DNA of 64,000 bases from positions 7,418,006-7,482,005 of the forward strand of contig OZ024877.1 of assembly GCA_964017185.1 (NCBI GenBank). Reading direction: 5' to 3'. The notes below the pieces were generated by a model. It saw nothing but the letters and a program-made list of their open reading frames with translations, ran no database searches and was not told where the DNA came from. Positions 1 to 64,000 of the stretch are shown in pieces (the first letter of the stretch is position 1; the number at the start of each line of letters is the position of its first letter). Origin of the DNA: Rugalucina vietnamica (Eukaryota; Mollusca; Bivalvia; Lucinida; Lucinidae). The translations under genes were made by a program, and so were the position numbers.

Positions 1-705
1 AATTTTCAAAGTCAGTGGACCGTGAAATATAGGTCAAGAGCACCGGGTTAAGGTGAGTGCTTGAAGGGTATGTCAAGGACAATTACTATGCTAGGTTTCA
101 GACTCGCAGCTATCTCTGATGTCTAGAAACGTAATGTTGACAAAACTTCAACGTAAAAATTTTCAAAGTCAGTGGACCGTGAAATATAGGTCAAAGCCAC
201 CGGGTTAAGGTGCGTGCTTGAAGGGTATGTCAGGGACAATTACTATGCAAGGTTTCAGACTGGCAGCTATCTCTGATGTTGAAAAAACCAAACTTCGACG
301 TAAAAATTTTCAAAGTCAGTGGACCGTGAAATATAGGTCAAGGGCACCGGGTTAAGGTGCGTGCTTGAAGGGTATGTCAAGGACAATTACTATGCAAGGT
401 TTCAGACTCGCAGCTATCTCTGATGTCGAGAAACGTAATGTTGACAAAACTTCGACGTAAAAATTTTCAAAGTCAGTGTACCGTGAAATATAGGTCAAAG
501 CCACCGGGTTAAGGTGCGTGCTTGAAGGGTATGTCAGGGACAATTACTATGCAAGGTTTCAGACTCGCAGCTATCTCTGATGTTGAGAAAACCAAACTTC
601 GACGTAAATGTTGACGGACGGACGGACGGACGTACGGACGGACGAACGGACGGACGGAAATTTGGACTCCTATATCGCACCCTGCTATAAGCAGGTGCGA
701 TAAAA
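1..705. repeat. Tandem repeat of about 147-157 bp ending in a GACG microsatellite
   Basis: Four units sharing TTTTCAAAGTCAGTGGACCG begin near 1, 158, 304 and 461, and extend off the left edge. They are followed by a (GACG)n tract at 614-655 and a short hairpin at about 672-702 (ATCGCACCCTGC / GCAGGTGCGAT). This layout, tandem units then GACG run then hairpin, resembles the elements at 15.9-17.3 and 23.6-27.2 kb. Confidence 0.85.
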
Positions 706-711
706 AGTCAC

Positions 712-833
712 CTTAGTCTCCTGTAGTTTTTCACTGATAGCTTTACAGCTGTGGTACAGTAGTACTGACACTGGACTGTGGATACCCTCCAACTCCTCAA
801 ACTTTAGAGAGTAGGGCTCAACTACATCTTTTA
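712..833 (-). CDS. Candidate exon 19 of the FAS-like gene
   Basis: An open segment bounded by TTTCAG and GTGACT starts in the phase left by exon 18 and stays open for 40 codons, including DVVEPYSLKFEELEGIHSPV. It does not resemble the FAS dehydratase start, so the support is phase and splice sites only. It could be chance. Confidence 0.4.
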
Positions 834-1079
834 CTGAAAACAAACAATTTGCTTTAATCAAACTATACTAAGGGATCACTCCACGTCAGCAATGGTAAAT
901 GGACATTAAGTAGCAGCTTTGACCAAAGGTTTTTATCTACCTCAACAAGGACATTACAGAGGTTGTTCTTCTACTAGAAACCAACAGCTATTATGGAGAA
1001 CCAACAAAACATAATTTTAACCCACTTTTGACGAATGGACGTGACAGTCATTATCATTTGGGTGAGTCCACTTTCATTT

Positions 1080-1260
1080 TAAGGGCATCAGGAGTGATAT
1101 TAAATCTTCATATAAGTTTTTGATGAAAGTCCTCTTTGCAAACAGAATAGCCCCAGATGTGACACCGCATTTTGTGGGGTCGCATTTGGGGCTATACTGT
1201 TTGCCTATGTCCCATATACAGGACGTCAGGCTTAAATGAGTTAACCAAACTACTGGCTTA
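1080..1260. repeat. Dispersed repeat fragment, second copy near 23.1-23.27 kb
   Basis: The stretch GGGCATCAGGAGTGATA, then CAAACAG(A/T)ATAGCCCCAGATG and TACTGTTTGCC(T/C)ATGTCC, recurs at 23104-23265 in the same order. Both copies contain an imperfect inverted repeat around GCCCCAGATG. It is probably a decayed DNA transposon. Confidence 0.6.
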
Positions 1261-1317
1261 AATTCAACTTAAAGTGTTTTTCTGTACCTAGCTAACCTAT
1301 ACTCAAAAGTACATTAT

Positions 1318-1468
1318 AGTTCCCGGACGCTCGTAGTGGACTTACGTCACAGATTTACCATTACACATATGAATGAAATGAATGTATCTGACCAATAGGA
1401 ACAGGCGTGTCATTCTTATTAATAATGGTAAATCTGTGACGAAAGTCTACTACGATCGTCCGGGAGCT
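1318..1468. mobile_element. MITE with about 40-bp terminal inverted repeats
   Basis: The left end AGTTCCCGGACGCTCGTAGT and the right end ACTACGATCGTCCGGGAGCT are inverted, and the repeat continues inward through ACAGATTTACCATTA / TAATGGTAAATCTGT. Length is about 151 bp with no coding potential. Confidence 0.8.
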
Positions 1469-1532
1469 ATAGTAACCTTATGTCCAGCTGAAGAATAAAT
1501 CATCTTAGGTGAGAGAGACCCCAAATTCTCAC

Positions 1533-1654
1533 CTCTAGCTGAGAATTCCGTCCATCTGGGAACATTCCAGGAGACACTGTGATCCCACTCAACCAGGGGG
1601 CTCAGAAAGGGGGCATCTATACCAAGTGGGGCTTCAGGCAGGTTGTACACTCAC
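1533..1654 (-). repeat. Tandem duplicate of exon 18 3' part and its donor
   Basis: This copy repeats the WDHSVSWNVP coding segment with few changes (for example Met to Thr near the end) and again ends AGAG before GTGAG. The offset is 122 bp, not a multiple of three, so reading through both copies would shift frame. It offers an alternative 5' splice site. Confidence 0.85.
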
Positions 1655-1795
1655 CTCTAGCTGAGAATTCCATCCATCTGGGAACATTCCAGGATACACT
1701 GTGATCCCACTCAACCAGGGGGCTCAGAAAAGGGGCATCTATACCCAGTGGGGTCTCAGGTGGGTTGTAGAGGGCCTGAACACTGATCTGGTGAC
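1655..1795 (-). CDS. FAS-like exon 18 (pre-dehydratase linker)
   Basis: It encodes APFLSPLVEWDHSVSWNVPR, equivalent to TPLISPHIKWDHSQTWDVP of animal FAS, just before the dehydratase domain. Acceptor GTGCAG, donor GTGAGT. The 3' part with donor is duplicated once, 122 bp downstream (1533-1654). Confidence 0.9.
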
Positions 1796-4700
1796 CTGCA
1801 CAAGAAAAACAGAAAAACTTGTTAACACATTTACTAACACATAATTCTGTGCACAAAACCAACACAAATCAGATTGCTCTTAGAGCAGGGGGTGCTTGAT
1901 CAAGAACTTCTTTTTTGCATTTATAATCTTTATCATCAGGACCCAGTTGTTCAAAGCATCGTTAGCTTAACGATATTGTTAAGACATAAATTTGTTAAGC
2001 AAATATCAGCTAAAGTAACAAATACACTGTTATTTTTTGTTGAAAAAATGTGAGAATCCTTTGCAGTGCAAAGGATTCTCACATTTTTTTCAACAAAAAA
2101 TAACAGTGTATTTGTAATATTAATGTTTAAAATTTTAACGAAATGTTAACTATCGACGTCGTTAGTTTTGAACAACTGGGCCCAGGTATCTTCATTCTAT
2201 GGTAAATCTTGTTTTGATTTGTTTGTTATTTTTTTTTAGATAAATGTAAAAAACTTTTAAGTTCGTTCAAAATAGTCCAAAATTATTAAATTCTGATTTT
2301 ACCTGCATTGTGAAGTTCTCCAAGTGTATGACAGAATGACTTTGCTGTGGACTGGCACAGCAGCTCAGGTGGGGGATAATGACACATAGACAGAGAATCA
2401 TTTATAGAAGTCTCAAGGAATGACTGGCTGGACGCACTGGCTAGTCTCCGATGAACACCACTCCTCTCTCTGAAATCCTTCGACTGTGACACATCCAAAT
2501 TCACAGCAGACTGGTCCATGTCATCTGTGGCCTGAATTTCATTGTGTAGCATGGACACAGTTGAAGGGAATAGTTTGAGAACCAGACTATTTTCTGGTAT
2601 GTTACCCAGAGCTGTGAACATGTTGACTGGTTTACAGATGAGTTCTGAGAAGTAGTCTGCATCACACAGAAGCTGTTCATGCTTCCTGATTCTCTGATTC
2701 AAGCCGCAGTGTGAGCTGAACATGTGGGAAGATCTGAAATATTTGACAATGTTTGAACCATATTATTAGATAACCTAATTTTTTGAATATGCAAAAACAA
2801 ACATGCAGATTTTGTAAGATACTCCACAATGCCTCTACTTTCTAAACAATAAATTTCAATTCTCTTTACTGTGTCTGGAAAGCTCAGTCTGCCCCAGGCA
2901 TGCCACAAAAAACATGAATATAGAGAAGAGGTTTCCTTGCATCATTTTTTTTGCAAGTTTTGACTAGTTTTTCAGCAATTGCTAAAGAATCAAGTTAAAG
3001 TTGCTTGTTTGTTCATTACCATTACATCTTTTGAATGAAAACAAATTATCATAAAGATGCAGTCATTTCCAAATAATATGCCACATAATATAAAGAAATC
3101 ACCTGTATTTAGGGGCAGGTATGATATCTCTAAGCTCTGTCTTCAGTTCAGATGCCAAGCCTCTCAGACTACCGCTGTAGAAAGGAATCTTGGTCGGCAG
3201 AAGCTTGAATTCTCCTCCTAGAAATAAGAAATAATCTGTTAGATATTTTTGTCCAAATGATGAGCTTCGTATTAATCAATCATCACTGGGATTTTCCTTT
3301 ACAGGCTTAACCTAAGCAGTTAACCAGCACAATGTGCTCATCTTTTCACAGCTGAAAATACATTAGGATATGCCATACTGCAACCTTCTCATCATATGAC
3401 AAGTTATTGACTTTATTATTTGAGCTTGCTATATTGCTTAACTTTAAGGCTTTACGTCAATGGTCAACAACTCTGGTCATACTGGGAATGTTGGTCGATT
3501 GCAAGCGACTTACAAGACTGCGTTATAGAATACACATTATATGACATACATGTACTCAAAAATACATTCTGATTGATGAAATACACTCCCAGTGAAATGA
3601 TGAATAATGAAATACACTCCCAGTGAAATGATGAATAATGAAATACACTCCCAGTGAAATGATGAATAATGAAACATACTCCCAGTCCCAGTGAAATGAT
3701 AATGAAATACACTCCCAGTGAAATGATGAATAATGACATACACACCCAGTGAAATGATGAATAATGAAATACACTCCCAGTGAAATGATGAATAATGAAA
3801 TACACTCCCAGTGAAATGATGAATGGTGAAATACACTCCCAGTGAAATGATGAATGACAAAATACACTCCCAGTGAAATCAATATTACAAGATCTAGTAC
3901 CTTCATCCAGTATTTTCTTGAGAACTTTTCCTTCATGTTGACCATCTATTGCCATGGTAACATGGTCGTCGTCATGGACAACAAGGACCTGGGCCCAGCA
4001 ACTCAGGTAGTAGGCTTCATCAGAACACATCTCAACCTCGTACATCTTCCATTTACCACCTTTTATCAAAATGAACCACATTATGAGAAAACTAACAATG
4101 TGGTTTCCAAACAGGTCTGACACAAACCTGTCTGTGCAGTCAAAGAAGATGACTAGAAGCTTGAAATTTTGGATTTAGAAAGAGGAGGAATTGTACTATC
4201 CATGTAGCGAAAACAAAGGCGCTGATCAGCTTCGCAGTTACTGCGCCTTTGTTTTTGCATATGCAGATTGTTGGTTTTCTCATGAAGGAGCTAAAAATAT
4301 GAGCCGGATAAATTTAAGACTCAGCTGAGACGAGCATAAAAAAGTTTTATAACCTTGGGGCCTGAGGTCCGACACAATGCTGCCTTTACAGTCATAGAAG
4401 TTTGAATTTCAGATTTTGCTCAAATAATGTTGTAATCTCATCAACTGCATGTTTATGCATGATAAATCCCTTACTATTTTCTTTAGCAAATTTCTCAGCA
4501 TATCTCCCCACACAGTCGGCTATACATAGACACTAGTCGAGGTTTAGAGCACCGTCAACAAAGGCAGCAATGACCTCGGTCAAGCCACACCCTGGTCAAC
4601 AGTCACTGAGGTTTTATGAGGTTAACTTACCATTTTCTTTAGCAAATTTCTCAGTATATACATAGACACTAGTCGAGGTTCAGGACACCGTCAACAAAGG

Positions 4701-7700
4701 CAGCGATGACCTCAGTCAGGCCACACCCTGGTCAACAGTCACTGAGGTTTTATGAGGTTAACTTACCGTTTTCTTTAGCAAATTTCTCAGTATATCTCCC
4801 CACACAGTCGGCTAGATGCAGACGCTGGTCGAGGTTCAGGGCATCGTCAAAAAGGCAGCACTGACCTCGGTGAGGCCACACCCTGGTCTACAGTCACTGA
4901 GGTTTTATGAAGTTAACTTATCATTTTCTTTAGCAAATTTCTCAGTATATCTCCCCACACAGTCTGCTATACGCAGACGCTGGTGGAGGTTCAGTGCACC
5001 TTCAACAAAGGCAGTGATGAGCTCGGTCAGGCCACACCCTGGTCAACAGTCACTGAGGTTTTATGAGATTAACTTACTATTTTCTTTGGCAAATTTCTCA
5101 GCATATCTCCCCACACAGTCTGCTATACGCAGGCACTGGTCGAGGTTCATGGCACCATCAACAAAGGCAGCGATAACCTCGGTCAGGCCACATCCTGGTC
5201 AACAGTCACTGAGGTTTTATGAGGTTAACTTACTATTTTCTTTAGCAAATTTCTCAGCATATCTCCCCACACAGTCTGCTATACACAGACACTGGTCGAG
5301 GTTCATGGCAGCATCAACAAAGGCAGCGATAACCTCGGTCAGGCCACACCCTCGTCAACAGTCTCTGTGGTTTTATGAGGTTAACTTACCATTTTCTTTA
5401 GCAAATTTCTCAGCATATCTCCCCACACAGTCTGCTATACACAGACACTGGTCGAGGTTCATGGCAGCATCAACAAAGGCAGCGATAACCTCGGTCAGGC
5501 CACACCCTCGTCAACAGTCTCTGTGGTTTTATGAGGTTAACTTACCATTTTCTTTAGCAAATTTCTCAGCATATCTTCCCACACAGTCTGCTATACACAG
5601 ACACTGGTCAAGGTTAAGGGCACCGTCAACAAAGGCAGCGATGACCTCGGTGAGGCCACACCCTAGAACATCAGTCATAGTAATGTTGAACTCCTCTAAC
5701 GTCTGGATGAGAGCTGAAAATATATGTTAACCATACTAACATATTTGTTCTAATTAGCGCATATACTCCAATAAGGGCACACCATGGGCATTTCTAAAAA
5801 TCATGTGCATAAGCACACACTGCTCGACTAGCATATTGATATTTCATTCAATTTTCTACACATTGCTGTATTAACCGCATTAAAACTTAACTTCAAATGA
5901 TCAAACATTAATTTGCAATGATTTGAACACTTAAATGACATCATCATTAGTATTTTGACATGGTTACTTCAGCAGTTTATGTGTTGTTTTCAATCCTGGG
6001 CCCTAGGTTATAAAACATTTTTCATGCTCAACTCAGCTGAGCTTGAAATTTAAACTGCTCATAAGTACAGAAATAATCAAAATCAATAGAAAATTCAGGC
6101 TTTCATTAGCAAAACCTGTAATTTATCCTGCTCATAAATGTTAAAATGCCAACAATTGTTGGCATTTTAACATTTATGAGCAGGATAAATTTTAGTCTCA
6201 GCTTAGCTGAGCATGAAAAAAGTTTTATAACCTCAGGGCCTAGTGTGCTCTGATTAGAACGATGTTTGGTTACCTTAACTTTTTGCTATTTTGAAAAGTT
6301 AAGTGCACTGTGCGCTAATTAGAATGGATATGGTAAATGACATTATTCTTAACATGCGAGTATAAAATCGCTGCAAAGAAATTCTGACAAAACTTCTTTT
6401 GCTTTTGTTTGTTTGATTTGTTGCTTACACACAGTCATGTTATGTCTCCACCATACCTCCATTTTATGGAACTTCTTCCCAACATTGGGATGTAATGACA
6501 TCCGAAATGAGCTTCAAAAATGAGCCGCCTCGTGGGAAAACCAATGTGGTTTCCGAACAGGTTCGACTCAAACCGAGCTGTACAAGCAAAGAAGACAGCT
6601 AGAAGCTTGAAATTTTGGATTTAAGAAGAAGAGGAATTGTACGATCCGAGTAGTGAAAACAAAGGTGCTGATCAGCTTTGTGGTTACCTCAAAGCTGATC
6701 TGCGCCTTTGTTTTCGCATATGCAGATTGTTGGTTTTCTCATGAGGCGGCTCAAATATAAACACCCCCCAAGTAAACAACATGGGCCTATAAGGCTGTTT
6801 TGACTGAACATACGACTTTTCATGTGCAGGCTCAGACTTTTAACCAGTTATAAGTAATAAGCTATGGAGGCACATGCATCCACCTATTTCTCACACTACC
6901 AAAAACTTTTTCTGCAGACCAAACAGTGAATCTGACATTTTCTGACATAGGGCAAGCTTTCTTACTGATATTGGGCGATTGTGTTGGTATAAGCAGGATA
7001 TTGCAAACCATATTCCTCAGACCCATATACTGCACTGTCACTGGATTAAGAACCATCTAACCCAGCGAAATAGATAACGATGCGTACTGCATATGTACGC
7101 GCGATTTTTCGCTCTGTACGCATAGAAATTTCGGACCTGTGCGTACCATGTACACAGTAAAAATCAGCGGTACGCAGACAGTTTTCAGTTTTATGCGTAC
7201 TCAGAAAAAAAAACTTATCACAAAATGACAATTCTTCAACTAGTTTTGTCTGGCTGCTCTGTCAACAATGGAAAAGTAGTTACAATATCAATGTAGCTTT
7301 TGCTCGTTCCTTATTAACATATCATGCGATATAGTATGTATCTTCACATGCTCTCTGTTCAGTTCCTCGGCCAGACAAATCTTTTACCAAAGATTTATTC
7401 ATGAAGTTTAGTGTGTCACTTTTATTTATTGAATAGGCATTTTGCATCGATTTCTGGTCATTGTTTTTAATTTAAAACTTGATGTATTCCATGTTCTACA
7501 GCCAGCCCAGTTTGTCATGTTTTCCTAATTTTTTTCTCTCTTATTATCTTTGCAGGGGACAAAAGTATGGTTTAACATGCCTAATTATTAGTATAACATG
7601 TAATTACAGGATTGTTAACCAATTTACATGAATTTTCATTACTTTAATATATTGTCTTACCCATACGTGTACACATATCTACACGTATAAGTTCAATTGA

Positions 7701-10700
7701 TTCTAATGAGAGGTTAGAATAAGAATCATCAGAAAACGTGTACACAGTTGTATTTTCGGTACGCAGTGTGCATTTATTTTTATGCGTACAGTAAGCAATG
7801 TGAAAAATAATTATCTACATCACTGTTACCTATGATGATAGTAAAAGCAGTGAGAATTCCCTCCCTTGTATTAGGTGACAGTTCTCTCCCTTCCTGCAGA
7901 CATTGGTGGATATCTAAGGTTGGATCTAGTCTCTTGATCACCTAGATAAAGATGTACATTCATAATTAACCTTCAAGTCTGGCCTAAAAAAGCAAATCAT
8001 AAAACTGTGCCTGTAAAGTGGGCAATTTCATAAGAAAGCGGCCCCCGTGTCAGAGCTGTTTCTTAATCACTCAATCATCACACCGCTGTGTCTGGTGCGG
8101 GTTCGAGCCCCGCACTCATCACATGTGAGACAAGCCAAGTTCTGCTTGCGGGTGTGTCAGGTGGTTCTTCTCGGGGTTCTCCCATTTTCGCCCACCTACT
8201 GATTGGTCCGTCTCATATGAGCTGAAATAATCTTGAAAGGGACGTAAAACTGAATTAAAACAAAAAATAAAATAAATTTCATAAGAAATCTGCAAAACAA
8301 GCATTCTTTCTGTTAGTATACCAAAATTCCTAAATAAATATCATTGTAGGGAATTTTTGCTCTAGCCCTATATTGTAAAAAATCATTTCATAAGAAACAA
8401 GCATCTCTTAGTTCTTAATTTATCGTAGCTATTTTTTGCTCTAGCCCTTTTTTGTAAATAAAGAAATTAACCTCAGAGGTCCGCTTTTGTGTAATTTGAT
8501 GAATATGTTTTTTTTATGTCACCATGCACAATTTTGAGCCACGACATGAAAAAAAACAACAATGTGGTTTCCGAACAGGTCTGACACAAACATTGCAGAT
8601 TGTTGGTTTTCTCATGAGGCGGCTCTTTTAATGAGAGAGTGACTTTATGCTCCACAATAAGCACCCTCTAAACTTATGGACCGTGAAATTGAATTATAAG
8701 TAAATAACTGACCTTTGTGCACTCCTTCACCATTCGTCTAAACTCATCAATTTCTAGCAGGTCACATGACGCTGAGATTGTCGCCCCGGTAAAATCTTCC
8801 AGACACAGACAGATAGGTTGACTCTTCTCTTCTGGTGTCACAACACTATGCAGGATGAAGTCTGCAAACATTTCACCAATTGTGTTAAAGTTAGATTTTA
8901 TATTACTTAAGAAACATTTTGTCAAGATGCACAAGCTGTTATATCAGAAAGCAAACCATCTGCATATGCGAAAATAAAGCTGTGCAGTAACCTGCACAGC
9001 TGATCAGTGCCTTTGGTTCCCTATATAGATACTACAATCAATCTTCTTCTTCAATCCAAAATTTCAAGCTTCAAGCTTCTAGCTTTCTTCTGTGACTGTA
9101 CAGGTCAGTTTGTGTCTGACCTAGTCAGGACCCCATATTGCTGGTTTCTCATGCAGCTGCTCACATGAATTTGTCATTTTTATGAAACAAGAATTTGCTT
9201 CTTTTAGATAATAGGGCATGAATATCGTAATTCTTATATTTAAACAAGATCTTTCGTTTCTTTGCTACACTAATGCATAGTTTATAACTGAATTGTTTCA
9301 TCACAATGTATCAAGTTTGAAATATATGAACCGCCGCATGAGAAAATCAACCATTTGGGTTTCTGAACATTTTTTTTTTTTTTTTAATTCAGTTTTACGT
9401 CCCTTTCAAGCTTTTTCACTCATATCAAGACGAATCAATTGGTAGGTGGGGCGAAAACCGGAGTACCCGGGGAAAAACCACCTGACACACCCGCAAGCAG
9501 AACATGGCTTGTCTCACATATGAATTTGTGCCCCGTGCGAGGCGCGAACCCACATCGGTGAGATGATCAAATGATCAAGAGCACTGAAGTCAGCGACCTT
9601 AACCACTCAGCCACGGGGGCCGCCAAAGGGTTTCTGAACAGGTCTGACACAAACTCGGTTTTACAGCCACAGAAGCAGGCTAGAAGCTTGAAATTTTGGA
9701 TCTAAGAAGAAGAAGAGGGATTGTGTATCCGTGTAGCAAAAACAAAAGCGCTGATCAGCTTCGCAGTTACTGCAAAGCTGATCTACTCCTTTTTTTTTTG
9801 TTTTCTCATATGCAGATTGTTTGTTTTCTCATGCCGCTGCTCATATTTAATTCATTAACAATTACCTTCCACTTTAGGCCCTAGCTGTATAAATGCTCTG
9901 ATTGGTTGTTTCTGTTCACATGACAACATTGACTCACTGAGCATGCCCAGTAGTCCTGTATTGTATCTGTTGTTGCTGACAAAGTCCCGTATTTTCTCCA
10001 CACAGTTCAAGTTTCGGGCTGTGATTGGTATGACCAGGTGGCCTGGAACTGGGAAATTAGGAATTAATTGAGCCGCGACGCGAGAAAACCGGTCTTTGGG
10101 TTTTCCGTACAGGTCCAACACAAACCGGTCTATACAGTCTCTAAAAAAGGCTAAAAGCTTGAAATTTCGGATTTAAGAAGGAAAGAAATTGTACTATCCT
10201 TGTAGCGAAAACAAAGGCGCTGATCAGCTTCGCAGTTACTGCGAAGCTGATCTGCGCCTTTGTTTTCGCCTAGGCAAAACTCCCGTTTTCTCACGATGCG
10301 GCTCAATTAAGGGCTGGGATGCCTGTCTTTGGGGTTTCAAGCGGGTCATACTGAGTTAGACATTATTTTATCTCACTTATACAGAAAGTTTATACAAATT
10401 AATCTACCCATTCTTAAATGTGCGATGTTGGAATTATGTATGTATGGAATTATGTGAGCATGCAAAATGAAGGAAACCTGAGAGCCTCGGGAAAACAACA
10501 TGACTCGGATGGGCGACTACTATCCTGATATTAACCTGATTTGAACTGGGATTGCAGATATAAAAAACGAATATGCTTAAGTAAACTCAAATCAGTCTAC
10601 TCATTTTCACAGATTATTACTTTGAAGTGTTTAATGCTGTATATTTAAAACTTAGAAAATGTCCAGTAGAAATCATTTCTACTCTGAATCTGCTGTTCCC

Positions 10701-13700
10701 AAAAATAAAAGTGGACTCATTCAAATGATAATGATGGAAGGTCCATTCATCACAAACCTTCATACCTTGAACAAACTCATCCTTGTTTTCATTAATATAC
10801 GGCTCCAGGATCACATGACCATTCACTCCTCCAAACCCAAAAGAGTTCACACCAATATATTTGCCTGAAATATATATGACTATTGCAAGCATAATTTTAT
10901 ACTCATTTTTGGTGTCAATTTGATCTTTCCACAGTATGTTCATGGATGAAGTTGTAAGCATGTTTTTTTATGAGAATCTCACTATTCCCTGGAAAGACTA
11001 ATATTGACAGTTTGTAGCTCTAGAATCAGTGTTAGTTAAAGAATGGAAGTAGAAATACTTTCCTGACAACATCTTACCAGCAGATTCTCCTAGATATTGA
11101 TCTTGCATCCAAAGATCATTTCCAAGTACATCTCAACAATGAAGAGATACTGATTTGTCCATGCTTTTACTGTTTTTTATTTTTGCTGGATCAAAATTTT
11201 AGCAAATTTTATTAAAATGTTACATCAAATCCTACTCACCAGTCAATGGCATTGTTTTATCCACCACTTTCAGTTTTCCCTCAGCAATCCCCTTGATCTC
11301 AGGGTTGGGTGTTTTATAGTTGAAGTCCTACTCACCAGTCAATGGCATTGTTTTATCCACCACTTTCAGTTTTCCCTCAGCAATCCCCTTGATCTCAGGG
11401 TTGGGTGTTTTATAGTTGAAGTCCTACTCACCAGTCAATGGCATTGTTTTATCCACCACTTTCAGTTTTCCCTCAGCAATCCCCTTGATCTCAGGGTTGG
11501 GTGTTTTATAGTTGAAGTCCTACTCACCAGACAATGGCATTGTTTTATCCACCACTTTCAGTTTTCCCTCAGCAATCCCCCTGATCTCAGAGTTGGGTGT
11601 GTTATAGTTCAAGTTAGATGGGATCAAGTCCTACTCACCAGACAATGGCATTGTTTTATCCACCACTTTCAGTTTTCCCTCAGCAATCCCCCTGATCTCA
11701 GAGTTGGGTGTGTTATAGTTCAAGTTAGCTGGGATCAAGTCCTACTCACCAGACAACGACATTGTTTTATCCACCACTTTCAGTTTTCCCTCAGCAATCC
11801 CCCTGATCTCAGAGTTGGGTGTGTTATAGTTCAAGTTAGCTGGGATCAAGTCCTACTCACCAGACAATGACATTGTTTTATCCACAACTTTCAGTTTTCC
11901 CTCAGCAATCCCCCTGATCTCAGAGTTGGGTGTGTTATAGTTCAAGTTAGCTGGGATCAAGTCCTACTCACCAGACAATGACATTGTTTTATCCACAACT
12001 TTCAGTTTTCCCTCAGCAATCCCCCTGATCTCAGAGTTGGGTGTGTTATAGTTCAAGTTAGCTGGGATCAAGTCCTACTCACCAGACAATGACATTGTTT
12101 TATCCACAACTTTCAGTTTTCCCTCAGCAACCCCCCTGATCTCAGAGTTGGGTGTGTTATAGTTCAAGTTAACTGGGATCAAGTCCTACTCACCAGTCAA
12201 TGGCATTGTTTTATCCACAACTTTCAGTTTTCCCTCAGCAATCCCCCTGATCTCAGAGTTGGGTGTTTTATAGTTGAAGTCCTACTCACCAGACAATGAC
12301 ATTGTTTTATCCACAACTTTCAGTTTTCCCTCAGCAATCCCCCTGATCTCAGAGTTGGGTGTGTTATAGTTCAAGTTAGCTGGGATCAAGTCCTACTCAC
12401 CAGACAATGACATTGTTTTATCCACCACTTTCAGTTTTCCCTCAGCAATCCCCCTGATCTCAGAGTTGGGTGTGTTATAGTTCAAGTTAGCTGGGATCAA
12501 GTCCTACTCACCAGACAATGACATTGTTTTATCCACCACTTTCAGTTTTCCCTCGGCAATTCCCATGATCTCAGGGTGTGTGTTATAGTTCAAGTTAGCT
12601 GGGATCAAGTCCTTCTCACCAGACAATGACATTATTTTATCCACCACTTTCAGTTTTCCCTCAGCAATCCCCTTATCTCAGGGTTGGGCATTTTATAGTT
12701 CAAGTTAGCTGGGATCAAGTCCTACTCACCAGACAATGGCATTGTTTTATCCACCACTTTCAGTTTTCCCTCAGCAATCCCCTTATCTCAGGGTTGGGCA
12801 TTTTATAGTTCAAGTTAGCTGGGATCAAGTCCTACTCACCAGACAATGACATTGTTTTATCCACCACTTTCAGTTTTCCCTCAGCAATCCCCTTATCTCA
12901 GGGTTGGGCATTTTATAGTTCAAGTTAGCTGGGATCAAGTCCTTCTCACCAGACAATGACATTGTTTTATCCACCACTTTCAGTTTTCCCTCAGCAATCC
13001 CCTTATCTCAGGGTTGGGCATTTTATAGTTCAAGTTAGCTGGGATCAAGTCCTACTCACCAGACAATGGCATTGTTTTATCCACCACTTTCAGTTTTCCC
13101 TCAGCAATCCCCTTGATCTCAGGGTTAGGTGTGTTATAGTTCAAGTTTGCTGGGATCAACTCACCAGACAATGGCATTGTTTTATCCACCACTTTCAGTT
13201 TTCCCTCAGCAATCCCCTTGATCTCAGGGTTGGGTGTGTTAAAGTTCAAGTTAGCTGCGATCTCCTTATAGTGCATGGCCAGTATACACTTGATGATAGA
13301 GGCAAGTGCTGAAAAGAGAGAGAAAACATGACAGAGGTCAACCATGCAGTCAACCAATAAAGACTGCATCTTGGTTTAGCCTCATCCAAAAGACCCGAGA
13401 CCTGTGACCCCTGATTTACTAGAGGAGTGGCTAAACAGATTTTAAGAGAAAAAGCAATAGAATGTTTCATGAATCATGTATATTTCTGCATCTTAGCCAG
13501 GACCAACATATGTTTTTTGTTGTTGTTTTTGTTTTGTTTGTTTTTTGTTTGTTTGTTGTTGTTTGTTTTTTTCAGGCATACAGGTATACAGGCATAAGCT
13601 TCAAATTTCCCAACAAGGAAGTAGCAGGATTAATATTGCCCCATCTTGTTAGCATTCACAATAACTTTGTTTTTATTTTACTCCTAAGTTGAAACACCTG

Positions 13701-16700
13701 TGACTACAAAACAATACTGATCAGGACCCAGTTGTTCAAAGCATCATTAGCTTAACAATATTGTTAAGACATAAATTTGTTAAGCAAATATCAGCTAAAG
13801 TAACAAATACACTGTTATTTTTTGTTGAAAAAATGTGAGAATCCTTTGCGGTGCAAAGGATTCTCACATTTTTTCAACAAAAAATAACAGTGTATTTGTA
13901 ACATTAATGTTTGAAATTTTAACAAAACGTTAACTAACGACGTCGTTAGTTTTGAACAACTGGGCCCAGGATGTTGTATTTAATTGTCATTCTATCTGCA
14001 TCTTTCTTAACTGTTTGTTTGTCGCTGCTAGACTTCCCTGGCAACTTTGAAGTCTAATCAAGGTTTGGTAGGTTTACAAGTGGCATACTGTTGGGTTCAC
14101 ACTACTAAATATTCATGAGGACTCGCCCCGCCTTTTTCGGGGAGAGCATTCACTTTACATTAGAGACAAAATGACTTCACCTGTCAATAATCGTTAATTG
14201 ATTTTCGCTGTTGAGTGTTTGTTTTAAAAACTTGAAACATGCAACGTTTCCACTCTGATGGTTTAGCGGATAAATCCCGGTATTGGGTGGAAACGGGGCA
14301 ACTTTTTCTCCATGCACCCCTCTGCAGATCCACCCACATTACGAAACATGGCTTCTGATGGCGTTTCTGTTTAACAGATCGTAGCTTTGAATTGAGTAGG
14401 TAAACATGTAGATATTATTCATCTAAACTAATGGGCTATGATAAACATTCAAAATGAGGAATAATGTCTAGTTATTGAGCTAGGTGACAAAACGTTAACA
14501 TTGTCACCTATGGAAAACCCTATAGTGTAATGTAACCTGTTACATACCAGCAGTTGCCTCGGAGTGTCCCATATTACTCTTGACTGATCCTATCATCAGG
14601 GGCTCTTTCCTGTCCTCACAGAATACTGCAGATATACCAGTTGTCTCGGCTTTATCACCAGCCTGCAATAGCAAATGAGCCTGTGCGTGACAAAATCTAC
14701 AATTTGGGTTTCCGACCTGGTCCAACACAGACCAGGCTGTACAGTCATGGAAGGAGGCTAGAAGCTTGAAAGTAAGGATTTAAGAAGAAGAGAAATTGTA
14801 CTAAACGTGTAGCGAAAACAAAGGCGCTGATCAGCTTCGCAGTTACTGCGAAGCTGATCTGCGCCTTTGTTTACGCATATGCAGATTGTTGGTTTTCTCA
14901 TGCACAGGCTCAAATTTCAAGTCAGAAACAAAACTGTTTTAAGTTTTGGTTTGGTTATTACTTGACATCCCAGTCAACAACTTTTCAGCCATGTTGGTAC
15001 AGAGCAGGAACTTAGTGTCTTGCTCACTTGCTAAGGATACTACACGGAAGAGTTGTGTATCAAACCCAAACACAGTCACAGAAGCAGGCTAGAAGCTAGA
15101 AATTTCGGATTTAAAAAGAAGAGGGATTGTACTACCCGGGTAGCGAAAACAAAGGCGCTGATCAGCTTCGCAGTTACTGCGAAGCTGATCTGCTCTTTTT
15201 TGTTTTCGCACAGGCAAAAATCCGGTTTTCTCATTGCGTGGCTCATACAGTGTGACTTAATAATTTTCCATTTTCATAGAGGCTGAAGTGAAACTATCTT
15301 TGATTGCTCTTACGGAAACATGTTTCCATGATGGCAAAATATCCTTTTTAAGCAGCTGTAATAGGAATAGAAATTGAAAACTTAGACTAAAACCTGTGTT
15401 CCTGTTCCGTGAGCTTCGACAAACTTGACGTCATTGAAGTCAATACCAGATCTCTTATACAACATTCTCATCAGGTCAGCCTGCGTCTCAAAGTTAGGGT
15501 TGGTTATACCTACAATTGTACACTGTTATGAGAAAGACTCTCTTTTGTGGTTTCCTCATGGTTCAACACAAATCAGTCATAAGTGATGGCTAGAAGCTTA
15601 ACTTTACAGATTTAGACAGAAAAGAAATTGAATTATGCTTCAAAATAAAAGTGATCATTATGGAAACTTCTCCATGATTACTTGGAAATTTCTTTTAATT
15701 ACATATTAAATATCTATTTATAAACAAAAATTTAATTTTAAAATTTCCGACACAAACCAGTCTGTGAAATCACTGAGGATGCCTAGAAGCTTGATATTCC
15801 TGATTAAAGAAGAAGAGGAATTGTACTATCTGTATAGCGAAAACAAAGGCACTAATCAGCTGTGCAGTTAAAGCACAGCTGATCTCTCCCTTTGTTTTTC
15901 GCATAGTCAACAAGTAGCCCAAGGGCAACGATCGCTCACCTGAGAGTCAACAAGTACAGTCACTAGACAAAGTGTTGTTTTGTTTTTTTTTGTGTGTTTT
16001 TTTTTTTTAAGATCTCATCAAAATTGAAGATGCTGGAGTGGCCACAACACTAAAAATTGATTTTTCAAACATTCAAGGGCAGCTAACTCCGCAGTCCAGG
16101 GATGAATCTGGCTCAAATTCAAATTCATCCAAGATGTTATAGTAATCCTTGTTTCTTTAAAGAATGAAGACGATCTGATCAAAACTGAAGGCGTTAGAGT
16201 GGCCACAATACAAAATATTGATTTTTTAAACACTAAAGGGCAGCTAACTCTGCAGTCAGAGGTCGGATCTGGCCGAAATTCGAAGTCATTTGAGATATTG
16301 TAGTTATTCTTGTTACCTGCAAGAATGAAGAAGATCCACTGTAAAACAAAGACGCTGGAGTGGCCACAACACAAAATATTGGTTTTTCAAACACTCAAGG
16401 GCAGATAATTCCGCAGTCAGAGGTCGGATCTGGTCGAAATTCAAACTCATCCGAGATATTATGGATGTCTCTGTTACTTCCAAGAATAAAGAAGATCAGA
16501 ACAAAAATGAAGGCACTAGAGTGGCCACAACACTAAATATTGACTTTTCACACAGTCAAGGGCAGATAACTCTGCAGTCAAGGGTCGGATCTAGCTGAAA
16601 TTCGAACTCATCCGAGATGTTATGCCTATCCTTGTTACTTACAAGTATGAAGAAGATCCGATCAAAATTGAAGGCGCTAGAGTGGCCACAACACAAAAAA

Positions 16701-19700
16701 TTGATTTTTCAAACACTCAAGGGCAGCTAACTCCGCAGTCAGAGGTCGGAACTGGCTGAAATTCGAACCCATCTGAGATATTATAGTTGTCCTTGTTACC
16801 TGCAAGAATGAAGAAGATCCAATGAAAAAAAAGGGCTCTAGAGTGGCCACAACATTTTTCCATTTTAAGTCTATGGGGATTTTTCCAGACGCTCAAAGGC
16901 AGCTAACTCCGCAATCTGATGTCAAACCTGGCCAAAATTCGAACTCATTCGAGATATTATGGTTGTCCTTGTTATTCCCAAGAATGAAGAAGATCCAATA
17001 AAAAATGAAGTTGCTAGAGTGGCCACAACATTTTCCCCATTATAACTCAATGGGAGCTATCTGTTGCCATGGAAACCAGAGTTCTGATCTGACCTGGCCC
17101 AAAACCTAAAGCAACCTTTCCCCCTCCTCAAGGATGCTTCAGATAAAATTTGATTGCGATTGGCCTTGTTGTCTTAGAGATATTCAAGATTGAAAGTGTG
17201 AACGCACGGACGAACGGATGCACGGACGCCGGCTCGACTACCATACTATAAGCTCACCTTGTGAGCCTTCGGCTCAGATGAGCTAAAAACCTGAATTTCT
17301 CATGATCCTGTGCAACTTTGTAAGTCTTTGCATCATGCACAAGTCACACAGCTACCAAAACGTCATCACACTTCAAAGAATATCACCAGAAAAATAAACA
17401 TTTTTACCTGATTCTTTATAACCATCACAATTAATACCAATGTCTATGATGTTGGCGTATACTCTCTGACATATATCTGCTGTGCTGAAATATGGCATAA
17501 ACATGTTGAAAGCTGGGCAAAATATAATGTTTTTGTTTTTGTTTGTTTGTGTGTTTGTTTTTTCATATAAAAGCCTTGATATGGGCTTATTGAAGCAGAA
17601 TGCTGAATATGGCTATCATTTTTTAAAACACTTTTAGGAAAAAATTGAAACGTCACAATTTGCATCCTGGCAGCCCTTTTTTCCGATGAAGGTAAAGGTC
17701 ACCCATTTCATCACCAAGGGGACCCAACAGTTAATCGTGATTATTGATGCGACGTGGAATGTTAATGCATGCTATTATGAAGTTTCGTATGCGTCAACAA
17801 GATCGTTACGAATGCGACATTCCACATCCTCTGCCCTTGAACAGTAAGTACCACGTTTTGCTCTCGTGAAAATAAACAAAGCCGAGTTTACAAAATCGGC
17901 GTCCAATATGATCTGCAAAATTCTTCTATGTTCCCACTTGAAGTCAATTGGAACACTTACATCACTTGTGTTTTTCAGCTAATGGTTTATAAAGTTGACC
18001 TAGAGATACAAAGATGCCACGGAAACTCATAACATTCTTAAAGTCCTTTTGTTTTTCTTTGTCTTGATCGTAAACTAAGAAGTATAACACAGTCCTGACA
18101 GACCTTACAAAAACAGCTTTGTAAATGCACATTTATCTACTGAGCATGAAAAACAGTAAGATAAGCACTTTTGTATGCATCAAAGATGAAGGTACATAGT
18201 ATTAGGATGTGTCATGGAAGAATTAGCATTTTGTTGTGCTCTTTCAAAAGTCATTTACGTCAATACAGAAGCATAACGAGTGTCTTCATCTAGCCCAATA
18301 TTGCTTGACGTATTTTTCCTTGGACTACATGTACTTCGTTGAGCGAGCTTCAAAGCATATGCTACTTTTATTTTGAATGAGGTCACAGAGTTGGGTTTCT
18401 GATTCAGCTTTGTCAAAATTCGAGTGACACAACTACAAAACCAGCAATGAAGGTTTACAGGAAGCGATGGCTTTGACACAAGCTACAGCTCCTACCATAT
18501 CGTTACAATTGCTATTTTATTTTACTGATTCATAGGTCTCATTCTTCCACCATGCATTTCTGTGTCACATATCAAATTTTAGCAACGTCTTCGACGCATA
18601 CAAAAGGTGCTTACCTCACTGTTTTTCACGCTCAGTAGATAAATGTGCATTTACAAAGCCCTTTGGATACATATTTCAATAAAGACAACCACAGGACTGT
18701 GTTATACTTCTTGGTTTACAGCCAAGACAAAGAAAAACAATATTCTAATCCTAATTTGTATTGCATGTAAATGTATGATTTATATATGTATGTGATTTAT
18801 TTGAATAAATATGTTTTAAACTAAAAACAAAAAGACTTTAAGAATGTAAAGAGTTTTCTTGGCATCTTTGTATCTACATGTCAACTTTATAAACCATTAG
18901 CTGAAAAACACAAGTGCCGTAAGTATTCCAATTGACTTCAAGTGGGAATATAGAAGAATTTTGCAGATCAAAGTGGATGCCGATTTTGTAAACTCAGCTT
19001 TGTTTATTTTCACGAGAGCAAAACATGTGACACTTACCGTCCAAGGGCGGAGGATGTGGAATGTCGCAATCGTAACGATCTCGCCGACGCATAAGAAACT
19101 TCATAATAGCATGCATTAACATTCCACGTCCCACCAATAATCACGATTAATAGTTGGGTCCCCGTGATCACCTTATCACTTAGGGTTCACACCTTACCTG
19201 TTTGCAGGTTGTGTTAGGTGTTGTTTTTTTTTCTCAGGGCACTCCAGTGTTTGCCCCATCTATAGAATGGTTGTCTCAATATGAGTGAGATTACCTTGAA
19301 AAGCACATAAAATTGAATTAAAACAAAAATGCATCCTTATCACACTGAACCAATTAAGGCCCATACCATTTGCATATGCCAACGGTAGAAAGTACAACGT
19401 TATAAGCAAAGAAATAAAGATGCCTACCTAGCTATAAGAAGGGCTGCACATCCTTCTGCTCTTACATAACCATTGGCCCCCTGGTCAAACACCCGACTCT
19501 GGCCCTCCTTGGATAACATATTCAACACAAACATCTGCTGGGAGAATAGAGGGTTGATCACTAAGTTACAGCCTGAAAAATAAGCAGATATGAAATATCT
19601 AGTGGTTTTGTTTTTTTTAAAATAACACCTTTTCCAAACTCTGATATTTCAAGGGATGTTACTCAGCTCAAGATATACCATCCAATCTTAAATTGAACTG

Positions 19701-22700
19701 CACCATGAGAAAACCAACAATGTGGTTTCCGAACAGGATCGACACAAACCAAAATGGCTAGGGACAGAAAATGGCTAGGGCTGGAACTTTTGGATTTAGA
19801 AAGTAGAGGAATTGTACTATCCGTGTAGCAAAAACAAAGGGGCTGATCAGCTTCGCAGTTAGTGCGTCAAGCTGATCTGCACCTTTGATTTTGCATATGT
19901 GAAGTGTTGGTTTTGTCATTATGTGGCTCAATTTGTTAAATTTATCCAGCTGACTTTTCCATTTGAGTTTGTAAGGGTATTGGTCAGAAAATTCATACTG
20001 AACACATAAAATTGTGAAACAGCCAACAACAAAATAACTCCTGTAATTTCAAAATACTATTAGTCTCTTACTCTCTAGAAAGCAAGTATCATAAAGCATT
20101 CTCTTCAGGGTCCACAAAAAGTATTTGAAAATTCAGTTAATTCAGTTACCAAATGCAGAGGTGTAGTGTTTTTTTTTGTTTTTTTTTTTTTGTTTTTCTT
20201 TTAGGGGTGGGGGAAGGAGTGGTTCTTCTACTTTTTGGAATTCTTAATTGATAACACCTACCAGCAACAATAGCATATTTACAGGCCCCACTCTGTATGT
20301 CCTGGACGGCCATGTTGAGGGCAGCCATACTAGAACTACAAGCCGTATCCGTGGTGATACAGGGGCCACTCAGGTGCAGGGAGCTCATCAACTCACCGGC
20401 TATGTAGGGGGACAAACTCACTGAAAACAGAACATACATAATTGGCCATGATACTCTAATGGATGGCATAGTCGCTTAGCTATCCGGAGGTTGCGGGCTC
20501 GATACCCTGCCAGTACATCCCTGTCTTGTTGATGACAAATTTTCATCATAATAATGGCAGACCCCCCATAGGGTGTAACATTTTAGTGTGGGATTAACAA
20601 AGTGTATTGAAATTTTAGTCTGAGCAGGAACTTTACTGTCTATCATTCTGCTGACAATCTTTCACAGTGTACAGATATATAAGCCACATCATGAGAGAAC
20701 CAACAATGTGGTTTCCGAATAGGTTTGACACAAACCGAGCTGTACAAGCACAGAACATGGCTAGGGATGGGAAATTTTAGATTTATAAATTGTTCTATCT
20801 GTATAGGGGAAACAAAGGCGCTGATCAGCTTCGCAGTTACTGCGAAGCTGATCTGCATATTTGTTTTTGCATAAGCAAAATGTTGGTTTTCTCATGATGT
20901 GGCTCATATCTCATTGAGTATTGCAGTTTGGAGCATATTAATCATTTTTGAATCTTTACAAATGATAAGTCCCAGCAAAAATGTTTGACAAAACTCGATC
21001 CAACAACATCTGGAAAGTAGCAATTTTAGTAAATACCAGGAAGATTTCTGTAAAGTTTTTTTTTTATATGTTTATCCCTTTCTGCTATTGCAAAACTACT
21101 TTTTCACTGAATCAGGAATTATAAACTCTTGTCACCTTTTTGAAATGGCTCAATTTTTGTGCAACATGGAAGGAAAACTTCAGAGACAGAGTATAACATG
21201 AAAAGAAGCTAACTAATCCTACCATGATCAGTCTGTGGACAGGTTGACGTCTCAATGAAATCTGTGTCAGATCCAAATATAGCCACATACAGCCCTGTTT
21301 TGGTGTGCTGGAGTTCCTCTAAACTGAGAGCGCTATCTACCACACACTCGTACGTCACCTCAAGTAGATGTCTTAACAATGGGTTCAGCTCATTAGCCTA
21401 CAAGAGAATATATTCACAGTATGTCTGACTGCAATGTTCAGCCATATAAGGAAACTACTAAAACCATATGAGCCTATGCATGAGAAAACCAACAATTTGG
21501 TATTCTGACCAGGTCTGACACAAACCGGGCTGTACAGTCACAGAAGCAGGCTAGAAGCTTGAAACTTCGGATTTAAGAAGAAGAGGGATAGTACTATCCG
21601 TGTTGCGAAAACAAAAACGCTGATCAGCTGTGCAGTTACTGCACAGCTGATCTGCGTCTTTGTTTTCGCATATGCAGATTGTTGGTTTTCCCATGTGTCA
21701 GCTCATTTAAAATTGACCAATGTGAAATGCTTTATTTGCTTGACTGCTTCAAAACAAATAAGACAAACTACCAATGGAGCTATCTGCCATGGTAAATCAG
21801 AAATTTCAATCTTTTATACAGCCTCCCCTCTGTGCAAATGCAAAAAACAAAGCTTACAAACTGAAAATACCTGGCCCCGAGGTCATAAAACTTTTTTCAT
21901 GCTCAGTTCAGCTGAGACTCATCCTGGCAAAAATGTTTTAAAAAATGCCAACAATTGTTAGCAGGATAAATTACAGGATTTGATGATCTAAACCTAAAAA
22001 AAAAAAAAAAAAAAAAGAAAGAAAGAAAAAAAACCCCTGAAATTTCAATTTAATTGGATTTATGAGCAGTTCAAATCTTATGCTCAGCTGAAAAAAGTTT
22101 TATAACCCTGGGGCCTGGTAATAGCAGCTGTATTCAAGTTAAAGCTGTATGGGAGACTTGAGAGTTTGAGCTAAGTACATGGAAACTTCTTAAAATATGA
22201 GCCGCCTCGTGGGAAAACCAACAATGTGGTTTTTGAACAGGTCCGACACAAACCAAGCTGCACAAGAACAGAAAAGTGCTAGATTCTTGAAATTTTGGAT
22301 ATAAGTAGAAGAGGGATTGCACTATCTGTTTAGCAAAAACAAAGGTGCTGATCAGCTTCACGGCTACCGCTAAGCTGATCTGCGCCTTTGTTTTCGCATA
22401 TGCAAATTGTTGGTTTTCTCATAAGGCAGCTCATATGGAGCTAATTATTATTACAACAACATACCTCTTCATCCGAGATGTTGAAGAAGACAGAGTCAAA
22501 CTTGTCTAGGTCGTTGATGGCCCCTATCCTGGGTGGGAGATCATACAGGCCCTGGGGCCACCGGGTGGGACCAATCATATCATTGCCTTCTATAAGATTC
22601 TCCCAGAATTCCTGTAACATGTGACAGATATTATTTGATGTTTGTCACGAGAAAACCAGATATTTTGCATATGTGAAATCAAAGCCGCAGATCAGCTGTG

Positions 22701-23607
22701 CAGTAATATTAATATTAAGCTTTTGGCCTGTTTCTGTGAAAGTATAGGCTGGTTTGTGTCACAGTTGGTTGGAAACCCCAAAGACTGGTTTCCTAATGAT
22801 GGCTCATAAATTACAGCTTTTCTTGAGGTTTGTAATTTAGGGTTTAGAAAGATTGCACGATGTATGTAGGAAAGATAAAGCTGCTAATCATCTGAGCCCC
22901 GTCAGGAGAAAACCGGTCTTCGGGGGTTTCCGACCAGGCCTGACACAAACCGGCCTGCAGAGTCACAGAAACAGGCTAGAAGCTTGAAATTTCAAATTTA
23001 AGAAGAACAGAAATTGTACTGTCCGTGTAGCAAAAACAAAGGCGCTTATCTGCGCCTTTGTTTTCGCATAGGCAAATTTCCGGTTATCATTTGGATGAGT
23101 CAAATTTTCTTTTTATGGGCATCAGGAGTGATAAATTTTTTTTTATTCATTTTCCAATTTAATTTCTTCAAGCAAACAGTATAGCCCCAGATGGGACGCC
23201 ACATTCTGTTATACTGTTTGCCCATGTCCTATAAAAAGGATGTGAGGCTAAACGAGTTTAAAGAACTGGGACCAATTATTCAAAACTTTGTTAGCTTAAT
23301 GTCATCGTTAAGACCTCAACTCGTTCAGTAAATGCTGACTACATAAGCAAATACACCATTATTTTTTTGTTGAAAAAATGTGAGAATCCTTTGCACTGCA
23401 AAGGATTCTCACATTTTATCAACAAAAAATAACAGTGTATTTGTAATATTCATGTTTGAAATTTCTACATATCATTATTTAACAACATTGTTAATTTTGA
23501 ACAACTGGGCCCTGAAGTGTAATATTTACCTGAACATTTCTTGACTTTGGGAACCTGCAGGCTAAACCAGCAATCACTGCGGCAACATCTCTGTCTTCAC
23601 CTTCCAT
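1655..23607 (-). CDS. Animal FAS / FAS-like polyketide synthase, N-terminal 18 coding exons (KS intact, AT degenerate)
   Basis: Eighteen exons on the minus strand join with GT-AG sites and matching phases into about 902 codons. Order: KS residues 1 to about 400, KS-AT linker about 400-480, AT-like domain about 490-800, then a pre-dehydratase linker with WDHSVSWNVP. The KS has DTACSSS (Cys161), EAHGTGT (His294) and SNMGHSEA (His332), the condensing triad of animal FAS. The AT aligns along its length with animal FAS AT but reads GCGLTEV where GHSLGEV is expected, and the Arg and His positions are Val609 and Tyr687. The family makes fatty acids or polyketides on an acyl carrier protein in the cytosol. 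The product here is unknown, and the dehydratase, reductase and ACP regions lie off the left edge. The start follows a possible 3' splice site, so a 5' UTR intron is likely. Family membership is firm; FAS versus AFPK is not resolved. Confidence 0.93.
1939..2183. mobile_element. MITE family B, copy 1, near-perfect central palindrome
   Basis: The ends are GGACCCAGTTGTTCAAA and TTTGAACAACTGGGCCC (left written as read, right its inverse with one change). The centre is a long hairpin with arms containing GAGAATCCTTTGCA. Copies 2 and 3 are at 13724-13967 and 23268-23512. Confidence 0.88.
2303..2733 (-). CDS. FAS-like exon 17 (AT C-terminus and post-AT linker)
   Basis: This is the largest exon, 143 full codons. 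It contains YFSELICKPVNMFTALGNIP and ENSLVLKLFPS, matching [31 protein letters not shown] of FAS. A Ser-rich insert of about 50 residues follows, then SFCHTLGELHNAG, matching FFLAGIGRLHLSG. Acceptor TTTCAG, donor GTAAAA. Confidence 0.86.
3103..3217 (-). CDS. FAS-like exon 16 (AT-like; catalytic His position is Tyr)
   Basis: It encodes IPFYSGSLRGLASELKTELR ending DIIPAPKYR, matching [23 protein letters not shown] of FAS AT. The catalytic His of FHS is Tyr687 (FYS). Acceptor TTCTAG, donor GTGATT, ending in phase 2. Confidence 0.86.
3575..3880. repeat. 31-bp minisatellite in the intron after exon 15
   Basis: About ten units of a 31-bp repeat built on ACACTCCCAGTGAAATGATG lie just downstream (minus strand) of the exon 15 donor at 3901. 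The open frames of 107-219 codons across it come from the repeat and are not genes. Confidence 0.9.
3901..4059 (-). CDS. FAS-like exon 15 (AT-like)
   Basis: It encodes VLVVHDDDHVTMAIDGQHEG followed by KVLKKILDEG, equivalent to [32 protein letters not shown] of FAS AT. Acceptor ATAAAAG, donor GTACTA. A MITE copy starts 12 bp beyond the acceptor and supplies the only pyrimidine-rich stretch near it. A 31-bp minisatellite begins about 20 bp after the donor. Confidence 0.84.
4073..4291. mobile_element. MITE family A, copy 1
   Basis: The ends resemble GAGCCGCCTCATGAGAAAAC and its inverse, with internal CTAGAAGCTTGAAATTTTGG and a partial inner hairpin (one arm shortened) with AAAGGCGCTGATCAGCTTCG. 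It abuts the exon 15 acceptor by 12 bp. Confidence 0.85.
4317..4363. mobile_element. MITE family C, terminal fragment
   Basis: The right-hand terminus GTTTTATAACCTTGGGGCCT preceded by CTCAGCTGAG matches the ends of the full copies at 5998-6240 and 21873-22115. Confidence 0.6.
4480..5700 (-). repeat. Eight-copy tandem array of exon 14 (156-bp unit)
   Basis: Markers GCAAATTTCTCAG fall at 4486, 4642, 4778, 4933, 5089, 5245, 5401 and 5557: period 156 (once 155, once 136). Each unit, read on the minus strand, carries the AT-elbow coding segment GLTEVIAAFVD, a GTAAGT-like donor and about 39 bases of intron ending in CAG. The authentic exon is the copy at the right end. Several copies differ at the base before GT. 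Confidence 0.9.
5546..5713 (-). CDS. FAS-like exon 14 (AT nucleophile elbow, Ser replaced; parent of an 8-copy array)
   Basis: It encodes LEEFNITMTDVLGCGLTEVI followed by AAFVDGALNLDQC. The alignment with [24 protein letters not shown] is ungapped, placing Gly584 at the catalytic Ser and Val609 at the substrate Arg. Acceptor TTTTCAG, donor GTAAGT. The last 117 bases plus donor recur seven more times to about 4480 with a 156-bp period. Confidence 0.86.
5998..6240. mobile_element. MITE family C, copy 1
   Basis: The ends GGGCCCTAGGTTATAAAACA and TTTTATAACCTCAGGGCC are inverted, with CTCAGCTGAG just inside. A central hairpin has arms AAATGTTAAAATGCCAACAA and its complement. No coding potential. 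Confidence 0.85.
6522..6752. mobile_element. MITE family A, copy 2
   Basis: This nearly complete copy starts GAGCCGCCTCGTGGGAAAAC and ends GTTTTCTCATGAGGCGGCTC, flanked by AAAT on both sides as a 4-bp target duplication. It contains the family's inner hairpin with one arm altered. Confidence 0.9.
7040..7825. other. Intron with GTACGCA-rich repeat, no gene seen
   Basis: Several copies of TGCGTAC / GTACGCA lie at 7080-7205 and 7755-7792 in both orientations, possibly the two ends of a decayed DNA transposon. Nothing coding was seen between. Confidence 0.4.
7830..7941 (-). CDS. FAS-like exon 13 (AT-like)
   Basis: It encodes IKRLDPTLDIHQCLQEGREL and ends GILTAFTIII, matching the AT helix before the nucleophile elbow (AIQIGLIDLL in FAS). 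Acceptor ATCTAG, donor GTAACA, ending in phase 1 and joining exon 14 in frame. Confidence 0.8.
8038..8278 (+). mobile_element. tRNA-derived SINE
   Basis: A tRNA-like head with a B-box (GGTTCGAGCCCC) is followed by the conserved body GACAAGCCAAGTTCTGCTTG, then TTGAAAGGGACGTAAAACTG and an A-rich tail. The same body occurs inverted at 9369-9626 and as a fragment at 53403-53530. Such SINEs are common in bivalves. Confidence 0.85.
8536..8625. mobile_element. MITE family A, internally deleted copy 3
   Basis: Both termini are present (GAGCCACGACATGAA and TTTTCTCATGAGGCGGCTC), but the centre including the hairpin is gone, leaving 90 bp. TTTT flanks each side. Confidence 0.85.
8713..8861 (-). CDS. 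FAS-like exon 12 (AT-like N-terminus)
   Basis: It encodes SQPICLCLEDFTGATISASC followed by DLLEIDEFRRMVKEC. This occupies the place of [22 protein letters not shown] of FAS AT, but the GMGTQW motif is missing. Acceptor TTGCAG, donor GTCAGT, ending in phase 0. Confidence 0.82.
8950..9164. mobile_element. MITE family A, inverted degraded copy 4
   Basis: The inner hairpin arms (AAGCTGTGCAGTAACCTGCA) and the CCAAAATTTCAAGCTT block are recognisable in reverse orientation. The left terminus is decayed. Confidence 0.75.
9328..9842. mobile_element. MITE family A, copy 5, interrupted by a SINE
   Basis: The left end GAACCGCCGCATGAGAAAAT and the right end CTCATGCCGCTGCTC are flanked by ATAT on both sides. 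The SINE at 9369-9626 splits it near its left end. Confidence 0.88.
9369..9626 (-). mobile_element. tRNA-derived SINE inside a MITE
   Basis: In minus orientation it reads GGCGGCCCCCGTGGCTGAGT, then a B-box (GGGTTCGCGCC), the shared SINE body and an A-tail of at least 11 A. The 13-bp host sequence GGGTTTCTGAACA is duplicated on both sides, a clear LINE-type target-site duplication. Confidence 0.92.
9866..10042 (-). CDS. FAS-like exon 11 (KS-AT linker)
   Basis: It encodes HLVIPITARNLNCVEKIRDF and continues to AFIQLGPKVEG, which fits the KS-AT linker of animal FAS (LLRASGRTPEAVQKLLEQG...FRGYAVLGG). Acceptor TTCCAG, donor GTAATT. A MITE copy begins 26 bp upstream of the acceptor. Confidence 0.87.
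10070..10304. mobile_element. MITE family A, copy 6
   Basis: Termini are GAGCCGCGACGCGAGAAAAC and GTTTTCTCACGATGCGGCTC, flanked by AATT on both sides. The inner hairpin (GCTGATCAGCTTCGCAGT and complement) is perfect over most of its length. Confidence 0.92.
10766..10864 (-). CDS. FAS-like exon 10 (KS C-terminus)
   Basis: It encodes YIGVNSFGFGGVNGHVILEP, the classic KS C-terminal NSFGFGG(S/T)NxH motif. Acceptor TTTCAG, donor GTATGA, phase 1 at both sides. Confidence 0.94.
11229..13250 (-). repeat. Nineteen-copy tandem array of exon 9 (96- and 111-bp units)
   Basis: The donor-containing word CTCACCAG recurs about every 96 bp (first three steps and one later), 111 bp (most steps) and about 109 bp (four steps near 12.6-13.0 kb). 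Each unit on the minus strand encodes EGKLKVVDKTM(P/S)L(S/T)G and a GTGAGT donor. The 96 and 111 steps are multiples of three, but most units have a TAG right after the donor, so read-through is blocked unless spliced. The authentic exon is 13165-13308. Confidence 0.93.
13165..13308 (-). CDS. FAS-like exon 9 (KS; parent of a 19-copy tandem array)
   Basis: It begins LASIIKCILAMHYKEIAANL and includes NFNTPNPEIKGIAEGKLKVV, matching [22 protein letters not shown] of FAS KS. Acceptor TTTTCAG, donor GTGAGT. The 3' two thirds plus the donor are repeated 18 more times downstream on the minus strand (11229-13160). Which donor the mature transcript uses cannot be told from sequence; this copy keeps frame with the next exon. 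Confidence 0.88.
13724..13967. mobile_element. MITE family B, copy 2
   Basis: Ends GGACCCAGTTGTTCAAA and TTTGAACAACTGGGCCC with the same central palindrome as copy 1. The two copies are close to identical, so this family moved fairly recently. Confidence 0.88.
13972..14540. other. Intron sequence without recognised features
   Basis: A GC-rich short inverted repeat (CTCGCCCCG / CGGGGAGAG at about 14122-14146) is visible, otherwise nothing coding or clearly repeated. Confidence 0.4.
14548..14662 (-). CDS. FAS-like exon 8 (KS second catalytic His)
   Basis: It encodes EPLMIGSVKSNMGHSEATA, carrying His332 of the KS triad. Acceptor TTGCAG, donor GTATGT. A full MITE copy ends 13 bp upstream of the acceptor, so part of the pyrimidine tract region is MITE-adjacent. 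Confidence 0.93.
14677..14911. mobile_element. MITE family A, copy 7
   Basis: Starts GAGCCTGTGCGTGACAAAAT and ends TTTTCTCATGCACAGGCTC, flanked by AAAT on both sides. The inner hairpin is perfect. It lies 13 bp from the exon 8 acceptor. Confidence 0.92.
15030..15244. mobile_element. MITE family A, copy 8 (left end decayed)
   Basis: The inner hairpin GCTGATCAGCTTCGCAGTTA and the right terminus TTTTCTCATTGCGTGGCTC are clear. The left terminus is not. Confidence 0.78.
15394..15509 (-). CDS. FAS-like exon 7 (KS first catalytic His)
   Basis: It encodes FNDVKFVEAHGTGTQ, carrying His294 of the KS Cys-His-His triad. Acceptor TTGTAG, donor GTTTTA (weak after GT), ending in phase 0. A truncated MITE begins about 12 bp upstream of the acceptor. 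Confidence 0.92.
15523..15640. mobile_element. MITE family A, truncated fragment beside exon 7
   Basis: Left-half features are seen (ATGAGAAAG, GGTTTCC, CGGTTCAACACAAA-like, GGCTAGAAGCTTA) without the hairpin or right end. Confidence 0.55.
15745..15906. mobile_element. MITE family A, copy 9 cut by a later insertion
   Basis: CCTAGAAGCTTGATATTCCT and the inner hairpin (AATCAGCTGTGCAGTTAAAG) are present. The right end stops at GCATAG where the tandem-array element starting at 15907 begins. Confidence 0.7.
15907..17289. mobile_element. Non-autonomous element with seven internal 160-bp tandem units
   Basis: It opens CAACAAGTAGCCCAAGGGCA. Units marked by GAGTGGCCACAAC lie near 16043, 16199, 16362, 16520, 16681, 16844 and 17020. 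It ends in a GACG-like run and the hairpin CACCTTGTGAGCCTTCGGCT followed by AGCTAAAAA. The same two ends bound the larger element at 23.6-27.2 kb. Small open frames in it are repeat artefacts. Confidence 0.8.
17408..17484 (-). CDS. FAS-like exon 6 (KS)
   Basis: A 77-bp exon encoding TADICQRVYANIIDIGINCD followed by GYKESG, equivalent to RVYATILNAGTNTDGFKEQG of FAS. Acceptor TTTCAG, donor GTAAAA. Phases 2 and 1 join cleanly with both neighbours. Confidence 0.9.
17690..19200. mobile_element. Foldback element with about 500-bp inverted arms
   Basis: The left arm (about 17700-18190) and right arm (about 18590-19170) are inverted copies. Examples are GACGTGGAATGTTAATGCAT with ATGCATTAACATTCCACGTC, and TCAGCTAATGGTTTATAAAG with CTTTATAAACCATTAGCTGA. 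The 400-bp spacer holds no recognised gene. It lies inside the intron between exons 5 and 6. Confidence 0.88.
19190..19335 (+). mobile_element. Degraded SINE fragment
   Basis: The tail portion (GTGAGATTACCTTGAAAAGC, then AAATTGAATTAAAACAAAAA) matches the 3' part of the 8038-8278 SINE. Confidence 0.6.
19428..19572 (-). CDS. FAS-like exon 5 (KS)
   Basis: It contains LSKEGQSRVFDQGANGYVR followed by AEG, matching the FAS motif LSPEGTCKAFDTAGNGYCRSEG. Acceptor TTTCAG, donor GTAGGC, ending in phase 2. The next intron holds the 1.5-kb foldback element at 17.7-19.2 kb. Confidence 0.92.
19695..19929. mobile_element. MITE family A, copy 10
   Basis: Ends GAACTGCACCATGAGAAAAC and TTTTGTCATTATGTGGCTC, flanked by AATT on both sides. 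The inner hairpin is slightly decayed. Confidence 0.86.
20262..20420 (-). CDS. FAS-like exon 4 (KS active-site cysteine)
   Basis: The exon encodes the KS nucleophile motif DTACSSSMAALNMAVQDI. Cys161 falls at the same residue number as the active-site Cys of human FASN. Acceptor is TTTCAG, donor GTAGGT, phases 1 and 1. Protein matches to family KS domains are strongest here. Confidence 0.95.
20475..20620 (+). mobile_element. Possible tRNA-derived SINE fragment
   Basis: GGTTGCGGGCTCGATACCC resembles a B-box with T-arm, following a tRNA-like stretch (GTCGCTTAGCTATCCGGAG). The body is not recognised. Confidence 0.4.
20681..20905. mobile_element. MITE family A, copy 11
   Basis: Ends AAGCCACATCATGAGAGAAC and TTTTCTCATGATGTGGCTC, flanked by ATAT on both sides, with an intact inner hairpin. 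Confidence 0.9.
21223..21397 (-). CDS. FAS-like exon 3 (KS)
   Basis: This exon contributes 58 codons plus one base. It includes LNPLLRHLLEVTYECVVD and KTGLYVAIFGSDT, corresponding to the MDPQLRMLLEVTYE and TGVWVGVSGSE segments of FAS KS. Acceptor is TTGTAG, donor GTAGGA. Confidence 0.9.
21470..21704. mobile_element. MITE family A, copy 12
   Basis: Begins GAGCCTATGCATGAGAAAAC and ends TTTTCCCATGTGTCAGCTC. The hairpin variant has CAGCTGTGCAGT arms. Flanks ATAT and ATTT differ by one base. Confidence 0.88.
21873..22115. mobile_element. MITE family C, copy 2
   Basis: Ends GGCCCCGAGGTCATAAAACT and AGTTTTATAACCCTGGGGCC are inverted. The interior holds an A-run at 21998-22032 and only part of the central hairpin. 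Confidence 0.8.
22199..22432. mobile_element. MITE family A, copy 13
   Basis: Starts GAGCCGCCTCGTGGGAAAAC and ends TTTTCTCATAAGGCAGCTC, flanked by ATAT on both sides. Confidence 0.9.
22465..22611 (-). CDS. FAS-like exon 2 (KS)
   Basis: The exon has 49 codons, phase 0 at both ends, with acceptor TTACAG and donor GTATGT. It begins EFWENLIEGNDMIGPTRWP and contains LYDLPPRIG, matching the early KS segment of animal FAS (EFWDNL...RRW...GLYGLP). A degenerate MITE sits about 30 bp upstream of the acceptor. Confidence 0.9.
22643..22805. mobile_element. MITE family A, inverted degraded copy 14
   Basis: CACGAGAAAACCAGATATTT at one end and TTTCCTAATGATGGCTC at the other, with one hairpin arm (GCAGATCAGCTGTGCAGTAA). 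It sits about 30 bp from the exon 2 acceptor. Confidence 0.7.
22894..23101. mobile_element. MITE family A, copy 15
   Basis: Starts GAGCCCCGTCAGGAGAAAAC and ends near GGTTATCATTTGGATGAGTC. Part of the inner hairpin is deleted (AAAGGCGCTTATCTGCGCCT). Confidence 0.8.
23268..23512. mobile_element. MITE family B, copy 3
   Basis: The ends GGGACCAATTATTCAAAA and TTTTGAACAACTGGGCCC, with the shared GAGAATCCTTTGCA hairpin. It is more diverged than copies 1 and 2 and lies in intron 1. Confidence 0.85.
23530..23607 (-). CDS. FAS-like exon 1 (start codon, KS N-terminus)
   Basis: This exon encodes 26 codons beginning MEGEDRDVAAVIAGLACRFP, the usual KS opening strand, and ends in phase 0 at CAG before GTAAAT. 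The ATG is at 23607-23605. A pyrimidine-rich stretch ending in TAG lies 6 bases upstream, which suggests a spliced 5' leader. Upstream DNA from about 23620 is repeat. Confidence 0.88.
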
Positions 23608-23619
23608 TGTAATCTAACA

Positions 23620-26600
23620 AGAAAACAAGTAGCCCAAGCTCACCTGAGAATCAACAAGTACAGTCACTGGACAAGGTGATTTTTTTATTATTTTTTTTTA
23701 CCATAAATGGGTATGGTGGCCATCTTGGTCATGTTTCAGGTCTATGGCTGCAATAGTTACCATAGGATCACTGGTCCTGTAAACGCTTACCTGAGACCTA
23801 GTTGTCACTTTTTCCCATGTGTCCATGTTTGCGTATGTTTCCAAAATTGACCTTGACCTAAATTAATCACATACCTTCATCTACTCTATTAGTTGTTTTG
23901 CATCTACCACTTTTCAGGTCTCGGGCTGCAATAGTTTTCAAAATATGATTATCCATTGTTTTCACATTTTCACCATGTAAAAGCCCATGTTTCCGAAATT
24001 GACCTTGCCGTAAAATAGGTCAAGGTCATCCCAGGGTCATCATTTGATCAAACTATGATGGGCTGGAGTCCCAAATGCTACATACCAAGTTTCGTGAAAA
24101 TCAGCCTGCCGGTTCAGGAGAAGATTTTTCAGTGGTTTTTACCATATAAGGGCATGGCGGCCATCTTGGTCATGTGACCCTGATTTCGCGATCAAACTTT
24201 TGTTCCCCTTACACATGGATGCTGCACATAAAATTTCAAACATAAACCAAGCGGTTTCAGAGAAGAAGATCTTTGAAAAGTGTGTATGGATGACGGACAG
24301 GCCAAGGTCAAGAGATGACCTTGACCTAAATTAATCACATACCTTCATTGACTCCATTAGTTGTTTTGTCTCAGGCTGCAATAGTTTTCAAAAAATCCAT
24401 AGTCTTCACTTTTTCCCATGTAAAAGCCTGTCTCCAAAATTAACATTGCTGTAAAATAGGTCAAGGTCATCCTAAGGTCATCATTTTATCAAACTATGAT
24501 GGGCTGGAGTCCCAAATGCTACATACCAAGTTTCGTGAAAATCGGCCTGCTGGTTCTGGAGAAGCAGATTTTTTAGTGGTATTTACCATATATGTGCGTG
24601 GCGGCCATCTTGGTCATGTGACCTGGATTTTGTGATCAAACTTTCGTTACTCCTATCCAAAATTTCAGTTTGATTGGCCATGCAGTTTCAGAGAAGAAGA
24701 TCTTTGAAAAGTGTGTATGGACGAAAAACCGGCCAAGATCAAGAGATGACCTTGACCTAAATTAATCACATACTTTCATTAGTTGTTTTGCATCTACCAC
24801 TTTTCAGGTCTCAGGCTGCAATAGTTTTCCAAACATCCATAGTTTTCACTTTTTCCCATGTATGTTTCCAAAATTGGCCTTGCCGTAAAATAGGTCAAGG
24901 TCATCCCAGGGTCATCATTTGTGCAAACTATGATGGGCTGGAGTCCCCAATGCTACATACCAAGTTTCGTGGAAATCAGCCTGCTGGTTCTGCAGAAGAT
25001 TTTTGAGTGTTTTTTACCATATATGGGTGTGGCGGCCATCTTGGTCATGTGACCCGGATTTCGCTATCAAACTTTTGTTCCCCCTACCCATGGATGCTCT
25101 ACATAAAATTTCAGTTTGATTGGCCAAGCGGTTCAGAGAAGAAGATCTTTGAAAAGACAGTGTGTATGGATGACAGACTGGCCAAGGTCAAAAGATGACC
25201 TTGACCTATATTAATTACATACCTTCATATACTCCATTAGTTCTCTGCATCTACCACTTTTCAGGTCTCAGGCTGCAATAGTTTTCAAACCAGAGGACCA
25301 ATGGTCCTGTAAACGCTCATCTGACATCTGCTACATATGCAAATAAACATGTTTGAATATTATGGTATTTAGCCCCAGTGCAGGGGCAGATGAAGCCCTT
25401 GGGCCATTTGTTTTCAGAATAATCAATATTCTGTCCATTTGCCAATTTCTATTTTATTTATTCTCTTCAAATGGCATCATATGTTAACAGTTTTCCCCAT
25501 TCAAATGCATTGGCAACCTATGTTGACATTGTCGTCAAATAGGTCAAGGTCACCACAGGGTCATGATTTATATATACATGTATATTGTAGTACTTTAGCC
25601 ATCGATGCTTCATGCCAAGTTTCTTTGAAATCGGTCCACCGGTTCCGGAGAAGAAGATTTTTGAAGGGTTTTTACCATATATGGGCATGGTGGCCATCTT
25701 GGTCATGTGACCTGGATTATTTATATACACATTGGTTACCCCATCCTATAGATGCTTCACATAAAATTTGGCTTTGATTGGCCAAGTGGTTTCAGAGGAG
25801 AAGATGTTTGAATATTATGGAAATATACATGCATCCTGTCCCAGGGTGGGGCATATGAGCTCCTGGGGACCAATCTTTTTCAGAATCATTAATATTCAGT
25901 CCTACTGTGCATTTCCTGCAAGACTTTCACTTTAAATGACATTTCAAAAGTTTTCCCCATTCAAATGCATTGGCGACCTATGTTGACCTTGCCGTAAAAT
26001 AGGTCAAAGTCATCACAGGGTCATGATTTATATATACATTGTAGTACTTGAGTCATCGATACTTCATGCCAAGTTTCGTTAAAATCAGTCAACCGGTTCT
26101 GGAAAAGAAGATTTTTGAAGGGTTTTTACCATATATGGGCATGGCAGCCATCTTGGTCATGTGACCTGAATTATTTATATATACATTGGTTACCAGATCC
26201 TATAAATGCTTCACATAAAATTTCGCTTTGATTGGCCAAGCGGTTTCAGAGGAGAAGATGTTTGAATATTATGGAGATATACATGTATATTGCCCCGGGG
26301 TGGGGGAATATGAGCCCCTGGGGTCCATTTTTTTCAGAATCATTAATATTCAGTCCTACTGCCCATTTCCTGCAAGACTTTCACTTTAAATGACATTTTA
26401 AAAGTTTTCCCCATTCAAATGCATCGGCAACCTATGTTGACCTTGCCGTAAAATAGGTCCAGGTCATCACAGGGTCATGATTTATATATACATTGTGGAC
26501 CTTCAGTCCCTTATAATACATGCCAAGTTTCAAGATCCTAGGCCTTTGGGTTCTGGAGAAGAAGATTTTTAAAGGTTTTTACCATATATGGGCATGGCGG

Positions 26601-27232
26601 CCATCTTGGTCATGTGACCTGGATTTCTTATATACACATTGGTTCCCCCTTCCTATAGATGCTTTATATAAAATTTGGCCTTGGTTGGCCAAGCGATTTC
26701 AGAGGAGAAGATCTTTGAAAATGGTGGACGACGACGGACGCCGGAGCATGGGTATACTATAACCTCACCTGTGAGCCTTCGGCTCAGGTGAGCTAAAAAT
26801 CCATAGTTTTCACTTTATCCCATGTATAAGCTTATGTTTCCAAAATTGGCCTTGCCATAAAATAGGTCAAGGTCATCCCAGGGTCATCATTTGCGCAAAC
26901 TATGATGGGCTGGAGTCCCCAATGCTACAAACCAAGTTTCATGTAAATCAGCCGGCTGGTTCTGGAGAAGAAGATTTTTGAGTGTTTTTTACCGTATATG
27001 GGCGTGTCGGCCATCTTGGTCATGTGGCCAAGATTTCGCGATCAAACTTTCGTTCCCCCTACCCATGGATGCTCCACATAAAATTTCAGTTTGATTGGCC
27101 AAGCGGTTTCAGAGAAGATGATCTTTGAAATTGTGGACGATGGACGACGGACGGACGAAGGACGGACACCGGACTGATTGGTATACTATAAGCTCACCTT
27201 GTGAGCCTTCGGCTCAGATGAGCTAAAAATTG
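23620..27232. mobile_element. Tandem-array element with a nested related element
   Basis: The outer element opens AAACAAGTAGCCCAAGCTCA and repeats a unit of roughly 350-450 bp with GGCGGCCATCTTGGTCATGT and GGTCAAGGTCATC. It ends with GACG-like runs, the hairpin TGTGAGCCTTCGGCTCA and AGCTAAAAA. A second closing hairpin at 26767-26805 and an opening block CAATGGTCCTGTAAACGCTC at 25306 mark a related element inserted near 25285-26803. The outer phrase around CAATAGTTTTC resumes afterwards. No protein-coding gene is seen. Confidence 0.8.
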
Positions 27233-27459
27233 GGGGATTTTAGCTGGGAAAGAATTGCTGTATGTGCGTTAAATAATCAGGGTAAATTTGGCCTAGTTTT
27301 TGGTTTAAAAACCAAAATAGAAAGATTTTACATTCAACCATGAATGCTGAGTATGTAAAAGAGCTGATGTTTCACAAATGGCTACTATGACCAAACTTAC
27401 TTTTGCAGCTAATAATTTTCACATTTCTTTTCTTTTCAGGGCGATTTATTTTGCACAAT

Positions 27460-27490
<31 letters not shown>

Positions 27491-27770
27491 CTTTGCTCTT
27501 TGGCATAAACCTTCATTATTTACCATTTCTTTATAACACACTATAGTGCTTGAATGCTTGTGTGACACATATGTGTTTTGTTGCAGAAAGGTGTGAATGA
27601 TTTTTTATTGCCAAATGACTTGTTAAGTGGACAATAATTGTGTGGTAAGCTATTGACCAATTAAATAAGCTCTTTACACTGATAATTATTGGCATACTGA
27701 CACACAGATTGACAAACATACGAGCTGGTACTCTTCACATATTCCATTTGATAATTTGAAACTTAATAAA
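27233..27770. other. Upstream AT-rich stretch without recognised gene
   Basis: AT-rich sequence with a T-run at 27461-27482. The short open frames show no family features. Confidence 0.4.
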
Positions 27771-27771
27771 T

Positions 27772-27938
27772 CAGGGGCGGATCCAGGATTTCTCAAAGGG
27801 GGGTTCTAATCCATCAAGAGGGGTTCGTTTTCAACATTTTACCTCATTTTTCATAAACTTCCCCAAGAAATTAAGATAATTTGGTCTCAGAGGGGGGTTC
27901 AAGCAAACCACCCGAAACCCCTCTAAGTCTGCAACTGA
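27772..27938. mobile_element. hAT-like MITE (CAGGGGCGGATCC terminus)
   Basis: The left end CAGGGGCGGATCCAGGATTT is typical of hAT non-autonomous elements. The right end TCTAAGTCTGCAACTG is a diverged inverse. Similar pairs are at 32828-32962 and 33345-33537. Confidence 0.7.
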
Positions 27939-28761
27939 TAAATCTTGAATAATGTCTCTGTTTACATCAACATTTTCGCTGCAATTTATTTTTGCGATAC
28001 GTTGTTGCTGGTGAATATTGCAAAAAAATTGTTTACAGTAGTTCTTTCTACAGTAGGAAAAATATTATCTTGGATATTTGCTCAAATAATAGAATTATCA
28101 GGTTTTCAACTTTATCAATTATGGCTTTGACAACCTAGCCAAAAAGGTACAAGTAGGCAAAGATCAGGAAAAGGCGCAATCAGAAAAAGATTCCCACTCC
28201 AAAAACCGAGGTGGGAAAAAACCAAACTAACAATCAGGTACTTATACCATGAAACATATCGTAAGCCGAATGAGCAGCTATTTTCCCAATAGGTGGCCAC
28301 TCAGTTACATTAACTTAACTAAAAATATGAAAACATACATAAGGCGCCAACAGCACAAAAAATTTTAAACACCAAGACATAAAACAAAAAGAACCACTAC
28401 AGAAGTATCGACTTGGAACGATCAGTAACACAAAGTTACTGGCGGGCTTAAACCGGTTTTACAGGTACCTAACCTCACCCTCAGCTTCTGCAGTGGTTCA
28501 CAACATTTAGTTAGTTCTTCGGTCCTCGTGGTGAATCTCTAACTAGTCAATGAATCATCAAGAACAAACAAATAAATCATGATAAACATCCTGATGAATC
28601 AAAAACCAGGACTCACAGATTGAGTAAGCTGCCCGACGATGGAGATCCCTGGGCGCCGAATAACCTACTAACTCCGGAGCAAAAGAAAAACACCAGTTGG
28701 ACCCCGGTGGGCCAAGCAACAGACAAGAAGCTCCGGCCCCAACCAACTAAAATGAATAGCT

Positions 28762-29330
28762 TTAAGTCGGGGCCATCATAGAGTCTGACGCCCGACCCAC
28801 CGGCGTGCAATTAAAGAAGGCAGCATAGTTATCAACCATGATTGGGTTAAAAACTAAGCATGCAGACTGTCGCATAACATTCAAGTTATAACCTATACGT
28901 CTGTAACGTGATATGATTTTTCCGAACTGAAGAGAAAAATCATTTATTCCTTTAAGTTTCTTTAATTTGTAAACCAAGTCACCATAAAATTCAGGTTCCG
29001 AAAGGCCCTCACTTAAAAGTGTCTTTAACCCAACATTATATTTGGAAATCAATTCATAGTGTCTACGATAAAATTTAGAAAATGTTTTTCGAAGTTTATG
29101 ATACCGATAGCCCTGTTGCAGAAGTTTTGCCGTTAAACATTTATTTCGAGCGTTGAAGTCTGTAACATGATTGCAGACTCTAGCAAACCTAATAAGTTGC
29201 GAAATGTATACACCATAAGAAGCACGACGAGGAACGTCACCATCCAAAAAAGGAAAATTTACTATATCAAAATCAAAGTCATCGCGCTTATCATAAATTT
29301 TAGAAGAAACAAATCCATTTGCAACAGAAA
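28762..29330 (-). pseudogene. PLE reverse transcriptase C-terminal part (thumb and beyond)
   Basis: It contains DGDVPRRASYGVYISQLIRF and FYRRHYELISKYNVGL, and ends RASDSMMAPT. The same region in the 45.9-46.6 kb copy is closely similar in protein sequence and also lacks a GIY-YIG domain. A conserved overlapping frame of 65 codons occurs in both copies at their 3' ends. Confidence 0.85.
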
Positions 29331-29379
29331 GATGTAGATCTAAAAAGGGGGCTTCGGTATCTGAGATATTAGCTTTGTT

Positions 29380-29672
29380 CTACTGAAGTTCAGGTGATAA
29401 ATTTGATTGACCATACCTTCAAAATAAGGGTTGTCAATGTTCAAAAGGTCATCGAGGTACCTAGATGTGGAATTAAAAGCCTCGATAACATCAGCTTGAT
29501 TATCATGGTTAAGAGAATCCATGAAATCTCTTTCGTAGCAGTATAAAAATAAATCAGCTACGAGAAGTGCGCAATTTGTACCCATCGGAATTCCAACAAT
29601 TTGTCTGTATAACTTGGTCCCAAATCTAATATAAATATTATCAAGGAGATAGGATAACAAAGGCGTAACGCC
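29380..29672 (-). pseudogene. PLE reverse transcriptase, catalytic part
   Basis: It carries GIPMGTNCALLVADLFLYCY and the YLDD catalytic box. LLSYLLDNIYIRFG before it is the continuation of VCDALS on the other side of the insert. A frameshift near 29380 separates it from the C-terminal frame. Confidence 0.87.
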
Positions 29673-29935
29673 CATTACGCACACTACGCACGTGCGTAAT
29701 GTAAAAAAAGAGACATGAACATTCCTTATAAAAATCTCTTGAAAGAAAACAAATTTCCTTTAAAAGAGGCTTAAAATCGTTCTCCAGCCATCCCGAAAAT
29801 CAAATTTTTCTCGGGGGAGGACCCCCGAACCCCCACCCCCCAAATGAGCGAGAGAGAGAGACCCCTGCTCATGATCTACCCCACTTGTGTGCGTATACAT
29901 TTCGATTTCCTGGTTACGCCTATGGGATAAGGCGT
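29672..29935. mobile_element. Short element inserted in the PLE RT gene
   Basis: Between the two RT pieces lies about 260 bp bounded by GGCGTAAC in inverted orientation. The host word ACGCCTT is found on both sides, consistent with a 7-8 bp target duplication of hAT type. Internally it holds a (GA)n run and GCACACTACGCACGTGCGTA. Confidence 0.65.
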
Positions 29936-30955
29936 CGCACACATTCTGACATGACCAAAGGGTATACCGACTTTGGTCAGAGGAAGTGAAAAAAGCCTTT
30001 CTGTCATTACATGCCAAATAAAGTGAACCATAGTTTTTTAATGCCCTTTTGAAGGTCCACTCTATCAAATCCAGAAGTTTTTCTTTAATTAGATTATGTG
30101 GTAATGTTGTATACAGAGTAGAAAAATCATATGTGGACAAGCTTGTCGCACGGAACCCTCTACACTTCAATTTACTGAGCACCTCACCAGAATTTTTTAT
30201 TGACCAAAACCAATTTTTATTTGAAGTTTCATACACTGTCTCACAGTATCTTATAACATGAGATTTGATAGCAGTAAGACAAGAAGTTAATAATTTAGAA
30301 AGTTCAGTGGTAGTACAAGAGCTAGAATTTGCAATAAATCTAGCTTTGTATGGTCTTTTGTGAAGCTTAGGTAACCAATACATCGTAGGAAGTTTGTCTT
30401 GGCCTTCATTGACACAAACAGAAAACTTAACAGGTAAATCGTTTAAGTGGGCATTTACTACAGACACCTCATCAGTATCTGTCTCCAGATAAGCCCTGGT
30501 ACCATCAAGCTCCTGTTTTAAGGTGTTAACGTAGTGAAGTCTACAAACGACAACAACATTGTTAGCGGCTTTATCTGCCGGAACCAAGACATACTTTCTA
30601 TGAAATTCTTGGATACCCTGCTTCAAATGCCTAAATGACGATTTGGGTTTAGGAGGTAAAAGATTAGTATTTTGTGAATAAAACTTAATACGTTTATCCA
30701 CGATAGTGAAGATACTTCTTTTCCATTCTTTAAGAGCATTATCCTCAACACCCTCTCGTTTACACCATCGATTACCGAAATCATTTAATGCAGATGCAAT
30801 CTCCTCTCTACATTTGTCGAAATTAATGTAGGAAGGGAATCTATATTTCGGACCTTTAGAAACAATTTTGCGAATTCTAGAATCCGAAATTATTTTTAAA
30901 TTTCCAGTAACTATATGTCCAGCTGGTTGATAAACATATTTTGAATCTTTACAAT
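29936..30955 (-). pseudogene. PLE reverse transcriptase, N-terminal part
   Basis: The frame is open from about 30955, upstream of the first Met at 30701. It carries KLPTMYWLPKLHKRPYKARF and LSTYDFSTLYTTLPH, the fingers and palm signature of Penelope-like RT. Upstream, after a stop codon, the same frame continues with DLDIHANTPKS, so the true start is further 5'. The frame enters a foreign insert near 29935 and is lost. Confidence 0.85.
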
Positions 30956-31188
30956 CTCAAGACTTAGGAGTATTAGCATGGATATCAAGATCAGAAACAA
31001 GTTTATTGAAATTAAAAATAGTATTTCTGATTGGTTTGACCACATTTCCAATAAATACCATACATATACTGTTGTTACCTAGTATCCGGGGCAGGAGTGT
31101 ATGAAATTCTTTCCGGAGCTAGCAGCTTTCTCTATAGTATTGTGAAAGCCTAACGTGATGGCAATCTCCCCAGCAATGGATTTTCAAG

Positions 31189-31418
31189 GGGGTGATTCAA
31201 ATGATGCTACCTGTGCTGTCATCCGATATACCATTACATGCAAAAACCTGATGTCGTCCGAGTATACTGACAGTCGTATCGTGTCTCGGAAAACAGCAAA
31301 ATCACAAGTATCATATTTATGGCCGTCAACCATATACTTGGACGACAGCAGTGTTTTGCATGTGATGGTATACAAAGTACTTGGACGACAGAACAGGTAG
31401 CATCATTTGAATCACCCC
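31189..31418. mobile_element. MITE with GGGGTGATTCAAATGATGCT ends
   Basis: The 26-bp ends are inverted: GGGGTGATTCAAATGATGCT and AGCATCATTTGAATCACCCC. Further inner inverted repeats (ACCATTACATGCAAAA / TTTTGCATGTGATGGT) make it a foldback of about 230 bp. Confidence 0.88.
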
Positions 31419-31620
31419 AATGATTTTAATAGGGAAGATTATCAGTATGCTAACAACATCATTTGTTTTATTAGCTAGTTTCAAGTTCATGACATCACAT
31501 ATTTTAATGGATAACCCGCAGCTGGGGCACTTTATCGGCCATGGTCAAGCAAAACAAATTTTGTGTGTTAGAACTTTCAAAGTCAAAAAAGCACCATAAT
31601 GCACCATTTACATCAGCTTT

Positions 31621-32551
31621 AAGGATGTTCGCTGCTAACATTTGACATTTCCGAACTTCCGGTTTTTATTTTGTTGAATATCTCGTAAACGGTTGCAGAT
31701 ATTTTCCTAATATTTTATATTTGAATACATATTGATGATATGCATTGAACGAGTCATGAAAATTGTCAATATAAGGAACTTCATTTTTTCACCCCATTTT
31801 CTACAACTTTTTAGAAAATTTTAAGTGTCGGCAAAATTTAGGGGGTAGGGTAGAATAAACTTATATATTACACAACTTCAAATTACTTGCACTGATTTGG
31901 AGTAGATGTATACAAGGTCTTCTTTATCAATATTCCTTTCTTTTGTGTGCTAGTTTTAAATTTTTGGGTGGTTGTATGAAATGGGGTATAAGAAATAATA
32001 CAGCCGAAAAAAGGCTTAAAATGGCGATTTTCAAGTTGTTGGTTCTCTCTTATATGCACACTACCCTATATTTTTCATTCTTTTATTCAAATAATATGAA
32101 CAAGTTCTATGTTGTGTGAAAATACAAGAAAAAGTTTGAATCTACAAATATGGATTTGTCACATTTATAAATATTGAATTTTTCCGACTTTTCAATTTAG
32201 GGGGTAGGGTTGTTCAATGAGTCCAAATAATTTGTCATCCACTTCAAGATGAAAATTCATAAATATTTTGGGTCCGAAATTGTCAGCGTTACTTAGACAA
32301 AATGACTTTTGAAAGCATTCATGATGTATTGTTTGTCCAGGAAGGTATATGTGAAAGAATTGAAAATTAAATCAATTTTTCTCATTTTCAAACATGTTGT
32401 TAAGAGGTTTCATTCAGGGCCCTGTAGCTTGAAAAATGCACACTACCCTATATTTATTTTGCTTTCATATGTCTTATTTTATTATTTGGAATCAAAAAAG
32501 AGCAGTTAGAAAAAAAGTTTGAATACTTTTTCATTGGCAGCGAACATCCTT
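31621..32551. mobile_element. TIR element with AAGGATGTTCGCTGC ends
   Basis: The 15-bp ends AAGGATGTTCGCTGC and GCAGCGAACATCCTT are perfect inverses flanked by TA. Inside, CACACTACCCTATATTT and AGGGGGTAGGGT each occur twice, so it has internal duplications. No transposase frame is visible. Confidence 0.82.
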
Positions 32552-32827
32552 AATATGAAGTGGATTAAAGTGACAGGTTATCAAAATTATCAGAATACAC
32601 TTTGAATGAAATACTGAACAAAATTCCCTACTAGTCACAGCTTTCTTTGAAATGAGTCTCTTAAAAACTAACAAACTGACAGATACATTGCAATCTCTGC
32701 TGGGAACAACAGCCAATAGACCACTGTCTTCCTAAGCCTAACGCTTACACCAAGTGATAGCTCCAGTGAGTGTTATAATCTCCTGACGGAGTTTACTGCA
32801 TTTAATTGGATCTGAGGTTTGACCATC

Positions 32828-32962
32828 CAGTGGCAGATTTAGCGGGAGCCAAAATATTTCATTTTCATGGGGAATTTCAATAAACTTTGTGTAAAATTTA
32901 GGCAATCAAACTTCCTTTTCCACATTTGAACTGAATCTTCAGAAATCGTGGATCCGCCCCTG
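32828..32962. mobile_element. hAT-like MITE, copy 2
   Basis: Ends CAGTGGCAGATTTAGCGGG and GTGGATCCGCCCCTG are inverted and related to the element at 27772. Confidence 0.65.
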
Positions 32963-33344
32963 TCGTCCAACCATTGTTACAGAATTCCTCCATGGGGGCC
33001 ATCCTTATATGATTCTTTGTTTGCTGTGCCCATACCCACCAATTTCAGAATACGTAGGTAGGTAGGGCATTTTTTTTTAACAGAAAAAGCACTTAAATTA
33101 TCACTACATAAATATAGTTAAAAAAAACTATATTTAAAGAGAATTCATTGCTGAAATATTGTTTGAAACTAAATTGGAAGCTTTGATTAGAACACTTATC
33201 TGAAACTGATTTACTGAATGATTGCTTTTTAGTTTTTTAACCAAAAAAATCATTTTCCCAGAGTGGCCATAAAATTTTTTGGGTAGGGCAAATTTTGATG
33301 GGCAGGTAGGAGCACAGCAAACCAACATTTTTTTTATGGTCGAC

Positions 33345-33537
33345 CAGGCGGATCCAGGATTTCTGAAGAGGGTGTTTAAATGTGGAAAATGGAATTGGTT
33401 TGCCTCATTTTACACAATGCCTCATTTTAGACAATATATCTTAGAATTCTCCATGAAAATAAAATAATTTGGGTCCAGAGGGGTGTTTGAGTGAAACCCT
33501 TGAACCTCCTCTAAATCGGGCTCTAAATCCGCCACTG
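33345..33537. mobile_element. hAT-like MITE, copy 3
   Basis: Begins CAGGCGGATCCAGGATTTCT and ends CTCTAAATCCGCCACTG, inverted relative to each other and homologous to 27772-27938. Confidence 0.7.
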
Positions 33538-34039
33538 TCCTCCTATAGATACGGACAAGCCATCCCTGGTCCTAGGAATTCTCTCTCTATGGTCTCCTCT
33601 TAACTTTTCTTGTGGGCTTTGGGGGGAAAAAAGAGGCTAAAGGAGCGTAAAATACATACAAAATTTAGTATTCTGTATTCTGTCACAGTGCATTCTATTT
33701 TTCACGTGCAACCATGCGTGAAGGTTTGTTTGAATAGTTGTACATGTAAGTCGTTCACGTGGTGCTGGCAACGAAAATCAGTGTCGTTTCAGTCGAAAGG
33801 TCAGGTATGAAAGCCTAGGCCGAGCTCGAGCTGACCTACCTAGGCTACCTACCTCTATCTGGCCGAGCTCGAGCTGATCAACCGATTGACCGACATACCG
33901 ATCGACCTAACTCTGTGGCAGAGTGGGGATTCTTGGCTCCAGTGCTCGAGTCCCCACCGCTGATCGTATAGTGGAGGTTCGATCTCTGGATACAAGTTTC
34001 AGATGATAGTTCGTCTCTCACTAATGAGAAAGACCATCA

Positions 34040-35578
34040 TTATTTCTTGAATAGTGCTGATGTGTGTTGGTGAGTTCTTTGATGGCTGACTAGGCCAATT
34101 CTGGCTCTAAACTGTCGGTTGCAAGTAGAGCAAGTCAATGTCATAGAGTCTGATGGTGGCACATTTGTTTTGGCTTTGCGCTGTCTTCGCTTTCTTTCAG
34201 CTTCACAGATTCTCTTCTTTTCATAAAGAGCTGCTCCTTTGCTGATGAGACCTCGCCACTTTGATCGCTCCTGTGCAGTCTGTTCCCAGGACCCCATTGG
34301 TATTTCGAAATCCTTCAGAGAGGCTTTGAGGGTGTCTTTGTAGCGTTTCTTCTGGCCACCTTGAGAGCGCTTTCCCTCCTGTAGTTCTCCATAGAAAACT
34401 TTCTTTGGAAGTCGCGCATCAGGCATTCTTATAACATGGCCAGTCCATCTTAGCTGTGCTAGCTTTAAGACTGTATGCATGCTTTGCATCCCTGCTTTCG
34501 TCAGGACCTCTGTGTCTGGAATCTTGTCCTGCCACTTGATTTTTAACAACTTTCTCAAACAGCTTAAGTGGAAATGGTTAAGTCTCTTTGCATGGCGTTG
34601 GTATACTGTCCAGGTCTCACATGCATACAAGAGGGTTGGCAGTACCACAGCCTTGTAGACTTTCAGCTTGGTGTCAAGCTTGATTCCATTTCGCTCCCAG
34701 ACATTTGCACGGAGTCGTCCGAATGCCACACTAGCCTTTGCAATTCTGGCAGTGATCTCATCATCAATATGCACTGCTCTGGAGAGAGTGCTTCCCAGGT
34801 AGGTGAACTTGTCAACAACTTTCAGTTTTTGCCCATTCACAGTGATGGTTGGTTCATTATATGGCTTTCCGGGCGCTGGTTGGTGTACAACCTCTGTCTT
34901 TTTTGTGCTGATTGTGAGATCATAGTTATCACATGACTGTGAGACTTGATCCATGGCCCTTTGCATTTTTGCCTCTGTGCTGGCATTCTTATCCATATCA
35001 TCTGCATATAGGAGCTCATCTAGCACATCAGTCTGGACCTTAGTTTTGGCTTGCAACCTTCTGAGGTTGAATATGTTGCCATCAAAACGGTACCTGATTG
35101 GAAAACCAGTGTCACTGTCCTGAAAAGCATCCATAAGCATGGCAGAAAACATCATGCTGAACAGTGTTGGTGCCAGAACACAGCCTTGTTTGACCCCATT
35201 TGTTACTTCAAATGGTTCAGAGAACTCTCCATCATTTTGCACACGTGCCTGCATGCCATCATGAAACTGCCGCACCATTGCTATGAATCTGGGTGGACAG
35301 CCAAACTTGGCCATGATTTTCCAAAGTCCATCACGACTAACAGTGTCAAAAGCTTTGGTGAGGTCAACAAACGTCATGTATAGATCTACATTCTGTTTTT
35401 GGCATTTCTTCTGAAGCTGTCTTGCTGTGAATATCATGTCTATTGTCCCTCTGTCTTTTCTGAATCCACATTGACTTTCTGGGATAAGTCCCGTCTGATC
35501 AAGATGAACATTCAGACGATTCAACAGAATTTTTGCAAGTATCTTCCCAGCAATTGATAGAGCAGTGAAAAGCAACAA
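34040..35578 (-). CDS. LINE reverse transcriptase (RTE-like) with C-terminal C2H2 finger
   Basis: This single open frame of about 512 codons is the most intact retroelement frame here. It holds the RT motifs ESQCGFRKDRGTIDMIF, VDLTKAFDTVSRDGLW, NGVKQGCVLAPTLFSMMFSA and LLYADDMD (catalytic YADD), then the thumb segment FTYLGSTLSRAVHIDDEI. A C-terminal zinc finger CSTCNRQFRARIGLVSHQRT follows. The class copies its own RNA at a nicked target. The apurinic-type endonuclease expected upstream is absent, so this copy is 5' truncated and cannot move alone. It may be a young insertion, since no stop codon has arisen. The clade (RTE versus a relative) is my inference from motif style. Confidence 0.85.
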   Translation of the reverse strand: MLLFTALSIAGKILAKILLNRLNVHLDQTGLIPESQCGFRKDRGTIDMIFTARQLQKKCQKQNVDLYMTFVDLTKAFDTVSRDGLWKIMAKFGCPPRFIAMVRQFHDGMQARVQNDGEFSEPFEVTNGVKQGCVLAPTLFSMMFSAMLMDAFQDSDTGFPIRYRFDGNIFNLRRLQAKTKVQTDVLDELLYADDMDKNASTEAKMQRAMDQVSQSCDNYDLTISTKKTEVVHQPAPGKPYNEPTITVNGQKLKVVDKFTYLGSTLSRAVHIDDEITARIAKASVAFGRLRANVWERNGIKLDTKLKVYKAVVLPTLLYACETWTVYQRHAKRLNHFHLSCLRKLLKIKWQDKIPDTEVLTKAGMQSMHTVLKLAQLRWTGHVIRMPDARLPKKVFYGELQEGKRSQGGQKKRYKDTLKASLKDFEIPMGSWEQTAQERSKWRGLISKGAALYEKKRICEAERKRRQRKAKTNVPPSDSMTLTCSTCNRQFRARIGLVSHQRTHQHTSALFKK

Positions 35579-35579
35579 T

Positions 35580-36640
35580 ATTGTGTTTTACAGTTGTATT
35601 CTATTGAACGTATTTACATGTTATATTCACCCTTATGAATTGATGTGATGTCGTATAGTGGTTTTAAGTTGTAAAGAAAATTAACATTTGATCCTAAGTG
35701 AGCATCATGTTATCAGCTGAGATTTTGTATTTGGTATGAAAAAATGAAAAGATGAAGATGATTGAATCTGAAGGGGGTTACTGCATTTTGGAATTTAATG
35801 TTTTAGAAATTTAGTTCTGGTCTTTTAGATCAGACAGCCGAAAGAAAAGAATTTAGGGTTCAAGGTACAAGACCTTGACTAGGCTGCTCTGACTACTGGA
35901 ACCAGACTGAAAAAAAAATGGTACCAAACTTGAAGTTCGAACGTAAGAAAAAGTGTTCTCGAGTATTGTCAAGACATGAAAAAAGGTTCTAGTCGTCTTA
36001 CATTTTTACCATGAGACTTTTGACCCTTCAGACTGATTTGACAGTCTGTAACCCTATGCTATATGTTAAGATTTTATTTCTGCTTAAAGGTGACTTAAAA
36101 GTGAAATTTACTGAAACTACAAGAATAACCAAATTCAGACAATAAGTATAAAATTTTATTTGAAAAAGTTCTAAAGTGAAAGAGTTAAAACAACAATTTA
36201 ATTAATTCTTAAACAGTTCAAGGGAAACAACTGACCGATTACTCAAAATATTTAACAAGTTTTAACTTTAAACAAAGACCTACTTCAAACATGATTAAGC
36301 TTCAAACACAGGCCTACTACACTACATATTTATATTTCTTTTGCAGACAATCTATCCTCATATACTGAGTCGATTTCTGATCATCATCTCAGGTGTTGGG
36401 TGGGTGCTAAATTTTGAATTTAGCAAGACGGGGAGAACATTCCGGATGGGCCATTAAAACTATTTACAAGAACTAAACAAGAGGCATACTGAACCCCTGA
36501 TCTAAATAAGAGCCTTGCTTTTATGAGACCACTAAAGAGGGAAACACTCAAAAACTAGTCGATCAGTTTCCTCTGTCCCTTGTTTTGTTTGTTTTCTTGT
36601 TACTCCCATCAATCAATTTCTGATTACTCTTGGGAGGTGT
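35580..36640. other. AT-rich gap without recognised gene
   Basis: AT-rich sequence with no long frame and no terminal repeats that I could pair. Confidence 0.4.
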
Positions 36641-36659
36641 ACATTGTACACGCCGGTGT

Positions 36660-36905
36660 GTTTGCAGGATGAGCCTACATGCATGAGGATAGTGTATGGA
36701 TCTTTAACCTGCACAGGGGATGACTGTCCCTGCACAGGGGGCCTCCAGTTAACGTCCCGATCCGAAGGACGGCGCACTGTATCATGTCATTCCTGCAAAT
36801 GACACGAAGGGAAGCGTGTTCGGACCAACAAATTTTCCTCGCCGCCGGCGGGGATCGAACCCGGGACAGCCAGTGGGCTAACCACTCGGCTACCTCGCTT
36901 CCCCT
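36660..36905 (-). mobile_element. tRNA-derived SINE
   Basis: On the minus strand the head reads GGGGAAGCGAGGTAGCCGAG, then GTGGTTAGCCCA and the B-box GGGTTCGATCCCCGC. The body includes GGACGTTAACTGGAGGCCCC. The head resembles a Leu/Ser-type tRNA but its anticodon stem is degenerate, so it is not a tRNA gene. Confidence 0.78.
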
Positions 36906-36939
36906 TGGATAACACCTGAAATAAGAAGGAAGATTCGCA

Positions 36940-37258
36940 GAAAAAATGATCAAAAATGCAACTCATGCAAAAGCTAAAAAGTCTGGTAGTGCAAAACTTA
37001 GATCTAAATTTGAATCTTTACGGAGAGAAATCAAAGCTGATATCAGGAAGCAGCATGATCTGTACGTGAACAACTTGGTATGAGATGCTAAGGCTAATCC
37101 TAGAGATTTTTACAGATACATAAACAGTCAGAAAAAAGATACCCAGGGTATTCCCCCGTTGAAAAAGAGGAATGGAAGTGGAATTGCACAATCCGAATTT
37201 GAGAGGGCGGAAGAATTTAATGGTCAGTTCTCGGATGTTTTCACTAAAAGTGAATACA
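36940..37258 (+). pseudogene. CR1/Jockey-like LINE, 5' piece (split by a LINE insertion)
   Basis: Plus-strand coding with KLRSKFESLRREIKADIRKQ, an in-frame stop near 37081, then NPRDFYRYINSQKKDTQGIP and FNGQFSDVFTKSEYKQ. This is the segment between endonuclease and RT in CR1/Jockey LINEs. It breaks off at about 37258 and resumes at about 40346. Confidence 0.8.
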
Positions 37259-37264
37259 AACAGG

Positions 37265-38527
37265 TCAAAGTCTCAGACAGACTACATACTGTGTATGGGT
37301 GACCCCGGTGATTCCCTGGTTAACAATGTACAAGTGTGCCAAGATCCGCTTAATACATCAACCCACTTACCAGTGAGGTGCCTGATGCCACCAGTTACCA
37401 GCAGGATTTCTGAGGGCCCACCAGTACGAGTTGTTAACAAGAAGGTACTATGGACAAAGTTGGATAAATCAAAATACCAAAGTAATCTCGCCTCGAAGTT
37501 GGATCCCAGCTGTGTTGTTGAGTTGTCACTTGGTGAGTTAGAGTTTTATTTACAGGAATTCTGTTCAACTATGGTTGATGCTGCATTGGATAGTGCTCCA
37601 AGAGTTAAACCTGGCAAGAAGAAGAGATTGTGGACCTTGGAACTACAGAAGGCTGCCTCTGATGGGAAGAAGGCCCATTTCCAATGGAAGCAAGCAGGAA
37701 AACCTGGACCAGAGCACCCACTGTCTGTGCAGAAGAGAGTAACAAAGAAACAACTACGCACTCTACAGCGACAGCAACAATCTGAGTATAGGTCGTCGAT
37801 ATACAATAATATTATGGAGGCTCATACTTCAGACAGGAAACTTTTTTACTCTCTGGTGAACAGACAGAGGAAGGAAGGAAGTACGTCACTTGGAAGACTG
37901 GTTGTTGATGATGTGCACCTAACTACTAGTGAGGCCATCAGACAGGGATGGGCAACATATTTCCAGAATCTGGCTATTCCCAAAGAAAAAGACAACTACA
38001 ATATAGAATATAAACAACAAGTGGATCTGGACTTTGAGCTGATTTGTGATATATGTTCCAAACTACAGAGCTGTACCCCACTGGTGTCTCAAACAGAGGT
38101 TGAGCAGATTATAAAGTCATTAAAGAATAACAAAGCTATGGATGGGTGTGGTGTGTCAGCCGAACATTTAAAGTATGGAGGTTCTACAGTTGTGGAGTTT
38201 GTTACATGTGTCTTGAATGAGATATTCAGACTGGGAAGGGTACCGGAAATGTTTAAGCTTGGTTTTATAACTCCGATTTACAAGAAACATGGCAAACCTA
38301 TTCATGATCCCAATTCATACAGGAGAATAACCATCAGCAGCTTGATTGGAAAAGTTCTGGAAAAGTATATTCTGCAGACTGCATTTGCCGAAATAGAGAG
38401 AAAACAGAATCCACTTCAGAAGGGATTTACAAAGGGAACATCTGCCACAACGGCTGCTCTAATGATCACAGAAGCTTTAGCGGAAGCCAAGGATACTAAG
38501 ACAACCTTGTATGCTGCCTGTATATAG
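37265..38527 (+). pseudogene. Inner LINE: endonuclease end and RT fingers
   Basis: The frame covers the last endonuclease block, a basic linker (KPGKKKRLWTLELQKAASDG) and RT blocks 0-2 ending QKGFTKGTSATTAALMITEA. It is cut by a stop at 38525; the next frame continues with DASKAFDIVW at about 38530. Confidence 0.8.
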
Positions 38528-38528
38528 A

Positions 38529-39093
38529 TGCATCAAAGGCCTTTGATATTGTCTGGCATCACTCAATGCTGCGCAAACTTTTCAGTATGGGCCTTACACC
38601 TGCCAGTTGGAACATCTTGAAGGATAGTTATACAGGGATGTCTTCAGTGGTGAACTGGGGAGGTGAGCTGTCGAAACCATTTGTTGAGCAGCAAGGTGTC
38701 CGCCAAGGTGGTATCATCTCACCCTCAGCTTACAAGATGTTCTTGAACCCGCTGTTGGATCTCTATTCTTCTAACAGTCTTGGACTGCAGATTGGGAATG
38801 TGTACTTAGGATCGCCTGCCTGTGCTGATGATCTTCTATTTTTGGCCAAAACAGTAACTGATTTACAGGAAATGATTTTCGTTCAAGAGTTTTATGCTAA
38901 TGCTGAGCGTTACGATGTTAGTGATACAAAGACAAAAGTGTTCATAGCAAATAGTGTTGTTTCAAATGAGACTTGGAATGAGAACAGTACATTTGTCTTG
39001 AATGGACGAAAAGTGGAAGTAGTGGAAGAGTGTGTACATCTAGGTATAAAAAGAGACTCAAAATCTAGGTCTGGACATGCTAAAACAATCTAG
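38529..39093 (+). pseudogene. Inner LINE: RT palm
   Basis: Contains DASKAFDIVWHHSMLRKLF, QQGVRQGGIISPSAYKMFLN and CADDLLFLAKTV. YADD is replaced by CADD, which is found in some LINE lineages. It ends in a premature stop. Confidence 0.8.
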
Positions 39094-39393
39094 ACGAACG
39101 CATTCAGTCTGCCCGGAGGTGTGCCTACTCTCTCATGGGTGCGGGTCTTCATGGGCAAAATGGGGTTAATCCTTTGGTTTCTTTCACAATGTGGAATGCA
39201 TTTATATTGTCTTGTTTGCTGTATGGTCTGGACGTGTTAACTCTGGTTAAGTCTGATATCGCAAAGATTACTCAGTTTCATAAAAAGTTTCTTAAACAGA
39301 TAATGCACCTTCCGGATAGAACTGCAGACGCAGCGGTCTATATGTTGTCGGGTCAAATTCCAGTTGAGGGGGGAATTCATAAACGTACCTTAG

Positions 39394-40137
39394 GTGCTTT
39401 GGGGGATTTTAAGGAGTGATTCCGTTGAAAGGCGCTTGGCCGAAAGACAAATACATGTCAAGGATGGAAAGTCGAAAAGTTGGTTTGTTTATGTAAACAA
39501 GGTTTTGGAGCAGTATGGGCTTCCAAGCACGGTGGATCTGCTTGATGCTGGTTATGCCAAAGCACAGTGGAAAAGTCTTTATGAGCAGGCTGTTAATGAG
39601 TATTGGTCAGACAAAATTTTGGAAGAGGCTATGGGAAAAACTTCCATGAGATTTATGAATGTTCAGAATTATCCCATCGGATTGGCTCATCTGGTCTGGC
39701 GTGATGCTGGTTATGATATCATGTCGGTCCAGAGGGCTGGTTGGAAGGCCAGGTTAATGTCTGGTACTTATATGCTACAGGCCACACGTGCGAGGTTTAA
39801 TCAGTTTGAGGTGGATCCAACGTGCTTGTTATGTTTCAAAGAACCAGAAAATATTGAGCATTTCTTGCTTAGATGTGAGTCACTAAACAAAATAAGACAA
39901 CCATTTCTGGATAAGATCTATAAGTTAATTCAGAATTCATTGGGTGTGGCAAAGCTGAATGACTTTAAAATTAATGATACAGAGTTCACTGCTATTCTCC
40001 TGGACTGTACAGTGCTGATTGATCCTAATAGTGTGCTACTCCTGGAAGCATTCCTGCATGAGATGGAGACATTTTCCAGAGGACTCTGCTATGCTCTTCA
40101 TATGAAACGCACTTCCTTACTCAGCCAGTCAAACTGA
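39394..40137 (+). pseudogene. Inner LINE: C-terminal region with zinc-knuckle-like block
   Basis: It encodes a C-terminal domain with CLLCFKEPENIEHFLLRCES, spacing C-x2-C-x8-H-x4-C, the CCHC block usual at LINE ORF2 ends. The short frame 39135-39419 (LLYGLDVLTLVKSDIAKITQ) precedes it and joins through a frameshift at about 39415. Confidence 0.78.
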
Positions 40138-40345
40138 ACTGTTACGAACTTGTATATACAAGTGTACATAAGTTGAAGTTAGTTGCATGTTTATCGTGGT
40201 GTATGGGAAAACACTTGATAGCAAGAACAATATAAGAGCTTGAAATCGGTGGGGTGCAAGTATTAAGCCTCAAAGTATTAAATCTGAGAAATTCACACGT
40301 ATCAACGTGGTTCTCCTGGAAGAGGAGGGATCTACTATCAACAAC

Positions 40346-41812
40346 AACAACAGGCCCCTCTTTTGGATAGATCTGCCCCGTTCATGCATGATATTGTGGT
40401 CACAAAGGAAGGGGTGACCAAACTTCTCAAAGGTCTTAACCCGTCTAAAGCCTTAGGGCCTGATGAGCTTCATCCTAGAGTCCTAAATGAACTGGCAATG
40501 GAATTAGGTCCGGTATTCGCCCATCTCTTCCAGCAGTCAATTGATACAGGTGAAATTCCTAAACAATGGTGTCTTGCTAATATTTGCCCCCTGTTTAAGA
40601 AGGGGGACAGGTCTCTTGCCCACAATTACCGCCCTGTTTCTTTGACATGCATTCATTGTAAGCTTCTTGAACATATTGTATGCTCAAATATTATGCCCCA
40701 TCTTGATGAACATGAACACCTGTCGGACAGGCAACACGCATAAATTTAGGAAATGGCATAGCTGTGAAACTCAGTTGACTACGGTGATAAATGATTGGGC
40801 AAAACTCTTAGACAAAAAAAGGCCAGGTTGACACTTTTATACTGGATTTTGAAAATGCTTTCGATACTCCTCCCCATGAACTCCTTAAAAGCAAATTGTT
40901 TAGCTATGGAATAGGTGGAACAACACTGAATTGGATAAATGCTTTCCTTTGCTTCAGACAACAACGGGTACTGGTAAATGGTATTAAATCGGATTGGGAT
41001 CCAGTTGTGTCGGGTGTCCCTCATGGTACCGTTCTCGGTCCCTTGCTGTTTTCCTTGTATATAAATGACATCTCAGCAGACATTGAGTCTGAAATAAGAC
41101 TCTTTGCTGATGATTGTGTTTGCTATCGTGAAATCAAGAATGAAGAGGATACATTGAAACTTCAGAGAGACATTGATCGTTTAGGCAGTTGGGCTAGGAA
41201 ATGGGGAATGAGATTTCAACCCGTCAAATGCAATATGATGCAGCTGACAAATAAACGGTCTAGTAAGATACAGGCTAACTATACCCTTGAGGGCACTGTA
41301 CTGGAAAATGTTGAAAGCATAAAATACCTGGGTGTAACCATCACAAATGATTCTCGTGCGGCCGGTCTTGGAATACGGAAGCTCAGTTTGGGACCCTTAC
41401 ACTCATGGCCTCCAGGAAGAACTGGAAAATGTCCAAAACCGTGCGGCAAGGCTTGTGACTGGAAATTATGTTTTTGAAACTGGGAGCATGACTGGCATTT
41501 TATGTCAACTGAAATGGGAATCTCTTAAGGAAAGGAGGAAGGACAGTAGACTTATATTGCCATACAAAGTTCTAAAGGGTAAAGCCAGAATACCCACAGA
41601 TGACCTTATCCCGAAGAATAGGCGTTGTAGAAACCAACACTCTTTGGCTTTTCAGATACCTTCAGCTAGCAAAGAAGCGTACAAAAGTAGTTTCTTTCCA
41701 CAGACTATGAGGGACTGGAATGACCTCCCTGATTCTCTGATCTCCTCTGCTGAAATGTCTGATGACTGTTTGTCCAAGTTCGCATCTCTAGTGAGAGCCA
41801 GGGACTAATTTC
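40346..41812 (+). pseudogene. CR1/Jockey-like LINE, 3' piece (RT)
   Basis: It continues the piece ending at 37258: LNPSKALGPDELHPRVLNEL, then after a frameshift near 40745 FSYGIGGTTLNWINAFL, SGVPHGTVLGPLLFSLYIND and RLFADDCVCYREI (FADD box). A deletion near 41345 removes part of the thumb, then LEYGSSVWDPYTHGLQEELE follows to the stop at 41808. The RT is inactivated by at least two frame breaks. Confidence 0.83.
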
Positions 41813-41814
41813 CC

Positions 41815-42330
41815 TCCTGGTGAGGTATTGCCAATTTGGCGTGTCACCAGTAAACCATTCAGATTCAGATATTCCATGAAGGGATAGTCCTCGGGAAAAA
41901 AAGAATTCTTCAGAGCATCACTATAGGCCATATATCTTGTGTATTGTGAATCATGAGATGTCCTGGTACTTCTTAAGTTAGGTGCTGGGGTCAGATATCT
42001 ATCTTTATCCATTGTCGCCGACAGGTAGCGCTATAACACTGACCTGTCGCCTTTGGCTCGTTGCATGCTGGGAATGTCCGCCATGGAATCCATTTTGGAA
42101 TCCATTTTATATGTAGATCATATTAATATAATTTTACATACATTTTATTTTTGTCTTTTTGTTACGTCCTGTGTTTTACCTATGCACAGTTAGAATGAAA
42201 GAAATACATTCTAGTCCAGCAAATTCAAGAAATCTATTTCATCATTCTCTCGAGAACTGAACGGGATTAGCCGATTTTGGCTATATCCCATAATTCAAAG
42301 CGTCAAATGCGAGAGATCTAGATGAGATAT
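41815..42330. other. LINE 3' flank and unassigned sequence
   Basis: A stretch with GCAGTTCAAG-like and CTCTCGAGAAC words but no frame or paired repeat I can assign. Confidence 0.35.
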
Positions 42331-42332
42331 CG

Positions 42333-43404
42333 TCAGATCTCGCGAGAATGATCTTTATCAAGAGACACTGTACAGGAGTGAATCTTGTAAAAAAAAGTTA
42401 AGGAGGACTTCACCCTGCGGTCCTCCAGGGATGGCCACTCGAGTTCATCCAACATATCGTCGACATTACTCCTGTTACGCCATCGCCTGCAGGTCCACCT
42501 GGCTGCTGTCTTCTGCACTTTCTCCACCTATTTTTTTGTCTCAGTTTCATTATAGGGATGCCAAATAGGAGCTGCATACTCGAGATGAGGACCAACCAAT
42601 GTTTTGTATGCAACTTCCTTTGTGTGCCGAGGTGCAAGAGCCAAATTGCGCCGAAGAAAACCCAATGTCTTAGTTACTTTACAAGAAATTTCAGAAACAT
42701 GTTGCGCCCATTCCAAGTCGTCAGTGATAGTAAGTCCAAGGTACTTGGCGGATCGAACCTGTTCCACGGTTTGTTGATGTAGAGAGTAGTTGAAATGTAT
42801 TTGATTGCTAGGGAGGTGCCGGGTCACCCTCATTGGGTGACATTTGGCGACGTTGAATTTCATTTGCCAATCGGTCTCCCATTGTGCAAGGCTATCCAGG
42901 TCTTCTTGTAGAATCTGGCGATCAGTGCGTGAATTAATGTTCCTATATAAAACACAATCGTCTGCAAAGAGGCAAACAGATGACCTGATATTCTCCGGAA
43001 GGTCGTTAATGAATATCAAGAAAAGGATCGGTCCCAAGACCGATCCTTGCGGGACTCCAGATAAGACCGGGACTGGATCTGACGCTTGGCCATCTAACAC
43101 CACTTTTTGATATCGCTCAGAGAGCCATGAAGCGATCCACTTACAACAAGTGAGTAGATCCTCGAATGTAGTTTGTATAGTAACCTCTTATGTGGTACCT
43201 TGTCAAAGGCCTTTGCAAAATCCATGATGATCATATCCGTTTGTCTGTGACCCCGGTTCAGAGCTCGATCCAGGTTACTAACCATGTCATGAAAGAACTG
43301 AACCAGCTGGGTCTCGCAAGACCTCTGACTACGGAAACCATGCTGACAGTCAGCAAGAATATTTTCAAGGGACAAGTTAAAAATGGAGTAAAATTTCAAA
43401 TCTC
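42333..43404 (-). pseudogene. Jockey/CR1-like LINE reverse transcriptase fragment, minus strand
   Basis: Frames in order on the minus strand: HGFRSQRSCETQLVQFFHDM and MDFAKAFDKVPHKRLLYKLH (43094-43399), SGVPQGSVLGPILFLIFIND and CLFADDCVLYRNI (42528-43103), then KTAARWTCRRWRNRSNVDDM (42333-42527). Frameshifts near 43100 and 42530 break it. It meets an opposed LINE fragment at about 43405, so its 5' end is truncated there. Confidence 0.83.
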
Positions 43405-44215
43405 AGTAATTGTCCTTCAATGCAGACAAGTGCGAGGTTATCCGCATCACCAACAAGAAGAAACCCCATTGCTCCGACTATTTTATCCATGACCAGAAGC
43501 TAGCCCTGAGAACAGAGGTAAAGTAAATAGGCGTGACCATATGCAGTGATCTATCCTGGAGCAGGCATGCAGACAGCTAACTCCACCATTGGCTTCCTCA
43601 AGAGCAACATTAGATCTGCACCACCAGCTGCAAAGGAGACTACCTACAAGACCTTCGTCCGTCCTATGCTGGAGAATGCCTCTACATCCTGGGCACCTTT
43701 CAACGACAAAGATAGTGGAAAGATTGACAAGGTCCAGAGAAGGGCAGCAAGATTTGTCATGAACGATTACCGCCGCACCAGCAGCGTCACAGAGATGCTT
43801 ACAAACCTTGACTGGGACACTCTGCAGGAGCGAAGAGACCTTGCCAGACTCAGCCATGTCAGCATGATGTACCGCATCGTACATGGACTGGTCGACATAC
43901 CAGCTGAGTTATATCTAACTCCATCAACCAGCAACCATCGCTTCCACCAGATCCGGACCTCAAACAGCACATACCAACAAAGCTTTTTCCTGAGGACCAT
44001 TGAACCAACTCCCTCACTGCTATGAGCCAGACAACGCTGGAGGCCTTCCAGAACCAGCTGGCCACCCACACCTACTAAACGCCACACCATGTTTTTACCA
44101 GTTTTAAACTTTTTAACCGATGTACATATATCTTTTAACCGTGGCGCGTGGGCACTCTCCACCACATTGCGAGAATACTCAAGTACTGAGGGAGGCAATT
44201 ACTGAAGATGATGAT
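43405..44215 (+). pseudogene. LINE 3' fragment, plus strand (RT thumb and C-terminus)
   Basis: It starts with an RT thumb segment (CEVIRITNKKKPHCSDYF), then 43546-44025 encodes STIGFLKSNIRSAPPAAKET and VQRRAARFVMNDYRRTSSVT, ending YQQSFFLRTIEP. A GAT microsatellite at 44201-44225 is its probable 3' tail. It is head-to-head with the fragment at 42333-43404. Confidence 0.8.
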
Positions 44216-44301
44216 GATGATGATAATCCTGTCAAAATTTGAGGTAAAGTTCTCAAAAGTTAATCAGGTGATCTACTCCTCTGTCCAAATCAGTACGACC
44301 G

Positions 44302-45000
44302 GTCCCGATAGCATAATGGTTAGAGCGTCCGCTTCGGAAGCGGGAGGTCGCGGGTTCGATCCCGGGCCGCGTCAAACCAAAGACGTTAAAATGGTACCAG
44401 TGGCTACCTTGCTTTGCGCTCAGCATTATACAGCCCCTTTCACTCGAGTTTGCCGTTTGAGCATTTAGTTCAAGAAATTTTGCCGTTAACAATCTTACTT
44501 TTTATTCTATTTTAAAACTGAAACAGTGACCCAGGTGCCAGGTGTTCTTAAGATCTATTCAACATTTATCTTTAGGTAATTATGTCACCTCTTCTGATAA
44601 AAACATTGTAATTATTTGGTAAAAGCACATTTTTATTTCAAAATTCTTTGCACAGCACATACAATGCATATAAAGGTCACACATTTTAAAATGGGGTAGG
44701 GACAAAAGCAGAATTTTATCAATTTAGCAGTTACCTATCAGTATCTACATGGCCTAAAATCCACATAGTAAGATAAAACATTCACTTTTGAGTTTGCCGT
44801 TTTAAAGGTCGTTTAGTTTGAAACTGTCACGCAAATCAGCAGATCAATCAATTTAGATGTCGAAATGTCTTTGTGGACAACATGAAAAGAAACCCAGATC
44901 TTCAGAACACAGGGTCAAAAAGTGTAAAGCAAATGCTCAAACGACAAACTCGAGTGAAAGGGGCTGTAAGGCAAGCACTGGCTTCTCTTCTCCCCAAAAG
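44302..45000 (+). mobile_element. tRNA-derived SINE, split by a TIR element
   Basis: The head CATAATGGTTAGAGCGTCCG plus anticodon-like stem TCCGCTTCGGAAGCGG and B-box GGGTTCGATCCCGGG looks like a tRNA, but the T stem does not pair (one base short). CAAAGACGTTAAAATGGTAC and GCGCTCAGCATTA follow, a body seen again in decayed form at 56590-56760. I call it a SINE, not a tRNA gene. Confidence 0.75.
44431..44966. mobile_element. Mariner-like MITE with 33-bp ends and TA duplication
   Basis: Ends CAGCCCCTTTCACTCGAGTT and AACTCGAGTGAAAGGGGCTG are inverted, the match continuing through TTTG(C/T)CGTTTGAGCA. TA sits on both sides. It interrupts the SINE. Confidence 0.88.
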
Positions 45001-45313
45001 CTAAAAAAGATAACTTCAGTGATTAGAATACAGTAAATATGTTAAGGTGATGGTTGGTGGTGGGCAGTGTAGTTCTATCGTTGTGGTTATCTTGACGTTA
45101 CTCGGTGATAACCGAGGTGCTCCCAGTGGTTGGTGGATAATACATTCAAATAATAGCAATAATATACCAAACATGAAGGCTGTGGCTTAAACACTTTTTT
45201 TAGCTCGCCTGGACGAAAGTACAGGAAGAGCTATTGCAGTCACCCCGGCGTCGGCGTTAGCGTTGGCGTCGGCGTCGGCGTTGCTCAAAATCTTAAAGTT
45301 TTTGGTTAAAAAA

Positions 45314-46665
45314 GTACAAGTAGGCAAAGATCAGGAAAAGGCGCAATCAGAAAAAGACTCCCACTCCAAAAACCAAGGTGGGAAAAAACCAAACTAACAA
45401 TCAGGTACTTATACCATGAAAACATTTCGTAAGCCGAATGAGCAGCTATTTTCCCAATAGGTGGCCACTCAGTTACCTTAACTTAACTAAAATATGCAAA
45501 CATACATAAGGCGCCAACAGCACAAAAATATTTTAAACACCTAGACATAAAACAAAAATAACCACCACAGAAGTATCGACTTGGAACGATCAGTAACACA
45601 AAGTTACTGGCGGGTTTAAATCGATTTTACACGGCCGTAACCTCATCCTCAGCTTCTGCAGAGGTTCATAACATTTAGTTAGTTCTTCGGTCCCCGTGGT
45701 GAATCTCTAACTAGTAAATGAATCATCAAGAACAAACAAATAGATCATGATAAACATCCTGATGAATCAAAAACCAGGACTCACAGATTCAGTAAGCTGC
45801 CCGACGATGGAGATCCCTGGGCGCCAAATAACTTACTAACTCCGGAGCTAAAGAAAAACATCAGTTGGACCCCGGTGGGCCAATCAACAGACAAGAAGTT
45901 CCGGCCCCAACCAATTAAAATGAATAGCTTTAGGTCGATGCCATCATAGAGTCTGACGCCCGACACACCGGCGTGCAATTAAAGAAGGCAGCATAGTTAT
46001 CAACCGTGATTGGGTTAAAAACTAAGCATGCAGACTGTCGGATAACATTCAAGTTATAACCTATACGTCTGTAACGTGTTATAATTTTTCTAAACTGAAA
46101 AGAAAAATCATTACTTCCTATAAATTTCTTAAATTTGTAAACCAAGTCACCATAAAATTCTGGTTCCGAAAGACCCTCACTTAAAAGCGTCTTTAACCCA
46201 ACATTATATTTGGAAATCAATTCATAGTGTCTACGATAAAATTTAGAAAAGGTTTTTCGAAGTTTATGATACCGATAGCCCTGTTGGAGAAGTTTGGCCG
46301 TTAAAGATTTATTTCGAGCGTTGAAGTCTGTAACATGATTGCAGACTCTAGCAAACCTAATAAGTTGCGAAATGTATACACCATAAGAAGCACGACGAGG
46401 AACGTCACCATCCAAAAACGGAAAATTTACTATATCAAAATCAAAGTCATCGCGCTTATCATAAATTTTAGAAGAAACAAATCCATTTGCAACAGAAAGA
46501 TGTAGATCTAAAAAGGGGGCTTCGGTATCCGAGATATTGACTTTGTTCAACTGTAGTTCAGATGGATAAATTTGATTGACCATACCTTCAAAATAAGGGT
46601 TGTCAATGTTCAAAAGGTCATCGAGGTACCTAGAAGTGGAATTAAAAGCCTCGATAACAAAGTTA
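45314..46665 (-). mobile_element. Penelope-like element, 5'-truncated copy
   Basis: It carries the same 3' UTR as the 28-kb copy and an open frame at 45930-46613 beginning just after the RT YLDD box (NIDNPYFEGMVNQIYPSELQ) and ending RASDSMMAST. That frame is uninterrupted, unlike the 28-kb copy. The RT catalytic core is missing. Confidence 0.85.
45930..46640 (-). pseudogene. PLE RT C-terminal fragment
   Basis: Residues include DGDVPRRASYGVYISQLIRF and GYRYHKLRKTFSKFYRRHYE. Comparison with 28762-29330 shows scattered substitutions only. It extends slightly upstream of the first Met into the YLDDLL segment, then stops at the truncation. Confidence 0.82.
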
Positions 46666-46667
46666 TA

Positions 46668-47335
46668 AATAAAATATAATTGTTAGATCCTTTGGAAGCA
46701 GTAAAAACATTCAAAGAGAGGTGGGCCATATTGTACAATTTCGGGTAATGAACCTTCATCAGTGACCCTTTTCAAAACTGGCAGCGAAAGCCAGACATTC
46801 ATGATTGCTGCAATTTCAATAATTTTCACCAGTATAGTCTAAATCAAAGACTTATATTCCCAAAGGGGCCAAATATGCACAATTCTGTTAAGATGATGAT
46901 CCTTAACGTACAGTATATTTGAAATACTCCAAATATCTTCACTGATCTCAAAGGATCAAAATAAAAATATAATCTGCACTATGGATGATGTACGGGGAGA
47001 CTTTTTAGGGCCGCCACACGGCACAACACCAGCTGCAGTAATAGCAAATAAAATATAATTGTTAGATCCTTTGGAAGCAGTAAAAACATTCAAAGAGAGG
47101 TGGGCCATATTGTACAATTTCGGGTAATGAACCTTCATCAGTGACCCTTTTCAAAACTGGCAGCGAAAGCCAGACATTCATGATTGCTGCAATTTCAATA
47201 ATTTTCACCAGTATAGTCTAAATCAAAGACTTATATTCCCAAAGGGGCCAAATATGCACAATTCTGTTAAGATGATGATCCTTAACGTACAGTATATTTG
47301 AAATACTCCAAATATCTTCACTGATCTCAAATAAT
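46668..47335. repeat. Two direct copies of a roughly 280-bp segment, offset 379 bp
   Basis: TTGTTAGATCCTTTGGAAGC begins both copies (near 46680 and 47059) and GTACAGTATATTTGAAATAC closes both. They look identical over most of their length. A diverged relative is at 55125-55255. Confidence 0.85.
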
Positions 47336-48149
47336 AAAGATAATAAAGTTTTTATGAGTCTATATCTCTTGAAGTTGTGGATGGATCAAGTTGATGCTTT
47401 GCATGTTGGTAGATATTGGTCTGAAGTTTTATGCTGTACCATCATGACCCACCTGGGTGACCTTGAGGTCAAGGTCACGGACTTAGAAATTTTTTGTTAA
47501 AGTTTTTGGTTAAAGTTCTCTTGAAGTTGTTGATGGATCAGGTTGATACTTTGCATGTTGGTAGATATTGGTCTGACGTTTTATTCTGTACCATCATGAC
47601 CCACCTGAGTGACCTTGAGGTCAAGGTTACGGACTTAGAAATTTTCTGATAGAGTTTTTGGTTAAAGTTTTTATAAGTCTATATCTCTTGGATATGTAGA
47701 TGGATCAAGTTGATACTTTGCATGTTGGTAGATATTGGTCTGAAATTTTATGCTGTACCATCATGACCCACCTGGGTGACCTTGAGTTCAAGGTCACAGA
47801 CTTTGAAATTTCATGTTAAAGCTTTTGCTTAAAGTGTTTTGAACTGTATATTGCTGGAACAGATGGATGGATCTAGTTGATACTTTGCTGTTAGATGTTA
47901 TTCTTTTATTATGCTGTAGCATCTTGACTCACCTGTGGTCAAGGTCACAGACTTAGATTTTAGGTTACAAGTCTATATCAAATATGTAGATGGATCAAGT
48001 TGAACTTAGCATGTTGGTAGATATTGGTCTGAAGTTTTATGCTGTACCATCACGACCCACCTGAGTGACATTGAGGTCAATGTCTAATAGATTTAGTGGC
48101 AAAGCACAAATCAGGCGAGCTACGCTGTCCTGCGACAGCTCTTATTGAG

Positions 48150-48715
48150 ATATCTTGCACACAAGATTTTCAAACTTTGTTTTCAAATGGACAAAACTCA
48201 CTGTTACTCAGAAAGGGGTCATAACTCAGATATGAAAAAAATACGTTTCAACTACTATTTCAAGACCCTAGCATTCACCGTTCAACAGTTTCAACTTTCA
48301 CCTAAAAGAGGGAATATCAATTAATTAATCAAAATTTCAAAATTCCGTAATTTTGTCAAAAATGAGATAAAGATTTCAAACGTTAATCATGTGATCTTCT
48401 TTTCAGCTCTAATCAGTATGCAAAATATGAAAGCTGTAGCTCAAATACTTTATGAGATATTTTGCACACAAGATTTTCAAATGTTGTTTTCAAAGAGACA
48501 TAACTCAGAAAAGGGACATAACTCGGACATGATAAAAAAAATACGTGTCAACTATTTTTTCATGAGGAATATATACACATATTTCAAATCCCCAGGATGC
48601 GCCATTCAGAATTTTAGAAAAAAAAATGACTAGCAGATGCACGCACATACAGACAAGCTGAAATCAATGTGCCCTTCCAACCTTTTCAAAGTTGAAGGCA
48701 TAAAAAGTATACCTT
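48150..48715. repeat. Degraded repeat with two internal copies
   Basis: GCACACAAGATTTTCAAA occurs at 48160 and 48465, each followed by an AACTCAGAAA(A/G)GGG block. The 3' end GTTGAAGGCATAAAAAGTAT follows TGCCCTTCCAACCTTTTCAA. Confidence 0.55.
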
Positions 48716-49313
48716 GGAAACATCAACACCATCCGTGCTCATGGTGCTAAAATGTTTTCCTAAGTCAGTAAATCATAGCTAGTTTACCATGATGAAGTTT
48801 CGGAATACCCTATCTACTGTGGGAAAAACAGCAACCGTCTACCGGTTAACACTACTTGCGAACTAGAATCTAAAAGTCTCGCTGTACAATTCGGATATAC
48901 AAATTGCATGATGCATGTCGGTTGTATTTTTGGACATGTGGGCGATGTGTTGAGAACCTGTACCCGCGAAAGAATTGTAACTCTAGTGCAACTTTGCACC
49001 CAGGTGTATTGTTTGATTATATGAACCAGAGACATATACAGATACATCTTTATCTCAGTGTGCACGCTACTTTCGGAGATTTCCATCCGACAACAGATTT
49101 GTACCCGTGCGCAGATTTGCCATTACTTTCGGGATGGATCAAAATAATTATCACTCGAACGCAATTCAGGCTGAACGCGAAACAGTGTCCATTTTACATT
49201 TTGTGTTGTCAATCCAGTCGTATTTATCATAATCATTAAGGCAAATCCGCACTAAGGTGCCAAAGAAGAAGGTAATCCGAGACTTCTCTGACGTCAAAAT
49301 AGCCTTCTGTTGC

Positions 49314-49527
49314 TGTTGGCGCCTTATGTATGTTTGCATATTTTTAGTTAAGTTAAGGTAACTGAGTGGCCACCTATTGGGAAAATAGCTGCTCATTCGG
49401 CTTACGAAATGTTTTCATGGTATAAGTACCTGATTGTTAGTTTGGTTTTTTCCCACCTTGGTTTTTGGAGTGGGAGTCTTTTTCTGATTGCGCCTTTTCC
49501 TGATTTTTGCCTACTTGTACTTTTTTC
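49314..49527 (+). mobile_element. Penelope-like element 3'-end copy, plus strand
   Basis: It runs from GTTGGCGCCTTATGTATGTT to TTTTGCCTACTTGTACTTTT and matches the 3' UTR of the 28-kb element. Confidence 0.82.
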
Positions 49528-50514
49528 TATTACTTTCGACTGGCGGCTATGGGTTTGCAGCCAGAGAAGACGGGTTAAGAAGCAAGCCTTGCTCGAGCCA
49601 GAGTAAATCTCCATCTTCCCTGAGGCGTCAAAGACGCCCGAGGCTAGTGGTTGGCTGTAAGGAACCAGAACCCATGGCGACTTTCGACGTGTGATCCGAG
49701 TGACTGCGGGCCGCATACCAAACAACAACAACATACTGACGCTTGCGCAGTGAATCGGCTTTGTAAACATGCCCCATTTTACGGATAGCATTTCAATTTT
49801 ATAAAGTAAGTATTCAACCGAACCCAACACCCCCTCTTCAATATCTAGTATACGTATTTGGCATTTAGAAAAGCCCAAATCGAAAATAAAACCAATAGAT
49901 TTTATAATTATGGTAAAGAATTAAAATTTGCTAGACGATGTTGGTAAAACGGATCATGCTCGCGACTGACATTCATAATTACCATATTTGCGCATATACG
50001 GCCAAAGGAAGAAAATACCACACTCGTAGACAACTATCTCAATGCCAATCTACTCAAATTTAGCTATCCCACCCACTTCATACACACGTATCATTAATGC
50101 GCAGTGTAATGTTACATCCCGGATGTAAATTTATACTAAATTTGTGTTCTACACAATTTTATTGTGGTTTTATTCACAAAATTCATAGATATATTACAGT
50201 CAGGCGTCGAAGGTCAAGCCGTAACGACATTTGCATAGAAGACGAAAAGCCTAACCCATATTGCCCAGTCGGCATATAACGTTCACTCTGTCCTCCTCTT
50301 CAGAAAGGCTCTGTCGATCGTAGAGGGCGTGATCGCGTTACGATAGATCTCGGTTTCCGGATCCTATTACATTTCAGATGTCCCTTGTAATATTCGGAAC
50401 ATCACATCGACAAACTGCCAATCGTTTTCGAGAAGTTTGATGCGTGTGCGTCAATCGTGCGTCAATCGGACCAATCAGCCATCATGAGCACTCACCGTCA
50501 GATTTTGTCTGTCT

Positions 50515-50795
50515 GGGTAATGTGTTTTAATTTGTGGTGGTTCTTTTTGTTTTATGTCTTGGTGTTTAAAATAGTTTTGTGCTGTTGGCGCCTTATGTAT
50601 GTTTGCATATTTTTAGTTAAGTTAAGGTAACTGAGTGGCCACCTATTGGGAAAATAGCTGCTCATTCGGCTTACGAAATGTTTTCATGGTATAAGTACCT
50701 GATTGTTAGTTTGGTTTTTTCCCACCTTGGTTTTTGGAGTGGGAGTCTTTTTCTGATTGCGCCTTTTCCTGATCTTTGCCTACTTGTACTATTTT
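50515..50795 (+). mobile_element. Penelope-like element 3'-end copy upstream of the TRIM gene
   Basis: The same 3' UTR as above, slightly longer on the left (TTTTGTTTTATGTCTTGGTG), ending ATCTTTGCCTACTTGTACTA. It ends about 200 bp before the TRIM start codon. Confidence 0.82.
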
Positions 50796-50974
50796 TACGC
50801 GGAGCATAGCGGCTAGGGTGGAGATGTCAGATGCTAGACATTTTAAAACAACAGTCACGCCCTATTGAAGCCCGACAAAAAGCATACCTTTTCATATAAT
50901 CGATATAAAACATGTACGCAATTATTATAGTTTTTACCTCGTTTACAAGTCAATGACGCAGTGGTAAAGTCACA

Positions 50975-50990
50975 AAGTTCTTTCTTTCAG
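50975..50990 (+). promoter_or_regulatory. Probable 3' splice site before the TRIM start
   Basis: GTTCTTTCTTTCAG is a good pyrimidine tract with CAG. It supports a spliced leader exon upstream, probably beyond the Penelope copy. Confidence 0.55.
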
Positions 50991-50998
50991 GAATCAGA

Positions 50999-53320
50999 AT
51001 GTCTGATACTCTGGAGGACCTACGCGAGAGAGTGAGATGTCCAATATGTAAACAGATCTTTAACAATCCTAAAAGACTTTCCAACTGCAGTCATGTGTTT
51101 TGCCTTCTCTGCATCAAGACGTACATGGAGAGATGTCAGGTCTCCAATTTTCCACCGTGTCCAATGTGCAGGACCCCTATCTTGACATCGCTTGTCAATA
51201 TCGACGGATTAGAACCAGCAAGAGCTGAAATAGACATTATCCCAGTTGTAAGAATGTATGAAACATGTGACATTTGCAAACAGAAAGAACATCCGAAGCA
51301 AAGGTGTTTACAATGCGATTCGTTGATATGCGAAAATTGTAAACCGAGTCATGCTAAGTTCAACACGTTTCACGTACTAGGTGATGTTTTGGGACCGGGA
51401 TCAAGTAGAAATTCTGCATCAAAAGACAATTGCAAACAACACCCAGAAGAATTAGCTATCTATTTTTGCATTATGTGCCAAAGTGTTCTATGTAAGCTTT
51501 GCCAGCACGCTACCTGTAAAGAGGTGTTTCCTGAACAATCGGTGGCGTCTCGATATGAAGTTGGGTTTCTGAAAGAGTTCAAAAATTCAGAATGTAGCAG
51601 AAGCTTGTCAAGGATTGTGCTTATCAAAGATATTGCATCCGAATTTAAGAAATGGCTAGGTCGTATAGAGTTTGAATTAAATGAATGCATTAAGTTTTTT
51701 GCTGATTATAAAAATGGACTCGTAGAATTAACGACAAAAACGAACGCTCCGACAGTAATTGACAGAATTCAGGTGCTATTGGATACGGTTGATGCTGTAC
51801 TATACTCCGCAAAAAATACACACAAGTTAATTGTTGATTTTACGAAGATTTCGTCTGATGCTATGGTAGCCCAATCTTTCTCCAAAATTGAGAACGACTG
51901 CTTAGACATAATACTGCAACGCAAGAGATATTCGATGGAAACTCGACCTTTGGACATTTCATTAAACAATCAGGTGTCAAAATGCGACATACGGCTAGTG
52001 CACGGTAAGATCAACGCTTTGGTAAACCCATACATAACTACTGGCGAAAGCGAACTTGGTAAAACGGACAAACTTATGTCTTTTTGGATTCCAGAGGAGC
52101 TGCCGTCCAACTTTCCAGAGGGAATTTTTTTACAGACACTATGCTTTTCTTGTCAATCTCATGATGTGGCATATACATACTCTCACATTACATACTTGGA
52201 ATTGAAACAGTGGGATCTTTACAAAAGTATGTTCATTGAAGGGTCAAATGGACAACACATCCAAAGCTTAAAAATCAAAACCATTGCTTCCGGCTGTACT
52301 CCCAGTTTCCAATACAATCATTACATCGACCATGTAGAAGACACCTTTCACAATAGAGGCGTGTTTTACACAAAATTTACATTTGCTGATATATTTGGAC
52401 TGTTGTCAAGAGATAAATACGCAATGCGCTTCAAAAATATGCTTGACTTGATATGTGTTTATGATACAAACGGAGTACGTAAGGAACTAAATCATTTTCC
52501 TGACACTGGGTTGTTTTCTCTGATAGGGAGCAGAGAGAAGAAGCTGGGACTTGACACAGTTTTTGTCTACTTTGATAAACGTAATGGCGGAGTAGAAGGT
52601 ACGAACAATGTCTGCATAAATGCAAGAAAAGCTCATTTCAAAGGTGTGCAATACCCATACCATACTAAATATGATGTAGAGAAAATTGTAGATGATAGCC
52701 TTAAAGAAGAGTTTAAAATGCTGATTGCGAGGCCAACCGGTGCAGATAATGATGATTTTACTATTGGCAATTACAACTGTAATGGCAAATATACATGCTG
52801 TCCAGGAGAAACATTCTTTACAGATGACTTTCTCCATTGTCTCGATAGTCAAGGAAGTAAAAAATACAATATCCCTGTCAAACATTTTCAAGTAGAGCTA
52901 CTTTGTACCTTGAAATCTGGTATTTACTACGTACAAAAAATGGGAGATGAAAACTTGATTGTATTTGGAAGATTGGTTGTAACTGAAAAACAGGTAGAAG
53001 GCAAAGTGCTTTTTAATATCACACAAGATGTGTCACCCATTGAGCCAAGCAAACTGAACCCGTTGACTATGGTGGACGGTAGAGATGGTGATGTGGTTGT
53101 AGTGTGCTCTGTTACTAGAACCACTGAAACATTTGTTATGATCAGATTAAGCAAGGAAGGTGATGGGGCAATAGAACAACTGGATCTACATGGATTGGAA
53201 TCAAATCTACGTGAGGCTTCAGTTATAGACCTAGAAATGGACTCAGATGGAAACATCATGTATGCCATTCAAGATAAAGACGGTATACAATACTGTGGGT
53301 TTACTAAATATATATTGTGA
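50999..53320 (+). CDS. TRIM-type RING/B-box protein, 773 aa, single coding exon
   Basis: The N-terminus has a C3HC4 RING (Cys14, Cys17, Cys30, His32, Cys35, Cys38, Cys54, Cys57), the E2-binding module of ubiquitin ligases. A B-box 1-like block (about residues 90-125, CDICKQKEHPKQRCLQCDSL) and a B-box 2-like block (about 145-173, CKQHPEELAIYFCIMCQSVL) follow. Residues about 195-330 are helical and could be the coiled coil. The last 400 residues match no C-terminal TRIM domain I can name; NHL, SPRY or filamin repeats are not evident, though the final part has beta-rich repeats. The CDS has no intron. A 3' splice site (TTTCTTTCAG) lies 8 bases before the ATG, so a 5' UTR exon is likely. Such TRIM genes are greatly expanded in bivalves, often in innate immunity; the substrate here is unknown. 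Confidence 0.92.
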   Translation: MSDTLEDLRERVRCPICKQIFNNPKRLSNCSHVFCLLCIKTYMERCQVSNFPPCPMCRTPILTSLVNIDGLEPARAEIDIIPVVRMYETCDICKQKEHPKQRCLQCDSLICENCKPSHAKFNTFHVLGDVLGPGSSRNSASKDNCKQHPEELAIYFCIMCQSVLCKLCQHATCKEVFPEQSVASRYEVGFLKEFKNSECSRSLSRIVLIKDIASEFKKWLGRIEFELNECIKFFADYKNGLVELTTKTNAPTVIDRIQVLLDTVDAVLYSAKNTHKLIVDFTKISSDAMVAQSFSKIENDCLDIILQRKRYSMETRPLDISLNNQVSKCDIRLVHGKINALVNPYITTGESELGKTDKLMSFWIPEELPSNFPEGIFLQTLCFSCQSHDVAYTYSHITYLELKQWDLYKSMFIEGSNGQHIQSLKIKTIASGCTPSFQYNHYIDHVEDTFHNRGVFYTKFTFADIFGLLSRDKYAMRFKNMLDLICVYDTNGVRKELNHFPDTGLFSLIGSREKKLGLDTVFVYFDKRNGGVEGTNNVCINARKAHFKGVQYPYHTKYDVEKIVDDSLKEEFKMLIARPTGADNDDFTIGNYNCNGKYTCCPGETFFTDDFLHCLDSQGSKKYNIPVKHFQVELLCTLKSGIYYVQKMGDENLIVFGRLVVTEKQVEGKVLFNITQDVSPIEPSKLNPLTMVDGRDGDVVVVCSVTRTTETFVMIRLSKEGDGAIEQLDLHGLESNLREASVIDLEMDSDGNIMYAIQDKDGIQYCGFTKYIL

Positions 53321-53402
53321 AAGAGTGGACTAAAGAGTTAAGGGCACTGCGACAATGTAAGCTTTGCGTACAACGAACACAAAATAGCTTGTGCATTGAA
53401 TG

Positions 53403-53530
53403 TTTTATTCAGTTTTACGTCCCTTTCAAGATTATTTCAGCTCATATGAGACGGACCAAGCAGTAGGGGCGAAAACGGTAGAACCCAGAGAAAAAAAACA
53501 CCTGGTTCACCCGCAAGCAGAACTTGGACG
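53403..53530 (-). mobile_element. SINE fragment after the TRIM gene
   Basis: CAGTTTTACGTCCCTTTCAA and CACCCGCAAGCAGAACTTGG match the SINE body seen at 8.0 and 9.4 kb. The tRNA head is missing. Confidence 0.75.
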
Positions 53531-54693
53531 CCTAAAGAAGTTTGATGCGTTCATAAAAAGGAATTAGATCTAATCTACAAAACTATGGAAATCAAGTATA
53601 ATACACTTACTGAATATGTGGAGAAATGAAACAACAGACCACCTTTCAATGATTTAAGCCATTCTTTCTAAAATGTTACAAAACTTTAGTATGCTTATGG
53701 TTGATATGGAAATGTGTATTTTGATCCTTCGATTGTTTTCCGTCACTTTCACTCACTTGCATGTATATTCTTGTCTTGTTGTCATCAAAATATATTGAAA
53801 GATGTATATGCATCCTGTTGCAACTTTTTAGTCTTCTGATTGGTACATTAATTAATATTTACATGTAACTTAGGCCTAATTCGACTCTTCAAACAAATTA
53901 TCGGTGTTTAATGACTTCTATTTTTTTATTATTTTATTTTATTTTTTTATTATTATTATTATTTTGTTAACAGTGTTTTGCTTCCCATTGTTACTCTGAC
54001 GTCGACGATATTAATAAGAATCAATCTACGATTCTGATCTAGTCATCCCCCAACCTTCTAGACCGTAATCCTCATGGCATATACATCCTCCAGGGACCCC
54101 AAATATCAGGAACACATCTATGAATCTAGATGAACCATCTTCACTAGGACATTTTACCTTTGTATGTTTAAGTATACTTTTAGGTAGACAGTCCTTTAAG
54201 TTTATTGTCCGTACGGTGAGTCGGTGGTGGCAGGTTGCAGAGACACTGTGGCTATTCCCAGTAGAACAACAAGTGGGCGACACCGGATATCTGTCCTTGA
54301 TGCCACAAATCTGAAAGAAATTTCGTTACAGTTCCAGTTAGTGTTCAAATATAACGTTAGATCGAAAAATAATCTGCTATAAGGGATGCTGGAACCAGAG
54401 TATTATGATGATGGTGAAGTGGTGTAAAAGAAATATTTGGAACAAAAAAGATATCAAATCGTTCAAAGTTACATCATTCAAATGTTAATCAATTGTTATA
54501 GCCTCAGTATGCACGCGTGTGCAATGCAGTATGCACATTTAAGATAATGATATTCATTTACATCAACTACTAGTTTAACTTGGTGAAAAAGAATATTTAT
54601 CATATTTTGATTAATTTGTTTAAGTCAACCATATTTGCAAGTTTTATTTTTTATTTTTCGAATCACTTCTTCTTTGCAAAAACTCAGATTCGC

Positions 54694-54744
<51 letters not shown>

Positions 54745-55120
54745 TCCATATACCCCACTGTTATATAGCACTGTTATATAGCGAAAATGTGGTATACAGG
54801 GATGTATCTATTTTTCTTATTTTTGCTCTAAAGCAATAAAAGCATAGATTATGGGTACTCGTGCCGAGGCGGTTCTAACGTGTACCCACAATCTGTGTTT
54901 TGAGCTAAAATGTTAAAAGTATCAATGAACTTTTTGCTTAGAACTGAAAAAACAAATCCCTGTATCTATGGGCAAGTTTTGGGTATTGTGTCTTTTGAGT
55001 ATCATTTGTAGATAATGCCAATATTCGACTTGCATTTTTATTGAAAATACTAGTACATGTTGAATGAGGGAACCCAGATTATACATGCCTGTACATGGTT
55101 TCTTGGTAATGATCATGAAT
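53531..55120. other. TRIM downstream region, simple repeats only
   Basis: No gene was recognised. A (TC)n tract lies at 54698-54743 and an AT-rich TTATTATTATT run at 53930-53966. Small frames lack family features. Confidence 0.45.
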
Positions 55121-55250
55121 AAAATATAAAGGTTTTATCCTTTGGAGGCAGTAAAACATTCAAAGGGAGATAGTAAAGACTATATTGCGCAATTTCGGGT
55201 AATGAACCCTCAATAGTTAATTAGCCCTTTTAAAACCAGCAACGAAAGCC

Positions 55251-56535
55251 AGACTAAGACGACGAAGACATTATTTTTCTTCTTTTTCAACCAATAGTGA
55301 TTGTGCCACATAAGTTTTGTACCTTGGTGATCATTGAGACGACGAAGACATTATTTTTCTTCTTTTTCAACCAATAGTGATTGTGCCACATAAGTTTTGT
55401 ACCTTGGTGATCATTGAGACGACGAAGACATTATTTTTCTTCTTTTTCAACCAATAGTGATTGTGCCACATAAGTTTTGTACCTTGGTGATCATTGAGAC
55501 GACGAAGACATTATTTTTCTTCTTTTTTCAGCCAATAGTGATTGTGCCACATAAGTTTTGTACCTTGGTGATCATTGAGACGACGAAGACATTATTTTTC
55601 TTCTTTTTCAACCAATAGTGATTGTGCCACATAAGTTTTGTACCTTGGTGATCATTGAGACGACGAAGACATTATTTTTCTTCTTTTTCAACCAATAGTG
55701 ATTGTGCCACATAAGTTTTGTACCTTGGTGATCATTGAGACGACGAAGACATTATTTTTCTTCTTTTTCAGCCAATAGTGATTGTGCCACATAAGTTTTG
55801 TACCTTGGTGATCATTGAGACGACGAAGACATTATTTTTCTTCTTTTTCAACCAATAGTGATTGCGCCACATAAGTTTTGTACCTTGGTGATCATTGAGA
55901 CGACGAAGACATAGAGGATATTTGCTTTTTTGAGGTGAATACCAAATATATTTCACCAAGTGAGTTGAAAACATCAAAATTTTTATGTTTTCAACACACG
56001 AGGTGAAATATATTTGGTATTCACCGAAAAAAAGCAATTTTTTTTTTTATGTTATACAATACACGGGCATTTTCCTATTTACAAGACAGGCGGTAAAAAT
56101 GCAAAAACCAAAAATTTTTGAAAACACAAATAATTTTGGTACCATATTGATTCCTTACGTTCTAACTATGAAAATGAATACCCACACTTTATGTTTTCGT
56201 TCAAAAATAACGGAGTTATAGGCGTTTGAATTTCTGAAGTGCGACACATTTTAATGACGTCAAGTAAATGGAAACGTCAGAAGTAATCCAAAATCTACAG
56301 CGACGATATAGGCTGATATCAGTCACTAGTGACTTTTGATATCAGTGAGATTTGATATCAGTGAAATTTCATATCAATGAAAATACCAATTTTATCAAGT
56401 TTTGATATACAATGGTTTTCACTGTAAAGTATAAAATAAATTATTTTTCTTCTTTTTCAACCAATAGTGATTGTGCCACATAAGTTTTGTACCTTGGTGA
56501 TCATTGAGACGACGAAGACATTATTTTTCTTCTTT
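55251..56535. repeat. 80-bp minisatellite split by a palindromic insertion
   Basis: About eight units marked by GAGACGACGAAGACATTATT run 55255-55912 with period 80-81 bp. A ninth copy lies at 56438-56535, beyond a 530-bp interruption. Neighbouring units are nearly identical. Confidence 0.92.
55913..56437. mobile_element. Palindromic element inserted in the minisatellite
   Basis: The first part is a foldback: GGTGAATACCAAATATATTT and AAATATATTTGGTATTCACC flank a short loop with ATGTTTTCAAC inverted copies. The second part has GATATCAGTGA-type short repeats (56310-56385). It has no coding potential. Confidence 0.75.
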
Positions 56536-56589
56536 TTCTACTCACCAAAGAGAGTCTATCAGCTCATTTAATACTGGTCACGATACAGG

Positions 56590-56760
56590 ATACATTTAAC
56601 TGTAGGTAAATCGTCCGTTTCGGGAGCGCTAGGTCTTGGGATCGCGTCCCGGTCGTGCCATACCCCATCCTGTCGAAAAATAGATATCCAGGACAATTCT
56701 AAAGGCGTTAAATGGAGCTGACAGGTACTTTGACGCTCGCAATAAAAGGATCTAAAATTG
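56590..56760 (+). mobile_element. Decayed tRNA-derived SINE
   Basis: TCGTCCGTTTCGGGAGCGCT and a B-box-like TGGGATCGCGTCCCGG are followed by AAAGGCGTTAAATGGAGCTG, matching the 44.3-kb SINE in order but diverged. Confidence 0.55.
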
Positions 56761-57605
56761 GTTTGTGTATTTAAAGACGCAAAAATCTAGCTGGGCAGGG
56801 GGGACTCATTTGTTTTGGTCGACAGTCCACCACGGAGTTATTAGAAAAGGTTATTCGAAAATAAAACCTGTGTGTCAGGATATGCGTCCAGATATGCAAA
56901 GACTGTTTCGGCAGACGAAGCGGAGGAAAGTCATCAGATTCAACGGTTCGGAAAGCGACACAGCAACATGTTGTGGAACATGCTGAGAGTGACAAGGCAC
57001 TACAGATGTTACGGTCATCCACTGCATTCCAACTCCCGACGTCTTGACATGTGTCTTGCCTCTGGGCACAGTTAGGTGATGACGAGCGAGTGAGGTTGAC
57101 GCTGCGCACCTCTTCCTCTCTTTAATCCAATCTCATAACACACGTCATCTTATTACTCAACAAACGAGCACTTGCATACACAACAATGTCATCACACATG
57201 CACCAACATACACACAAAAGACTTTAAGTCCTGTGATGATGGGCGAATGGCGAAGCAGCAGGTGTATGATACACAGAGAGCTGTAGTTGCAGACCTTCAC
57301 GCAAGCGCCTCAGTTCTATATGGTCGTTTGCCGTAAAAGGAAGCAGTAAGCGGCATTCGGCTGAGCGGACCTATTTTTGACCGCACTGCTCACCCCACTT
57401 AGCATAGGGAAACAGGTGCCCTAAACAATTGCCTGCTTCAGATTAACCTGGTTAACCGCGATCATCGGGGATCCCTCTAAGGAAGTGTGCTGAACATAGA
57501 CTGGTTGTAAGCAAACTCAACCTAAGAATCCTGCCTGCGGGGCGACATCAAGGCAAGAAAGCTCCCAAGACATTGGATGTCTCAAAGCTGAATCAAGACA
57601 GCATG

Positions 57606-58010
57606 AGACAAGCTAGCACTGTGACCACCTTACCTTCAATAGCTGCTCACCCTGCTTCCCGTTATACATGTTATACGTTGGTACCTATATTTTATATAAT
57701 TTTATATAATCTTAACATGATTTCCTTATTGCTTGTTTATATGTGTATATCAGAGTCACTGCAGAAGATGAGGGTGAGGTTATGGCCATGTGTTACTGAT
57801 CGTTCCAAGGCGATACTTCTGTGGTGGTTATTTTTGTTTTATGTCTTGGTGTTTAAAATGTTTTGTGCTGTTGGCGCCTTATGTATGTTTTCATATTTTT
57901 AGTTAAGTTAAGGTAACTGAGAGGCCGCCTATTGGGAAAATAGCTGCTCATTCGGCTTACCAAATAACTAACTAAATGTTATGAACCCCTGCAGAAGCTG
58001 GGAGTGAGGT
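57606..58010 (+). mobile_element. Penelope-like element 3' UTR copy
   Basis: TTCAATAGCTGCTCACCCTG, then TACTGATCGTTCCAAGGCGA, GTTGGCGCCTTATGTATGTT and CTATTGGGAAAATAGCTGCT, in the order of the 28-kb 3' UTR. The terminal part is missing. Confidence 0.72.
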
Positions 58011-58194
58011 TGGGTACCTGTAAAACCAGTTTAAGCCCCCCAGTTATTTTATAACTGACCGTATCAAGGCGGTACTGCTGTTCTGGTTCACACTTATCAA
58101 AGTTATTCCAATTACGAGTTTCATGTTGCATGGCTTTGTGACCACCCGAATATAATGGCCGTCCACTTAGCCCTCTGCATTTACTTGTTCTGTC

Positions 58195-58520
58195 CAAGCT
58201 AGCACTGTGACCACCTAATACCTTCAATAGCTGCTCACTCTGCTTTCCGTTATTCATGTTAAACGTTGGTATCTATGTTTAGTATTTTCTTAATATGATT
58301 TCTTATTTCTTGTTTATCACTGAACCACTGCAGAAGCTGAGGGTGAGGTTACTGTTAGGTACCTGTTAAACCGGTTTAAGCCCGCCAGTAACTTTATGTT
58401 ACTGATCGTTCCAAGTCGATACTTCTGTAGTGGTTCTTTTTGTTATATGTCTTTGTGTTTAAAATTTTTTTGTGCTGTTGGCGCCTTATGTTTTCATATT
58501 TTTAGTGAAGTTAAGGTAAT
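58195..58520 (+). mobile_element. Penelope-like element 3' UTR, second tandem copy
   Basis: It repeats the previous entry from GCTAGCACTGTGACCACCT to GTTGGCGCCTTATGTTTTCA, then stops in an (AAAT)n tract. Two directly repeated UTR segments around 200 bp of spacer recall the terminal-repeat layout of some Penelope elements. Confidence 0.65.
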
Positions 58521-58617
58521 TTAAATAAATAAATAAATAAATAAAAAAATAAAAAAAAAAAAATAAAATAAATAAATAATGCTAAACTGCAAATAAATAA
58601 ATAATGAAATCTCAATC

Positions 58618-58651
<34 letters not shown>

Positions 58652-59400
58652 TGACACAACTGAACAAGTCACATTACCGCAAAACAAGTCACACTGTCAC
58701 AACAACAAAAAATCGCATTTCCACAACACAAGCCACAACACCAAACAAAGTCACAATATTACAATCAAAAGTCATAACACCTCAATATCACAACACAAGT
58801 CACAACACCACATCACACAAGTCACAACACCACAACACAAACCACAACACCAAACAAATGTCACAACACCGCGACATAAGACACAACACCACATCACACA
58901 AGTCAAAAACCACATCACAAACCACAACACCACAAGAACACAGCACAAGCTACAACACCACACCACATGAACCGCCACACCACATCACACAAGCCATAAC
59001 ACCACAACACAACCACAACGCATCACACAAGTCACAACACCACATCACAAAAGTCACAAAATTACAAACACAAGTCACAACACCACATCACGCAAGTCGA
59101 AGCATCACAACACAAGTCACAACACCACACCACACGTCACAACATTACAACACAAGTCATATCATTGCAACAGACAAGTCACAACACCACAATACAAACC
59201 ACAACACTACGTTACACAAGTCACAACACCATAAAACAAGTCACAACACCACATCACACAAGCCACAACACCAAACAAATGTCACAACCCAACACAAGCC
59301 ACAACACCAAAACCACAACAAAAGTCACAAACATCAATCACAACAACACATCACAAGTCACCAACACAAACATTACCAGCACCACACTAAAATGATCTAA
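58515..59400. repeat. (AAAT)n, poly-A and G-poor CACAAGT/CACAACAC array
   Basis: 58521-58650 is A-rich simple sequence. 58651-59395 is an irregular array of ACAAGTCACAACACCACA-type units with very few G. The 249-codon frame over it is low-complexity (Thr/His/Asn/Ser) and unlikely to be a gene. Confidence 0.88.
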
Positions 59401-59722
59401 TCACATAAAAATTAACAAGTGTTTCTCTTTTTCTATTTTCAGATAACAAGAGACAACATGATGAAACTGTAGACCTGTCCACACAGATGAAAATACTAAG
59501 CTATAAAAATTTTTATTTTATTTAAACTACAAATGTACATGATTTACTGTAACACAAACCACACATAACTTTAAATGGACAAATTAGACTGATCATTATA
59601 AAAACACCCCCAGACTTCGAGAACTGTGAAAATTGAGAAATTTCAATGTTATGTTGCATGTTCCAATTGGCAACTGTGGCCTATTTTTGGGGGCAGAAAA
59701 GTTCTCTCCATGACTGCCCCAC

Positions 59723-59763
<41 letters not shown>

Positions 59764-59862
59764 AATAAATTATTTAGATGCATAAGCAAAGTGTAAAAAT
59801 ACTCAACTCTTTCGAAATCCTATAATTTAGTATAAATACAAAATTCTTTTTTCTATTTTCAG

Positions 59863-60011
59863 ATTACATCACTGTTGAAACTCTTCAAACACTGTCGACT
59901 CACCTGTTAGCAGAAAAAACAGTTCCTGATCTACATTTACTTTCGCCTTCGCTAACCTCTCACCGCAAAATACTTAGACCAAACTTCAAAGATGACACGT
60001 TGACTTTTTGA
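59863..60011 (+). CDS. Possible 3' terminal exon of an unknown gene
   Basis: TTTTTTCTATTTTCAG precedes 49 open codons including VETLQTLSTHLLAEKTVPDL, ending TGA, with AATAAA about 180 bp on. A near-identical acceptor (TTTTTCTATTTTCAGATAA) lies at 59430-59445 before a shorter frame. No family is recognised and upstream exons are not seen. Confidence 0.2.
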
Positions 60012-61185
60012 TCTTGCTCGTGGAAAACATGGAAAACATGCAGTTTCTTGTTAAAGATAAATTGATATAAGCCGTTTCGTGAATAGGCTGGTCCACCGCT
60101 TAAAATATTACCGCTTCGGTCCGATGTACTGTGACAAACCGAACTATTTTAATTGATAATGTTATGATTTAATGTCAAATTGAAATTTAATAAAATTTTT
60201 GTTTCAAATGTAAAGGAGAGGGAACGAATTCTGTTCTGCGTTGATGGAGTTGAGGCAGTTTCCGTCGCTTTCTAGTGACGACGCCTGACGGGTTTAGGTG
60301 CCCCGCCCGAGGACGTCGGTTCATTAAAGAGACGGAGAAGGTCACAACACCGTCAACGAGAACTAATATTTGTTCAAACACATCATTAATCTAATAAAGT
60401 TTCCAGCATAACATTATCTGATAAAAATTTTGGCTAATTTATTCAATGCATGCATATAAATCGCGTGAACGACTCTTTACATAATTAATTAATTAGTTTT
60501 GAATACCTTAATATAGCACTGAATTAAACATCTATATGTCCGAAATAACCCATCAATACAACCCATTTAATGGCCCACGCCGAACAACCCCCACTCTTAT
60601 TTAGGCCATTCAACCCACATAAGAAACAACTAACCGAAAAATCGTCAGTGGGAATAGAGTAGGAATCCTTTCATGATTGTGCCTTTTCCTGATCTTTGCC
60701 GACTTGTACATTTTCAGATATTTTATTTTGACACCCCAATACATTTAATATACATTACCGCCAGCTAGCCCAATAAGTATTTAATATCTCGATTTAGTGT
60801 TGAACAACTGTCCACAAATATGTATACATCTTTATGCTATAATTTTGTACCATAGCTACATAACTAGTTCCACGATTGTACCAATATGTATGTGCCAATT
60901 ACCGCAATAATGAATATATAATTTGTATTTCATGCTACCTACTAAAATTTAGTTTGCACCAATATATATATCGTATGTACTGAACAAGTAAGGCAACAGA
61001 AAGTCGCATTATTACAATATGTACAGAATTATTCACGTGAAAACATAAATTCAAAATTAATCACTTGTACTTAGTGTAAATAAATTCATTGTATATATAT
61101 ATATTATTCAAAATGATGTGTAAAAAAACATGGGGTCGGTGAAGGGGAGGAGGAGCCGACCAAAAAAAAAAAAAAAAAAAAAAAA
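60012..61185. other. AT-rich intergenic DNA, no gene recognised
   Basis: Only a short Penelope 3'-end scrap (GCCTTTTCCTGATCTTTGCC at 60680-60712) and a poly-A run at 61161-61186 were noted. Confidence 0.4.
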
Positions 61186-61186
61186 A

Positions 61187-61357
61187 GGTAATTGAGTGGC
61201 CACCTATTGGGAAAATAGCTGCTCATTCGGCTTACGATATGTTTCATGGTATAAAGTACCTGATTGTTAGTTTGGTTTTTTCCCACCTCGGTTTTTGGAG
61301 TGGGAATCTTTTTCTGATTACGCCTTTTCCTGATCTTTGCCTACTTGTACCTTTTTC
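61187..61357 (+). mobile_element. Penelope-like element 3'-end copy
   Basis: GGTAATTGAGTGGCCACCTA to TTTGCCTACTTGTACCTTTT matches the ends of the other copies. It directly follows a poly-A run. Confidence 0.78.
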
Positions 61358-62612
61358 TCAACAGACATTTGCAACCAACTGGATGCAATAAATCTCAGTT
61401 CAGAGAACGCTGACGAAATCTGGAAGTTTTCCATAACACGGTGGGTAGCCTTAACGGAATCTACGGGATCAAATCGCTTTTTCCGGCTCCTACGGGATCA
61501 GCAACGGAGTCTACGGGAATTCTTTTGATGAAGTTGGCAATGAAAGCTATTTAGCGGAAGATATTTTTGAGAAAAAAAAAAAAAAGTAACGTTATTGTAT
61601 ATTCTATTTCACGGGACCCGGAACATATCAGGCATACTACTTTTGTACAGAAAACTGCAGTTCGAGACACTGAACCTGTTCAAAAACGATACTTTTCCCC
61701 CACTCTGCATGTCTACAGGCTAAAAGAAAGGGCCTTTATTGCTGTTATAAGTCGAAGACGGGAAAATCGATCAGAACGTAGACTGTTGTTATATACTCTC
61801 CCAAGAGCTCATAATGAATTCTTGCTGATTTTTATCAGCAGCTGCATGTCAGACTTTCAGAACTTCAATTTGCAAGTAGCTCTTGATCAGTAAAATCAAA
61901 TTGTTCTTGATTTTTTTTTTTCATGTGCAATACAGTTAAGCTGTAGAGGATGAAATACTGTTTCAAAATAGAGTATATGCTGTTCTAAAATGATTCTGAC
62001 TCCGCATATAAATGATTATGTCTATCATTGTTTTTGTGAAAGAGATGTGGTTTCTAAGGACACAGCCTTTTTCTTGTAATAACAACCTGCTATACAAGCT
62101 GATAAGATCATTTAAAAGAGCTAAGCATCCTTGCCCCTTAGAAATGTTTATTCAAATAATAGACCAGTGATACAGCAGTTGCGGAGCCGAGCCGAAATTT
62201 GAGGTGATAGCTCTCCCCTCATAAGCTACTTGACTCTCCTTAAATAAAGGTAAATACTACGTTCTTGTCCTTTATCTGACGCATATAGCACAAATTATTG
62301 AACGTTCATAAGAGGTCGTGGTGGAACGGATCCTACGGGATCCAGAAGAAACATGCGTTTTAATGGCACCGGCCATAACGGGATCATTTGGCACCGGATC
62401 CTCAGGGAAGTGTGTACAAAATGAAAATTACAATTATAACCTTGCACTGGTATATGGCGACAAAACGATCTTATTTTTTGTATTTCTGTACAATATACAT
62501 TATGTGGATCTTTGAGCAAAAGTATACCCCTGCAAATCCCACAATTCCCGATAAAAAGGTATTTACCCGGGTATTTATAATTGGCTTGCTGGCCTTGCGG
62601 ATATGGTACCCA
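61358..62612. other. Gap with no recognised gene
   Basis: Frames up to 108 codons occur (61567-61893) but show no motif. Short words such as CTACGGGATC recur several times (61463-61515, 62330-62400), suggesting decayed repeats. Confidence 0.4.
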
Positions 62613-62684
62613 TAGACAACTATTCCAGTTATACTGATAACTGGTACTGATATACTGATATTTTTTGTCCCACCCAGTACTGTG

Positions 62685-64000
62685 ATGTTAGGCTCTGATA
62701 AACAGAGAGTGATCAATTCTGAATTACATAGGACTTCTGACAGGGACTCATCTAAGCAAGTAGAGGTAGACCTGGTAAAAACATTTGAAAGGTCATTTTC
62801 ACAGATCAGCAACCGTATGGATGTCTTTGAAGATTCTGTATTGAAGTTATCGTCAACAGTTACCTCTTTCATAAATACTGTGACAAAGCCCTCTCAGAAT
62901 AGGGATATAGAGAGATTAAATGAAAAGATTAATAATCTCGAACGGGAAAGCGAAAGCAATAAGAATCAAGTTAGTGAATTATCAAAACAGAACATAGCTT
63001 TGAGGAGAAAGAATGAAGAACTTGAAAATAGAAGTAGTGAATGGGAACAGAAAAATAGAAAGCTGTTAGATGACCTAGAATCAACAAAATTCAATTCTAG
63101 AATTGCACGAGATGACATTTCGTCTAAGTTGAGAATTGCGGAGAATCAGTTACAATGTAAAACATTATATATGGAAGAGAAAATTGATTCGCTACAACAG
63201 AAGTTATCTGAACAAACATCTGAACTCAAACAATATAGAGACATAATAAAGGATAAAGACGTAATGATTGATAAATTACAGACCCAAAGATATGATAGTG
63301 AAGGGGGCGAATGGTGCCTTCAGCCAAGAGGAAGACCTGCATTGAATAATGTGGGCGCATCACAAATGTCTTCAATTTCTGAAGTAGATGCCCAACCAAA
63401 CGGGGACATTGTTTTGTTGCATGATTCCGTGTGCAAACATGTTAATATGAGTCAATTGGTTGCCGGGACTAACATGAAAGGCTTAGAAATCAGATGTTCT
63501 AATATCGAGGCGTGTAGAGATGCTGTGAAAAAGTTTTCACGGTCTGTACCACACATTGTGGTCCATGTTGGAATCAATGACCTTCGTACACAAGATGTTG
63601 AAGTCGTGTTCACTAAATACTGTCAGATGGTACGGGATATTGCTGACAAATCTGAAAAAGTTACCATATCGCTGCTGTTGCCATGTGACGAGCAGCCACT
63701 ATCTAGTAGAGTGGTTGCTTTAAACAATAGATTAACCACAGAGTATGTGAAATCAGACGCGGATCATAAGTTAAATGTGTGTTTGAATGACAATTTCACA
63801 ACAAATGGAAGGCCAAATGCTAATTTATATGAGGACACAGTACATATTAATTTTGAAGGTACGAAAATTCTGTGTAGTAATCTAAAGAAAGTTATGAACC
63901 TTCTTAATAAAGCTGGTCAATCGGAAAGATCCGCGGATGGAGCAGGTCGATTCGTCAGGCCCAGGTCGCGGATGAATGGTTCTCTTCGTGGAGATAGATC
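62685..64000 (+). CDS. CR1-type LINE ORF1: coiled coil plus SGNH-esterase domain (partial, runs off the edge)
   Basis: The frame is open from the stop at 62613-62615 to the end of the window; the first ATG is 62685, giving at least 438 codons. Residues about 60-200 are rich in Glu, Lys, Asn and Leu in a heptad-like pattern, a probable coiled coil. After a short linker an SGNH-hydrolase domain follows: block I DIVLLHDSVCKH with Ser near 63425, block III HVGINDLR at about 63563-63586, and block V EDTVHINFEG with Asp-x-x-His at about 63832-63846. An esterase ORF1 is known for CR1-group LINEs, where it is thought to help RNA or membrane handling. The final residues are Arg- and Gly-rich. ORF2 should lie to the right. 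A host SGNH gene cannot be excluded. Confidence 0.8.
   Translation, partial: MLGSDKQRVINSELHRTSDRDSSKQVEVDLVKTFERSFSQISNRMDVFEDSVLKLSSTVTSFINTVTKPSQNRDIERLNEKINNLERESESNKNQVSELSKQNIALRRKNEELENRSSEWEQKNRKLLDDLESTKFNSRIARDDISSKLRIAENQLQCKTLYMEEKIDSLQQKLSEQTSELKQYRDIIKDKDVMIDKLQTQRYDSEGGEWCLQPRGRPALNNVGASQMSSISEVDAQPNGDIVLLHDSVCKHVNMSQLVAGTNMKGLEIRCSNIEACRDAVKKFSRSVPHIVVHVGINDLRTQDVEVVFTKYCQMVRDIADKSEKVTISLLLPCDEQPLSSRVVALNNRLTTEYVKSDADHKLNVCLNDNFTTNGRPNANLYEDTVHINFEGTKILCSNLKKVMNLLNKAGQSERSADGAGRFVRPRSRMNGSLRGDR

Follow-up and report, generated by a model that had tools for sequence, protein, structure and literature searches.

Bacterial trans-AT polyketide synthases carry their own ACPs, which are loaded in trans. 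Among the molluscan AFPKs, Lin et al. 2024 (PMC10764717) describe mo-clade 4 as found in all surveyed mollusc classes and of unknown biochemistry, report that InterPro recognises only ketosynthase (KS), acyltransferase (AT) and thioesterase (TE) in it, and give mo-clades 1-3 as being without a TE. Here, a FAS-like gene of the bivalve Rugalucina vietnamica was compared with these systems. The window is the whole stretch of DNA that was presented (64,000 nucleotides), and positions without a prefix refer to it.

Exon-by-exon splicing yielded a gene of 34 exons on the minus strand (C9:7390556-7441612), with 1,996 codons in a single ATG-to-stop frame; the model was checked by this splicing and by phmmer against PDB chains. 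The start codon ATG lies at 23607 and the stop codon 27 kb to the left of the window. GT-AG splice sites were present in 34/34 exons, and the phases were compatible. A reading of the sequence alone had placed the FAS-like gene, including its KS, at 2303..8861. These positions are the outer edges of six minus-strand exons (8861-8713, 7941-7830, 5713-5546, 4059-3901, 3217-3103 and 2733-2303) covering the AT part only; the AT part does lie inside this interval, and the KS coding exons lie outside it, at 23607-10766. The features of the gene and of its introns are as follows.

Exon 1, 23530..23607, minus strand: start codon (23607-23605) and KS N-terminus; short FAS N-terminal consensus, splice phase and GT donor
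Exon 2, 22465..22611, minus strand: KS; AG/GT, frame, phmmer and Pfam PF00109
Exon 3, 21223..21397, minus strand: KS; splicing, Pfam and phmmer
Exon 4, 20262..20420, minus strand: KS with nucleophile Cys161 in TACSS at 20340-20338; phmmer
Exon 5, 19428..19572, minus strand: KS; splicing and phmmer
Exon 6, 17408..17463, minus strand: KS; splicing and phmmer
Exon 7, 15394..15509, minus strand: KS with His287 in HGTGT at 15411-15409; phmmer
Exon 8, 14548..14662, minus strand: KS with Lys320 and His325 in KSNMGH; phmmer
Exon 9, 13165..13308, minus strand: C-terminal half of the KS; splicing
Exon 10, 10766..10864, minus strand: end of the KS, GFGG; phmmer
Exon 11, 9866..10042, minus strand: KS-AT linker; Pfam KAsynt_C_assoc
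Exon 12, 8713..8861, minus strand: start of the AT, DFTGAT at the GMGTQW position; phmmer
Exon 13, 7830..7941, minus strand: AT; phmmer
Exon 14, 5546..5713, minus strand: AT elbow GCGLTEV (Gly577), with the Arg position taken by Val602; phmmer
Exon 15, 3901..4059, minus strand: AT; phmmer
Exon 16, 3103..3217, minus strand: AT, Tyr680 (PFYS) at the His position; phmmer
Exon 17, 2303..2733, minus strand: end of the AT and linker; phmmer
Exon 18, 1655..1795, minus strand: beginning of the DH-like part, SPLVEWDHSVSWNVP; phmmer
Exon 19, 712..833, minus strand: DH-like part, expected place of the catalytic His motif
Exons 20-34, offsets -1649 to -27449 (C9:7416356 down to C9:7390556), minus strand: left of the window
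Tandem array of 7 partial copies (3' part of exon 14), 4476..5507, minus strand: intronic, all G-C-G and none GHSxG
Tandem partial copies (18) of exon 9, 13147-11240, minus strand: in the intron after exon 9
Partial copy (one) of exon 18, 1631-1533, minus strand

The match of exon 1 to the FAS N-terminal consensus had a BLAST E of 0.56 at the top of the list, and the phmmer alignment extends over this exon. Among the KS exons, the junction of exons 5 and 6 is the least certain, and the protein is 6 residues shorter there than human FAS; the least certain exons of the whole model are 27, 28 and the start of 29, which are without homologues. The 437 codons of the linker and AT contain no stop, compared with 5.48% stop codons in the introns of the same gene, although the resulting figure of 10^-10.7 overstates the surprise because the exons had been chosen as open frames. 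We consider the collinear alignment to human FAS to be stronger evidence for a real AT region. The codon-position composition of the linker and AT resembles that of the KS, and codon-position bias was present in every part of the gene. Elbow exon 14 departs from the consensus of its own array at 4 third positions only, and its intronic copies together differ at 18/6/21 first/second/third positions; the same comparison for KS exon 9 gave 1, 1 and 0 differences, the numbers being small throughout. Repeats and a retroelement were also observed in the introns. The gene is intact and shows no sign of being a pseudogene: a check of the 34 exons found no frame-disrupting change, and the earlier impression of a well-kept coding signal was borne out by the unbroken frame.

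In the spliced protein, phmmer alignment demonstrated that the KS keeps Cys161, His287, Lys320 and His325, which we take to be its catalytic residues. The sequence-only reading had also called the KS triad complete, as Cys161, His294 and His332; the offset of 7 residues after the KS Cys most likely stems from a different exon 5/6 junction, and the motif identities are unchanged. Pfam matches in the protein included ketoacyl-synt (6.2e-52) and Ketoacyl-synt_C (2.4e-36), and among PDB chains phmmer ranked human FAS first for the full protein (1.9e-163), followed by EcPKS1 (2.5e-106). The KS shared 47-49% identity with human FAS and with two FAS-type KSs encoded in the same genome. In a KS tree built on 113-126 residues after GTGT, it grouped with three FAS against all seven PKS loci of the same genome with support of 100/99, while the branching order within FAS was weak (48/59, 48/41); an earlier tree with 2 of the 7 PKS loci gave the same answer. 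No close paralogue with the lost parts was found in the genome, the next KS matches being ~50% identical. On these sequence affinities, the gene is a FAS-derived paralogue of animal fatty acid synthase, as had been proposed, and no second close paralogue was found in the genome.

At the C terminus, the TE gave a Pfam Thioesterase match of 2.9e-22 and aligned with the human FAS TE across the Ser, Asp and His motifs (Ser1761, Asp1788 and His1971), presumably the catalytic residues. Across the genome PF00975 had 6 matches, of which the TE exon was the best, and the TE follows a 217-residue linker.

The AT presented a different picture from the KS. By phmmer, the protein aligns collinearly with human FAS across residues 10-763, with 392 bits for that stretch, and the length of the AT and KS-AT region is kept relative to FAS. 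Within this alignment, GCGLTEV falls under GHSLGEV, placing Gly577 (bases 5657-5655) at the nucleophile Ser; Val602, 25 residues beyond, occupies the Arg position, and PFYS falls under AFHS of FAS, placing Tyr680 at the His. These replacements, noted earlier as Gly584, Val609 and Tyr687, were confirmed with the same offset, as was the loss of GMGTQW, which is replaced by DFTGAT. Of the columns invariant among three FAS, the KS retained 90/124 in a 250-residue stretch and the AT 26/101, and AT identity to these FAS was 21-22%, compared with 55-66% among the FAS themselves. Acyl_transf_1 was absent from the 9 Pfam families listed up to E 10, a range in which HMMER filters discard most matches above 0.1, and the AT was seen by alignment only. 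Judged from its residues, the AT cannot work by the Ser-His-Arg mechanism.

The possibility of an alternative elbow exon was rejected, since a six-frame search for G[HYFQWC]SxG from offset -28000 to 24000, spanning the gene, gave 9 matches (7 minus, 2 plus) that included no GHSxG, the sole one within an exon of the gene being that of the TE. The intronic elbow copies read G-C-G. Cys576 was considered as a substitute nucleophile and rejected; it aligns with the His of GHS, the residue that immediately precedes the nucleophile, and the Arg and His are also lost. Among the 11 other AT genes of the genome whose elbow sequence was read, Ser and Arg were kept in 11/11, and PP-binding and KR matches lay at or near 11/11. 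Four FAS-like genes of the genome had the AT Ser/Arg/His together with ACP and TE matches. A short AT fragment at C9:15.59M reads GFSLGE, with the Ser kept.

The region between the AT and the TE was also reduced. Asn1041 stands at the DH Asp position, visual inspection of exon 19 did not reveal the DH His motif, and PS-DH was not among the Pfam families listed up to E 10. The ER NADPH motif GSGGVG is lost and reads PPIDTTG; a weak sub-cut-off Pfam match to ADH_zinc_N marks the ER remnant. An mRNA methyltransferase match (0.0098, residues 1029-1097), likewise sub-cut-off, was taken as chance. From the DH start to the ER there are 280 residues, compared with 786 in human FAS, so that about 500 are missing, from the part that holds psi-MT and psi-KR in FAS. 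No match to KR (PF08659) or ACP (PF00550, PP-binding) appeared in either the protein or its locus, 698 bp separate ER-end exon 26 from exon 27, and a search of exons 27 and 28 against PDB for an ACP gave no match up to E 10. In three of the four FAS-like genes of the genome, the ACP exon has phase 1 and ends HPIEG or HDIFG before GT; in the fourth (C3:80.35M) it ends elsewhere. The positional twin of this exon here has phase 1 and ends HPITG before GT, without an ACP motif. It could be argued that GLSTSLMETDAVAIETL in exon 27 is an ACP remnant with a Ser, which leaves a small doubt on ACP loss, and an ACP could have diverged beyond recognition. Collectively, these comparisons suggest that DH and ER persist as motif-less remnants, and that the psi-MT/psi-KR stretch, KR and carrier are no longer detectable.

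The best explanation of these findings is that the gene is probably an intact FAS paralogue cut down to an apparently working KS and TE, acting on thioesters supplied by other molecules and thereby differing in operation from a normal synthase. From the intact motifs, which do not prove activity, we infer that the KS and TE are active. Because malonate loading appears impossible and no carrier of its own is recognisable, the protein would use acyl thioesters delivered by others, either CoA or the ACP of true FAS. The KS would take the acyl group on Cys161 and the TE would then free it, while the dead AT and the DH and ER remnants would form a structural frame between them. A more specific possibility, which we advance tentatively, is a carrier-less animal synthase, in which a FAS-derived KS-TE enzyme might condense or release CoA- or FAS-bound acyl chains in trans and be retained in molluscs as a distinct step of lipid metabolism.

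A FAS dimer can remain functional when one of its subunits is crippled, and the protein could instead be a partner subunit of true FAS, forming a mixed dimer through the KS interface, borrowing the AT and ACP of FAS and shifting the released chain length with its own TE. The KS identity to human FAS and to FAS-type KSs of the genome, the retained KS-AT length and the presence of the four FAS-like genes with AT residues, ACP and TE matches are consistent with such a dimer, which we nevertheless consider unlikely. A pseudoenzyme, serving as a scaffold or as an acyl sensor whose KS binds acyl chains without catalysis, is more improbable still: most former catalytic sites are gone and DH, ER and AT are only remnants, but every KS and TE catalytic residue looked at is kept, which a pure scaffold would not need, and the KS retains far more invariant columns than the AT. 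The suggestion that the protein is loaded in trans, made from the sequence alone on the basis of an intact KS and a dead AT, was not supported in the trans-AT sense, which requires an own ACP; Pfam finds neither PP-binding nor KR in the protein, and usual trans loading is unlikely because no own ACP was found. The C9:15.59M fragment may be a free-standing transferase, but an AT-less synthase loaded by a separate malonyl transferase would need an ACP as its target, and neither ACP nor KR was found here, whereas both models match in or close to each of the 11 other AT genes; we give this reading very little weight. The non-elongating role suggested at the same time is plausible. A decaying pseudogene, to which the many lost domains and the intronic repeats and retroelement might point, is the least credible reading and highly improbable, given 1,996 codons without a stop or frame break, proper splice sites in 34/34 exons, codon-position bias in every part and an elbow exon off its array consensus at third positions only, small as those numbers are.

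The reading of the gene as a KS and TE acting on thioesters from other molecules can be set against the known systems. Like bacterial trans-AT polyketide synthases, the gene encodes a KS but no working AT; it differs from them in that no own ACP was found. EcPKS1 and EcPKS2 (AFPK mo-clade 1; PDB 9cq1, 9ctk) are also FAS-derived and similar in KS-AT length; the condensing part of EcPKS2 was solved with malonyl-CoA, according to the structure title, and its AT therefore presumably works, unlike the AT here. Animal type I FAS (human FASN; C3:48.1M and C14:26.2M) shares the collinear order, the KS and TE motifs, the KS identity given above and the DH-start motif, and the ACP-TE exon boundaries are common to this gene and 3/4 of the FAS-like genes. 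In contrast to animal type I FAS, this gene is without a working AT, the DH and ER motifs and the psi-MT/psi-KR stretch, KR and ACP were not found, and the 217-residue linker stands before the TE. Judged by architecture only, the gene fits AFPK mo-clade 4 and is probably a member of it: it has a FAS-like KS, and a TE is present, unlike in mo-clades 1-3 (PMC10764717). InterPro recognises KS-AT-TE in mo-clade 4; here, Pfam sees KS and TE, and the AT appears by alignment only. If the gene belongs to mo-clade 4, chemistry lost between the KS and TE would account for the sparse domain predictions of that clade, and the question is sharpened to what a KS and a TE accomplish by themselves, with neither a loading enzyme nor a carrier. 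The gene would clearly exemplify a megasynthase reduced to both ends with part of its frame retained, and, if the tentative carrier-less reading is true, mo-clade 4 would represent a branch of animal FAS that dispenses with AT and ACP.

The gene for the FAS paralogue lies on the minus strand of the window (C9:7418006-7482005, within the searched genome of 1.09 Gb in 47 contigs) and was traced to its stop codon using an additional 80 kb to the left. Splicing was modelled from GT-AG sites, phase and similarity. The final spliced model contains 34 exons and 1,996 codons with a sole, terminal stop, and runs from an ATG at window position 23607 to a stop at offset -27449 (C9:7390556; negative offsets lie left of the window), with the required AG and GT present at 34/34 exons. 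The interval 2303-8861, to which the sequence-only reading had assigned a FAS-like protein, corresponds exactly to exons 12 to 17, the acyltransferase (AT) part.

Several other elements were observed in and near the window. The 13-kb intron between exons 25 and 26 holds long ORFs at approximately C9:7403580-7409210 (offsets -14426 to -8793); their sequence resembles reverse transcriptase and recombinase and was judged by eye to be DIRS-like. A SECIS_1 match (Rfam, 39 bits; gathering threshold 35) at window 28787-28720, minus strand, lies directly behind reverse-transcriptase-like ORFs at 30956-28762 that were Penelope-type by eye; the ORF end of this element has a second copy at 46682-45930, and none of the papers listed in a literature search contained "Penelope-like". 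On the plus strand, window 50957-53320 is a single open frame of 787 codons that begins with RING- and B-box-like sequence and was judged by eye to be TRIM-like.

By phmmer, the top PDB-chain match of the window protein was human FAS (1.9e-163), to whose ketosynthase (KS)-AT region residues 10-763 align collinearly. Alignment of the spliced protein to animal FAS upheld the AT substitutions that had been proposed from sequence alone: GHSLGEV aligns over GCGLTEV, replacing the nucleophilic Ser with Gly577; Val602 stands at the Arg position, 25 residues further on; Tyr680 replaces the His of AFHS; and GMGTQW is absent, the segment reading DFTGAT. The motif readings agree, but the later residue numbers of that reading are higher by 7, most likely owing to a different exon 5/6 junction. 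A six-frame scan from offset -28000 to 24000 gave 9 matches to G[HYFQWC]SxG, none of them GHSxG; the sole exonic match was GYSFG of the thioesterase (TE). Acyl_transf_1 was absent from the Pfam matches of the protein up to an E value of 10, as was the gene from those of an exon-wise PF00698 genome search. Where human FAS and two FAS genes of the genome share an invariant residue, the protein retains 26/101 columns in the AT and 90/124 in a 250-residue KS stretch; AT identity to each of these three is 21-22%, versus 55-66% among them. The length of the KS-AT region is kept (754 vs 762 residues). The AT has thus lost its chemistry, and a fold of the same size seems to be retained.

Genome-wide profile searches, in which only the best candidates were scored, recovered 11 further PF00698 AT genes with a readable elbow: seven PKS-type genes and four intron-containing FAS-like genes. 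A fragment at C9:15.59M (GFSLGE, Ser retained) was excluded from this count. The AT Ser and Arg are present in 11/11, and AFHS is retained in the four FAS-like genes. Matches to PP-binding and ketoreductase (KR) profiles occur at or near all 11, the linkage in intron-rich genes being by position and strand at up to ~45 kb from the AT (C3:80.35M). All four FAS-like genes have TE matches, two of them under the curated cut-off. Four of the PKS-type genes share one contig, and the open frames of all seven are very long (1,804-2,355 codons).

PKS-type genes (PF00698, elbow GQSVGEV)
C14:18.06M
C14:18.24M
C14:22.48M
C14:11.02M
C4:58.33M
C7:20.06M
C2:1.18M

The linker and AT of the window gene comprise 437 codons with 0 stops, against an intron stop-codon rate of 5.48%; the corresponding probability of 10^-10.7 exaggerates the significance because exons were chosen as open frames. 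G+C at codon positions 1, 2 and 3 is 52, 37 and 47% in the AT and 51, 38 and 51% in the KS. Seven partial copies of the elbow exon lie within the adjoining intron. Relative to the array consensus, the true elbow exon has 0, 0 and 4 changes at positions 1, 2 and 3, versus 18, 6 and 21 in the seven copies combined; KS exon 9, compared likewise, has 1, 1 and 0. This comparison, which involves few changes among interdependent copies and is not a dN/dS, gives a hint that the elbow segment is under selection in its present form.

Downstream of exons 14, 9 and 18, the intron carries partial copies in tandem, which comprise the 3' part of the exon together with its splice donor. An AG immediately precedes the copy start in 7/7 copies of exon 14 and 13/18 of exon 9, and by eye the phase of the copies would permit in-frame splicing.

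Tandem partial exon copies in the window
5507-4476, minus strand, exon 14, 7 copies
13147-11240, minus strand, exon 9, 18 copies
1631-1533, minus strand, exon 18, 1 copy

The KS had been read as intact, and its catalytic set is indeed complete (Cys161, His287, Lys320 and His325). Its identity to human FAS and the two FAS genes of the genome is 47-49%, and these three share 53-67%. In a KS tree of 11 rows, it grouped with three FAS as against seven PKS (support 100/99); its position among the FAS received support of only 48/41. A KS search of the genome found no second copy of the gene.

Beyond the AT, the second dehydratase (DH) motif reads LSFIND versus ISFMDT in FAS chain 6fn6, placing Asn at an Asp that we take to be catalytic; the first-half DH His motif was not found by eye in exon 19. 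The enoylreductase (ER) part can be aligned to ERs of PKS and FAS (EcPKS1 at 6.9e-7), with GSGGVG replaced by PPIDTTG. The phmmer blocks end at residue 892 (human 882) and restart at 1172 (human 1668), leaving 280 residues versus 786 in human FAS; therefore, the psi-MT and psi-KR stretch is missing. Exon 23, read by eye, spans the DH end to the ER start. Searches of the protein and of the gene locus gave neither KR nor acyl carrier (ACP) matches, and exons 26 and 27 are separated by just 698 bp. The ACP exon of three of the four FAS-like genes starts in phase 1 and ends in HPIEG or HDIFG before GT; that of the fourth (C3:80.35M) ends elsewhere. Exon 29 of the window gene likewise starts in phase 1 and ends in HPITG before GT, and mostly encodes a 217-residue linker in which K, P, S, T or E account for 50.2% of residues, versus 31.0% in the remainder of the protein. 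Among the best candidates scored, the TE ranks first of 6 genomic PF00975 matches; it matches the human FAS TE at 1.1e-35, with Ser1761, Asp1788 and His1971 present.

At the sequence level, the gene has an unbroken frame and complete KS and TE motifs, with no recognisable loader, carrier or reducer. We infer that the protein would work on thioesters carried by CoA or by the FAS carrier. In the simplest version, the KS would transfer the acyl group and the TE would release it. The main rival is that it forms a mixed dimer with FAS. A purely scaffolding role is less likely, because the catalytic residues of both KS and TE are so well kept.

By architecture, the protein may be compared with mo-clade 4, a molluscan AFPK clade (Lin et al. 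2024, PMC10764717). In the part of that study available, the AT residues and the ACP of the clade were not mentioned, and no further paper on it was among those listed in searches of the open-licence PMC literature. According to the same study, mo-clade 4 is present in all surveyed mollusc classes, its biochemistry is described as unknown, only KS-AT-TE is recognised, and it has a TE in contrast to mo-clades 1-3. On molluscan AFPKs, the portion of PMC12833800 available says only that they do not cluster with modifying enzymes. The architecture of the window gene, with KS and TE recognised by Pfam and an AT traceable by alignment, would fit this description of mo-clade 4.
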